A stretch of 64,000 nt of DNA, taken from NCBI GenBank assembly GCA_020055645.1, contig CM034546.1, positions 9,672,001-9,736,000 of the forward strand. The letters run 5' to 3'. Positions 1-64,000 of the stretch are shown piece after piece; the stretch's first letter is position 1, and each line of letters starts with the position of its first letter. Position numbers and translations under genes: made by a program. The stretch is from Tomocerus qinae (Eukaryota > Arthropoda > Collembola > Entomobryomorpha > Tomoceridae). The notes beneath the pieces are model-generated. The model had not been told where the DNA came from. It did no database searches and was given only the letters and a program-made list of their open reading frames with translations.

Positions 1-1558
1 TGTGGATGACATGTCTAGATGTCTCCCATTTACATTATCAATATCTATTACGATTACCAACTTGATTATCTTTCTGCCTAAGGTATGTCGTTCAACTATC
101 CAAAGAGCTAAGTAGTCTATGTAGTTTAACTTAGGCTTCCAATGGAACGCCTTAGAACATATGCAACTATGCCTTGCTAATAATAATGCTAATCAATAAA
201 TAAGAGCATTTCAAATAACCGGCTCCTTCTCAGAAGCCAAAGTGTATAATGACCTTCAAGGTTGAATAAAACATGTCATCTAAGCAATGACAGCTTTTCC
301 CTACTCCAGACCAACTTCCACTCAAAAACCTGAAGCGGGGAACAAAAAATGACCTTTTTTGCCTTTTACCTTTTTTGCCTTTTTTATAAAACAGGTAGGA
401 GTAAGGTTTTAAAAAAGCAGTACTTTTTTGCCTTTTTACATTTTTTGATGTAGCAGCGTGCCCCATTTTCTTCCACTTTACATGTATATAAGGCTTAAAA
501 GGTAAAAAGGACTGCTTTTTTAGAAAAAGTAGTACTTTTTATCTTTTTTGTAAAAAAGGAGTACCTTTTTAGTTCCCTGACCTGAAGTGTTCTTTTAGTA
601 TTGGAACCCCTGATTTGGACATAATGTCAGGTTTTTTCACCATTATTATAGTCCAACCTGTACGTATAAACATTATACATATATTCTGCGGAAATTTGCT
701 TTCAAACGTAATCCAAACATTCCATCCAGTGTAAACTTTTAACAAATTTCAAGTAAATGACGTTAGAAATATAAATTACTATGTTATATACCTTGAGCTA
801 GCAAAATACATTACCCATAATTATTATCCAATGCTATCTGAGCCAATGAAAATTACCAACTAGATTTTAACAGTTCTTTTACATTTATTACAGTCTCAAT
901 TTCAGTTGCGTAAATTTTTTCAAATTATTTAATATCCCATTATTATTTTATTTAATCCCATAATTAACCACTGAAATGAATATTACTGTCTGGACCGTAG
1001 CAACCAAATGCAGACGACACAATTTACATCCACTGTTTATAGATTAATCGCCAAATCGAATTTTGCCAAAACAGCGGTAATCTTATATATAGCAACCATA
1101 TGAAATACATTTGTAAAGAGCGAATATTAATTCCCATGTTTTACTTACTTGCCTGAAACTGAAAAACGTGAAATTTACTTCAATTATATATAATATTTTA
1201 TCGTTTCAGAATAATTGCATACAAGACAATACTGATGATATCTTGGTTCTATAATCTTCCCTACTCCATTACAGGTACTCCCCTATAATGGTCACCTATA
1301 TAAACGGGTCTACCGCTCAATCCTTGATTTAGTATATACTTACTCCTCGGTCAGTATATAATAGAAAGATATGTTTCAATTCTTTCACATCATAACTGAA
1401 TATATCTATCTGTAAAAGTAATGGCCAAACTTCATCCTTGATTGTTTAATCATACTGTTACCTTAACAACTGAAATAGTGATAATACTATCGATAAAATT
1501 TACCTTTTATTAATATACCTTTTTTCGAATTAAAAATTTTAATTTCAAATTCACAGAA
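1..1558. other. Intergenic sequence upstream of the Gr gene
   Basis: I see no gene here. The sequence is AT-rich and holds one low-complexity stretch (340-575). Its distal half (about 750-1250) is loosely repeated downstream of the receptor at about 4540-5170, which suggests an old tandem duplication of the receptor's 5' flank. Confidence 0.6.
340..575. repeat. Low-complexity A/T repeat with inverted copies
   Basis: Runs of CTTTTTTGCC and TACCTTTTT on the left are matched by their complements on the right (GGTAAAAAGG, GTAAAAAAGG), giving an imperfect foldback of simple sequence. The open frame on the minus strand through it is a by-product of this composition. Confidence 0.5.
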
Positions 1559-3337
1559 ATGATTTTCCAATATTTGCAAAACTATATTTTTCTTGTACCA
1601 TTAAATGCGGAAATATTTGTTTCAATTTTTGAAGCCCTGTTGAGGAAATCTGTGAAACTGGGACACTTTTTGGGTAGTGTACCTTTCATTGTGTGCAAAG
1701 ATGGAAGGCTCAAGAAATCAAAATCTGGCAAATTAGCAACGGCAAAATTATTTCTAATATTCATTCTTCTTCATTTATATTTTATTTATATCGTGATTAG
1801 GTACTTTGATACAACTCGCAAAAATTCGAAATCATTATCCCTATATTTGAGTATGGCTGGTTTATTATGCTCATGTTTTGCATTACTTTTTATGTACACT
1901 TTTATTTTAAAACGTGATACGATTCAATTTCTGGTAAACAAATTGCTTAAATTTAATGAGGACTTCAAAGGTAAGGAAATAATTACTGATTTATAGAAAT
2001 CACCAGTGTTGGCATCCCCATGTGGCCAAATTGGGCGAAATGGACAAAATAGCCGGGTCGAAATGAGACAAAACGTGGTCAAAATGGACGAAATACCCTT
2101 ATGGGGCACATTGAGACACTTATTTCAATATTCAACAACAAATAAAAGTTCTTAAAGTAGAAGTTAAAAATCAATAGAATATGCAATATTGTGGTTTGTT
2201 GTTACTAGATTAATGTTTAGTTGGTTGTAGGCAATATTTTATCTTCTAAGTATTTTAATTTTGAAATTCGTAAGTCTAAAATAACTTGAGCCTGATTTTC
2301 GTCCTTTTTTGTCCTTTTTGTCGAGTGGCCCGGACGAAATACGAAAAAGTGGGCAAAATGCCAACACTGGAAATCACATTAGAGCATTAGAACATTAATA
2401 AATTTTTAAATAGGAAATTAATTAGGATTCTATTTTAGATCAATTTGTTGTGGATAAGAGAAGATATGAACTGACACCATTCTACCGCACATTAATGAGA
2501 ATAACATGGATTTATTTTGTAACAACATTCCCAACGTTTTACTCCATAATGCCATTACTGAACCCTCAATGGCCAGCGTTTGCAACGTCATTACTCCCAA
2601 CCACAGAAGATTTTAAATACATATATTACATCATTGTATTTATCCACGTCTTGACTTATTCATGGGTGGCTACGTCCATGTTCATTCTGGCGATATTTAT
2701 TACTGTCGTAGGAGCAACATATATTGCTAACTATAAATTAATTATTCGTGAAATCAAGTAATTTGTCATAAATAATATAGTTACATTATATTACTTTTTA
2801 ATTTTAATAAATATTTTAATAAATACATTTAAATTATTTTTTCACAGGTATGGACGGAAATCATATTCAACGACAAATGCACTTCGTTTAGAAAGTAATG
2901 CTTTAAAATGTTTCAAAATCTGCACCATTTTCACGAAAATAACAAACGAAATTTATTCAACGCCTTTTGTAATAATGCAATCACTAACAAAGCGAGCTAT
3001 TTACCTTTGCTCCTATTTATTGATTCGGCAACACGAACAATTTCAAAATTGGTATTTACTTGGACTAATATTTGTCATTGTAGCCCTAATACCTATGTGG
3101 ATGGCAAATTTATGGTGTGTGTCCATTGTCTTTCACAATTCCAAAAGCTGTATTAAATCCTGGGACCCAAAATACAATTACAATAGTGACACATTTCAGT
3201 ACAAGAAGAGAATTCATGCTGCCCAACAAACGCAAAAAATATTTTTCGGTAGTTTCCAGTATGTCAAACGAAAAAAATTATTGTCATTCTTATACTCAGT
3301 AAGCACTGGCTTAATGCAGCTACTTCAAGCATTTTGA
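1559..3337 (+). CDS. Gustatory-receptor-like seven-helix chemoreceptor, three exons
   Basis: Reconstructed exons are 1559-1970, 2439-2757 and 2848-3337, giving 406 residues, a usual length for insect-type Gr proteins. Introns are GTAAGG...TTTTAG (phase 1, making Asp) and GTAATT...TTCACAG (phase 2, making Lys). Hydrophobic segments lie at about residues 64-80 and 95-115 in exon 1, two or three in exon 2 (beginning ITWIYFVTTF and YIYYIIVFIHV), and one in exon 3 (NWYLLGLIFVIVAL) plus a C-terminal helix ending STGLMQLLQAF. The segment LVNKLLKFNEDF after the second helix resembles the intracellular loop of Gr proteins. The expected product is a ligand-gated cation channel of chemosensory neurons. 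The family call rests on topology, length and these weak motifs; the ligand cannot be inferred. Intron 1 carries a hAT-type MITE. An AATAAA lies 48 bases past the stop. Confidence 0.72.
2004..2369. mobile_element. hAT-type MITE in intron 1 of the Gr gene
   Basis: This is a 366 bp element with perfect 12 bp inverted ends (CAGTGTTGGCAT) flanked by a perfect 8 bp target duplication GAAATCAC (1996-2003 and 2370-2377). There is no transposase frame, so it is non-autonomous. The CAG ends and 8 bp duplication are typical of the hAT superfamily. Confidence 0.88.
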
Positions 3338-3384
3338 AAAATATGGACATTATTGTGTATACAAATGTAAGAATTATTATAAGC

Positions 3385-3390
3385 AATAAA
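3385..3390 (+). terminator. Polyadenylation signal of the Gr gene
   Basis: AATAAA, 48 bases after the receptor stop codon. Confidence 0.5.
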
Positions 3391-3654
3391 GTGTTTGTTG
3401 ACGTTTATTTATGGGAGTAATTTGTTCAAATTAATTACGAAATATGCTAACGTAAACCCAGAGTCTTTATTTCATATGCACATACACATTTTAACACAAA
3501 CTCCAACATCCAGTGCATACAATACAGATAGATACATAGGTAATAGATAGAGAAATAACACATACATTATTTATTTAGTTAGTGTTGATATTCTATTGAT
3601 ATTTGGTTGACATTTACAATTTCATATGTAATTTACCGTTAATTTTCTAGTGAG

Positions 3655-3790
3655 TAAAACCACAAAGTATAACCAAAACTTGAGCATTGTTCGTAGCACG
3701 CTAAAAATTATTAATATGTTAAAAAAGCATAACGGGAGCTATCAAGGCTAAATAATTGCCCAATAAAACCGAAAATTACCCCTAGCATTG
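3655..3790. repeat. Interspersed repeat shared with 11495-11620
   Basis: Sequence around AACTTGAGCATTGTT and AAAAAGCATA is found again in the same orientation at about 11495-11620, with many substitutions. Its nature is unclear; I see no terminal structure. Confidence 0.5.
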
Positions 3791-3800
3791 TTCCATGTAC

Positions 3801-4495
3801 CAGGGTTACCAGGTATACTTAAATGGCAAGTATAATACTTAAATTAGACCCTATACTTAAAATACTTGCAAGTATTTTAAAATACTTAGATTATACTTAA
3901 ATATACTTAAATGAGCTAAAATCGGTAAAAATGGAAGAATTTCATCCTTAAGTATTAGAACACAACTTGTTAGCGTTCAAATAAGTTAAAATGTCGAAAA
4001 TTTCCCGCGCTTCGCGCGAATTTCAATATTCTTTGTTGATCGATCCAGTTTAGTTGTCAAAAATCTCTGTAGATTTCTATGGAAATCCATTAATCCTTAA
4101 TCAGTGGAGGATAAAAGCAAACTTCTTTTCCTCAACTATGTTACTTAACCGTTAGGCTAAATAACACAAAATTCGTCAAATCATAATTGATAAATTTTCA
4201 AAAGTTGAATTTCAAATTTTTCTCGCGCTTCGCGCGAATTTGTACATTTTTATGATATTCTCACTTATCTCTGTATTAATATTAATATAATTCCAAAATA
4301 CATTATTTACGTTATTTTTGTTTGTTTTTTTTTCAAAAAACCGTAAATTTGTTAGCTGCGCACTTATGATAGCGCCAAATGCGGTTGTATAACATTTGAA
4401 AGAGTTCACTAAGACGCGCCCGAAGGGCGCGGGTTGGTAAATGGCTTTTGTTAGTCAGGATACTTAAATTGGCTGAAGAAAATCTGGTAACCCTG
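3801..4495. mobile_element. MITE with CAGGGTTACCAG ends, copy 1
   Basis: This is a 695 bp element with inverted ends CAGGGTTACCAG and CTGGTAACCCTG, flanked by CATGTAC on both sides (3794-3800 and 4496-4502). The interior is rich in TACTTAAAT and contains CGCGCTTCGCGCG palindromes. A second copy lies reversed at 25734-26411. There is no coding frame of its own. It is probably hAT-like, although the clear duplication is 7 bp rather than 8. Confidence 0.8.
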
Positions 4496-4539
4496 CATGT
4501 ACAGTTAATTAGTATGTATACCTAGTTGAGATAAAAAAT

Positions 4540-5340
4540 GGTTATGCGATTTTCAAGTAACGTTTGAAATATAATTTACTATATAATACCCCTCTAAATG
4601 GCATATTCAATTTTCGATGCGCCATTATAATTATCCGATGCTATCTGAGTGGCCGATAAAAATTAACAACTAGATGATTTGCATTTGCTGTACTGTGAGC
4701 TATATTTCAGCGTTGTAAATCATTTTCTCAAAATATATTGATAGCGGAAATTGAACACTAATATTTATGTTTCTGTCTGAGCTATAGGCTGCGTACTCTT
4801 CTAGCATAAAATGGTTAGACAAAATGAATTTTACGCTTAACCTTTATGATAATATAGCTCACATTTAAATGGTGGCAAAAACAATATTAGTGAAGCATGT
4901 AAATGTAGTAAAGGCGGAGCATGAATTTCACTTTGTTTATGTTTATTATGCTCTCAGAGTAGATACCAAATGCTGGCGACACAATGTATCTTGCATACAA
5001 TCTAAAAGTGTCGCCAATATTTTAAACTACAAGGACATTGTTTTCTTCCTAACCATGCCTTCTTAAGGTATATTTACTTAAATTTCAACCAAATTTCCAC
5101 TTTCGTTTGATATTTTTTTTCAATTATTCGTTAGACAATAATTACATGCAATTCTCTGACGTTATTCTTGGGATGTGGATCAGTTTAGCAAAAGTCATTC
5201 TAATGCATAAAGTAGTTCAAAATTGCCTAGGTGTTTGGAAGGTTTCGCAAGTGTTGTTTTACCCATTCATAACAATTAGGTAAAATATAAGTACGGTCTG
5301 TCAGGCTAAAACTAGTCTTTGGAAATGATACATGCAAATA
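4540..5340. repeat. Diverged copy of the Gr gene's 5' flank
   Basis: The stretch resembles 750-1250 in order and orientation (for example TGCTATCTGAG, ACAACTAGAT versus CCAACTAGAT, then a GACACAAT motif). No receptor exon follows it before the transposon at 5439, so it looks like the flank of a lost or truncated tandem Gr copy. Confidence 0.45.
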
Positions 5341-5438
5341 TCGTTTTTGAAGTTTTAACAACTACTATTTGCCAAACTATCCACAAACCTAGATAATTTT
5401 TATCTATTAGTGAAAATATAGTTTGCAGTGGATTTATC

Positions 5439-6373
5439 CAGTGGCGGCTCTAGGATATGCGAGGCCCTGGGCAAAATGTTCGCGCGAGGCCCCATAATAA
5501 TGATTTACAAATATGCAAATTATTATATTAATACAAATCTACGAATTTTTTTCGTTTTTAAATGAATTTGGCATATGAATAATAGCGTGAAAATTTTTTA
5601 TGGTTTTTTGAATGTTATTGAAAACAAAACAAGTACGTGCACAGAAGTGAGTTTCGGGAGGGACTATATTATGTGATACTTAATATCTCAATTACATATA
5701 TTTGCGTGCAGCGCGAAAAATTTTGTCAATTTTTGACAAAAATTAGTCAAAACTGGCCGAAAAATGGCAAATAATCAATTTTTTTGCTATTTTGAGAAAA
5801 AATATCTTTTTTCTTGGATTTTGGGGTGGAGCTTCAGCCTATAAAAGGTTTCCACCTCAATACGTCCTTTATTCAAAATAAGACCCTAAAACTCTGTTAA
5901 GTTAAATACTATGTAGGCGCTATGCGGCATTTTAGAATTTGATTATTTTATTCATTTAAAAAAATTTCGTTATTTCTTTTAACATTTAAAATAACTATTA
6001 GTGGAAACATAATTGTCTACATCTACTGCAATTACGCAGTTTTGGTATCGCAAAATGCTACAAATTTGTAGATTGAAATGCATATAGTAATTCTATAATA
6101 ATTCTGAGAGATGCTGGTGTCACCAGTAAGTTTTTACTAGATTGCGCGACCGTCTAATTTCGGCATACTTTTTTTCCTTGAATTCTAAAAATGGTTCTGT
6201 AATAAAGCTGTAACAAAACGTATTACTTAAACCAAAATGCAAAACCAGTATTTCTGAAGTGAAATCAACACAGACAAGTTGAAATTCTTTCTTTGTCAAA
6301 GCTCTGCGCGAGGCCCCTAAAGCGCGAGGCCCTGGGCAACTGCCCAGTGTGCCCATTGGGAAAGCCGCCTCTG
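5439..6373. mobile_element. hAT-type non-autonomous element
   Basis: This is a 935 bp element with imperfect inverted ends (CAGTGGCGGCTCT and its counterpart CAGAGGCGGCTTT) and a perfect 8 bp target duplication GATTTATC (5431-5438, 6374-6381). Both ends carry GCGCGAGGCCC motifs. The minus-strand open frames at its right end are short and I recognise no transposase in them. Confidence 0.88.
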
Positions 6374-6639
6374 GATTTATCGTTGAAAGGGTTTATGAGT
6401 TTAAATATTTTGGGATATACCTCGACCCAATGTGGAATATTAATGTACACTTGAAATATATTTAATTTAATGAGATAACTTTCGTATTCGGTTATTTTGC
6501 TCTGCTTCAAGCTGACAACTTCAGTTAATTAAATGATTTCCTCCATTAACTAAATCAACAAGCGTTCCGAGAAAATTTTATTGAGTGCCTTTTATGTAAA
6601 TTTAAGATTTCGTCAAAGGTTAATTGTTGCGGCAACATA

Positions 6640-7160
6640 TTTTCCATTATGTAACGATACGATTGAGGAAGTGGAAAAAGTTAATGGGACAGTACATTGC
6701 ATTCTTTGTTTTTGATTTTTCTTTATTTAAGATATCTTTCAGTTCGAAACACAATAATCATCAAACTCAATTTTTTAAAGAAACAACCACAAATCATAGC
6801 AAGTCTAGAGTTTTCATTAAAATTATAAGTCAGACCGATTTTTACCATTAAACTACAAATTATTAAAATGTCCGTAGTGCCAGGACACTGTGGTGTACAT
6901 TCCCATTCGTGTCCGATACGTATAATTCGTTCCTCTTAATAATTAACTTCATTACTAACTTTAAACCAACACGCAATCCGAGGCAATTCGTTTGAGTGTC
7001 TTTTAGGTTGAACGTTGAACCTAACCTCATATATATTTTTATATGCGTACTATAAACGCTTAGAAAAACTCCTTCTTCGCTTTTGACTTGACAGTTCATT
7101 ATGTCGAAACCAATGTTAAACATTTTCCAACAAAAAAGACCAAAGTAACTGATAATTACA
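6640..7160 (+). pseudogene. Remnant of a lost ionotropic-receptor copy and its 3' flank
   Basis: About 6800-7150 matches the 3' flank of the intact Ir gene (9590-10080): TAGAGTTTTCATTAAAATTA versus TAGTTTTCACTAAAATTA, a GGACACTG motif, then CGTGTCCGATA and CAACACGC. Immediately before it, about 6660-6730 resembles the DNA encoding the last helix and tail of the intact receptor but has stops. I infer a tandem Ir duplicate of which only the 3' end survives. Confidence 0.45.
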
Positions 7161-7606
7161 TTTTAATATCCATTGTCATTCCATTTCTCTTTGATGACTT
7201 AAAACTGTGTCATTAAAATTGAATGGATTACGTTCGTACAGATTTACATACAGTGCCAAGCTAGACGAGTAACCAAAATTTACGAACAACATTTTCAAAA
7301 CTTATCTCTCTATGGTTGACATAGTCTGAATTCAAAAAGCAAATCAAACAAAACATTATAAACCCAACTTCAATCATGTTTAGTATTTATTATATACAAC
7401 ATTCAACCTACATAGTGAAATGGAACGTTCAAAAATTTCAATGTCTGTCAATTCGGAAAGGCACTAATCCGAAAGTTCGCATCACAGTAAATGCCAAAAC
7501 AAGGCATTTTTGAGAAAAGTACAAAAGTCAAAAATTGTTTGCAAATAGTTAGAAAACAAATCTTTACTTCATTTGAAATTGTCCAGTGTAGATATTTGTG
7601 ATCAAA

Positions 7607-9562
7607 ATGCGTATCAAAATGTATTTGGATTATCGATTTATTTATTTTGTGTTTTCTGTGGTTATTAAAAATGCACTCTGTTTTAGAAACCTGTCAATTT
7701 ATCGTAATTGTGATTTTAATATGATCTCTTTTAATCAGTCAAAATGGCAGACAGAGTTCATGATGGCTAACCAAAATGGGCAGCCATGGACCTTGGCAAC
7801 ATCAGAATATAATTTAATCCTCTTCGGTCGGCATCAAAGAAACCCTCGCGATCTGTCAAGAAATCTGTGCACTGTAAATATTCTAATGGAGCCGGACGCT
7901 ACTTTAATAAGTCTCGTCACACCGTTTGGAAAGGAAACTAATCGTCGCAATTCACGATTTATTGTCGTCATTGAAAACAAGGTGTTGAAAAAAATGAATC
8001 TAGTGTGGAAAAAATATCTCATCCAAGATTTGGTGGCTCCTCTTTATATTTTGGCAATGAAAGATGCGAAAAAATATTTGGTCTACACCGTAAAGTTATA
8101 CAATCCTCAATTTGCATTTTACAAACTTCATTGGATTAAAATAAGAATATCTACGGAGAAATGGGATAGGATTTGGGAAGATTTAAATGGAAATCTTCAT
8201 GGTATTGAAATTGGTGGGACTGATGGGGATTTTCAGCACAATGGTTATAAACAGCTGCCAGATTGCAAAAGAGGGCCCTACTTAGTGATGAGAGTGGATC
8301 AATATAAAAGTTGTGACCGAACAGTGATGGCGGTTGAATTAATGGCTGAAAGGTTGAACTTCACTGCAGTATATGCAAAGCATTTAAAAGATCTTCAAGA
8401 AAAGCATCAACGTTGTGGAGTCATTGACATTTTGTCATCTCGTGGGGATACTTATGATCTGCCTTGGTATAAAACTCTTTTCATTGAATACTTTCAAGAA
8501 ATGATTCCGTATTACTGTGAAGCCAATCCTAGTTTTTTCGACATCCCTTTGACAGTTCTGACACAAAATTCATTTGATGATTATTGCTGGTGGCTGATAT
8601 TCACCCTCTTCCCGATTTCATTTTATGTTTTGGGCTTCAGAATTTCTTCTGCTTTTAAAAAGATCGATTTCAGTTTCATATCTTCAGTAGCCGTCCTTTT
8701 GAATCAGGATGTTTCCAACAAAGGAAGAAACATCTTGTACTTGATAATTGTGTCCATGGGATTTATAATTGCTAATCTATATGAAACGTGGATAACAAGC
8801 GAGATTGTTGCACCTCCAGACAGAAAACAATTTGGGAATTTTAAAGATCTAGTGGAAAATAGCTATAAGTTGTTTTTGGTGAAAGATTCAAGACGCAGGT
8901 GGGGTGAAGAGAGAACCGAATTCTTTGAAAAATATAAATTAATGGAGAGGGAAAATTCGAGTGTCTACCGATTCGATTGGCAACTGAATGCGTCATTTAG
9001 CGACCGAAAAATGGGATACTGGAAATTTAGAAAGAAATTACTGACAAACTTTTCACTGAAAATATTTAGTGTAATGCAAAAAAAGATAAGTGAGTACTAT
9101 GTACCTTTAATACCCTCTCAGATATCTTCTGACGGAATTTGCATGACTGTTAAGGAAACAGATGTGACTGAACCGATGTCCTACAGATTCAAAAATTGTT
9201 ACCGTTACAAATTTCAAAAATATTTTCAAGTCATGCAAGAGAGTGGATTTTTGAAATATTTAAAGGAGTTTGATAATTTCAGAACCTATTTCAATAGTAA
9301 AGTGTTATATTCAAAACTGAAGCATAAAGAATCTCAAAGCCCACCTATAAATTTAAAAATGAAAATACATGCCATTTTCTTTGTTTGTGGATATTTCCTA
9401 CTTGGTTGCTTTGTTACTCTGCTTCTTGAAAAGCTGTGGCACCATAAGTTAATGTTATCAATTTTCGCGTGGGTAATTTTAAATAAACTGAAAAAAGGCA
9501 TTGGAAAATTTTACAGGTCATGCATTTCCTGTTTGAACAGAGTAAAACCCAAATATTTTTAA
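7607..9562 (+). CDS. Divergent ionotropic receptor, single exon
   Basis: The product is 651 residues from the ATG at 7607 (an in-frame GTG lies 9 bases earlier; a second ATG follows at 7619). The N-terminus is hydrophobic (YRFIYFVFSVV) and could be a signal peptide. An extracellular ligand-binding region follows, then helix 1 at about 328-346, a pore-like segment (FISSVAVLLNQDV), helix 2 at about 376-396, the second ligand-binding lobe, and helix 3 at about 589-611 (FFVCGYFLLGCFVTLLL). This order is that of ionotropic-glutamate-receptor relatives. The binding residues of true glutamate receptors are not evident, which fits the divergent antennal or gustatory IR class. The expected role is a ligand-gated channel in chemosensory dendrites; the ligand is unknown. 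An AATAAA lies 84 bases past the stop. The 3' flank is repeated upstream at 6800-7150. Confidence 0.8.
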   Translation: MRIKMYLDYRFIYFVFSVVIKNALCFRNLSIYRNCDFNMISFNQSKWQTEFMMANQNGQPWTLATSEYNLILFGRHQRNPRDLSRNLCTVNILMEPDATLISLVTPFGKETNRRNSRFIVVIENKVLKKMNLVWKKYLIQDLVAPLYILAMKDAKKYLVYTVKLYNPQFAFYKLHWIKIRISTEKWDRIWEDLNGNLHGIEIGGTDGDFQHNGYKQLPDCKRGPYLVMRVDQYKSCDRTVMAVELMAERLNFTAVYAKHLKDLQEKHQRCGVIDILSSRGDTYDLPWYKTLFIEYFQEMIPYYCEANPSFFDIPLTVLTQNSFDDYCWWLIFTLFPISFYVLGFRISSAFKKIDFSFISSVAVLLNQDVSNKGRNILYLIIVSMGFIIANLYETWITSEIVAPPDRKQFGNFKDLVENSYKLFLVKDSRRRWGEERTEFFEKYKLMERENSSVYRFDWQLNASFSDRKMGYWKFRKKLLTNFSLKIFSVMQKKISEYYVPLIPSQISSDGICMTVKETDVTEPMSYRFKNCYRYKFQKYFQVMQESGFLKYLKEFDNFRTYFNSKVLYSKLKHKESQSPPINLKMKIHAIFFVCGYFLLGCFVTLLLEKLWHHKLMLSIFAWVILNKLKKGIGKFYRSCISCLNRVKPKYF

Positions 9563-9590
9563 TATACAAACAAGCAGAAAACATAACAAA

Positions 9591-10100
9591 CTTGTAGTTT
9601 TCACTAAAATTACAACTCATGACGGTTTTTAATCAAACCACTTTAAATAAATCCCCGTAATGTTTGGACACTGGCTGAACTGTTGGTAGTACATTCCGAC
9701 TTGATTAATATTTAATGTTATTTTTCGTGTCCGATAATAAATAACATATTATATTCCTCTTACAATTTAAGTGAATAACTCTATGACCTGCTTTAAATCA
9801 ACACGCGATCGGAGACAATTTTTTTGTATCCAATACATACTTATTGTTGCTCTTGTTACGTACAACTTCAACTAAGTGATTAACTTCATTACTTTAAATC
9901 AACAAGTGATGTGAAACAATTCGTATGTTGAAGCTAAAAATTATACCATGGTTTCGCCTTTCGTCTCAATTTACATTCTATATGCATAGGTACTATAAAC
10001 ATTTAGAAAAATACTTCTTGACTTGAATAGCCATTGTTTCAGAACAACTGCTGAACATTTTCCAACAAAAAGGCTCAAAGTAACTGATATTTTAATAACC
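9591..10100. repeat. 3' flank of the Ir gene, duplicated at 6800-7150
   Basis: This is the second, intact member of the duplicated flank described for 6640-7160. Blocks around GGACACTG, CGTGTCCGATA and CAACACGCGATC occur in the same order in both. Confidence 0.5.
9646..9651 (+). terminator. Polyadenylation signal of the Ir gene
   Basis: AATAAA, 84 bases after the stop codon. Confidence 0.4.
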
Positions 10101-10199
10101 TTTTCGTTCCATTTTTTTGAAAATGAAAATGTCATAGAAATGCATGGAATGGAGTGGGTACCTACCGATTTATAAAGACCATTGACCAGCATTTGCTAA

Positions 10200-10828
10200 G
10201 GGAAAATAGGAATTTGTATGGCACACACATGACTTTTGTATGGGAGAGCTAAAAATAGATAGTGTGACTTTGTATGGCAGTTTATGACTTTGTATGGCGG
10301 TTTATGACTTTGTATGGAACTTTATGACTTTGTATGGTAAGTTAATTTAACATTATAGGTATATAATGTTACCTTTTTATTTGATTTTAGAATGCAATGT
10401 AGGCAATTATTACGCAAGGTCAATGTCAGTTAGGATATTTACAGGAACCTGGTAACAATTGGTTAGAAATGGTTATAAGTGAAACAAAATTGTCATCGTT
10501 ATTGTTATTAAATGTCATCATCGTCAAAGTTTCCATTTTCCAGTTTCCAACTATCCATGCTTTATGCTTGGATATGCAGTTTCTACCTGGGCATTATTAT
10601 CATTCTACTATATATAGTCTTAGACTTAAATAAATTTACCAACCTGTGGTGATATATATCGTGTATCGGTATACTATGCATGTTTACATGAAACTATCAC
10701 CATACATAGTAATTATTTCCATACAAAGTCATTAGGTAAGTCATAACATACCATACAAAGTCACACTAAATGTCAAACAATCCTCCATACAAAAGTCATG
10801 TGTGTGCCATACAAATTAATTGGCACCC
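10200..10828. mobile_element. Mutator-like MITE, copy 1
   Basis: This is a 629 bp element starting GGG and ending CCC, with a perfect 9 bp target duplication ATTTGCTAA (10191-10199, 10829-10837). The inverted ends share TTTGTATGGCACACACATGA. Inside the left end, a 17-20 bp unit (TTATGACTTTGTATGG) is repeated four times at about 10262-10340. There is no transposase frame. The 9 bp duplication and long ends suggest the Mutator superfamily. A related element is at 56017-56702. Confidence 0.85.
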
Positions 10829-10837
10829 ATTTGCTAA

Positions 10838-11929
10838 CAACCACAAACAACAACGTGAGTCTGGCTGAAGTCGTGAACGAGGAAGTACATGTGCCGTGCC
10901 GCTTCGTAAAAAATTGATTTTGAACCAGCTGTAAATGTACCTACAGGGGTAAATTTGACACTTAAGCGATCCTCGGCTAAGGACGTCCCTGAATATCAGG
11001 TCAGTCATTATACAAAACAATCAGTTTTTTCGGGTTTACCTTGTGTAGTGAGTGGAAAAGAGAAGAATGAATATTGGCCTTGAAAGTGTGTTGGAGAAAG
11101 GCAAATTGTATGCAGTTTGGTGTCATTCTGAGTCTTCATCGAAGCTCATTAGTGATAAGAGTGATAACTGATAAGCTACCGGCATGGTACATGTAAATCA
11201 AAACATGAAATATTATCACATTCACTCCCTCCATCAATTGCATTAGTGGTTGACATTAATTGGGTACGTAGAATAATGTTACACTATCAATGTGTATACT
11301 ATTAAAGTCTTTATATTGTAATAGCAGTTTAGTAACACATTTGCCTATTTATATGCCTAAGTTTAGTAACCGTTGTACCTTTGCTCTCTTATATCTACAG
11401 AAATGTGTATCTTGACTAGTATTACCTAGTGTATGGGGGCAGGGTTGGCGAAAATTGTACTTGATGAAACCAATTGTGTTAGTAGCGTTAAAGTAAAACC
11501 ACAAAACTTTACCAAAACTTGAGCATTGTTTGTAATGCTAACAATCATTAAAAAATTTTAAAAAGCATAGCGAGAAGAGAACTATCAACCCTTATTGCCC
11601 CTAAATTAGAGAATTAATACTATTAATTAAATTAGCATAGCGAGTATCCTTTAACCATTGCTGCTAATGAAATTGCAATTTGGAGTCCTAAAAATAATTA
11701 CCACATGGTGCTACTTGCTGTTAAAACAATATTATCTTGTACACTTTGAACTTTTTGACACTTTTAAGGAAAAAAGTTTTAAAATGATCGAAGAATCTCG
11801 AAAATATTCCGAAATAACACTGTTAGTTTTATTTATCTCCGAATGCATTCAAAAATATAGAATACAGGTATTCTAAATCGAAATACAGCAATTTACGTGT
11901 GCAACTAAACAGTTGACAAAAAGTGGAAG
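10838..11929. other. Intergenic sequence, no gene seen
   Basis: It contains the repeat at 11495-11620 shared with 3655-3790, and an open frame at 11658-11876 that I do not recognise and do not consider a gene. Confidence 0.5.
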
Positions 11930-11935
11930 TTTATT
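11930..11935 (-). terminator. Polyadenylation signal of the S-formylglutathione hydrolase gene
   Basis: AATAAA on the minus strand, about 20 bases after the stop codon. Confidence 0.5.
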
Positions 11936-11954
11936 TTAATATCCGATGAAGGAT

Positions 11955-14059
11955 TCAACATCCGACATTATTAAGATATCTTTTGTGATGGCGGAAATGA
12001 TCTTCGATGAAAGTCTGCACACAAAAGTGTGAGTGAGTGTATTCCTTTTGCATCCGCAAATTCACGTCGATCGACATCCCCTTATTCGGGTTCTCTCCCA
12101 CTCCTTTCAAAAGAGTTTCAGTTTTACAGAAATCTGCCAACATGTCGTCATGGGTACCCTACAACAGCAAAACATCTGTCATTGCCAGGCATCGAAAATA
12201 TAAATATTTTGAACCGTTCACCATCTATTAAGTAGTAGCAGAGCGGATTTATGGGATTTTCTAATTTGTCTGTCTGTCTGGCGACACAATAACTCAAGAA
12301 TGGTTTGAGATAGTCAGTTTAGACTTCCTGTACGTAATTTTGAGTTAAAAAGTAATACCAAGTTTAACAATGGACAAAATCAGACACATTCCCTGCCAGT
12401 GGGCGTGCCTAAACCAGGAACCTAAAAATGGACGAACATGTCTTTGTGCCATTGTAGAAAGTTGTGTAGTAGCCCAATTGAAAGAGGAAAAGTTCAGAGA
12501 CCCAAATGAGTGGTAAAATAGGTACATCCCCTGGCTGGGGGAGTGGCAGTATCCGGAAAAGGTAGGTGTGGACATATTGGATAAAATGGTTTTTATCCAC
12601 TGGAAAAAATGATTTCATCCGGACAAAATGGTTATGTCTTGTGGACGAAACGGTTTTTTCCAGTGGACAAAACTAATCTAATCCGGACAAAACGCTAACC
12701 TGGGGAGTGGACAAGAATCGATTTAATTTCCGCTACTTCGTTTATTATCATGTGGTTTTTTAATTGTGCAATTACTTGGTCGACTAAAATGTCTCTGTAG
12801 GGTCCGTCGTAACGCTTTATGAGTTCGTAGCTGTCGTAGTTGTGCCATTGGTAGCGATTATGATTTCCCAGGAAAGCTGCATATGCCGGTTCAGAAGGTT
12901 TAGAATTGCTTGGGTTGCTCGTTGGAGCAAATGCAGAGATGGAAGAAAAAACATCAGGGTTCCGCAATCCAGCAATTATCGCTCCTGAACCGCCCATACT
13001 GAAAAATAATTGTAAAAAATGCTTTACGCTATAGCAATACAATTTCTCAAGAAAATTAATCAAGATATTAAAAAATAAATAATACCTATGTCCACATATT
13101 CCTATTTTCCCAGTTGTGTTAAAATTATTTTTAATTAACTCAGGAAGTTCTTTGGTAATATACGAATACATCTTATAATTCTTGGACCAGGGCTCCACCA
13201 ACGCATCTAAATACCAACTCGCAGATTTCTACAGTATAATGATATATATTTAATTATAGTTTAAATTGGATTAATAGTGGGGGCAGATCCCCCCTAAATC
13301 TGAGAAAAAGAGAAGATGTTTCCCAAAATAGGCCAAAAACTGCGAATATGTCCCATTTTTGAGATTATTTTTGGTTGCGCTCCCTTGATAGATATATCTG
13401 GATATGTGCCTGTGTTAAACTGTATGAATTTTATGATACAATTTAAGATTTTGAATTAATTAATTATGGAATAAAGATTGCAATAATTATAGAATTGATC
13501 ATAGATTTGATCTTAATAAATTATATAACTATATTCTTTGAATTTCTCAATATTAGTTAGAATACCAAAGTGGTTCAGAGCAGAAGGATACTGATTTAAC
13601 ATACAATAAGTAACAATTATTTTGACCAGAAATTCATGTAACATAATATGAAATTCAATTTTGGTACTTGCCCCTAAAAGCCAATGGTCACTATCTCCTG
13701 GAATGTCCACATGTCCTAAAAATAGAATGTTGCATAACATTTACTTGTGTACTATATTTATTTTATAATGATAATTGATGGCTATAATTACTTGGACTGG
13801 TATCAGGACCAACAAGAATGAATCTGTGATCTCGTGCGTATTTCTGCGGACAGAATTTCATAATAAAATTCTGTTCATTGCAGGTCGCTCCAGATAGGAA
13901 GAATAGAACATCGAAAAGTTCTCCCCTTGTCTTGGGTTCTGGCTCGTAAACCGAAATCTGCATTTTGCAGTTTAACACTTTGCTCTGATGTCCATAACCC
14001 CGATGGAATCCTCCGAAACACTTCTCCTTCCAACTCTCTTCCAAAGCAGCCTTCGACAT
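11955..14059 (-). CDS. ESD: S-formylglutathione hydrolase (esterase D), five exons
   Basis: Exons on the minus strand are 14059-13792, 13715-13672, 13228-13086, 12998-12776 and 12158-11955, giving 293 residues (human esterase D has 282). The enzyme hydrolyses S-formylglutathione to formate and glutathione, the last step of glutathione-dependent formaldehyde detoxification in the cytosol. Family landmarks appear in order: KCFGGF near the N-terminus, LNCKM, SGATCNEQNF, PDTSPR across intron 1, YLDALVEPW, MYSYITKELP, the nucleophile GHSMGG (its Ser codon is split by intron 3), SAFAPTSNP, DQGTHDD with the catalytic Asp (joined across intron 4), and the catalytic His in YTHSHF near the C-terminus. 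Intron 2 only keeps the frame if its donor is GC (GCAAGT at 13671-13670). Introns 2 and 4 contain repeat insertions. The gene looks intact. Confidence 0.93.
12540..12712. repeat. Repeat with TCCGGACAAAA / TCCACTGGAAAAA units in ESD intron 4
   Basis: Short units (TCCGGACAAAATGG, CCAGTGGACAAAA) alternate several times. The same arrangement, preceded by AGGTGTGGACA, occurs at 41085-41255 inside the minisatellite element, so it is an interspersed repeat rather than part of the gene. Confidence 0.6.
13275..13400. mobile_element. Fragment of a G-rich MITE family in ESD intron 2
   Basis: Features such as CCCCCCTAAATCTGAGAAAAA, a GGCC-centred A/T core and a far end resembling TATCTGGATATGTGCC match, in reverse, the element at 49068-49250. 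I see no clear target duplication here. Confidence 0.5.
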
Positions 14060-15693
14060 TTCGTAGTGAAATAATGACTGAAGTATTATTTCTGTGGTAC
14101 GTAAAGATGGTAGTGGAGAATTGCGAAAGAAACTTCTAGAATGACAGACAATTAAAATGCAGGCCGGTGGGAAAATATTTAGACACTTCCTGGATCAACT
14201 CATAAACTGACAGGGGAGCAAAAAATCCTGATTTTTTATGCTCCGTATACATACACACGTGAACCTGCTTCGCTCGTGGCGTGGAAAGTGGAGGAACGAG
14301 TATGAAAACATTAATACACGATTCCAATTCACATGCAGGAGTTTAAAGGATTACTGTCTTTCTGTTTCTGTACACCACAAAACCCTTTACATGACTACAT
14401 TCCAAAAGTTTGAGCTACAACTGGTTTCAAAACAAAAATGTTTATATATGTAACCAAGACCGATGCCAGAGGAGTGTTTTGAGCCCCGCCCCGACATCGG
14501 AGAAAAGTAGAAAATTTTTGTATCAAAATGCAAACATTCTTCGCCTAAATATAGTCTACATTTACATTTATATTTTGTCGAGCCCCCACAAATGTTTCTC
14601 TGGCTGCGGTCATGTATTTAACTTCGGTTTTTTTCGTCGTAGAAGGTTGTCCAATAAATAGCGACAGCAAAAGAGGTTCGGGGAAACAGTTCAATTCTCC
14701 CCTGAAATAATTAAAAGCTAGGATTTTTTTGGAACAGTACGATTGTAGTAAATACTTTTAGTTGAATGTTAAGCAAGGTTTGAATGTTTTCAGATGATCT
14801 CCTGTCTCCTGTACATTTATATTTCCGTTTTGCAATTAGAATTTTGCAATGTTTTACAATGCAACATTTAGAAGGAGAAATAGAAAAAGATATGATGAAT
14901 CAACTATGCATACATTATGCAGGGATTATAGGGAAACCGTTTCAGGCGACCTAACCTCATCCTCCTAACCTATAAGGACCTAAAGTAACCGTTAACTTGG
15001 CCAAATGCGCTTTACTGCTTTTTCAAGTAAATCCACGGTTACCAGGAAGGGTCCTGGTTCAAAATGATATAGTTCAGATAACAAAAAGCTAAGAGAGGAG
15101 TGAAGACTGGGTGATCATGTCTGATGTTACCCCATCGGGGAAAGTGCACCCTTACACGAAATCTAAGAAAAATATGTTTTCTCAAAATACCAAATTTCGT
15201 GCTTAATTCGGTTTTACAAGACTTAAGCTTTATTTGACTCATGTTTTGTAAAAAATAGCATTTTATCGCGCTTTCCGCGAATATACCTGTATGTATCTAA
15301 AAATATATGGCAATGACATCATTGATCCCTACGAAATCGAGTTTTAAATACGGTACCGATGATCCTCTGTATCTTTAGAACAGGAAGTAGTACAGCCAAC
15401 TGAGATGCACCATTAGAAATGCCATCCTAAATTGATTTTTCAAAAGATTGTAAAGGGTCTCTTGGCATCAAGTGTTTAAAAAATCGCAAAAATAAAAACA
15501 TGGCATGGCAAAGATATGGCGTTATTATTTTCAGCTAACGTAGGAGACTTATGTTTGTTATGTCATAAGCCCTAGCAAATTATTTGTAAAATAAATCAGT
15601 TTTTCCATTTTAGAAACTTTTGGGTCAACTCTCAAAACTTTTATTAGTCGGTTTAAAAATTAATTAATTTTACATTTAAATAAAAACAGTTGA
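14060..15693. other. Intergenic sequence between ESD and LIN37, no gene seen
   Basis: The short open frames here have no recognisable domain and no splice context that links them. The ESD promoter should lie at its left edge, since ESD is transcribed leftward from 14059. Confidence 0.5.
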
Positions 15694-15699
15694 TTTATT
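15694..15699 (-). terminator. Polyadenylation signal of LIN37 copy 1
   Basis: AATAAA on the minus strand, about 26 bases past the stop; conserved in copy 2 at 42113-42118. Confidence 0.5.
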
Positions 15700-15724
15700 T
15701 AGTATCCGTACTCCACACTACTTC

Positions 15725-17503
15725 TCAATCCTTGCAGTACATTCTCTCCAATATTTCAAAACTTTGTGCATATCTCTCTGCGTTGTACCTCGCAGCCTCC
15801 TTCCAGCGTCCACGAACGCTGATCCATCTTTGCAGATGCTCTTGAAAAAGAACTGCTGGAGAAGGGGCCATATGCCCTACCTAATAAAAATATTGATTCT
15901 TTTAGTTTTTAAATGAAATAAAAATGCCATTAAAACGAGAAAACAAAATAACGGTTTTTTAAATGTTTGGAAATGTGAACGAATAATGATATTACATTTT
16001 CACATGTTTTTTCATCAGCCTAATCATTTCAAATTTGCCTTAATTTCTGTCCCCTATTGCACAAAACTTTTGAAAGTCTATATCTAATACTTCCTGATTT
16101 GGGACCCTGTCCAGACTACTTTCAACGTAAAACGAACGTATGTTGGTCACCGAACACGTTATAAGTCTTCGGTGACCAACCGGGTAAAATGTTCAGTCAA
16201 CTGGTTGAAATCTGTATTAGCAAATGCCTAAATTAGCTGAAATGTCTAATGGCCTAAATCGTGAGCGAGAGCGAAGTATATTGGGACAATGATAACGATC
16301 TCTTAGATACGGTTTATAATATTTTAAGTACAATATCCTGGACAGATCTAATCCTGAAAGATTTATGCAGATTATGTCGTTCGGTTTGAAAAAATTCCAT
16401 GATTAGATAGAAATAAATTTCAATAAGTAAGGAGACTTTCGTTAGAAAGTATTGCAACTCGCCAAATGGTAAGAGAGGTGTTCTACCAAACCTTTCAGTT
16501 TCCAGGCTCTACCAAGTGACTTTTTAGATAATACTCCAAGAAATGGAGGATATGGCCCCAGAGGGGGTATTACACCCTTGTGGAATTTTTGTCATGAAAA
16601 TACGTCTATCAAGATTGTATATATTTACTTATAATGCTCACATCCTATCGTATATTGTGATAAGGGTTCAACTTACAGAATTGATTTCCCAAGCAATGTC
16701 AGACTTTAGTGACGGCGGCTGAAAAACTGGGATTCTTGGATTGTCTTTTTCATCTACCGGAAATGGGGGCGGCAAAACTCCAACTTCTTCTTCGCTGTCA
16801 GCCATTTCAGATTGGTCAAGTTCGTTGACAGGAGCCACCGTGTTGACATCCGACTTCATCCATGACCGGCACATCGGGTACATTGGTGTCGTCTCATCAA
16901 ACTGGACCAAGTTCACGGGGCGCTCAAAAAATTTGACAACAAAAGGTTTTTTCACCACTGCAGACGGAGACTCAGTAAATGAATTCAACTCAGCTTTGCG
17001 CGAACCTCTTCCACTCCCGTAGCTTCTAAAATAATAGTTGCCACACAGTTGTCAATTAACATAGATTCAAGCAGAAACTATTAATCTCCGAGCCACATAT
17101 TTTCATGCAAGGGTTAAGATTTAGACTTAATAACCCCTAACCTCTTTGGTTTGGGTAGCCTTGCTGGCGAATTGAAAAATGTCATAATTTCAAATTATTG
17201 TGCATGACAGTTATAGTAAGTATTCAACACTTACATCTGATTTTCGTTAAAAAGGTCGTCAAAATTGTCATCCTGAGTGTAGGAACTTGCAGCTGCTTGG
17301 ACACCCTTAAGTTTCTGCCAAAAGCGATTACGAGCCGTTAAAACACGTATTGTTTCTGAAAATATAGAAAAATCAATGACAACTTTGGAATGAAATTGGA
17401 AAAGTTATAGTTATAATTACTAGGCAAGATGCTTCAAAAATACTTTTAACCCGAATTTCAAACATTTTTTACCTTTGTATTTCCTGTTGGAGCTGGATGC
17501 CAT
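15725..17503 (-). CDS. lin-37: LIN37 homologue (DREAM/MuvB complex subunit), copy 1
   Basis: Minus-strand exons 17503-17473, 17355-17235, 17025-16677 and 15880-15725 encode 218 residues. LIN37 is a core subunit of the MuvB module, which with E2F, DP and pocket proteins represses cell-cycle and developmental genes in the nucleus. Two conserved blocks identify it: FVVKFFERPVNLVQFDETTP followed by MYPMCRSWM (compare VIKLF-R-VDL-QF--TPLYPICRAWM in vertebrate LIN37), and the C-terminal block LQRWISVRGRWKEAARYN with SFEILERMY (compare QRWK-IR-RWKEAS and KILREMY). Between them is an acidic, proline-rich linker (EEEVGVLPPPFP). Introns are GT-AG with phases 1, 2 and 0. The gene looks intact, unlike copy 2, and starts with MASSSNRKYK. 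Confidence 0.92.
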
Positions 17504-19744
17504 GTCTTTTTCCGGTTTTCAATAACAGTTCTTTTCTAAGTTGCAATTTTACTTAATTAAAATTCTTCTTCCCTCTTTGTGGTAACGTACTTGATAAAAA
17601 CAAGTACTCCCGCTCCCGCGTTGAACGTCAACGTCAACAGTACCTTTTGCACTTTAAAACAAGAATGAGCAATGACAATTACGTACGGGTACGCTATTCT
17701 CTTCTGTTCAGCTCGTTTTAACTTTACGCGCGTTAGCTCCTTGTCCTGTGTGCGGTGTGTAGAGTCTAGCCACGCGTCGAAATAAATTATTTTTAAAGTA
17801 ACAATAGACGATATCTCGGCTATTAACAAGCTCCGTCTATTGTCTTTGGCTGTACGGTTGTACCTCAACCATTGTATCCCAACCGAAGACCGGTCGGGTC
17901 TTGAAACATACCCGAAATCCAACTAAGTTGATGTGGTACTTACCCGAAAGTATCAGTATTACTATTCATAAAAGTATTTCGTATGTCGCATGTATGTATG
18001 TATCTATCTATGCCATGGTAAATGCGGCATTTTGTTGCAATGCACATGCGCGTACACAATGCATGTTTCATAAAACTAGAATATGGGTGAACATTATCTG
18101 ATTTCGAAAATTACACATTGTTAATATGCCTAATCATTTTGAAATTCATCATTAGTAGTGGGGGCCTAGTATTATTACATTTTCTGTAATATTTTGTCCT
18201 AACCCTTTCCCAGTAAATTTTGTAAAAACTTTTTTAGATCTGAAAATAAAGCAAGTGTTCGTTATATTATAAATATCTGAATAGATAATCATCAAAAGTT
18301 TCTGTAGCTCATCGAATATAAGGCAAACGGCTTTCATTTCCCCAACTTAAAATATATTTTTGTTTTCAAAAGTGGAAAAAAGAAAGGTTATCTATTTAAT
18401 AATTTATACGCAATACAGTGATAATTATGGGGAACTATTGCGTGGTAGATGATTTTCCCTAGAAATGAGACATTAGTTTGCCAAGAACATAACAATCACT
18501 TGTACATAACAATCAGTCTACAATGTAGACTATTAAATCACTTTCAAAGGAACTAATACCATGACCTCGGCAAGAAGGGTCGGACACGGAGACGATCCCC
18601 ATCCAAAAATCTAAGATATAAGCAAAATATTTTTGATTCAGGATTCAAAATATTTCGCTCGACATTATGCATGCCTTTTATTTTCTTTCATAATATTAGT
18701 CAGAGTAGCATCTAGAAAACCATGTTGAGAGGAGCCCGACAAATTTAACGTAGTATTTTGTTATCTTGAATAGGTTTAAGTTTAATTAAGTTCAGTGCGA
18801 TGTAATTTTAGAATGAAAGTTCATTTAGGAAAACTTATTTCTTTAAGTATATAGGTAGTTCTCTAAAAGTTCATTAATGGGTGAAAATGAGTATTAATAC
18901 AAATGCGGCTGCATATATTTATATCATTGTGTGTGAATGTGAATGTAATAAACCGATTTGATGGCTGTTTAGTATTCGTGATGGCCGAAGCAAGCAGAAA
19001 TTCAGTGAATAACTACTGCAATTAATGGAATAAGCAAAATATTTATAGTTTAATTAAAATTTGAAATTTAACAGCATCCTTTATAATCTTTTGAAACGGT
19101 ACGAAATTAGTATTCTAACACTAGTATTAATCAGTTTACCTAAATTAACCAGAAGTTAAGGGTGGGTTTATTGTTCGCAAATTCCAGATTCAGAGAGAAC
19201 GGCAAAGAGTATAGTAATAAAATTGACACTTTTGAAATCTACGCATATTTCTCTATCGAACCTGAAGGCCAAAATTTCAAAAACATTTTTTGAAAGCTGA
19301 AAATTTGAATTTAATTTGAGTAGGAGAAATGCATTGCAGAAATGTATTTACATTTTTATTTACTGTTTAAATGATGAAAACTGAAAAAAGCGGCTTCAGG
19401 TTCGATAGATATTTTGATCGTCTTTTTTTGAAATTTATTTCACCTCTGCACAATGTCCTAAAGTTTCGCAATTTGGAAAATGCGATTTTCCATGTAAAAT
19501 TTTTGATAATTACTGCGAAAAATTTTGTGGGAAGAACAAGGAGACGTCCACAAACAATTTCTTTACAAACAAAAGCTCCGCAACCATCAAAGCAACTCAA
19601 CAACTCGCAGCAATTCCTTCTCATCCACAATTTGCGCGCACACCCTATTTTTTAAAGTTTTGTCGCAGACTATAGATTCCGCTATGAAACAATGAACCCC
19701 ACCTTAAAGCACGATTCGGCTTCAACAGCACAGCTTAGCTCCGA
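17504..19744. other. Upstream flank of LIN37 copy 1, part of the duplicated block
   Basis: I see no gene. About 17870-18850 is repeated, with changes, at about 50060-50850 upstream of LIN37 copy 2 (for example CCTTTCCCAGTAAATTTT versus CCAGTAAATTTTTCAAAAA, then TTCGTTA), so both the gene and its 5' flank were duplicated. Confidence 0.6.
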
Positions 19745-19946
19745 GGTATCCAAAATCTGTTGCAACCTTGCAACCTGGTTGCTGTGGAAATCGGCCTTTG
19801 CCACGCCTGCAAAATTCCCCGCCCCCAAAGCAGGAGGAGCTTACGTGTTCTCAGCCAGGGGGCAAGACTAGTGGGTGGAGCTAAAGTGTGGAAAGTAGCC
19901 AGTGGGTGGGACCTGTTACACTGGAAATTAAAATTTTTACGATGCC
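19745..19946. mobile_element. Short element with GGNATCNAAAAT ends
   Basis: The left end (GGTATCCAAAATCTGTTGCA, then ACCTTGCAAC and GGTTGCTGTGGAAATC) is nearly the same as the inverted right end of the 1.2 kb element at 40481-41708, and it finishes with GATGCC. This looks like a 200 bp internal-deletion relative of that element. Flanks both begin TTAGCT, but I cannot define a clean target duplication. Confidence 0.6.
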
Positions 19947-19999
19947 TTAGCTGATATCACAAGTCAGATGTATTCACCTTTCGCCACTTGTTTGGAAAT

Positions 20000-21621
20000 T
20001 TTGAAGACTTTTGGCAAACAAACATTTAAATACAGGGTATCTATTCTTATCCTATGTAATACACCCAAAGTGCATGCTACCCCACTATTAATCACCTTTA
20101 AATAAGGTTTAAAACTTACATATATTTTAGCTAGAACGTTTGTAATTCTCCTGATTTGAATAACGAAATAGTGTTGAGAATCTATCAGTATTTCTCCCAT
20201 TCCATATATCTTGTATTTCTTATGTCCATATTATCGACATCAGTACTAAAACGTTAAGAAAGAACATTCAATACATTGGATTTTTAATTTCTTTCAAAAT
20301 TTGTCTCCAAACGGATCTTCAGCATATAATGCCATGTCATTTCTAATGGCATACGACCGAAAATAATTGTGGGCCGAAGTTACGGAAGTGGTACAGTGAA
20401 CAAACTGTCCGCACCATTTTCTCAGCAACCAGAGATCGTAGTCAAAAACGGTTTCGAGATGCAGAAATTTTTAAAGCAATCGGATGGCGTTTTGGGAATT
20501 CCAATTTATAACGGCACAATTCTAAATGTTAAAAAGACATAATTTCTTGATTGACATTGTCCATCCTCTTGAAGTATGGTTGGTATTCCCATGTGTGACG
20601 CCATGATGATGCCTTTTAATTTACCTAAGATTGCAAGAGCTTTCGGTCAGTCTTATTAATAGTATGATATCACCGTTTTATTATGGTTTTATTATGACTC
20701 ATTCCCTGCTTATTTTAATAATGTAAACCGTTATTGTAATTAAAAAAATAATGAATGAGATTATTTCCTCTAATATTTCATAATTTATTATATGCAATTG
20801 TAGATTTCCCTTAAGAGAATTTCAATTATCTTAAGGAAAATCTACTATGCATATAACTACAGTACGGCACATTAAAAAGTTATGAGAAAAACCGTTGTCC
20901 TAAAAATCGCCATTCCTCATTCATTGCGATTCTCTGATGGTTTCTCTGATAACTTTTTAATCTGCCATACTGTAGATATCTTGACTTCTCATGTTTTTAG
21001 TTCTACAGCAACGGGAATCATTCAAAGCTACAAAACTAGCAATCCAGCTTTGTCTTTTACCTATAAGTAAGTGGAAAGACGTAGAAAGGAAAGATCACAG
21101 AAAATGCATATTTCCTGAAGGTTTTTTCCAAACTTCATGCAGTTTAATCAGTAATACTGACATAGTGACATTGGACGCGTGTGGAAGCCAAGGATATTAT
21201 TTATCTCATTCTCACTTGCTATTCCTAAACGGGACTTTCCAAACAAATAATTGGATACGCCTGTGAACTTTCAACCAAAGTTATCTCTGTTGATTAGAAG
21301 AACTTTGAACATTAGTGACTTAATGTGCGATAATATTTACAGTATTTAATTACCTTCTGTTATACGATTACTATAAATATTCACATAGAAAAATATAATA
21401 CCACCATAAACAGATATTTTTATTGCTCAAACGAACTGATAAATACAAGCAGTAATAAATACTTTCAATCAAAGTTTACAAAGCTATCTTACCGAAAGGA
21501 AAGACTAATAAAAGTTCTATCCTACGTATAATTACTTAATATATAGCATTTTAACGTAAAACAATATATATCAGACTATTACTCCTTCCGCTACCAGCCA
21601 AAGGAAATAAATTTTCATAAA
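20000..21621 (+). promoter_or_regulatory. Upstream unit of the glycogenin-PKS gene, copy A
   Basis: This stretch is repeated at about 24040-26964 and 51550-54457, each time ending just before the conserved start ATAAAATGGG. Landmarks are CAGTATTTCTC-like blocks, GGCATACGACCGAA (copies A and B), TTTTCTCAGCAACC, GGTTGGTATTCCCAT, and CTTACCGAAAGGAAAGACTA close to the start. Conservation in order across three copies suggests that it includes the promoter. An inverted repeat at 20802-20848 (GTAGATTTCCCTTAAG / CTTAAGGAAAATCTAC) is best preserved here. Confidence 0.5.
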
Positions 21622-22710
21622 ATGGGACTTGGTAAGTAGATTAATTGATTTCAATCGATTTTTGAATTTTTGACGATATGTAAAAACAAAGACTACAAAA
21701 ACAGATTCTAACAATTCTAATATTTTATTGGTAATAAGTAATAACAGTAATTTGTGGAATAATTACCTGGTTGAGTAATATAGTTATATACAAATGAGTT
21801 CCATAAAAGTCACGATATTAGAACTGGAAGCCTTTTGGAAAATAAATTTTTCAGTTTTTGTAGAAACAAAATTTCATGAGGATAATCTCTTTCCACAAAT
21901 TTTAAATTGTTTTTCCAAACACATTTTTTACATTGAGTACAAAAGTAAAAATTTAAATACCTGTTTAATTTGGAATTTTTTGAAATGAAGGGTGCAGAGC
22001 AAGTAACGCAGACTGTTTTAACATGGTCCCTTACCAGTTACATCTGTAGAGAAATGCAAACATAGTCCAAAACACGTGGTGGGGAAAGGTCTGTAAAACC
22101 ATCGCGGCCTAGTGTGGTTCATGGACAATTTGGACAAGTACATGTGAATTACTTTACAAGCATTTCTCAACTCCGGGTTTTGGAGAACGTTTGCCCTTTC
22201 TACAGATGTACCTGGTAGAAGACCATGGTGGTAAATTCAAACAGTTTTCTATTATGTAGCCAGTTCTCAAATAAATTCAAATATACATCTCTATATTATA
22301 ATCGCAGACTTGATGTGCGTAATGTGCGTATAAATAGCATGTCAAAACTCCTAATCCAACTTGGTTTTCTGCTATATCGACAAACTTATTCAATATTTTT
22401 TAGTAGAGCTGGGTTTACTTTTTACCGCCCTCTTGATTCCATTGGGCCAGTTGGAACATCTTTTGGTAGAATGAAATAACAGTACTGGAGGCCAGAGCTA
22501 CTATTTATTCTATAAAAATATTTACTCGTAAGTTGTACTCATGGAAATTGTACGGTTTTCGAAAATCCCACGGGGAATCTTATTTATTTGATTTTAAATA
22601 GGAAATGTTTTGGTAACTTTGTGGGAGTTTTTTCGAAAATAGAGTTTTTCATTGTTCCCTGTATTTGATGCTACGAACTACAGTTATTAATTTGATGTAG
22701 GAAATTGATA

Positions 22711-22793
22711 TTTTCAATAATGTACCCCAACGCATACCTTCATTTGCTAAATTTAGTACATGGAGGTATGCATTGGGGTACATCATTGAAAAC
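22711..22793. repeat. Strong short hairpin in intron 1 of copy A
   Basis: Two 32-base arms (left beginning TTTTCAATAATGTACCCC, right ending GGGGTACATCATTGAAAA) pair with three exceptions around an approximately 18-base loop. It could be a tiny foldback element or a microRNA-like precursor. Confidence 0.6.
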
Positions 22794-22849
22794 ATTAATT
22801 CCTTTTTATCAGGAAGTTGGGGCTGCAGCTAATTTTTGCAACCACTGTA

Positions 22850-23068
22850 CAGCACCGTATTTAGAAATCGATTTCGGAGGGGGGAATGACGTCATACACT
22901 TATATGCATTAGGCTTATTCCTGCGAAGCGCTCAAAATTTTGGCTTATTTTGTCTAAATGGTTCAAAAATAGTCTAAAGCGAAATATTTTGGTGTTTTGA
23001 GAAAAAATTTTTCCCTTTTCTTGGATTTTGGGGGGCTGCTTCCTATGCCCCCCCTCAATACAGCCTTG
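22850..23068. mobile_element. hAT-type MITE, 219 bp
   Basis: The element is flanked by a perfect 8 bp target duplication CCACTGTA (22842-22849, 23069-23076). The ends are imperfect inverted repeats (CAGCACCGTATT and CAAGGCTGTATT inverted). The inner part, with TTTTGAGAAAAAATTTT and TCTTGGATTTTGGGG, resembles the interior of the element at 5439-6373. Confidence 0.75.
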
Positions 23069-23514
23069 CCACTGTAGAAAATAAAAGTATATTAATTTAA
23101 TTATAATTTGTATTTACAAAATTAACATAATAACCTAATGGGATGTTTTCGAAATTGTTTTAATTACTGTGTTGGGTGGCCTGCTGAATTTCTTTTGAAT
23201 GCTAGATTTGCCCCTAAGCTGGGTTCAATAGTCATATAATATTTGTATTAACAATTTTGAAATTAGTCCAACAGCATAGACACTTTGGTAAACCTAGGAT
23301 TAAGAATGACATAAACTTTGAAAGTTCTTCTTCCATTTTGCATTTTTAGGAGTCAGAAACGCATGGGTTACCGTCGCTGTTGACGATGCATCAGTAAGAA
23401 ATGCCATTGTTTTCGCAAAATCTCTTACCCTGGTTGTCACGGAAGCTGACACAGGGATATTAGATTCCAATGATATTTTCCATTCGGCTGGAGTGCAAAC
23501 CATTAAATCATTTA

Positions 23515-26500
23515 TGCTGACCGACTGAAAAGTTCGGAGGGTAAACATGAAGCTTTTAGCTGGAATTGGAAATAGATAAATTATACTCATCAAAGACATA
23601 ACACAGTCTTTTCCTCTCAACCAGCATGCACTAAACTCAAAGCAGTGAATACATAGTCATACAGTTATACGTGGTTATACGGTTGTAGGAGAATTCGTCA
23701 ATATAATTTCGACAATTGACAAAGTTAGGTAATTTCAACAGGAAAAAGTTTAATATCGACAATGGTAAAGGATTATTCGATAATGGAATAGAGAATGATA
23801 ATGGAGATATCGACAAATCAAAAAATTTCCTTTATTCACACAAAATATACAATGTTAACATAATAAAGGGTAACATAGAAACATCTTATAAAAAACAGCA
23901 ATATTTGCGTACTTACTACTAAAATTCCAGTCAATGTTAACCTTCTGTGTCTCACCACCTTCAATCATTCTGCTTTTTCTTATAATCTTTTTATCGATTC
24001 GGCTCACAGCTCCATTTGTATTACAGTTCACAAATCACAAGTCCAATGTATTCACCTTCACCTTCCGCCAGTTTTTGCAAACTTTGAAGACTTTTGGTAA
24101 ATAAATACTTAAATACAGGCTAAACTCTAATCCTGTAATGCACACAACAAAGTGTATGCTCAAGTTACCCCGCTATTAACCATCCTTATAACTAAACTTC
24201 ACAACTTTGGCATATTTTAGTTATGACTTTTGTAACTCTTCTGATTTCATGTACGAAATAGTGTTGAGAACCTAGATCAGCATTTCTCACATAATAAAAT
24301 ATATTGCGTAATTCCCATTCTCCATAATATACACGTCCTAAAAAATTAAGAAATAATATAGAGCTCAATAAACTGCAATTTCTAAATTCGCGGTTTTTGA
24401 TTTCTTTTGCAATTTGTCTCCAATCGGGTCTTCAGCTTATAATGTCATTTCTAATGGCATACGACCGAAGAAAATAAACAGAGGGCCCGGAAGTTACTGG
24501 GTATAGAAGTGGTACAATGCACAAAGTACCCACAACATTTTCTCAGCAACCTGAGGTCGTAGCCACAAACGGTTTTCAGATGCAAAAATTTTAAATGTAT
24601 TTCACTCGCATGCCATTAGATATGACATTATCACCTAAACATTTGTGAGGAGACAAATTTAAAAAAAATCAGATGTGGTTTTGGAAAGTCTAATTTACAT
24701 TAGAGATAATTCTTTATCTTAAAACAATAATTTCTTGATGGGCATTGTCCGTCCGTTTAAAGTAAGGTTGGTATTCCCATTTGTAACGAAATGATGACGC
24801 ATACTATTTTAGCTTAAGTATATTGTTGCAAGAGTATTAGATCAGTCTTATCAATAATGGTATCACCGTTTTATTATGGTTTTATAGCTTATTTCTCAGC
24901 TTATTTTAATAATTACACCGTTGTATTAAAATCAAAAGGTATTGTAGAGAATGGGATTATTTCTCCTAATTTTTCATAATTTATTACAAGAGTAGATTTT
25001 CCTTATGATTATTGAAATCATCTTAACAATAACCACCTACGAAATGTACCATGTCAGTTACGAATGTGCTATTTACTTGGTTTACGAAAGAACTTTTAAT
25101 GACTTCTCTTAGAATCGTTCTCAATTAGTGTCAATGGGATCATTAAAAATTAGATAACTGTCTCAATTGGATTTGCTTCCACTATCTGTATGTTAGGTCT
25201 GGATTTAAGAAAAAGACAAGGGACTCTTGCCTCTTTAATGCATTTAATATCCGTGCTACAGAATTTACAACCTTGGGAATAGAAAAATGAGCCGGAGTTA
25301 ATTTATTCACATTCTTTGTATTACAAAGAGCCTTTGTATAGCATGTACAAAGTTTGTACAGGCTATAATAATGGGCAATGGATGTATTTCATTATAGGTT
25401 AATAACCTCTACAAATGGATGAATTGAACTAGCGACGCAGAAAGGTTACTGAGGTTACTTAATACTTACAGAGTCCAAAATTTTAGGAATTGGCCAATAA
25501 ATCAGTTAGCCAACATTTGTGGCGTTAGGAATTTGCTTTCCGGTCTTTTAAGTAGAAGGGGTATAGCATCATGTTGTGTTACTTATTAGTTGCGGACTGA
25601 CTGAAATCAGACTGGGCTGATGCGATCGACGGATACGGAGACAGGCGGACAGACATTATAGGTTTTCTCATAAACTAGCTAGTTAATAGTGGGAATCATT
25701 AAAAATTATATACAAAACCAGCAATCTGACTTTCAGGGTTACCAGATTTTCTTCAGCGAATTTAAGTATTCTGACTAACAAAAGCCATTTACCAACCCGC
25801 GCCCTTCGGGCGCTCCTTAGTAAATGCTTTCAAACGTGATACAATCGCATTTGGCACTATAATGTCTGCACAACTTTTGACGAAAATAAAGCAAAAATAA
25901 CGTAAATCACGTATTTTAAAATTAATATTCATGCATATTAATGCAGAAATAAATGAGAAAATCAAGAAAAGGTACCAATTCGCACGAATCGCAAGAAAAG
26001 TTTGAAATTCAACTTCAAAATTTATCAATAATGATTTCACGAATTTTGTGTTATTTAGTTTCAACGGCTTGCTTTAAAGTGACATAGTTGAGGAAGTGAA
26101 GCTTGTTGTTTATCTTCTACTGATAAGTGAATAATGGTTTTCCAATCCAACCAAATTAGAAGAGATTTTTGACAACCAAGCTAGATAAATCAAAAACGGA
26201 CATTGAGAAATTTTCAATATTTTAACCTATTTTCCCGATAATAAATGTTATCTAATATTTACGGAAGAAATTATTCCATTGTTACCAATTTTAGCTCATT
26301 TAAGTATATTTAAGTATTAAAATTTAAGTAGTTTCAAATAATTTGCAAGTATTTTAAGCATATGGCCCAATTTAAGTATTATACTTGCCATTTAAGTACC
26401 TGGTAACCCTGCCAATTAACTTTGTCTTTTATACATACGTAAAAGGCAGTCATAGAAAAGATTAATATTTTCCGAACTTCAGTTTAAACAGTAATACTGA

Positions 26501-26964
26501 CATTAAAAGACGAAGGCAAGCATATTGTATTATCACATTCTCACTTGCTATTTCTGCACGGGTTTTTCTAAACGTTAAAATTTAATTGCATGTCTGTGAA
26601 TTCTCAACCAAACGTACCTGTAACGATTAGGAATTTGAACATTAGTTGCTTAATGTGTGATAATAGTTAAATGTAGTCAGTTTCGTTCTGAGATGAAATT
26701 ACTACAAGTATTAACGTATAAAACATAATACCACCATAATTAAAGAAGATATTTCTATTACTTTTTTGCTCAATTGAAACACGATAAATACAAGCTTTCG
26801 TTAATACTTTTAATCAAAGTTTACACAGCTATCTTACCGAAAGGAAAGACTAATAATAAAAGGTCCATTCTACCCACTACTAAACATTTAGCATTTTTCC
26901 ACCTTCACGTAAAGCAACAGATAAACTATTTCTTTACTACCTACAGCAAATAAGTCTTCATAAA
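23515..26964 (+). promoter_or_regulatory. Upstream unit of the glycogenin-PKS gene, copy B
   Basis: No gene is visible. This is the 5' flank of the intact-headed copy at 26965 and is repeated at 51070-54457. It carries a transposon (25734-26411) absent from the second block, and one segment (25297-25408) whose orientation is reversed in the second block. The last 150 bases before the ATG (CTTACCGAAAGGAAAGACTA onward) are well conserved in all three copies and are the best place to look for the core promoter. Confidence 0.5.
25734..26411. mobile_element. MITE with CAGGGTTACCAG ends, copy 2 (reversed)
   Basis: This is the reverse-oriented relative of 3801-4495 with the same 12 bp inverted ends. 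The second duplicated block lacks it: around 53888 the sequence reads ACCGACTTTGTCTTTT straight through, so the insertion followed the duplication (or was lost). Confidence 0.82.
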
Positions 26965-29280
26965 ATGGGGCTTGGTAAGTAGATTAATTGATTTCAATTG
27001 AGTTTTGAATTTTTGACGATTTGTAGTAACAAAGACTATAAACTAGTTCTGATATTCCTAATTCTAATATTATATTAGTAACATCAATTTGTAGAATAAT
27101 TACTTGGTTGAGGATGTATATACATATGAGACCGATCTCCATATTAAAACTAAAACTTTGGAAAATACATTTTCCAGTTTTTATACTCTCTTTTTATAAC
27201 CTCTTTCCACAAATTTTAAATTGGTTTTCCAATTGTAAACATTTTTTTATTTTCTACATTTTACAACACTAAATTTAAATTTAAAAACTTGTTTGATTGT
27301 TTGAGATGAAGGGTGCAGAACAAGGAACGTAGACTGTTACCAGGTCCCGTACTATAGATATATCTATGGAAAGGGTACTCGGACTTCTGGCTCAGGAAAA
27401 TTGTAATAAGTTTTGAACTATAGCGTTGGCAGGAAATCATGTTTTCCCGCTAACGCTATAATTGAAAATGTATTAATTTTTTTAATATTTCGGAGTCACA
27501 AGTTCCAGACATTCACCTTTCGCCACGTTTTAGAAATCCTGAAGACTTTTGGTAAATAAATAAGGGCCACACTCTATTCTTAAGTAATACCCACACACCC
27601 ACAGACTGTATGCTCAAGTCAACCCGCTATTACCCACCCTTAAGAATGACATAATTTGAAAATATTTCTTCTCTTTTGCATTTTCAGGAGTCAAAAATGC
27701 CTGGGTTACTGTCGCTGTAGACGATGCATCAGTAAGAAATGCTATTGTTTTGGCAAAATCTCTCAATCGTGTTGTAACGGATGCTGACACTGTGGTATTA
27801 GCTCCCAATGACATTTTCCAGACGACTGCAGGGTAAACCATTAAACCATAGAGTAGTAGTATTGCTTGGTCCATTATATTAATTCATTTAGTTTTCTATT
27901 CGTCAGCAATATTGTTAGACTGTCGTGTTATATAGTACTTTATGTAAAAGCTATTTTCTATTGCATGACAACTTTCGTTTATACTTTGATTATCTTCAGA
28001 AAGACATAAATTATTATGCTACACAACACACAAATTTAATATCACTATGATATTTACATTTCTGTATAAAAACCCGTATCGGTAAATATTAACGTATTGA
28101 TTATTTTGAAGACATTTATTTGAATACTTTGATGTCGTTCTGCCACAAAATATGGATACAACAAATGGAAAGGATATGGAATTTCTGAAAATTGTAGCAT
28201 GTAATCTGCAAATGTACTCCACGATCATCGTACTCAGCCCAAATAAAATGGTCAGTTTTAACTTATACTATTTAACATATTATTACTATTACAGTTTCTT
28301 TGTAACCCGGCGACGTTATAATATTTTCATGTTGAGATTATTTAAAATTTTAGGTGGTTGCAAACTGTGATGAACTATTCAATCTTGGCAAAGACTTTGC
28401 TGTTGCTTCCTTCCAAGATCATGAAAACGATTACGACATTTCACTTTTTGTCATAAAACCAAAATTTTATTTCACCAGTGGCCTGTCCAAAACATTGGGA
28501 CTAAATAATACGATAAATAATTGCTGTAAGTCGATTTAATTTGCTAATTGCTAAGTAGAAACGCTTATAAAAGTTAATTGCATGTCAGCATATAACAAAA
28601 ATTACAGCCTATGTCTTTCCATTTGTATTTTTCAAAGAATAAATTGATGACATTTCAAAGGATAATGTCATATCAATATAAGTACATTTATTTTTTCAAT
28701 TCAAGTAATTCTGATTGCCGAAGTTTTTAAATTTTTAGTGGCGGATAATTTAAAGAAATTTTCCCTTTCTGAAGACCGTCAAAGATTTTTCCATCATCTA
28801 TCAAAAGATTACAACTATAACATAAGTAAATCTCTTCCACAAATAAAGTAAGGTTTTTATCCATAGCGTACTTTCCGATGCCATTAGTTTATCAAACATT
28901 AATTATTGTACATTAAGGAGTATATCCAGAAATTTGGCCAAAAGGGGCACAAAAAATGAGATTTTGGGGGTTTTGCTTTGCTCAGGTCACTCTTCTAGAT
29001 ACGTGCATATGTTACAATCATTAAACACTTACTTGGTTTGTATATTGTTTGCCGCGAATTTTTAAGGAATCTTCATACTGCCAAAATTATCGACTTTGGT
29101 GACGTGGAGCATGTGAAGAAGGAAATCAAAAGCAATTATTTTGCAAATGTTAGACAAATATTAATTTTTTGTAACGAAAAACTAATATTATGCCTTACGT
29201 AGTGAAAATTCAAAATGTCATCTACTTTTGTAGGAAATAATTCAAGGTTGGATGTCGTTTTACGAAAGCGTCGTCAACAA
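26965..29280 (+). other. Glycogenin-like (GT8) head domain of the fusion, exons 1-7
   Basis: Glycogenin is the self-glucosylating GT8 enzyme that primes glycogen. The head follows it from end to end: AWVTVAVDDASVRNAIVLAK (compare AFVTL-NDAY--GALVL), LFEYFDVVL, then YSTIIVLSPNKMVVANCDEL where glycogenin has [20 protein letters not shown], then DISLFVIKP (NSGVFVYQP), LPQIKNL, TAKIIDFGDV (AKVVHFLG) and QGWMSFYESVV (WW-IFT--V-P). The metal-binding DxD is replaced by SPN, the DGGDQG loop is missing, and the His of HFLG is Asp, so it should be unable to bind Mn/UDP-glucose normally. The last head residues and the start of KS share exon 7, so the fusion is in the coding sequence and is not a mis-joined gene model. 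Confidence 0.85.
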
Positions 29281-32200
29281 CGTTAACATTGGGTCGCTAT
29301 TTGTATTTCCACAATCGCCATCAGGAAATTGTGAAAAACGTTATTATAAGGATTGTATAGTCGTTGTGGGTCAAAGTTGCAGATTTCCTGGAGCCAACAA
29401 CATTGACGAGTTTTGGGAGTTAATAAAAAGCGGTGGAGATGGAATCTGCCCAATTCCAACAGAACGCCTATACGACTTTCAGCAAAATGATCCTCGGTAT
29501 AATGAGTCCCGTGGGGGATTTCTGAAATGTCCAATTGATGAGTTTGATGCCAACTTCTTTGGGATTAGTCCCAGAGAGGCGACGCTTATGGATCCTCAAC
29601 AACGACTTCTGCTGGAAATAGCATGGGAAGCTTTGGAAAATGCGGCTATAAATCCACATTCTTTAAAAGGCAAGTAACTACTAAACGTTTCACTTTAATT
29701 TTAAGTATAATCAATCGTTTACATATAGTACAGTTATAAAATTGTTAGACGAAAAAAGCCCTATTGCAAAATTTGATGGGAAATGAGAATATCAGAAACT
29801 ATGGTTACATAATATTATAATATTTCATACTTTTAACAGGAGGAAACACTGGAGTTTTCACAGGTGTTTGGACTCACGATTACGAACGACTGGTGGTTGA
29901 AAATGCAACTGCACAAGATTTTCATCATGTGGTTCTTGGAAATGCATTTTCAGCAACATCTGCACGAGTGTCTTACTTTCTGGGATTAAATGGGCCCAAC
30001 ATAGCAGTTGAGTCTGGGTGTTCATCATCAATGATAAGTCTTCATTTAGCCTGCGAAAGCTTAAGAAAGCAAGAAACCAATTTATGTTTGGTTTTAGGGG
30101 CCAATATTTTACCTATTCCATTTCCATATTGTGCCGTTCCATTTTTAGCTAGCGATGGACATTGCAAAACGTTTGATGAAAAAGCGGACGGGTTTGGGAG
30201 AGCAGAAGGTGTTGCTGGAATTGTTCTGAAGAGGTTATCTGACGCCGTTAAGGACGGCGACAGGATTTTGGGGGTGATTCGTGGATCCGGTGTGACCAAT
30301 GAAGGAACTACTTGCAGCTTTGGAACGCCGAGCAAGCATTGTCAGGAAGTTGCTGTGAAGGAAGCACTAAAGAATGCTAAGGTGGATCCCAGAGAAGTGG
30401 ATTATGTGGAGGCTCATGGAACCGGGACACCTGTAGGTGATCCAATTGAATTTGCAGCGTTGTCGGCTGCTTATGGAATAGGGAAAAGAGAAAATCCGTT
30501 GTTGGTCGGCTCCGTTAAAACGAATACTGGGCACACTGAATCTGCAGCAGGGTTAGCGGGTGTTATCAAAGTACTTTTGTCTATGCAGAATGAAACCATT
30601 CCTCCACACAGAAATTTTAGTACCTTGAACCCAAACATTAATCTCGATTTGATTCCTGCAAAAATTCCTATTGAATGTCAAAAATGGATTAGAAATACCA
30701 AAAGACCACGAATTGCTGGAGTTAGCTCTTTTGGAATTAGTGGTGCAAATGTGCACGCAATCATAGAGGAACCGCCTTTGCGAAGCGATTTCTTCCATAC
30801 TATTTCACCAAACGAGAAAATCGAACAAAAACATCAAATCTTCACTATTTCTGCTAAATCAGAAAATGCCCTTTTAGATTTATCCAAAAGGTATATCGAT
30901 TATTTTGAGAGCAATCCAAGTGTTAATTTGGCTGATGTAGCCTATACTGCTAACAAAGGTAGAGCTGACTTTAAGTACCGAAATGCCTTTGTAGTAAAAG
31001 ATATTAAAGAGTTAATATCATCTATGGAGTCAAATACATATGAACCTCCAATACTGAACTCTGTCAAACCGAAATTGGCATTTCTTTTCACTGGACAAGG
31101 ATCTCAGTACGTCGGTATGGGAAAGGAATTTTACGAATCAAATGCAGTATTCCGAAATGCATTTGATCAATGCGAGTCCTACATTCAGAGAGCTGTTGGT
31201 ATTTCATTAAAAACTGCACTTTGGGATGAAACAAACCAAAGTTTATTAGAACAGACAATATTTAGTCAGCTCTCGATTTTTGTAGTGCAGTTCTCTCTGC
31301 TAAAATTATGGGAAAGCTTTGATATTAAAGCCAATTTTGTACTGGGGCATTCTATCGGGGAATATGCAGCTGCAGTAGCAGCTGGAATTTTAGAAGTTGA
31401 AAACGGGTTGAGTTTGATTATTGAACGGAGTAAACTGGTAGACACTCTTCCTGAAGGGGGCATGTTGGCTGTTAAGGCTTCAAAACATTTTGTCACAGAG
31501 GTAATAATAGAATTTTTGAATCTCAATCCTGATTTAGCTGTCGACATTGCTGGAATAAATTCCCCAAACGAAATTGTAGTTGCAGGATGTAGTCGTGCTA
31601 TTATTGCATTTGAAGACTTTTGTGTTTCAAAGGGCACTCAGGTTCTGAAACTTATAGCTAATCATGGATTTCACTCTCGGGCCATGGATAGTATTCTGCC
31701 TCAATTTCAGGAATTTTCTGATAGGTTGGCCTTTAAAAGTCCTAACTGTATTTATATTTCGGGCATGACCGGTGAAGTTTTAGCATCGGGAGAAATCGGT
31801 TCTTCATACTGGGCACAACATATGAGGGAAGCTGTGAATTTTGAAAGGGGAATGGAAACTTTATTTGAGCATGGATGCAACGTATTTGTAGAAATCGGAT
31901 CGCACCCTGTTTTGTTAGCGTTAGGAATGTCAAGCTTAAGTTACACAAGCGAAAGTATTTGGCTGCCTTCACTCAGAAGAAAAGAACCATGCTGGAAGAC
32001 AATTTTGGAAAGTTTAGGAAAATCCTACATGAATGGTTTACATGTAAATTGGAAGGCTTTAGATTTGTTTGGTTTTAGGAAAAAGGTTGAACTACCCACG
32101 TATCCATTCCAACGTAAAAAGTACTGGACAGAGTGGCAATACGATGAATTTTCTAATAGAATTCATCCTCTACTCGGTAAAAAGATTGTTCTATCTGACC

Positions 32201-35200
32201 CTAATGTTGTCATTTATGAAAATGAATTGAATTTGAAAGACTTTTTGTATATAAAAGATCATCAGGTGTCCAATTTAATTATTTTTCCAGCAGCTGGGTT
32301 TTTGGAAATTATTTTAGAATGCAGCAAGGATGTTTTGAAAGAATCAGGTTACGAAGGCATGACTATTTTAGACTTTTCTGTAGAAGCTCCTCTTGAACTT
32401 GAGGAAGAAAAGAAATACAAAATTCAAACGATGGTACAGCAATCAGATGGCGATGACAAAATCAAATTACAAATTTTCATATTTCAAGGTTTAAATACTT
32501 ATAACAACGAAAAAGGTTGGAAATTGTATGCTGCTGCTGTTTTAGCACCTGAAATAATCTCATTACCAAATATTAATCAAGCATTATCGAGTGGACAAAA
32601 GATTGACGAAATTAAATCACGTTGTAACTCAGAGCACAATGCGTCTGATTTTTACAAATATGCTTCTGATATAGGTTTAAATTTTGGGGAATGCTTTCAA
32701 AGTATCAAAAATGCCTGGAAAGGCAAAGATGAATTTTTGGTGGAAATCCCATTACCATTAAAGGAAAATAACGTCAGGGAGAATTATATATATCATCCAA
32801 TTATACTGGATGCTATGATTCAAGTACAGGCACTGAGCCTCAAAATTGAAGAAAAAGATTTGTACTTACCAGTTTTCATTGAAAAGTTCACTGCGATAAC
32901 GACATCTGAAAATTCAGAGCGTTTTTATGCGCACGGAATATTCGATGATGTTTCTTCTGGAAAGTTACTTCTTTATGACAACATCGGATCGCTACTAGCA
33001 GTTATGGAAGGCGTCCGATTAGTAAGAACCTCTGTAAACTCGTTTCTAAATATAATCCACCGAGCACAAAATAAATTACCTGGGATGTATCAAGAGGTTT
33101 GGCGATCTAGAGATTCTCCATTTAAATGTAGAGTCGATTTATCTATCAGTGCAGCTCACGACTCAAAAATAATTATAGGTAGAGAAAGGTCGCTTGGTGA
33201 AATCGAGTATCAAGCATATGCTAACGATTATGAGAATAGATTTTTTAGTCATCGCATTCTTAAATTTTTATTAGATCAAGGTTGGCATCCCAAAATAAAT
33301 GAAACTATTAATTGTCGCTCCTTTATAATTAACTGTGGATTTTTATTGTCTTTCGAGCAACTTATTAGGAGGTGCTTTGACATTCTTTCTGAAGACGGTC
33401 TGTTGAAAAAACAAGGATGCAATGAATGGATGATTATCCAGAATTTACCGACAGTCGAAGAGGTAAACGAAAGTATTGATAGATTGGATAAAGAATATGA
33501 TGAGCAAACAAACAAAAGTGGCCTTCAACCTGATAATCACGTTGTCCTACATATTGCTAAATATTGTTTTAGTCAGCTCCAACAAGTGTGTGTGGGTAGG
33601 GTAGCTCCCCATTCTGTTTTATTTGGAAATGAGGACCCGGATTTAAATGCACTAAAGATTTATTCTGATAGCTTAGAAACGCAATATGTTAATAAGGGCA
33701 TGGGTAAATTTATTCAAATAGCTTTTAAAGAGAGTTGTCTTAAAGGAAAGAACGAGAACTGTATTCTAAGAATACTAGAAGTTGGAGCTGGAAGTGGAGC
33801 AACTACTAAGGAAGTTATTGCAGCCCTTAAAAGTGGTGGAATTCCTTTTCAGTATACTTTTACAGATGTATCTCCACATTTCGTTAACGAAGCAAAAATT
33901 AAATTTGCAGATGAGAGCTATATTAATTTCAGAATTCTTGATATTGAAAAAGATCCTTTAGCTCAAAATTTTGCTCCTCATCACTATGACGTCGTTTTGG
34001 CATCAAATGTTTTGCACGCCACTGCCGTTTTACACGATTCAGTACGAAACATTCGCCTTTTACTAAGAAACAGGGGTCTTTTAATGCTGCAAGAGTTATT
34101 GACTCCTAATAGGGCTCTAGATATGATATTTGGGATCTTGGATGGATATTGGAGATTTACTGATTACAATATAAGGCCTAACCATCCATTTGCACCTAAA
34201 GAAGTATGGGATCAAGTGTTTGTAGAATCTGGGTTTACTGTATCCAATAACATATGTGTAGAAGATGTTAAAATATCTTTGCTTTTAACAAGAGTTGTTG
34301 ATTCTTTTGATATATCGTCTGCAGGAAACAGTTTATTAAAAAATAATACGTGGATTTTGTATTGTGATACTGATGGGATCTACAAAAAGTTAGCAGAAAA
34401 GTTAAGAACTGTAGGTCGAAATGTTTGCTTGATCAAAGATATCAATGATTTTAAAACAATTAAGGAAGAAGATAACTGCTTTGGCATTGACAGTTTGGAA
34501 ATATCCCAAGTCACGGAGTGCTTTGATGAAATTTTCAACAACAATAACGTAGAAGGCTTTTGCTATTTGAGATCTATTTCTGATTACTCCTCGGACGACC
34601 AGAAACGTATCTGTATTCCTATTTTGAATTTACTTCAGTGTTGCATGTCCAAAAACCGAAAAGTACCACGGTTTTGTGTAGCCACAAAGGGTGTTTATTA
34701 TAATAGTAATAAGCAAAAAATAACATATCCACATAAAGCTACTTTAGTTGGAATTATTAAATCTGCATTCAACGAAATGGGGAATTTGTCACAAACCAGT
34801 AGACTAGTAGATTTAGATCCAGACTGTAAAGATTTGGAAGTCACATGTGCAGAATTGTTTCAAGAGATATTTTCGGAAGATGATGGCTTCTGCTTGTACC
34901 GAAATAGTAGGAAATCTGTAGCTCGACTGTGCAAATTGCCAAAACCTAATGCACCATTGACGCTCCCGTCTGGTCGTTATACTATAGTTAAGCCTACTTC
35001 GAAAAAGATTGATGATTTGCAGTTTAAAACGATATCGAAACCTCAGTTAGGGACTAATGATGTTGAAATTCTCGTTAAGGCTACCGGAATTAATTTTCGG
35101 GATTTATTTGTTGTTCTTCAGCCAGAACAATATAAAAGTGCATATTCTGATTGTATTGGAACTGATTTTGCAGGTGTAGTTTCAGATGTTGGCATTTCAG

Positions 35201-38200
35201 TCACAAAGCACCGGGTGGGAGATAAAGTATTTGGCTGTGCAACTAACAGCTGCGCTGCTAGTCATGTGATTATAGATGAACGATTGGCTCTTGGAATGCC
35301 TAGTAATTTTACGTTTTCGGAGGCTTGCACTTTGCCATCGGTATTTCTTACTGCCTATTATTGCATGGTTAAAGTCGCCAATTTACAAAAAGGCGAAACC
35401 ATTTTGATCCATGTGGCATCTGGCGGAGTTGGATTGGTGGCCATACAAATTGCCAAACAAATAGGAGCTCATATTATTGCCACTGCAGGAAGTCATAGGA
35501 AAAGAACTTATTTAAGATCCATTGGTATTGAACATGTTTTTCACTCTAGGGATTTGACTTATGAACAAAATATAAAGAGTGTTACGGGTGGTAGTGGTGT
35601 AGATATGGTTCTTAATTCCCTGACCGGTCCTGGCTTTAAGGAAGCAACACTGCGATCTTGTAAGTCAGGTGGCCGCTTTGTTGAAATAGGAAAAGTGAAC
35701 ATTTGGAAATCTGAAGAAGTTATAGGCATTAGATCTGATGTACAGTATACAATTGTGGATGTAGAAGGGTTTGACAAAGTCAAGATGAAAGACCTTGTTG
35801 AAGTAATGGAAGCATACAACTGCAAGTTTAACATATCTCCATTGCCAGTTACAAAGTTTCCCCTTTGTCAAATTAGGGACGCATTAAATTATTTTGCAAA
35901 GTCTGAACACATTGGCAAAGTGGTTTTGACAATGCCAGAAATTAAAGAAATCAATGGTCGTTATTATCCTAGCCATTTTAATTTTGACGAGTTTGCAACA
36001 TATCTAATAACAGGAGGTTTAACTGGCATTGGGTTAGAAGTAGCCAAGTGGATGGTCGACTGTGGAGCAAAGAATCTTGTCCTAGTTGCTAGATCATCTC
36101 CAAAAGATGACGCTGTAAAAGTTTTAGAAAATCTAAAAAGAAAGGGTTGTCGAGTTGAGAATTTCCAAGTAGATGTAGGAGATTGGGAGCAGTGTTTACA
36201 GCTGTTCAACTCAATTCAATCTCTTAAGTACAAATGGCCTCCATTGAAAGGGATTATCCATTCCGCTGCTGTTCTTTCTGATGGAATGATAACAAACCAA
36301 ACATGGGAAAAATTTGAAGAAGTTTTTAATGCAAAAGTTTACGGAAGTTGGAATTTACACCGTCTGTCCGAAAATCTGAGGCTGGACTATTTTATTATAT
36401 TTTCTTCAATGGCCGCTTTAATGGGTTCTATGGGGCAAAGTAACTACTGCGCAGCAAGTATGTATGCCGACTCATTGGTATATTATCGACATTCCATTGG
36501 TCTTCCTGCACAAACTATAGACTGGGGAGCCTGGGCCACTATTGGAAAATCATCTGGAATGGATGCATTTAACAAAGGGCATTTTGGCATATCGTTCTTT
36601 AGTCCGGTACAAGGTATAGCTGCTTTGGACTTTATCATATCCAGGCCAAATCTGAAACAATTAGGTGTAGTCCAATTAAATCCACTAGAAATAGTTACCT
36701 CATTTGGAGACAAGGGAAACTATTTATCTGAGCTGATTGTGGAAGATGACAATTCATCCAATGTGTCTATTGCCACTTCAGAAGCATTTTGGTCAGAAAT
36801 AAACCCACTAGATTTGCCGGAACGCGTAAATTATATCAAAAAGCTGATTGAAAAGTTAATTAAAAAGACCTTGAGACTTCCAGAATCTGACTATTTAGAT
36901 GAATATCAAAATTTTTCAGATATGGGACTAGATTCTTTAATGGCAGTCGAAATCAAAAATAAACTTCAGAATATCTGTGGGAAAAAACTAACTTTGAATG
37001 CTACTTCGCTTTTAGACTATCCGACAATCCATTCTTTGAGCCAATATTTTGCAGAACAAACATTCACTATTAACGATTCCGGTTCTGTTCCTATAGTTAC
37101 AATGGCAAATGACGAAGAATTATTTAGACACGACTTTATCTTACCTACAGACATCCTATGTTTAAACTCTGAGGTTTTAAAGCCCTCGGAGATTAAAACT
37201 ATTTTACTAACAGGTTCGACAGGTCGCTTAGGTGTGTATGTTTTGAAGGATCTTTTAAAAAACCCTGATTTAAATGTTCGCTGTTTAATCAGAGGAAAAT
37301 CAATAGACCAGGCTCGGAAAAATTAAAAGCAGTTGTCAAACAATTCCAATTGGAAAACGAAATAGACACCGACCAGGTCTCAATAGTTCTAGGTAATATT
37401 GCGGAAGATAAACTAGGGTTTACTAGAGAAGATTATGATAATCTTTCAACACAGATAAATTCCGTTATTCACTTAGCTATCAAAGCAAATCACGTGGAGA
37501 AGTATGTGAAGCCAAAATCCGGAATAGCTGATATCCGTTCTGTCAATGTTGTGGGAACAATCAACATTCTTCGATTTGCTTCCAATATCAAAATAAAGAG
37601 AGTATTTTACTCTTCTACGTACTCAACAGTGAATAGATTAACAGACGACGGATTCGTTTATGAAGATTTCCCTGATGACAATAATTGTGGTGATCAATTG
37701 TCATTGGGCTACGTATTAACCAAATTCGTATGCGAAAAGTTATTAAAACAGGCAAATGAGAGAGGAATTCCTTGCACAGTGGTTAGGTATTTAGAATTGA
37801 CCGGGGATAGTCAAACCGGAGTGTTCGCAATAGATAAAAATTCTTTCTTGAACTTTTTACAAATGTGTGTCCGTTATGGCGTCATAACTGACTTAGAGGG
37901 TGGTTGGTGTTTCATGCCGGTAGATGTTGCATCGCAATTGACTGTTAATTTGCTATTTAATGACGATGCAGTTACGGGAATTTACAATTACACACCGCCT
38001 TCTCCGATGTATACACAGGACTTTGTTGAAGTTTTGTCGGGTATGGGTATCCACTTAGATGTAGTAAGTCTGGAAGAAATGGAAAGCAGGATATTGAGTG
38101 ATAGCGAAAATGATACCTGGGTTAATATATTCACTAGTGCATATGGCATGGATATTAAAAGCTTCCTTTTCAGTTCTACAGCCGTGGGTTCTTTATTAAA

Positions 38201-38357
38201 GGACAAAAAGCGGGTGTATCGAATCAGTAAGAAAGTTTTGAAAGGTAATCCTGACTTTGAAAGTAAGCTTCCTGATGGGAAAAAGGTCTTGACGCGATAC
38301 TTGGAATATGCACAAAGAGTAGGAATGGCAAAAGATTTACAGCAGCCGAAACAATAA
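26965..38357 (+). CDS. Pseudo-glycogenin fused to reducing PKS with terminal thioester reductase, copy 1
   Basis: Exons are 26965-26974, 27688-27832, 28112-28250, 28354-28525, 28739-28847, 29067-29148, 29234-29669 and 29840-38357; all phases fit. The product is about 3200 residues. Residues 1 to about 240 are glycogenin-like. PKS domains follow: KS from about 258 (Cys425 in ESGCSSSM, then HGTGTPVGDP and TNTGHT); AT (Ser869 in GHSIGEY, HGFHS suggesting malonyl use); DH (His1172, Asp1355 in LDAMIQ); C-methyltransferase (LEVGAGSG near 1677); ER (HVASGGVGLVAIQIA near 2222); KR (TGGLTGIG near 2422, Ser2554, Tyr2567); ACP (Ser2730 in MGLDSLM); thioester reductase from about 2819 (LLTGSTGRLG). A full reduction set plus methyltransferase predicts a saturated, possibly methyl-branched chain released by NADPH reduction. 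The DH motif has Asn where Gly is usual. Intron 7 uses a GC donor. In the reductase the frame shifts by one base at an A run (37318-37322), so a stop falls at 37324 and the last 335 or so residues are in another frame. Confidence 0.9.
28918..29005. mobile_element. MITE fragment in intron 5 of PKS copy 1
   Basis: Ends resembling ATATCCAGAAATTT and TCTAGATACGTGCA belong to the family seen at 49068-49250 and 13275-13400. It is absent from the matching intron of copy 2. Confidence 0.45.
37198..38357 (+). other. Thioester reductase domain with a frame change
   Basis: The Rossmann start LLTGSTGRLG is in the main frame; after the A run at 37318-37322 the reductase continues in the -1 frame (LGNIAEDKLG, VNVVGTINILRFA, SSTYST, then Tyr and Lys of GYVLTKF) to a stop at 38357. 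Both halves belong to the same domain family, so a base appears to be missing from the A run (five instead of six). AATAAA overlaps the final stop. Confidence 0.82.
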
Positions 38358-38985
38358 AGATATCCTTTTTAAATGTGATTCGAATCAAACCTTCTAATAT
38401 TTTCCTGAATTTAAAATTATTTAATACACTAATATCGAATACAAACAGAAATTAATAGATACAAACATAATATTGTCCAAAATTTGAATTTAGGCCCATA
38501 ATTGGATCGATTTTTTGAAAAATTATAGAGTTATTTAACAAAAGTAAAATTAAGTAACTAATCATCCCTAAAGGTGTCATAAGCACATTATACATCCTCA
38601 GGTTGACATCATCAATTCTGAATGTATATTGCATGGTTTTGGTGTCACTCAAAAGTGGATTATATGCTTTTGACACCTTAAAGGGCAGCAATTTTGGTCA
38701 ATGTTTCCAGACGCGGCTCTAGATCCTTGAGCGAGAAACTCAAAGGCTAACGCCACTTACAATGTTACAATGCGTATAAGCACCCTTCATTCCTTTGTGG
38801 CGCACAAGTAAATAATCATAGCAATGCTGGGCCCTGGGCCGTAGGAAGCTGACTTTTAACTTTAATTCACAGTATATGCCAAAAATTTTATTCGGGTTAA
38901 CAAATGAACAATTTCACGATTTTTTGTGCCTATAATATGATGAATTCAATAATAAATATTAGATTTCTCTGAAAAAAAGTATTTC

Positions 38986-39198
38986 TTAATTTGCACTTGC
39001 AGTTTGTATTTTTTTATTTTCTTGTGCTTCATTGAGTATTGCAGCTTGCAGCACATGTGGCGTTCCTCTCATCGTAAAAAGATCCAAGTCTTTTACACAA
39101 TACCATACGAACCCCTCAAATATTGTTCCCAGTAATGTAAATGCTATAAAAGTGAACATACTTAAAGATAAGTAAAATGAATACCTACTAAATGCCAC
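38986..39198 (-). pseudogene. Probable C-terminal exon remnant of an Oatp-type transporter
   Basis: After an acceptor-like TTTAG it reads RYSFYLSLSMFTFIAFTLLG followed by VWYCVKDLDLF, which fits the last helix and tail of organic-anion-transporting polypeptides (a final helix followed by a short basic tail). The intervening exons expected between this and 40152-40412 are not visible. The family call is tentative. Confidence 0.4.
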
Positions 39199-40151
39199 GC
39201 ATTATACTCAGATGAAGGTGAAATTAACATCTGCTGTAACATTTAGCATAAATAACTGAGTCCTTCTCCAGTTTCTCCATCATATAGCCAACAAATTCCC
39301 TGTTCCCCACTTTGTTTAACCAATTCCTTCGTTCTTAACCTTAACACATTTTGAGATAAATAAATGTGAGATACTGGTTTTCAATGCTTTGAAATGACAG
39401 AAGAGTTGAAAGCGGTTTGCCTGAAAATGGTTTCAATATATTTTGGTATGTAAGTGCAGTAACCGAAATCGGAGAAAACATGTATATATATAGCACTGTC
39501 TTCAGAAGATGAAATATAAATCCATTTGTTATTAAACCTTTATTTCATTTTTAACTTTTGCATTGAAAATTAAATAAAAATTGACTGTATGAAAAATAAT
39601 TCCGCGTATCGAAATAATTCCGCAGCTGCGGAATTATTTCGACTATTCACCCTTTTTTTGTGCCTTTGAAACAATAATTCCGAGCGGAATATATCGATAT
39701 TTACGGTAGATTATTCCGGCGAATGTGTTCTTGAGAACGTTTATTTTATTATATTGGTGAGTTGTGCTTTACTGCAACTCTGAAGTACTTGACATCAAGA
39801 TTTAAGAATAATATATATGCTAACTCAAATACAAATGCTTTTTAAATCTTTGAGTATGGAAAAAATATCAATTGATAATCTTAAATGTTTTTAAGATGCT
39901 ACATATTTTTTGTATATCTTCTGATAGGGGGAAGATATACAATTGGAAAATGTGAAAAGAAAAGCTAAGGAGAAATTGTAAAATTGTAAAAATTAATAAA
40001 AAAGATGGGTCATATATGTGGGTACGTACTACATAGGTGTGTTTTATTGCAGTGTTACATGATTTACCTTAAACGATGGGAATTGTATTGTAGGCTTCAA
40101 TTTATGAAGGAATGGCTAATTGAAAGCCGAATCTATTTCTATTCATTTCTC

Positions 40152-40412
40152 TTAAACTGTCTTTATGACTCGCAGCATTTTGCTTCCATGTACCATATTT
40201 GTGTTTAATATTTTCCGTAGAGCAGCTTGAAGTAACTCTTTTGGAAACATGGTAATGAAGACCGATGTTAATGCCATAATACATCCAATAACGACCCAAC
40301 CTACATACATATGATATATTTTCAAACCAGAGTTATTTTCTACGAAGAAACATTCATTTAATGTATTTCCAATCTTAAAAGAGAAAATACAAAACAGGCA
40401 TCCAATAATAAA
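40152..40412 (-). pseudogene. Oatp-type transporter fragment (WVGAWW / FPKEL region)
   Basis: The minus strand reads MYVGWVVIGCIMALTSVFIT then MFPKELLQAAL, which matches the sixth-helix region of Oatp/SLCO proteins (W-GAWW-GF ... FPK-LP). It is open for only 86 codons, has a stop upstream with no acceptor, and ends in CAGTTTAAG where a donor would be expected. With most other exons absent, it is likely a decayed gene. Confidence 0.5.
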
Positions 40413-40480
40413 TCAATTGAATTCCATTAAAAAGTAGGTGAGAGTGGTACCAACACATAATAATACTGTAGTTATCTATA

Positions 40481-41708
40481 GGCATCGAAAAAATTTAAAT
40501 TTCCACAGTAACAAGCTCCTCCCACTTTCTAATTTCCACACTTTAGCTCCGCCCTGGAGCCACGCCCCCTGGGGCTAACCTAGATTTCCAGTGCAACATA
40601 ATTTTTTTAATTCCAATTTTTCCCAAAGTTCCAGTTTTCCCGAGATTTTCCAGTTTTTTCCCAAAATTCCAGTATTCCCGAAATTTTCCATTTTTTGCCC
40701 AATTTTCCAGTTTTTCCCTAAATTTTTATTTTCACCAGGTTTTTCCAGTTTTTTCCCAAATTTCCATTTTTTTCAAGTTGCCAGTTTTCTTCCAAATTTC
40801 CAGTCTTTCTCTAAATTACCATTTTTACCCAAATTTCTAGTCTTTTGCCAAATTTCCATTTGTACTCCTTTCCAGTTTTTTCCTAAATTTATAATTTCTA
40901 TCAAATTTCCAGTTTTTTTTAATTCTCAATTTTTTCCTAAATTATCAGGTTCCTCCAAATTTCCATTTTCCCCCAAATTTCCAGTTTTGTCGAATATTTT
41001 CAGTTTCCATTAAATTTCTAGTTTTTCCCAAAATTTCCATTTTTCACCCAAATTTCCAGTATTTTCCAGAGTTGCGGTATTAGGATAGGAAGGTGTGGAC
41101 AAATTGGATTAAATGGTTTTTGTCCACTGGAAAAAATGATTTTATCCGGATAAAATTAATTTCATCCGGACAAAATGGTTATGTCTAGTGGACAAAATGG
41201 TTTTGTCCAGTGGAGATTACCAATTTCATCCTGACAAAACGCAAACCCTGGTATTTCCCCAAATTTCCAGCTTTTTCCTAAATTCTCCAGTCTTTCCCAA
41301 ATTATCAAGTTCCTTAAAATTTCCAGTTTTGTCGCATTTTTTTTAGTTTCTCTCCTAATTTCAATTGTGCTCCTAATTTCCAATTTTCTCCAAATATTTA
41401 ATTTTTTTCCAAAGTTCCAGTTTTCTCAAAATTTTTACTCGACACATATGTCATACTCATCTTTGATGTGTTTCATACAAAAAACCCATTTCCATTGAAT
41501 TAAAAAAAAATTTAAACGGACAAAAAAATTTTCATGCCTGCGGGGCATGGCAACGTTTTCCTTGACCCCAACTTTCCGATTTCCAGTTTTTAAATTTTCA
41601 ATTTCCACACTCCACACTCCAATTTCCACACTAAGCCTTAGCGTGGGAGGAGCAAGGTCTGATTTCCACAGCAACCACGTTGCAAGGTTGCAAGAGATTT
41701 TCGATGCC
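40481..41708. mobile_element. 1.2 kb element with GGCATCGAAAA ends carrying a minisatellite
   Basis: Inverted ends GGCATCGAAAA and TTTTCGATGCC bracket inner blocks shared with 19745-19946 (TTCCACAG, CTCCTCCCAC, GCAACCTTGCAA inverted). The middle (about 40600-41430) is a degenerate array of 15-30 bp units built on AAATTTCCAGTTTTTCCC. The copy at 41085-41255 of the repeat seen in ESD intron 4 is nested in the array. The long plus-strand open frame here (rich in FPKF) is a translation of the array, not a gene. Confidence 0.68.
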
Positions 41709-42112
41709 TTAGAGATATAAAGAGTTATCAAATGCTAAAACTACCAAATCTAATTGGGAAAATTATGTGCATCATAAAAACAATGAAAATAGGCAAATGC
41801 TAACAATCGTGGCTGTCACAATCGGCAATTTCAATATTAAAGATATTATGATAAAGTTACAAATGACATCGTAATAATTGATTTCACTCTTGCGTGCAAT
41901 TTTTATGATGTAGATAACAGGCAGGTATCTATGAAATTGACCAAGGGGGCATATGGCATGGAGAAAATGGCTTTAATTTCCAGCTCACTTAGGACGACGA
42001 GACTTGAGACGAGACTTACCTATACCTGTGTTTATTTAATGTCGATATCCTACTAAAATAAATCTATTTTCACATTTAAGAAACTGTTTTACATTTAAAT
42101 AAAAACAGGCGA

Positions 42113-42118
42113 TTTATT
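42113..42118 (-). terminator. Polyadenylation signal of LIN37 copy 2
   Basis: AATAAA on the minus strand, in the same place as in copy 1. Confidence 0.4.
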
Positions 42119-42652
42119 TAGTATCCGTACTCCACACTACTTCTCAATCCTTGCAGTACATTCTCTCCAATATTTCAAAACTTTGTGCATATCTCTCTGC
42201 GTTGTGCCTCGCGGCCTCCTTCCAGCGTCCACGAACGCTGATCCATCTTTGCAGATGCTCTTGGAAAAGAACTGCTGGAGAAGGGGCAATATGACCCAGT
42301 ACCTAATAAAAATATTGATTCCTTTAGTTTTTTTTAAATCTAATAAAAATGCCATAAAACGGGAAAACAAAATGACAGTTTTTTAATGTTTGGAAATGTG
42401 AACGAAAAATGAAATTACATTTTAACATGTATTTTTATTTTCCTAGTCATTTTCAAATTCTCCTTAATTGCTGTACCCTATATACAAACAACCTTACTGA
42501 TTACGAAGTTCATATCCCTAGAATTTGGTCTGTCCTACATTTAACGTATAACAATTAATGTTAAATGACCAACCGGTTAAAATGGTTAGTCACTGGTTGA
42601 AATCTGTGTTAGCCAATGGTTGAAATGGTTCTTACGGAACTGATTTCCAAAG

Positions 42653-43080
42653 TGTAATGAAGCTCCTCACTACGGGGTTATGGGGATGAATGTAGCTAGT
42701 TCAGATAGTATGAGCAATTGGTAGGTCGCCCAGGCGCCAGGATGACATGATGACAATGACATGACCGACGAAATAATGACGACTCACCACTCTTGGACTA
42801 CATGTCAACGGCCAACTATCCAATCTTTATTTCAGACTTCTTCCTTCGACTCGATCTCTGTGAGTCTCTGTCCGTGACTGAGTGACTGTACGACTGAGTG
42901 CTCTTTCATACATTTACATTACTTTTATAAAGCTACAGACTCATTCGGCTGAGCTCATTCACTCTTATTGGCTACGCCAATATTCAAATATTCCCCTTAG
43001 CGCTATTACTACTTTACTACTAGAGTACATACTATTGCAGGACACAACATAATACTGCTTACTCCTAAATAACCATTACA
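42653..43080 (-). repeat. 3' LTR
   Basis: 428 bp, starting TGTAATGAAG and ending AACCATTACA on the plus strand; same sequence as 47590-48017. Confidence 0.92.
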
Positions 43081-44224
43081 TATTTCCCCTTTTTATTCCA
43101 AGACAAATTTCCACATTTGTCGGACCCCAATTAATTTTTAGAAACGTCCCCCATAACAATTTTGAAAAATAGTAGCAAATCCAAATTTAAAAATAAATAT
43201 TTTTACAAAGTAAACTCAAATCAAATAATAATATAACACAAAATATCTAATGCTAAACAACTACACTATGAAACTCGCATGCAATTCATTTCACATTTCA
43301 ATTCTTACAATTCACACTACAAAATACTCATAATAGTAATCCTTAATTTCTCAAAGACAGCCAATAATTATAATTACTTTGTACCAAATCATTACAAAAC
43401 AAAATAATATCAATGAATTCCAAAAACTAATTTAATGCACTCGCTGAAATTCGCGTTCGTTCTTTTCCATGTCGATTTACAATTCGCTTGTGTCTTCGGC
43501 TCGGACCTTTAGAAAGACCCCAGGAGCCACATCGGCTATCGTCTGTGGTCACTGGACCTCGATCTCACCGATTCTCATTTTCTCGCTTGCTCTTATCGTT
43601 ACAGGACACATTCAGCAAAAGACAGTAAAACACACATCATCACTCAGCTCAACTAAAATTCAGCATAAATTCAAATTAGTACATCAACAAAACATTTTAT
43701 AAGCCTTTTAAAATCATAAACGTCTTAAAACTTTAAACTCATTTTAATAAATACCATTTATTCAATACCTACTGTTTCTTACTTCCTGGAGTACACTTCA
43801 TTTCAACAAAATTCAAAATTACATCATTTTACTATTCAAAAACATTAATTCAAAACTTTTTTATCAAAATTCAAACATTACTCAAAATAACTTTTCATTT
43901 ACTATCCACCTTTAATAATGCATTTCTTCACATTAAACAAACACATTTCTTATTACTATAACTATTCTTAACTACAGGTTCTATTGGCACGTAAATAAAA
44001 ATATTTCCAAAAACCACAAAAACAATGACCAATGCAATTCCGGGTAATCCCTTGCTTCAAATAATCCTTACGTATGACACTTTGTGGTAATCCTCCTTGT
44101 TTTTCCCAGAAATACTTAAACTTTCAGACCTCATTCCTACCCTGGTATACTCTTCAGGCTTTAACTAACTAACTTCGACTTGTCCTTCCTGGCTCAGAGG
44201 TCGTTTGGCACCTTTGCCCTTATC

Positions 44225-44395
44225 CTAAACTCTTTTCCTCGGTCTTCCTTTGACCGGTATTTTCCCTTCGGCCTTCCTTCGACCGGTATTTTCCCTTCGG
44301 CCTTCCTTCGACCGGTATTTTATTCCCCCCGTAGGACTCAGGATTCACCGCCCGTCGGTCTCAGGATTTACCCCCCGTAGGTCTCAGGATTTCTA
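44225..44395. repeat. Two short tandem arrays inside the LTR element
   Basis: A 29-base unit (CTTCCTTCGACCGGTATTTT...) is repeated three times, followed by a roughly 27-base unit (CCCCCGTAGGTCTCAGGATT...) repeated three times. Arrays of this kind are common in non-coding LTR-element interiors. Confidence 0.75.
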
Positions 44396-47300
44396 CTCTC
44401 ACTAACTCTAAATTATATAATTCCTCCCTCTCATTTCCTTTCAGCTCGAATGATTCACCGAACGTGAAGAATTCCTAAGGCTGTTTTCGGAATCGACAGA
44501 CAGAAATGTTCCTACAAACTATATGCACTCCACAAAAATAAACACATAATAAATCCCTTTTTACTCGTCAGCAAAGTAGGATTAGAATTAAATTCCAATA
44601 GCAAATACTTACTCCATACAACACAATATTTTATTGGCATTCTCACATTTCCCCAAATAAACTTAAACTTTCTGAAACCCAATAATAATAAAGTCAATAT
44701 CCAACATACAATTTATCAAATATAATCCCAATTTCAAATCAAAATTAAATCAAAGAACGCAGTTAGGTAGAATTATTGTACTCCTTCATTAAATAATAGC
44801 AGACAACTATTTTTAATTCGTGACTGTAATGTTAGTACAAGTAGAAGAATTAAGGATGTTAGTATGGCCACGGGAACAAGGTAAGCTAATACCCATTGTG
44901 TTCTGACCTTTAGCTAACTAGTACGTGCTTTGCTCCTAGAATTCCTTCAAGCAACTATGCACAAAGAAACCGAAGGGTGTGGCGAATCAACACCTAATTT
45001 TACCCCAGGGTCCTCTATCTCTGCTGGTACTAGATTTAACAAGCTTTTTACTTTAGGTAGTTAGGTAGTAATCAGTCATTGAATTATAAAATACGCAATT
45101 TCATTAACTCTTTACAACAATTCACACCTTTTTTCAAAAACAACAAATTCAAAAACAATTTCCCCAAATAAATTGACTTTACCATTCTCCCAATACTTTT
45201 CTTTTACGAACGTATTTTTAAAATACTCAAAATTTTTAAACAAAAATAATGCCATTAAAATTTAAATGTTCTTTCTTTCTGCACCGCTAGGAATTTTAAA
45301 GGAAACTGAAACAATACAAAATGACCAAAAGGATTTATTAGTCGCAAAAGTTTATTTTTTCTTTCTTAAGATTCCTATGTTTCACCATGCCAAGAAAACG
45401 AATTCAATAAGAACTTCGACAATATTCCCCAATTTATGGCTACTATAGAAAATCGAAGAATTCAAACCATACTGCCCTAAATAATATAACCCAATCAGCC
45501 TTTAGTTTCCTTATAATTTTTACCAAAATTGTCCAATTATTCTTAACTATTCTTTATACTGAAAATCAAAAAATCTTATAGCTCACTTACTTTTTCAAAC
45601 AAAAATAATATTATATCACATTTAAACATTCTTAAAGTATTGTACCCATATTTCAGAAACAGTAGTATTTCAAACCTTCCTAATTTTTCTCAAAATGAAA
45701 TCAAAATCAAAAATAACACTCGGATACTCATGATTGTACTTGTATGTGTACTACACTACTCTCACTCAACACACATCACCCCTTTTATGTACAAAACCCG
45801 TTCCAAATTCAAGAATCATTTTAACTTATACAACAAAAAGAATTAAATTCTAATTAAAATTCCCAAAAAATCAAAAAGAATCCAAAATCAAATCCAAAAA
45901 TTTCCCAAAACGATAAATTAATTTTCTACTAAGTGCCAAATTATTTTCAATCAAATGCCAATGTCGTCAAAATACCAAATAAATTCAATAATAATTAAAT
46001 AAATTTCAAATAATCAAATAAAATTGAAACCAAGAACCCATAAACCAAGACTCAGGCTGCTCGAATACGAATCTTCTTCATCGTCACTTTCCATGGTGGA
46101 CTTCGTTGTTCGTCACCGCAGCTTAACTCTACGTCTGTCTCGGTCAGTGTCTGATCATGGCATCCTCTCGTGTCTAGTGGCTGGAGGACAATGTCCAATT
46201 GGCCTTCAGACTGTCGTCGCCCGAATAATTAGCATTCACATTTTTCTCGTCGCCAATCATAGTCTCAGAACAAAGATTATCTCAAAGAAAGAAAATTGAA
46301 TTAATTTCACACAGACTTGAATTTGCTTAACTTCTAGAATACTCCCCTTAAAATTAAAATAAACTATATATTCTCCACTAGTTATGCCTAGATTACACAC
46401 AAACAATTACACATTCAACTTTTTAACAGATAAAGAAATTACATAATTAACATGTGGCCAGACGTTAACCTCAATTATGTAGTCATGAGCGTCCTTTTAG
46501 CTAATTAAGCATTCATCCTCCTATTTTATCTGACTTTCAACTAGGTCAAACGAAAGATAAAGTAGGAGTTGGACGTGCTAGACTGTCGCCACTAGTTAAC
46601 ATAAATGCCTAGAATTATCGCTTAGCAATGAGAGATTTTAGCATCGCTCCGCAGCTACCACCCCAATAGAAACATTACTACACAAATTTATACATTGGGA
46701 GACATGTACCAAGGTTCACTCTGTTGGACAATACTGACTCCCTACTTAATAAATATATTTTTCAACAAAATTCCCTTAATTTTAATTTTAGATTTTTAGT
46801 AATAGACATTCACATGAAATCTTGGCTTAAAATAATTTTTCCCAATTTATAAATTGAATTTTAAAACAATAATCCGACCCATCAAAAAAATGTCAGCCAA
46901 GGAAACCCTGGAACTGTATACGTACCCAAGAACACCAAAAATTTGAAAAAATCTATTTAAACCTGAATTTTGCATGCTCAGTAATTCAGAAATATTATTA
47001 CAAACAAGAAATAGAAAGATATAATGTTGACATAATTCACTAACACCCCCAAAATGTCCTCCGAACAGTACCTACTCAATGGCGACACAGAAAAATTACC
47101 TTTTTCTACAGAATTCATGCCCAAATAAATATGATAGTAATTTTATGTCATTCCCCAATTGTTGTATTAACCGAATAAAATTATCGTGACACTGTGTCAC
47201 TACACAACTTCCCAAAAAGACAGTACTTAGTCATCACTTTCCCTTTTACACAAATTTTATGTACTTAATTCCCCATCAAAATTTACGATTTAAATATATT

Positions 47301-47499
47301 TAGGAAGCCCAAAATTGATGTTAATGAAACAAACTAATCCCACATTATAATTTGCAATCTAAATTTCAACCCAAAAATATTTTACAGTGATGACTGACTG
47401 CTGATCACGCCCCCCAAATAATTCAACAATTTCTCAAAATTATCCCCAATTTAATTTAAACAATTTCTAATTATCCCCATAATTTAGAATACGATACTT

Positions 47500-47589
47500 A
47501 ACCTTACCCGAATGATGTCTTCCTCGTCGTCGCCGCCAAGTCCATCGTCCTCTGTCTTCCTCCTGAAGCTGACATTACCCCGCATCTTC
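47500..47589 (-). other. Short reading frame just inside the 5' LTR of the element
   Basis: On the minus strand an ATG directly after the 5' LTR opens a short acidic frame (MRGNVSFRRKTEDDGLGGDD...) that runs into a good splice donor (CGGGTAAGG). It could be the start of a spliced element transcript or of a decayed gag; nothing downstream clearly continues it. Confidence 0.3.
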
Positions 47590-48017
47590 TGTAATGAAGC
47601 TCCTCACTACGGGGTTATGGGGATGAATGTAGCTAGTTCAGATAGTATGAGCAATTGGTAGGTCGCCCAGGCGCCAGGATGACATGATGACAATGACATG
47701 ACCGACGAAATAATGACGACTCACCACTCTTGGACTACATGTCAACGGCCAACTATCCAATCTTTATTTCAGACTTCTTCCTTCGACTCGATCTCTGTGA
47801 GTCTCTGTCCGTGACTGAGTGACTGTACGACTGAGTGCTCTTTCATACATTTACATTACTTTTATAAAGCTACAGACTCATTCGGCTGAGCTCATTCACT
47901 CTTATTGGCTACGCCAATATTCAAATATTCCCCTTAGCGCTATTACTACTTTACTACTAGAGTACATACTATTGCAGGACACAACATAATACTGCTTACT
48001 CCTAAATAACCATTACA
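47590..48017 (-). repeat. 5' LTR
   Basis: 428 bp, identical to the 3' LTR as far as I can read. The TSD AAAG follows at 48018-48021. Confidence 0.92.
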
Positions 48018-48734
48018 AAAGCAATGTCAGACTTTAGTGACGGTGGCTGGACATTTGGGATCCTTGGATTGCCTTTTTCATCTACCGGAAATGGGGGCGG
48101 CAAAACTCCAACTTCTTCTTCGTTGTCAGCCACTTCAGAATGGTCGGGTTCGTTGAAAGGAGCCCCTGTGTTGACATCCGACTTCATCCATGCCCGGCAC
48201 ATCGGATACATCGGTGTCGTCTCATCAAAATGGACCAAGTTCACTGGGCGCTCAAAAAACTTGACAACAAAAGGTTTTTTCACCACTGCAGACGGAGACT
48301 CAGTAAATGAATTCAACTCAATTCTGCGCGAAACTCCCCCACTCCCATAGCTTCTAAAATAATAGTTGCCACACAGTTGTCAATTAACATTAAATTAAAT
48401 TATTAAGTTACAGAGCCCCATATTTTCATGATAAGGTTTAGAGATAGAGATTGACATTGAAATTACATTTTGCATTAAAATCACATTGAAATAATGACAT
48501 TTCAATGTGATATTAATATGAGACAATGACATATTTTTTGACGATATTTCACATTCCAACATTTTACATGGGTTTCCAAATGTCATTGTAAGAACTATTT
48601 CGGATATTGGTTAATACTAAAAATTTGAATATCGTAACTTTTTTAGTTTACAAAATGCAGAACAATTATTTTTTCCCCTTTAATCAAACATGGCAGTCAT
48701 TTCTTATTCAAGGAATTTTTCTTGAAAAAGAAAT

Positions 48735-49055
48735 ATTTGAAATTAATGAAATTATTGAAATAAATGAAATTATTGAAATAAATGAAATTATTGAAATAAA
48801 TGAAATTATTGAAATAAATGAAATTATTGAAATAAATGAAATTATTGAAATAAATGAAATTATTGAAATAAATGAAATTATTGAAATAAATGAAATTATT
48901 GAAATAAATGAAATTATTGAAATAAATGAAATTATTGAAATAAATGAAATTATTGAAATAAATGAAATAATTGAAATAAATGAAATTATTGAAATAAATG
49001 AAATTATTGAAATAAATGAAATTATTGATATTAATGAAATTATTGAAATAAATAC
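48735..49055. repeat. 18 bp tandem array in intron 2 of LIN37 copy 2
   Basis: The unit GAAATTATTGAAATAAAT is repeated about 17-18 times with few changes. Since 18 is a multiple of three, all frames stay open, giving repetitive peptides (EIIEIN) that are not genes. Copy 1 has no such array in its intron. Confidence 0.9.
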
Positions 49056-49067
49056 AATGCGCAATTC

Positions 49068-49250
49068 AGGCACGTATCTAGAAATTTGTTCAAGGGGGGG
49101 CGGAAGGTAAAATTATACCAAAAATAAGACATATTCGCGCAAAAGGCCTAAAATTTTGCAATTTTAGGCCATTTTTGAGAAAAAAATTCTCTTTTTCTCA
49201 GATTTAGGGGGGGCGCTGCGCCCCCCCCGCCCCCTACTAAATACGTGCTT
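49068..49250. mobile_element. G-rich MITE with GCACGTATNTAG ends
   Basis: Inverted ends GCACGTATCTAG and GCACGTATTTAG (inverted) flank G and C runs (AAGGGGGGGC; GCGCCCCCCCCG) and a GGCC core. Relatives are at 13275-13400 and 28918-29005. The target duplication is not clear. Confidence 0.65.
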
Positions 49251-50063
49251 ATGTGTACACGCATGCGAAATTCATTTATTTCGCGCGAAATTTATTGAAA
49301 TAAATGCCATGTACCCAATTTATTTCATTTATTTCAAAAATTTCATTTTTCAAGTTAATAAGGGGTGAAATATTTCACGAAATATTTCAAAAATTTCGCC
49401 TATTTATTTCCGAGAAATATTTCAAGTTCCATGTCTGCCCTTCATCTTTTTTGTTCGGCTATTGTTTGGCCTTGCTGGCTAATTGAAAACCATCATAATT
49501 AATTGTGCTTTTTTATTGTGAAATTGTGTATTCAAAACTTGCATCTGATTTTCGTTATAAAGGTCGTCAAAATTGTCATCCTGAGTATAAGCACTTGCAG
49601 CTGCTTGGACAGGCTTAAGTTTCTGCCGAAAGCGATTACGAGCCGTTAAGACACGCATTGTTTCTGAAAATATAGAAAATTTAAAGCAAAGTGAAAGACA
49701 ACGACAACTTTGAATTTAGCAATGGACGAGTTAGATACTAGGCCTAGGCAGAATACTGAATACTCTGCAGAGCTTTGTATTGCACATTGCACTTTCAACT
49801 CAAATTTCGAACATTTTTACCTCTGTATTTTCTGTTAGATCTGGATTCCATGTTTCTTTTTCTGGCGTTGAATGTCAGCGGCAACAATACATGTACCATG
49901 TACCACGTACTTTAAATAAAATAAGACTGAAGATGACAAAAGACAAATACGTGTATATGCTTCTCATTCACTTCAGCTCGTTTCAACTTTACGCGGTTTA
50001 GCTCAGTCTTTGTCCTGTGTAGTGTGTAGTAGTGCCTAGCCACGCACCATTCAGCCCGAAAGT

Positions 50064-50148
50064 CGAATGGTACATACCTGAATGTAGAATGGTACATACC
50101 CGAAAGCAGAATGTACATACCCGAATGCAGAATGGCACATACCCGAAT
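50064..50148. repeat. Tandem repeat about 25 bp long upstream of LIN37 copy 2
   Basis: About four copies of a unit like GAATGGTACATACCCGAATG, 210 bases 5' of the start codon. Copy 1 has single dispersed ACATACCCGAAA motifs near 17908. It could affect promoter function or simply be a local expansion. Confidence 0.6.
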
Positions 50149-51231
50149 TATTTTGTCATATAATCCTTTCCCAGATTCCCAGTAAATTTTTCAAAAACGT
50201 TTTTGGAAATGTAATGAAAATAAAGTAGATGTTCGTTAACGGTATAAATTTCTGAATATCAAATCTTTCTGTTGCTGATAAAACGTCGAATTATGGCAAA
50301 AGGCTTTCACTTCTCCAACCTAAAATTGTTTTTGTTTTCAAAAATGCATAAATAGAAAAATTTTCGACTTGCTCATTGATACACAATAAAATAATGTTAC
50401 AATAGTATGTGGAATTATTAGACGGTGATGACGGCGATGATTTTCCATAGAAATGAAACTTTGGTTTGCCAAGAACGTCACAAACATTACAATTACAAAC
50501 GCCAAAAATATTTTCCGAAAATGGTACCTAATTTTTCATAATTTGTCCGGCTCCTATCAGAATATTTTTCTTGATACTACTCTAACTAACGCCATTAGTA
50601 TTTTTTATCTTGAATGGGTTTAAGCTCTGTGTAATATAATTATAAAGGAAAAGTTCGTTTAGGGAAAAGTATTGTTTTAATTACATTTCTTTCTCCCAAC
50701 TTTAAAATTTCATTAATGGGCAAAGCATAAGCAGAAATTCACTTGCAAGTAATTACTGTAAGGTAATGGAATAATCAAAATACTTATAGATAGTAAAGTT
50801 TGGAGTTTAAAAGCATCTTTTATAATTTTTTGAAACGGAATGAAATTATATCATATAACCTAAGTTAGGTGATAGGTGAATATACATTATTCCATAAATT
50901 GAGTAACTTGGACTATAACATCGTCTGCTTTACATTACAATTTGACAAGCCATATTTTTGAAAAAAATAATGGAAATTTTAATCCCAACACACGTCTTTT
51001 TATTCGTCGTTTTATTAGCGTAGAATTGCAGCTACATCGTTACATCAAATCGTGATTTACCGAACTTGCATTGCCGATTGATTTTGACCGATTGAAAAGT
51101 TCTCAGAGTAAACATGAAGCTTAATTAGCTGGAAATAAATAAATTATACTCATCAAAGACATAACACAGCCTTTCTTCTCTCAACCAGCATGCACTCAAC
51201 TCAACGCAGTGAATAAAGTCAAACACAGAAC

Positions 51232-51480
51232 CAAGGTTGGTGGATATGGTAACACACTCTGAACTAGTACTAGGTTAAACTTATACTTGCTTGAAATATC
51301 ACCCAAAACCACTTGGGGGAAACGAACAGGCATCTCCGTGCCATAGAGTTAAAATCTATAAAATCCATGGTTACCCCTCTTTTGATCCCCAAAAAGGTTC
51401 TGGGTGATATTTCAAAAAAGTATAAGTTAATCCAGTACTAGTGCAGAGTGTTACCAAAGTTACCATATCCACCAAGCTTG
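51232..51480. mobile_element. hAT-type foldback MITE, 249 bp
   Basis: Long inverted ends (CAAGGTTGGTGGATATGGTA and CAAGCTTGGTGGATATGGTA inverted, continuing with CTAGTACT and ACTTATACTT) are flanked by a perfect 8 bp target duplication CACAGAAC (51224-51231, 51481-51488). It is absent from the matching place in block 1 (about 23650). Confidence 0.87.
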
Positions 51481-51884
51481 CACAGAACTATGCGATTCGG
51501 CTCACAGCTCCAACTAGGCTGCAATAGCACACTTTAGTGTTGGTATTACAATTCAAAAGTCCAATGTATTCACCTTCCGTCACTTTTTGGAAACTTTGAA
51601 ATATTTTGGTAAATAAATACTTAAATACAGGCTAATCTCTATAACCCTATGCACACAAACACAACAAAGTGTATGCCCAAGTTACCCCGCTATTAACCTT
51701 TCTTATAAATTAAACTTCACAACTTTGGCACATTTATTTTAGCAAGAACTTTGTAATTATCCTAATTTCATGTACGATACGAAATAGTACGAAATAGAAC
51801 CTATGTCAGCATTTCTCACATAATAATATATTGTACTGTAGATTTCCCATTTCCACAACTTACACGACACGTCCTAAAGCATTA

Positions 51885-52893
51885 ACCCGTTCCTTACTAC
51901 GGTAACCATATGGTAACAGTCAAGGATATCTAATTCAAATATTTTTATTTTGTAGACAAGATTTAATAAATGCATGCCGCCACTTATGAATCATCACTAA
52001 TGCATGTCCTTCCACATTTTACAAAAAAGTATCAAATTTTCTCCTTTCTTCGATTTTTTATGAAATTTCGAATTTAGGCATCCGAATCTTATATGAAAAA
52101 TTAAGGAATTTTTTTTTCAAAAATTAATATATACGAAATGGGAAATAATGTTATCTTGTTAGTGGTTAGAATGAGTTTTCAGTATCCATAATTATCGGAA
52201 ATAGACTAAATTTCAAAATTCACAAAACGCTTTGAGCGCTGTGTCGCTGCAAGCGTCAGTGTTACCATTTGGATACTCTAGGATGATATGAGTGCAGCAA
52301 GCCGTGTGTGACAGTTAGTACCAAACCACCTCTATATCTCACTTTTTTTAGTCATGACCCCAAATGTTTCATCGATTCTTTATCGAAATGACCTGGGGGC
52401 AACACTCCTACTCTCCCCATCCCCTAGAAGGTGGGTGGGGAGGTTGGGGCAAAATGAGATTCTACTAGATTTGGATAGATATCGACCCATTAAACAAATC
52501 TCCACCCATTTTCACCCCCTCCGAACCACTTTTAGGTTGGATTTCGGCATCGATCACGTTGCCCCAATTGCCCCCTCCCCCGTTGCTCCAAGTTTGGCCA
52601 CTTAACTTATTACATTAATTTTTCCCCCGTTATTCCAAGTACTTTTATATTAATCTATTGTGCCTATCTAATCTATTGAATTCGTTGCCGCCGTCGCCCC
52701 AAGCGTAGTAAATAGTAGTGTATGTGCAATATATTGGGGACAGGTGGGGCAACAAATTCAATAGATTGGAATGCACATTGGAAACGCTTGAGGCAACAAG
52801 GGAAATAAATTAAGGTAATAGTTTAAGTGGTCAAACTTGGGGCCACGGGTGCAACGTTGGTAGCAGAAGCAACGGGGACAAAGTTAAAGTTCG
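51885..52893. other. Block-2-specific segment, probably composite insertion
   Basis: The sequence on both sides matches block 1 (24355 and 24755), but the 1 kb between does not. It contains C-rich and G-rich stretches, with GAATTCGTTGCCGC / GGGGCAACAAATTC and CCAATCTATTGAATT inverted motifs, suggesting one or two transposon insertions plus a deletion. I could not define ends. Confidence 0.45.
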
Positions 52894-54457
52894 GTTAAAG
52901 TATGGTTGGTATTCCCATGTGTAACGCAATGATGACGCATATTATTTTAGCTCAGGTATATTGTAACAAGAGTGTTCAGTCTTATCAATAATGATATCAC
53001 CGTTTATTATGGTTTATGGCCTCATTCCCAGCTTATTTTAATAATGTAGACCGTTGTAATCAAATCAAAAGTTATTGTAGAGAATGGGATTATTTCCCTA
53101 ATATTTCATAATTTATTACACAAGTAAATTTTCCTTAAGATAATTGAAATCCTCTTAACAATAACCACCTGCGAAATGTACAATGTCAGTTACGAATGTG
53201 CTATTTCCTTGGTTTACGAAAGAACTTTTAATGACTTCTCTTAGAATCGTTTTCAATTAGTGCCAATGAAATCATTAAAATGAGATAACTGTCTCAATTG
53301 GGTTTGCTTACACTATCTGTATATTAGGTCTGAATTTAAGAAAAAGACAAAGCACTCTTGCCTCTTTAATGTATTTAATATCTGTGATACACATTTACAA
53401 CCTTGGGAATTAAAAAATGAGCCGGAATTATAGTACATAATGAAACATACCCATGCCCATTTCTGTAGCCTGTACTAACTTTGTACATGCTACAAAGGCA
53501 GGCTCTTTGTAATACAAAGAATGTGAATAAATTAACCACTACAAATGGATGAATTGAATAGCGAATTTAGCGACGCAGAAAGGTTACTGAGGTTGCTAAC
53601 AGACCAAAGTCCAAAATTTTAGGAATTGGCCAATATATCATTAAACTGCCCAAATGCAAGTGACTGTTTCGGCTACCCATCCTTTGTGGCATTAGGAATT
53701 TGCTTTCCGATCTTTTAAGTAGAAGGGGTATTGCATCATGTTGTGTTACTTATTAGTTGCGGATTGACTGAATTCTGACTGGGCTGATATGATCGACGGA
53801 TATAGAGACAGGCGGACAGACATCGTAGGTTTTCTCATAAACTAGCTAGTTCATTTAAATCATTTAAAACTACAAAAAACAGCAACCGACTTTGTCTTTT
53901 ACATGCGTAAAAGGCAGACATAGAAAGAAACGATCACAGAAAAGATTATAATATTTTCTGAAGATATTTTCCGAACTTCAGTTTAATCAGTAACACTGAC
54001 ATTCGAAGACGAGGGCAAGAATATTGTATTATCACATTCTCACTTGCTATTCCTGCACGGGTTTTTCTAAACGTTTAAAGTTAATTGCATGTTTGTGAAT
54101 TCTCAACCAAACGTACCTGTGCCGATTAGAAATTTGAACATTAATGGCTTAATGTGTGATAATAGTTACATATAGTCAGTTTCGTTCTGAGATGAAATTA
54201 CTACAAGTATTCACGTATAAAACATAATTCCACCATAAAGATAATATTTCTATTAACTTTTTTCTCAATTGAAACATGATAAATACAAGCTGTAGTTAAT
54301 ACTTTCAATCAAAGTTTGCAAAGCTATCTTACCGAAAGGAAAGACTAATAAAAGTTCTATTTTACGCAGTACTAAATATTTAGAATTTTTTCCACGTAAA
54401 GCAACATATAAACTATTACTATTTCTCTACTACATAAAGGAAATAAGTCTTCATAAA

Positions 54458-57400
54458 ATGGGGCTTGGTAAGTAGATTAATTAACTTCAATTGAGTTTGG
54501 AACTTTTGTCGATTTGTAGGAAACAAAGATTAAAAAATTAAAAACTAGTTCACATACTTATATAATATTACATTTGTAACAGCAATTTGTAGAATAATTA
54601 TATACTTGGTTGACGATGTATACATATGAGTCCGATCACGATATTAATGCTAAAAGAATTTTCTAAAAAAACTAAAGCTAAAAGACTAAGAGTTTCTATA
54701 GGAATAAAATTCCATGAACAAAATCTCTTTCCACAAATTTTAAGCTGTTTTTCCAATCGTAAATATACATATTGTTGTATTTACATTTTATTTTTATTGT
54801 GTTGTACATTTTGGAACACAAAATTAAAATTATAAAACTTGTTTCATTTAAAATTATTTAAGATGAATAGTCGAGAACCACGAACGTAGACTTGTTGCCA
54901 TGATTCCCTACTATAAGTACATCTTTTGAAAGGGATAAACATCGTCCAAAACACGGAGTGAGGAAAGGGCTGTAAAATCATTTCCGTTTACTTTGTAGTA
55001 AAAAAAATCCAAACGGTTTTAGCTGGTTCATGGGAAAGTAAATGCAATCACTTTACAAGAATTTCCACACCCTGGGTTTAGGACGATATTTATATTCAGT
55101 TTGTAAAAAAGTGGATAATAGTATCAACCCCGAGGGACACTACTATTCCCACGTAGCCAAGAAGTAGTATAAATACACTCTTCCCAGGCGTACAGGGAAT
55201 CCGGTTTGGGGGCATGGGCGTAGTAAACTCTTTTACAGAACAACCTCAACTTTTCCTCATCAAAATGACGAAAATTTGGTGTTTTTCAAACATCAGCTCT
55301 GACATTTAACAGAACATTTATCCAGTCGTAGTGCAGGCAGTATTATATTATTAACAATTTTTAAATTAGCTGAACAGCATTTTGGTAAACCTAGGGTTAA
55401 GAGCAGTGTTCCATTTTAGCCGGCTAAAAATGATTTTGACCAGCCAGCCGGCTAAATTGGCTGAAATGGCTAATGGCCAAAATGGCCAAATATCATGGGT
55501 TCACATAGCCCCGTTTGACTATTTTTGGCCATTTTAGCCACTGGCTAAAAAGAATTTCATCCAGCCGGCCGGCCATTTTAGTCAGCCATTTTAACCAACC
55601 AGCCGGCTGGTCATCGAACACTGGTTAAGAGTGGTTAATAGCGGGATAACTTTCGCATACATTTATTGCGTGTATTACTTAGGATTGGAATGTAGCCCGT
55701 ATTTATTTACCAAAAAAGCCTTCAAAATGCTCGAAAGCCTTTGCTCCTTTGCCCGCTATTAACCACCCTTAAGAATGACAAAATTTGAAAACTTTACGTC
55801 CCTTTGGATTTTCAGGAGTCAAAAACGCATGGGTTACTGTCGCCGTCGACGATGCATCAGTAAGAAATGCAATTGTTTTGGCAAAATCCCTTGCCCGGGT
55901 TGTCACGAATGCTGACACTGTGGTTTTAGCTCCCAATGACATTTTCCATTCGACTGGAGGGTAAACCATTAAAACATTATGTAGATATAGTAGTATTGCT
56001 TGGTTGATTATATTAAGGGAAAAATGGAATTCGTATGGCACACACCTTAATTTTGTATGAGATTTTGAAAAATAGTTTATCTAACTTTGTATGGAATTTA
56101 TGAATAATGTGAGTAATGGTAATCAAATCGAGTAATAAGCGAGTATTATAATCGGCATTATTGTCGTTTTAGATCTTTAGAGGTTTATATTTAAATGTTT
56201 GCTTAACCTTCAAGGGTAATAATGTTTCAGTCTCTATATAAATTCCTGTCCAAGTCTGTGAAACCCTTGCCTTCTTTTTTTTCATTTTCTTTATCACTAT
56301 CGTCACCGTCAGTGTCACAGTCACTATCCGTTTTGTATTGCAAACTAACAAATTTATTGACCCGACCATAGTCCTTGTGTTCACAGAAAGGCAACTTGTA
56401 ACGAAATACATGCAACACAAATACAGCAGACAAGAATCACAGATAACATGTTAATTATCTAGATAATGTCAGAACCCAGAACAATGACTTCACTTCTCTG
56501 CATAACTATGCATTCCTCCTGGCTATTACAGTTTCTATTTGGGTCTTATTACATATTATTCGTGTATATCTCCCATACATATACATACTTCCATACACAT
56601 CCAAACGTTCAGCTCTTTTGAACACCATACCAGGTAAAAGTAAATGTCAATAATTCCGCCATACAGAATTAAGGTGTGTGCCATACGATTTAAAACGCAC
56701 CCTTATATTAATTCATTTAGTTTTCTAATTCGTCAGCAATAAGCTGGGGAACTTTTGAGCATCTGCACGTCTGCACCTGCTGCTCAAAAGTTAAAAGGAA
56801 CTTTTGAGCACCCATGCAGCATTTGGTACAGGTGGGCACTTTATAAGCCACCTGTCACTATTTTTGCCTTTTTTCTAACCTAACCTAATTAAAATTAACA
56901 TAATAGAAAAAAATGCTTGGTTGTTTCAATTTTATTAGGTTAGAAGGTCAAAAAAGAGGCAAATACTGACTGGTTTTGAAAATACTTAGTTTGTTGCCTG
57001 ATTTTTGCACTGGGAAAAAAATTTCCAGTTACTGCGTCCCGTTTGCAGCAACCCAACCATGAAATACGTTATTTGTAAAGCGTCTGGCATGGCCTGGCAT
57101 TCATGGCATGCCCACCTATCTGTGCCAAGTGCTGCATGGGTGCTCAAAAGTTCCTTTTAACTTTTGAGCAGGTACAGATGCTCAAAAGTTCCCCAGGTAT
57201 ATTGTTAGGCTGTCGTGTTATATTAATACTTTATGTAAAAACTATTTTTATCACTAGAAAACTTTCGTTTATACTTTGAATCACGTCAGAAAGAAATAAA
57301 TAGTTATAGTTATGCTACAACAAACAATACAAAATTCAATTCACTATGATATTTACATTTCTGTATAAAACTGTATCGCTCAATATTAATGTATTGATTA

Positions 57401-60400
57401 TTTTGAAGACATCATCTATTTGAATACTTCGATGTCGTCCTGCCACAAAATGTGGATACAAGAAATGGAACGGATATGGAATTCCTTAAAATTGTAGCAT
57501 GTAATCTGCAAATGTACTCCACGATAATCGTACTCAGCCCAAATAAAATGGTCAGTTTTAACTTACATATATAACCCTATTTAATATATTTTTACATTGT
57601 CTCTCGTGTCAAGTTATAATAAATATTTTTATGGTAACATGTGTTTAGGTGGTTGCAAACTGTGATGAAATATTCAATCTTGGCAAAGACTTTGCTATCG
57701 CTACCTTCCATGATCATGAGAATGAATACTATGACATTTCACTTTTTGTAATAAAACCAAAATTTTATTTCACCAGTGGCCTGTCCAATACATTGGGACT
57801 AAATAATCTCACAAATAATTGCCGTAAGTCGATTATAATATTTACTAATTGCTAATTAGAAAAGCGTGTAAAACTAAATGCATGTCGGCATATAATCAGC
57901 ATAAAAATTTCAGGTTAAATCTTTTCATTTGCATTTAGCAGAAAACAAGAATAAATTGTTGAATATTCCCATAAACAATAGCCTGTATCTGTTATTAACC
58001 AAAAATCTAGTGACCAGATATCGGCTATTGATAAAATGAGGATAAACTTAACATTATGTCATGATTATAATACATCACTATAAGAATTTATTTAATCAAG
58101 TTACATAATTTTGATTGCCAGAAGTATTTTAATTTTTAGTGGCGGATAATTTAAAGAAATTTTTCTTACTGGAAGACCATCAAAGATTTTTCCATCGTCT
58201 TTCAAAAAATTACAACTATAACATCAGTAATTCTCTTCCACAAATAGAGTAAGATTTTAAATTTGTGACGCCATTAGTAAAGTTTATCAGACATTAATTA
58301 TTTTATTCATCATCAAATCAACTTCATCCCATGTTATTATGAAACACTTACTTACTTTAATTGTATAATATTTTTGTCCACCCAAACGTTTTTAGGAATC
58401 TTCATACTGCCAAAATTATTGACTTTGGTGACGTGGAACATGTGAAGAAGGAAATTCAAAGCAATTATTTTGAAAATGTTAGACAAGCATTAATTTTTTG
58501 TATTGAAAAACTAATCATGCATGCATTATGTAGGAAGTGAAAATTCAACAACGTAAACTACTTTTTGTAGGAAATAATACAAGGTTGGATGTCGTTTTAC
58601 GAAAAAGCCGTCAACAACATTAACATTGGGTGGCAACAATGTGTATTGCCACAATCACCATCAGGAAATTTTGAAAAACGTTACTATAAGGATTGTATAG
58701 CCGTTGTGGGTCAAAGTTGTAGATTTCCTGGAGCCAACAACATTGACGAGTTTTGGGAGTTAATAAAAAGCGGTGGAGACGGCATCTGTCCAATTCCACC
58801 AGAACGTCTATACGACTTTCAGCAAAACGATCCACGGTATAATGAGTCCCGTGGAGGATTTCTGAAGTGCCCAATTGATGAGTTTGATGCCAACTTCTTT
58901 GGGATTAGTCCCAGAGAGGCGACGCTTATGGATCCTCAACAACGACTTTTGCTGGAAATAGCATGGGAAGCTTTGGAGAATGCAGCTATTAATCCTCATT
59001 CTTTAAAAGGCAAGTAACTACTAAACGTTTCACTTTAATTATGATTATAATCAATCGCTCACATACATAGTTTGCAGTGGGAAATGAAAAGTGAATACTT
59101 TCTCATTTCCCCTTGGGAAAATAGGGAAACAAAAATTCCAAGTGGGAAATGCATCCTAATTCCGCAAGATGGGACACTCATTTCCCACAATATCTTACTG
59201 TTTTCAATTTACCAAATTGGTGGGATTTCCCGATGTCTCACAAAATTTTCTGCGAAATGGGATTATCTGAAGTTCAAAACTATGGTTATTGTTATTGGTT
59301 ACATATTATAATATTACATTTTTGAACAGGAGGAAACACTGGAGTTTTCACAGGTGTTTGGACTCACGATTACGAACGACTGGTGGTTGAAAATGCAACT
59401 GCACAAGATTTTCATCATGTTGTTCTTGGAAATGCATTTTCAGCAACATCTGCACGAGTGTCTTACTTTTTGGGATTAAATGGGCCTAACATAGCTGTTG
59501 AGTCTGGTTGTTCATCATCAATGATAAGTCTTCATTTAGCCTGTGAAAGCTTAAGAAAGCAAGAAACCAATTTATGTTTGGTTTTAGGGGCCAATATTTT
59601 ACCTATTCCATTTCCATATTGTGCCGTTTCTTTTTTGGCTAGCGATGGGCATTGTAAAACGTTTGATGAAAAAGCGGACGGGTTTGGAAGAGCAGAGGGT
59701 ATCGCTGGAATTGTTCTAAAAAGACTACCTGACGCCATTAAAGACGGCGACAGGATTTTGGGAGTGATTCGGGGATCTGGTGTGACCAATGAAGGAACTA
59801 CTTGTAGCTTTGGAACGCCCAGCAAGCATTGTCAGGAAGTCGCTGTGAAAGAAGCACTAAAGAATGCGAACGTAGATCCCAGAGATGTGGACTATGTAGA
59901 GGCTCATGGAACCGGGACACCTGTAGGTGATCCCATTGAATTTGCAGCATTGTCGGCTGCTTATGCAGTAGGGAATAGAGAAAATCCGTTGTTGGTCGGC
60001 TCCGTTAAAACGAATACGGGCCACACTGAATCTGCAGCAGGGTTGGCTGGTGTCATCAAAGTACTTTTGTCTATTCAGAATGAAACCATTCCTCCTCACA
60101 GAAATTTTAATACCTTAAACCCAAATATTAATCTCGATTTGATTCCTGCAGAAATTCCTCTTGAATGTAAAAATTGGGTGAGAAATTTCAACAGACCACG
60201 AATTGCCGGAGTTAGCTCTTTTGGTATTAGTGGTGCAAATGTGCACGCTATCATAGAAGAACCTCCTTTGCTAAGCGATTTATTCGATACTACTTCACAA
60301 AACAAGATGGAAAAAATGCATCAAATCTTCACTATTTCTGCTAAATCAGAAAATGCCCTTTTAGATTTATCCAAAAAGTATATCGATCATTTAGAAAGCA

Positions 60401-63400
60401 ATCCTAGTGTTAATTTGGCCGATGTAGCCTATACTGCTAACAATGGTAGAGCTGACTTCAAGTTTCGAAATGCCTTTGTAGTAAAAGATGTCACAGAGTT
60501 AATAACATGTTTGGAGTCACATACATACGAACCTCCAATACTTAACTCTGTGAAACCGAAATTGGCATTTATTTTCACTGGACAAGGATCTCAGTACGTC
60601 GGTATGGGAAAGGAATTCTACGAATCAAATGCAGTATTCCGAAATGGATTTGATCAATGCGAATCCTACATCCAGAGAACTGTTGGTATTTCATTAAAAA
60701 CTGCACTTTTTGATGAAAAAAACCAAAGTTTATTAGAACAGACTATATTTAGTCAGCTCTCAATTTTTGTAGTGCAGTTCTCCCTGCTAAAATTATGGGA
60801 AAGTTTTGATATTAAAGCCAATTTTGTGCTGGGGCATTCTATAGGAGAATATGCGGCCGCAGTAGCAGCAGGTATTTTAGAAGTTGAAGACGCGCTGAAT
60901 TTGATTGTTGAACGGAGTAAATTAGTTGACACTCTTTCTGAAGGGGGCATGTTGGCTGTTAAGGCCTCAAAAGATTTTGTCACAGAGGTAATAACAGAAT
61001 TTTTGAATCTGAATCCTGATTTAGTTATTGACATTGCTGGTATAAATTCCCCAAACGAAGTGGTAGTTGCAGGATGTAGTCGTGCCATTGTTGCATTTGA
61101 AGACTTTAGTGTTTCAAAAGGCACTCAGATTCAGAAACTTGTCGCTAGTCATGGATTTCACTCTCGAGCCATGGATAGTATTCTGCCTCAATTTCAAGAA
61201 TTTTCTGATAGGTTCACCTTTAAAAGCTCTAACTGTATTTATATTTCGGGTATGACAGGTGAAGTTTTAGCATCAGGAGAATTCGGTTCTTCGTACTGGG
61301 CCCAACACATGAGGAACACTGTGAATTTTGAAAAGGGAATGCAAACTTTATTTGAGAATGGATGCAACGTATTTGTAGAAATCGGATCACATCCTGTTTT
61401 GTTAGCGTTAGGAATGTCAAGCTTGAGTTATACCAGCGAAAGTATTTGGCTGCCTTCACTCAGAAGAAAAGAATCATGTTGGAAGACAATTTTGGAAAGC
61501 TTAGGAAAGTATTATGTAAATGGTTTACATGTTAATTGGAAGGCTTTGGATTTGTTTGGTTTTAGGAAAAAGGTGGAACTACCCACATACCCATTTCAAC
61601 GTAAAAAATATTGGACAGAGTGCCAATACGATGAGTTTTCTAATAGAATTCATCCTCTACTGGGTAAAAAGATTGTTCTAGCAGACCCAAATGTTGTCAT
61701 TTATGAAAATGAATTGAATTTGAAAGACTTTTTGTATATAAAAGATCATCAAGTGTCCAATTTAATTATTTTTCCGGCTGCCGGATTTTTGGAAATTATT
61801 TTAGCTTGCAGCAAGGATGTTTTGAAAGATTCTAGTGGTGGAGGTTTTACTATTTTAGAGTTTTCTGTAGAAGCTCCTCTTGAACTTAAGGAAGAAAAGA
61901 AATACAAAATTCAGACGATGGTACAGCGGTCAGATGGCGATGACAAAATAAAATTGCAAATTTTCATATTTCAGGGTCTAAATAGTTACAACAACGAAAA
62001 AGGTTGGAAATTCTATGCTGGTGCTGTTTTAGCACCTGAAATCATCTCATTACAAAATGTTAATCAAGCATTATCGAGTGGACAAAAGATCGGCGAAATT
62101 AAATCACGTTGTCATTCAGAGCACAATGCCTCTGATTTTTACAAATATGCTTCCGATATAGGTTTAAATTTTGGAGAATGCTTTCAAAGTATTAAAAATG
62201 CATGGAAAGGCAATAATGAATTTTTGGTGGAAATCCCAGCACCATTAAAGGAAAATAACGTCAGGGAAAATTATATGTATCATCCAATTATACTAGATGC
62301 TATGATTCAAGTACAGGCACTTAGCCTAAAAATTGAAGATAAAGATTTGTACTTGCCAGTTTTTATTGAAAAATTCACTTCTATAGCTACATCTGACAAT
62401 TCAGGGCGCTTTTTTGCTCACGGAATATTTGGTAATGACCCTTTTGGAAAAATTTTTCTTTATAATGACATCGGCTTACTACTTACGGTTATGGAAGGTG
62501 TCCGATTAGTAAGAACCTCAGTAAACTCGTTTATAAATATAATCCACCGCGTACAAAATAAATTACCTGGAATGTATCAAGAGGTTTGGCGGTCTAGAGA
62601 TTCTCCATTTAAATCTAGAATCGACTTATCTATCAGTGCAGCTCAAGACTCTAAAATAATTATGGATAGAGAAAGGTCGCCTGGTGAAATCCAGTATCAA
62701 GCATTTGCTAACGATTATGAGAATAGATTTGTTAGACATCGCATTCTTAAATTTTTATTAGATCAAGGTTGGCATCCCAAAATAAATGAAACTGTCAATT
62801 GTCGCTCCTTTATAAACAATTGTGGATTTTTATTGTCTTTCGAGCGACTTATAAAAAGGTGTTTTGACATTCTTACTGAAGACGGCTTGTTGAAAAAACA
62901 AGGATGCAATGAATGGGTGATTATCCAGAATCTACCGACAATTGAAGAGGTAAACGAAAATAATGATAGATTGGATAAGGAATATAATGAACACACAAAT
63001 CAATGTGGCCTTCAACTTCATAATCACGTTATTCTACACATTGCTAAATATTGTTTTAGTCAGCTCCAACAAGTGTGTTTGGGTAAGGTTACTCCCCATT
63101 CAGTTTTATTTGGGAATGAAGACCCGGATTTAAATGCACTTAAGATTTATTCTGATAGCTTAGAAACGCAATATGCTAATATGGGCATGGGCAAATTTAT
63201 TCAAATAGCTTTTAAAGAGAGTTGCGTTAAAGGAAAAAACGAGAGTTGTATTCTAAGAATACTGGAAGTTGGAGCTGGAAGTGGAGCAACTACTAAAGAA
63301 GTTATTGCAGGACTTAAAAGTGGTGGAATTCCTTTTAAGTATACATTTACAGATATATCTGCACATTTCATTAACGAAGCAAAAATTAAATTTGCAGACG

Positions 63401-64000
63401 ATAGCAATATCGATTTCAGAATTCTTGATATTGAAAAAGATCCATTAGCTCAAAATTTTGTTCCTCATCATTATGACATCGTTTTGGCATCTAATGTTTT
63501 GCACGCCACTGCAGTTTTACACGATTCAGTAAGAAATATTCGTCTTTTACTAAGAGACAAGGGTCTTTTAATGCTGCAAGAGTTATTGATTCCTAATAGG
63601 GCTCTAGATATGATATTTGGAATTTTGGATGGATATTGGCGATTTACTGATTACAATATTAGGCCTAACCATCCATTTGCACCTAAAGAAGTATGGGATC
63701 AAGTGTTTGCAGAATCCGGGTTTACCATATCCAATAACATATGTGTAGAGGATGTTTCAATATCTTTGCTTTTAACGAGAGCTATTGATTCACCGTATGC
63801 AGTAAACAGTTTAGTAAAAAATAATACATGGATTTTGTATTGTGATACTGATGGGATCTACAAAAAGTTAACAGAAATGTTGAGAACAGTAGGTCGAAAT
63901 GTTTGCTTGATTAAAGATATCAATGATTTTAAAACAATTAAGAAAGACGATAACTGCTTTGGCATTGACAGTTTGGAAATTACACAAGTCACGGAGTGTT
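54458..64000 (+). CDS. Pseudo-glycogenin-PKS fusion, copy 2 (cut by the window end)
   Basis: Exons are 54458-54467, 55816-55960, 57409-57550, 57649-57823, 58140-58248, 58396-58477, 58571-59009, and 59330 onward, open to the last base; 1924 residues are visible. Phases and splice sites match copy 1, including the weak GTTAGA donor of exon 6 and the GC donor of exon 7. Exons 3, 4 and 7 each have one extra codon. The glycogenin DxD position again reads SPN. KS Cys (ESGCSSSM), AT Ser (GHSIGEY, HGFHS), DH His and Asp, and the methyltransferase motif LEVGAGSG are all kept. The window ends in the linker before ER, so whether the reductase is intact here is unknown. Differences from copy 1 are scattered and mostly silent or mild, which suggests that both copies have been under constraint. 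Introns 1 and 2 carry transposons that copy 1 lacks. Confidence 0.9.
55404..55623. mobile_element. hAT-type MITE in intron 1 of PKS copy 2
   Basis: This is a 220 bp element with ends CAGTGTTC / GAACACTG and a perfect 8 bp target duplication GTTAAGAG (55396-55403, 55624-55631). The interior is made of GCCGGCTAAAAT and ATTTTAGCC motifs. The corresponding place in block 1 (23295) reads CCTAGGATTAAGAATGAC without an insertion. Confidence 0.88.
56017..56702. mobile_element. Mutator-like MITE, copy 2, in intron 2 of PKS copy 2
   Basis: This is a 686 bp element starting GGG and ending CCC, with a perfect 9 bp target duplication TTATATTAA (56008-56016, 56703-56711). The inverted ends share CGTATGGCACACACCTTAAT. 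The empty site is visible in PKS copy 1 at 27874-27882, where TTATATTAA occurs once. Confidence 0.9.
56744..57196. mobile_element. Foldback element with long inverted repeats in intron 2 of PKS copy 2
   Basis: Arms of about 85 bases start CTGGGGAACTTTTGAGCATC on each strand and include a nested inversion (GCTCAAAAGTT / AACTTTTGAGC), so each arm can fold on itself and on the other. In copy 1 the site is empty (CAGCAATATTGTTAG near 27905). The target duplication is unclear, at most a TA. Confidence 0.82.

Follow-up and report, generated by a model that had tools for sequence, protein, structure and literature searches.

A glycogenin-derived, probably inactive glycosyltransferase domain heads a family of reducing polyketide synthases in Tomocerus qinae

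The genome of the collembolan Tomocerus qinae encodes reducing type I polyketide synthases (PKSs) that are preceded in the same reading frame by a glycogenin-like head, and this fusion gene has been amplified to roughly one hundred copies. Two copies were found in the window, i.e., the 64,000-nucleotide stretch of DNA analysed here (C1:9672001-9736000). We propose, with a probability of about 0.6, that the head is a pseudo-glycosyltransferase which these reducing PKSs have retained as a structural, and perhaps dimer-forming, module; their product would be released as an aldehyde or alcohol. The literature searched, mostly open-access, gave no description of a glycogenin-PKS fusion, and works pairing both words were unrelated; an earlier note on this DNA had likewise known of no described PKS with a glycogenin head. 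In fungal enfumafungin-type triterpene cyclases, a glycosyltransferase domain shares a polypeptide with the central enzyme of a lipid pathway (PMC8403587). That system is a terpene cyclase and not a PKS, and glycogenin is not mentioned in the part of the paper cited here. The Tomocerus architecture, without description in the literature searched, amounts to about a hundred giant synthases built, as it appears, on a captured metabolic gene in one arthropod genome. It offers an intron-readable case of a PKS becoming joined to an animal gene and, if the head is indeed inactive, a large natural series of one pseudo-enzyme.

Copy 1, on the forward strand, has seven short exons encoding the glycogenin-like GT8 head, followed by a long exon with the domain order KS-AT-DH-MT-ER-KR-ACP-TR. 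In the spliced model, exons 1-7 (26965-29669) have GT-AG borders and are in frame into exon 8, with the start codon ATG at 26965. Exon 1 (26965-26974) is only the 10 bp ATGGGGCTTG and ends in a phase-1 donor; the identical 10 bp recur at 54458, nine of ten positions match at 21622, and the flanks at these sites are alike. According to the glycogenin alignment the head starts in exon 2 (27688-27832). It continues through exon 3 (28112-28250), which ends at the former DxD site, now S-P-N, exon 4 (28354-28525), exon 5 (28739-28847), with I-S-K-S-L-P at the former acceptor-tyrosine site, and exon 6 (29067-29148). Exon 7 (29234-29669) encodes the end of the head and the start of KS (from about 29351), as the earlier note had claimed; spliced frame and Pfam agree on this. 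The junction of exons 7 and 8 is GC-AG instead of GT-AG.

Exon 8 of copy 1 (29840-37326) runs from KS to the start of TR. Its domain coordinates, converted from residue numbers of the Pfam matches, are AT 31081-31992, DH 32164-33033, MT 33775-34083, ER 35053-35928, KR 35995-36537, ACP 36847-37047 and TR start 37207-37317. The frame changes near 37.31 kb and reaches a stop at 37324-37326, while the rest of TR is encoded in another frame on the same strand (37311-38357; Pfam NAD_binding_4, E 5.5e-31). This frame change at about 37310 may be either real or an assembly error; the TR of copy 2 has no such change.

Copy 2, also on the forward strand, spans 54458-67836 in window coordinates and thus extends beyond the window end; its 3′ part was taken from the host assembly. 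Exon 1 (54458-54467) consists of the same 10 bp as in copy 1 and is followed in the spliced model by exons 2 (55816-55960), 3 (57409-57550), 4 (57649-57823), 5 (58140-58248), 6 (58396-58477) and 7 (58571-59009). Exon 8 measures 8507 bp, occupies 59330-64000 within the window and continues to 67836, open through TR. Altogether copy 2 comprises 3202 codons without a stop. The second copy with the same exons that the earlier note had reported is hence confirmed, and the single frame from GT8 to TR claimed there holds through copy 2, whereas in copy 1 it is shifted within TR. In both copies the whole PKS part except the KS start lies in one giant exon. A partial copy was found at 21622-23486 (+), with an exon-1-like (21622-21631) and an exon-2-like sequence (23350-23486) in which the exon 2 donor is changed; tblastn found no exons of this copy beyond 1 and 2. 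On the opposite strand, a LIN37-like exon occurs twice, 31.3 kb apart, at 16671-17051 and 48005-48379 (Pfam E 6.5e-18 and 5.8e-18, respectively). Each precedes a copy or fragment of the PKS gene, and a segmental duplication is the probable cause.

Pfam places KS, AT, DH, ER, KR and ACP in a single chain. Compared by eye with known motifs, the KS Cys-His-His, AT GHSxG and ACP DSL motifs appear to be present, and the DH motif appears to have Asn for Gly. The presence of a single module suggests that the enzyme acts iteratively. MT may C-methylate the chain, KR, DH and ER would fully reduce it, and TR would release it reductively as aldehyde or alcohol. From this domain order, methyl-branched lipid-like products are expected, and the family is a likely source of arthropod lipids.

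Among PDB chains, the exon-8 protein matched mycocerosic acid synthase best (9d2z, E 3e-210), scoring better with this bacterial enzyme than with either animal fatty acid synthase (FAS, E 1.2e-120) or the sacoglossan animal FAS-like PKS (AFPK) EcPKS2 (E 3.6e-105). Mycocerosic acid synthase is the nearest solved relative, and with it the bacterial type I PKSs that act iteratively rank among the closest known systems. The glycogenin head, the methyltransferase and the terminal thioester reductase set the present enzyme apart from mycocerosic acid synthase. The best prokaryote KSs found were about 50% identical. In a KS tree of seven own and 80 bacterial sequences, built without FAS or AFPK rows, the own KSs formed one group (100/100) on a long branch, and no close bacterial donor or sister was resolved among the 80. 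The PKS was likely acquired horizontally. That the fusion itself was inherited from bacteria was rejected, as no GT8 head above noise was found in 36 bacterial reading frames (best E 2.1), examined from the 80 loci kept out of 309 confirmed. Since these 36 frames are headless and the head is animal-like down to its introns, the fusion probably arose within animals.

AFPKs are likewise animal type I synthases. They have been described by the thousand and are widespread in arthropods. According to the text cited, a few of them end in a reductive (R) domain, as the present enzyme does with TR, which takes the place of a FAS-like thioesterase end (PMC10764717). The word glycogenin has no occurrence in the main text of that paper. 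The springtail Folsomia candida is likewise an arthropod rich in type I PKSs, with 30 type I PKS clusters called by antiSMASH and most genes of 36 clusters called horizontal transfers (PMC5490193); glycogenin does not occur in the main text of this paper either.

The head was assigned by comparison with solved structures and with the glycogenin gene of the host. In a single-sequence phmmer search of PDB chains, residues 7-143 of the roughly 245-residue head matched glycogenin (4ueg, E 3.2e-5), and glycogenin-2 and glycogenin-1 were the top matches. The host glycogenin gene is located at C1:83795026-83799697, and its product aligns with the head by BLAST at E 1e-14 and 23% identity. Pfam GT8 (PF01501) gave no match at E<=1 in the heads of copies 1 and 2. 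The full-length GT8 domain postulated in the earlier note is thus borne out as to its glycogenin homology, but the domain is shortened and escapes the Pfam profile. Across most of its length the GT8 domain of the head is similar in sequence to human GYG1 and GYG2 and to the host gene, and the head has the intron phases of the host gene. It differs in having lost DxD and, in the copies read, the acceptor tyrosine, in being shorter before the DxD strand and in lacking the C-terminal tail that binds glycogen synthase; in copies 1 and 2, KS follows about 20 residues after the GT8 end.

Host glycogenin gene and head have the intron phases 1,2,0,1,2,0 in the same order. In a local MAFFT alignment that ignored introns, the four placeable internal intron borders of head and native gene lay 1, 0, 2 and 1 columns apart. 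With two other MAFFT modes the first two borders were again 1 and 0 columns apart, and the last two (fourth and fifth introns) 11 and 16. The first acceptor shares its phase in head and native gene and lies within one codon of a common Trp, whereas for the sixth border there is phase agreement only, the following native exon not having been found. A duplicated glycogenin gene with its introns retained is the simplest account of the head. The spread in intron positions leaves the fusion reading unchanged, because homology, phases, genome-wide linkage and frames are independent of that alignment.

To describe the catalytic site, we read exon 3 in 63 heads (51 fetched as one set and 12 others), which are related sequences, so that counts do not represent independent events. 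L186-L188 (exon 3 unrecognised), L189 (partial, E-P-N), L053 (same locus as L155) and L054 (A-P-N) were excluded. Both aspartates of DxD are kept in three heads and lost as a pair in 60; counted singly, the first aspartate persists in 12 of the 63 heads and the second in 13. The three D-S-D heads, L150, L161 and L181, form one cluster near C1:57.7 Mb (57.69-57.72 Mb) and may have either retained or regained the pair. Copies 1 and 2 both have S-P-N. The earlier note had called the domain catalytically dead, and loss of DxD extends to most of the heads read. The adjoining strand is largely kept (Tyr 56/63, Lys 53/63, Cys 48/63). All 63 heads are 5-17 residues shorter than the native protein ahead of this strand. 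Human glycogenin GN1 glucosylates itself at Tyr195 (PMC11046441). At the acceptor site the native TYSYLP is replaced by ISKSLP, ISNSLP, ISNSLP and ISKALP in copies 1 and 2, L038 and L039, respectively, i.e., the tyrosine has become Ser in all four copies read.

The head nevertheless appears to be under purifying selection. Its dN/dS ranged from 0.12 to 0.34 in ten of ten pairs among five copies, compared with 0.06-0.16 for KS in the same pairs; where L040 is one of the pair, dS is saturated (1.6-3.0; 143-150 codons). Constraint is weaker in the second half of the head, with a dN/dS of 0.455 between copies 1 and 2. Moreover, exon 3 was open, with a donor right after the DxD motif, in all 51 full exons fetched (50 GT, 1 GC). 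With DxD and acceptor tyrosine lost, the strand residues mostly kept and purifying selection acting in the pairs tested, the head has the appearance of a pseudo-glycosyltransferase still required by the cell.

The same observations bear on whether the head matters at the DNA level only. Capture of promoter, start codon and spliced 5′ exons of a glycogenin gene would then have allowed expression of an intronless PKS gained by horizontal transfer, with the protein domain as a passenger. A PKS mostly in one giant exon behind a head with glycogenin-like introns would fit this, as would the decayed catalytic site. However, the constraint on the head in 10/10 pairs is more than a passenger needs, and an exon 3 that is open and has its donor in 51/51 cases goes beyond such needs as well. 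We consider a mere passenger unlikely.

We favor the pseudo-glycosyltransferase as a retained structural module, in which both levels would play a part. A glycogenin-derived head is joined, at its seventh exon, to a type I reducing PKS. It would provide the start of the gene, with promoter, start codon and spliced 5′ end, and the PKS behind it was probably acquired without introns. As a protein it would form an N-terminal structural module ahead of KS, and its most likely role would be to bring two PKS subunits together in the way glycogenin, an obligate dimer (PMC4330554), associates with itself. The dimerization scaffold considered in the earlier note is thus plausible. Against it, type I PKSs are known to dimerize through KS, so that pairing does not require the head. 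In the ten pairs compared above, the heads change faster than their own KS, as a recognition surface would. A bolder but improbable extension is that about a hundred diverged heads act as a pairing code, directing each synthase to itself or to chosen partners, so that the many giant PKSs of one animal are kept apart or are combined for new sets of products.

Alternatively, the head might be an active glycosyltransferase that needs no metal and adds sugar to the enzyme or to what it makes. The second DxD position is most often Asn (40/63 heads), and GT6 enzymes carrying NXN require no metal for activity (PMC4330554). Three heads keep D-S-D, and copies 1 and 2 have an Asp at the GDQ site or two residues off, according to which alignment is used. 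Against this, the first DxD position varies freely (N 17, D 12, S 10, Y 9, H 8 of 63), every head is shortened ahead of the strand, and the acceptor tyrosine is absent in the four copies read. An active transferase thus appears improbable; because of the GT6 precedent we call the loss of transferase activity likely and no stronger. Still more improbable is that the head serves as a docking or targeting site tying polyketide synthesis to glycogen or glycogen synthase. The earlier note had considered such a glycogen tether or docking to glycogenin and glycogen synthase, for which homology to glycogenin is the single argument. It is unsupported, since the copies read lack those portions of glycogenin to which glucose and glycogen synthase attach, and copies 1 and 2 have lost both acceptor tyrosine and DxD.

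The fusion, presented in the earlier note as one gene with a second copy, turned out to be a genome-wide family. Searching the 334-Mb genome with KS of exon 8 gave at least 133 matches at E<=1e-3, which merged to at least 126 loci. Counts are lower bounds, as the best 127 of 172 KS candidates and the best 147 of 179 head candidates were scored. Head exons were searched with three queries, the first of which gave 151 matches, 150 of them used. A glycogenin-like exon was located within 12 kb upstream on the same strand in 95 of the 126 KS loci found; the head matches behind this number reach E 0.24, 0.89 and 4.0 by query, and the weakest rest on position and strand. On the opposite strand no heads were found within 12 kb of the 126 loci, neither upstream nor downstream. 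Downstream on the same strand there were eight at 12 kb and none at 8 kb, as expected from the next tandem copy. Heads were found at 89 of 96 loci with at least 60% KS identity and at 6 of 30 loci below, where the queries are weak. No head was detected at 31 of the 126 loci, seven of them with at least 60% KS identity. Among loci with an open frame of at least 2800 codons, 49 of 56 were headed.

Conversely, for 57 of the 63 heads a KS match lies no more than 12 kb downstream, the position of L049 being approximate. The exceptions are L143, L144, L148 (12.6 kb), L151, L178 and L048. L048, at C4:7136260-7136553, and the five others may be lone heads, broken genes or cases of a missed KS. In five of five further loci, picked by head match, KS follows the head exons. 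In L041 and L042, KS is continuous with the upstream frame and not split by the exon 7/8 intron, and in L045 the KS exon also encodes, by eye, a glycogenin-like last helix. Two adjacent genes joined by wrong splicing can hardly explain an order, strand and frame shared by copies 1 and 2, a KS behind the head in 5/5 other loci, 95/126 KS loci with heads and a KS exon in L045 that appears to carry the GT8 tail; separate genes were therefore rejected, in line with the earlier note, which held that the fusion is no annotation artefact.

Some KS loci depart from the common layout. At C1:34011944-34020535, two KS matches of 45% identity lie 7.6 kb apart, both with a 3769-codon frame; these and a like pair on C100 are perhaps headless two-module synthases. 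Seven KS loci at C1:71.88-72.49 Mb have shorter frames of 2348-2385 codons and perhaps lack one domain.

Further features were noted in the window. Esterase exons (PF00756) lie at 12698-14194 on the reverse strand, a long simple array at 48592-49110 translates as repeated NEIIEI, and a piece of a 7tm_7 chemosensory receptor scored below the cut-off (23.4 vs 26.6 bits). This piece fits an arthropod, as do the TTAGG arrays present in the genome.
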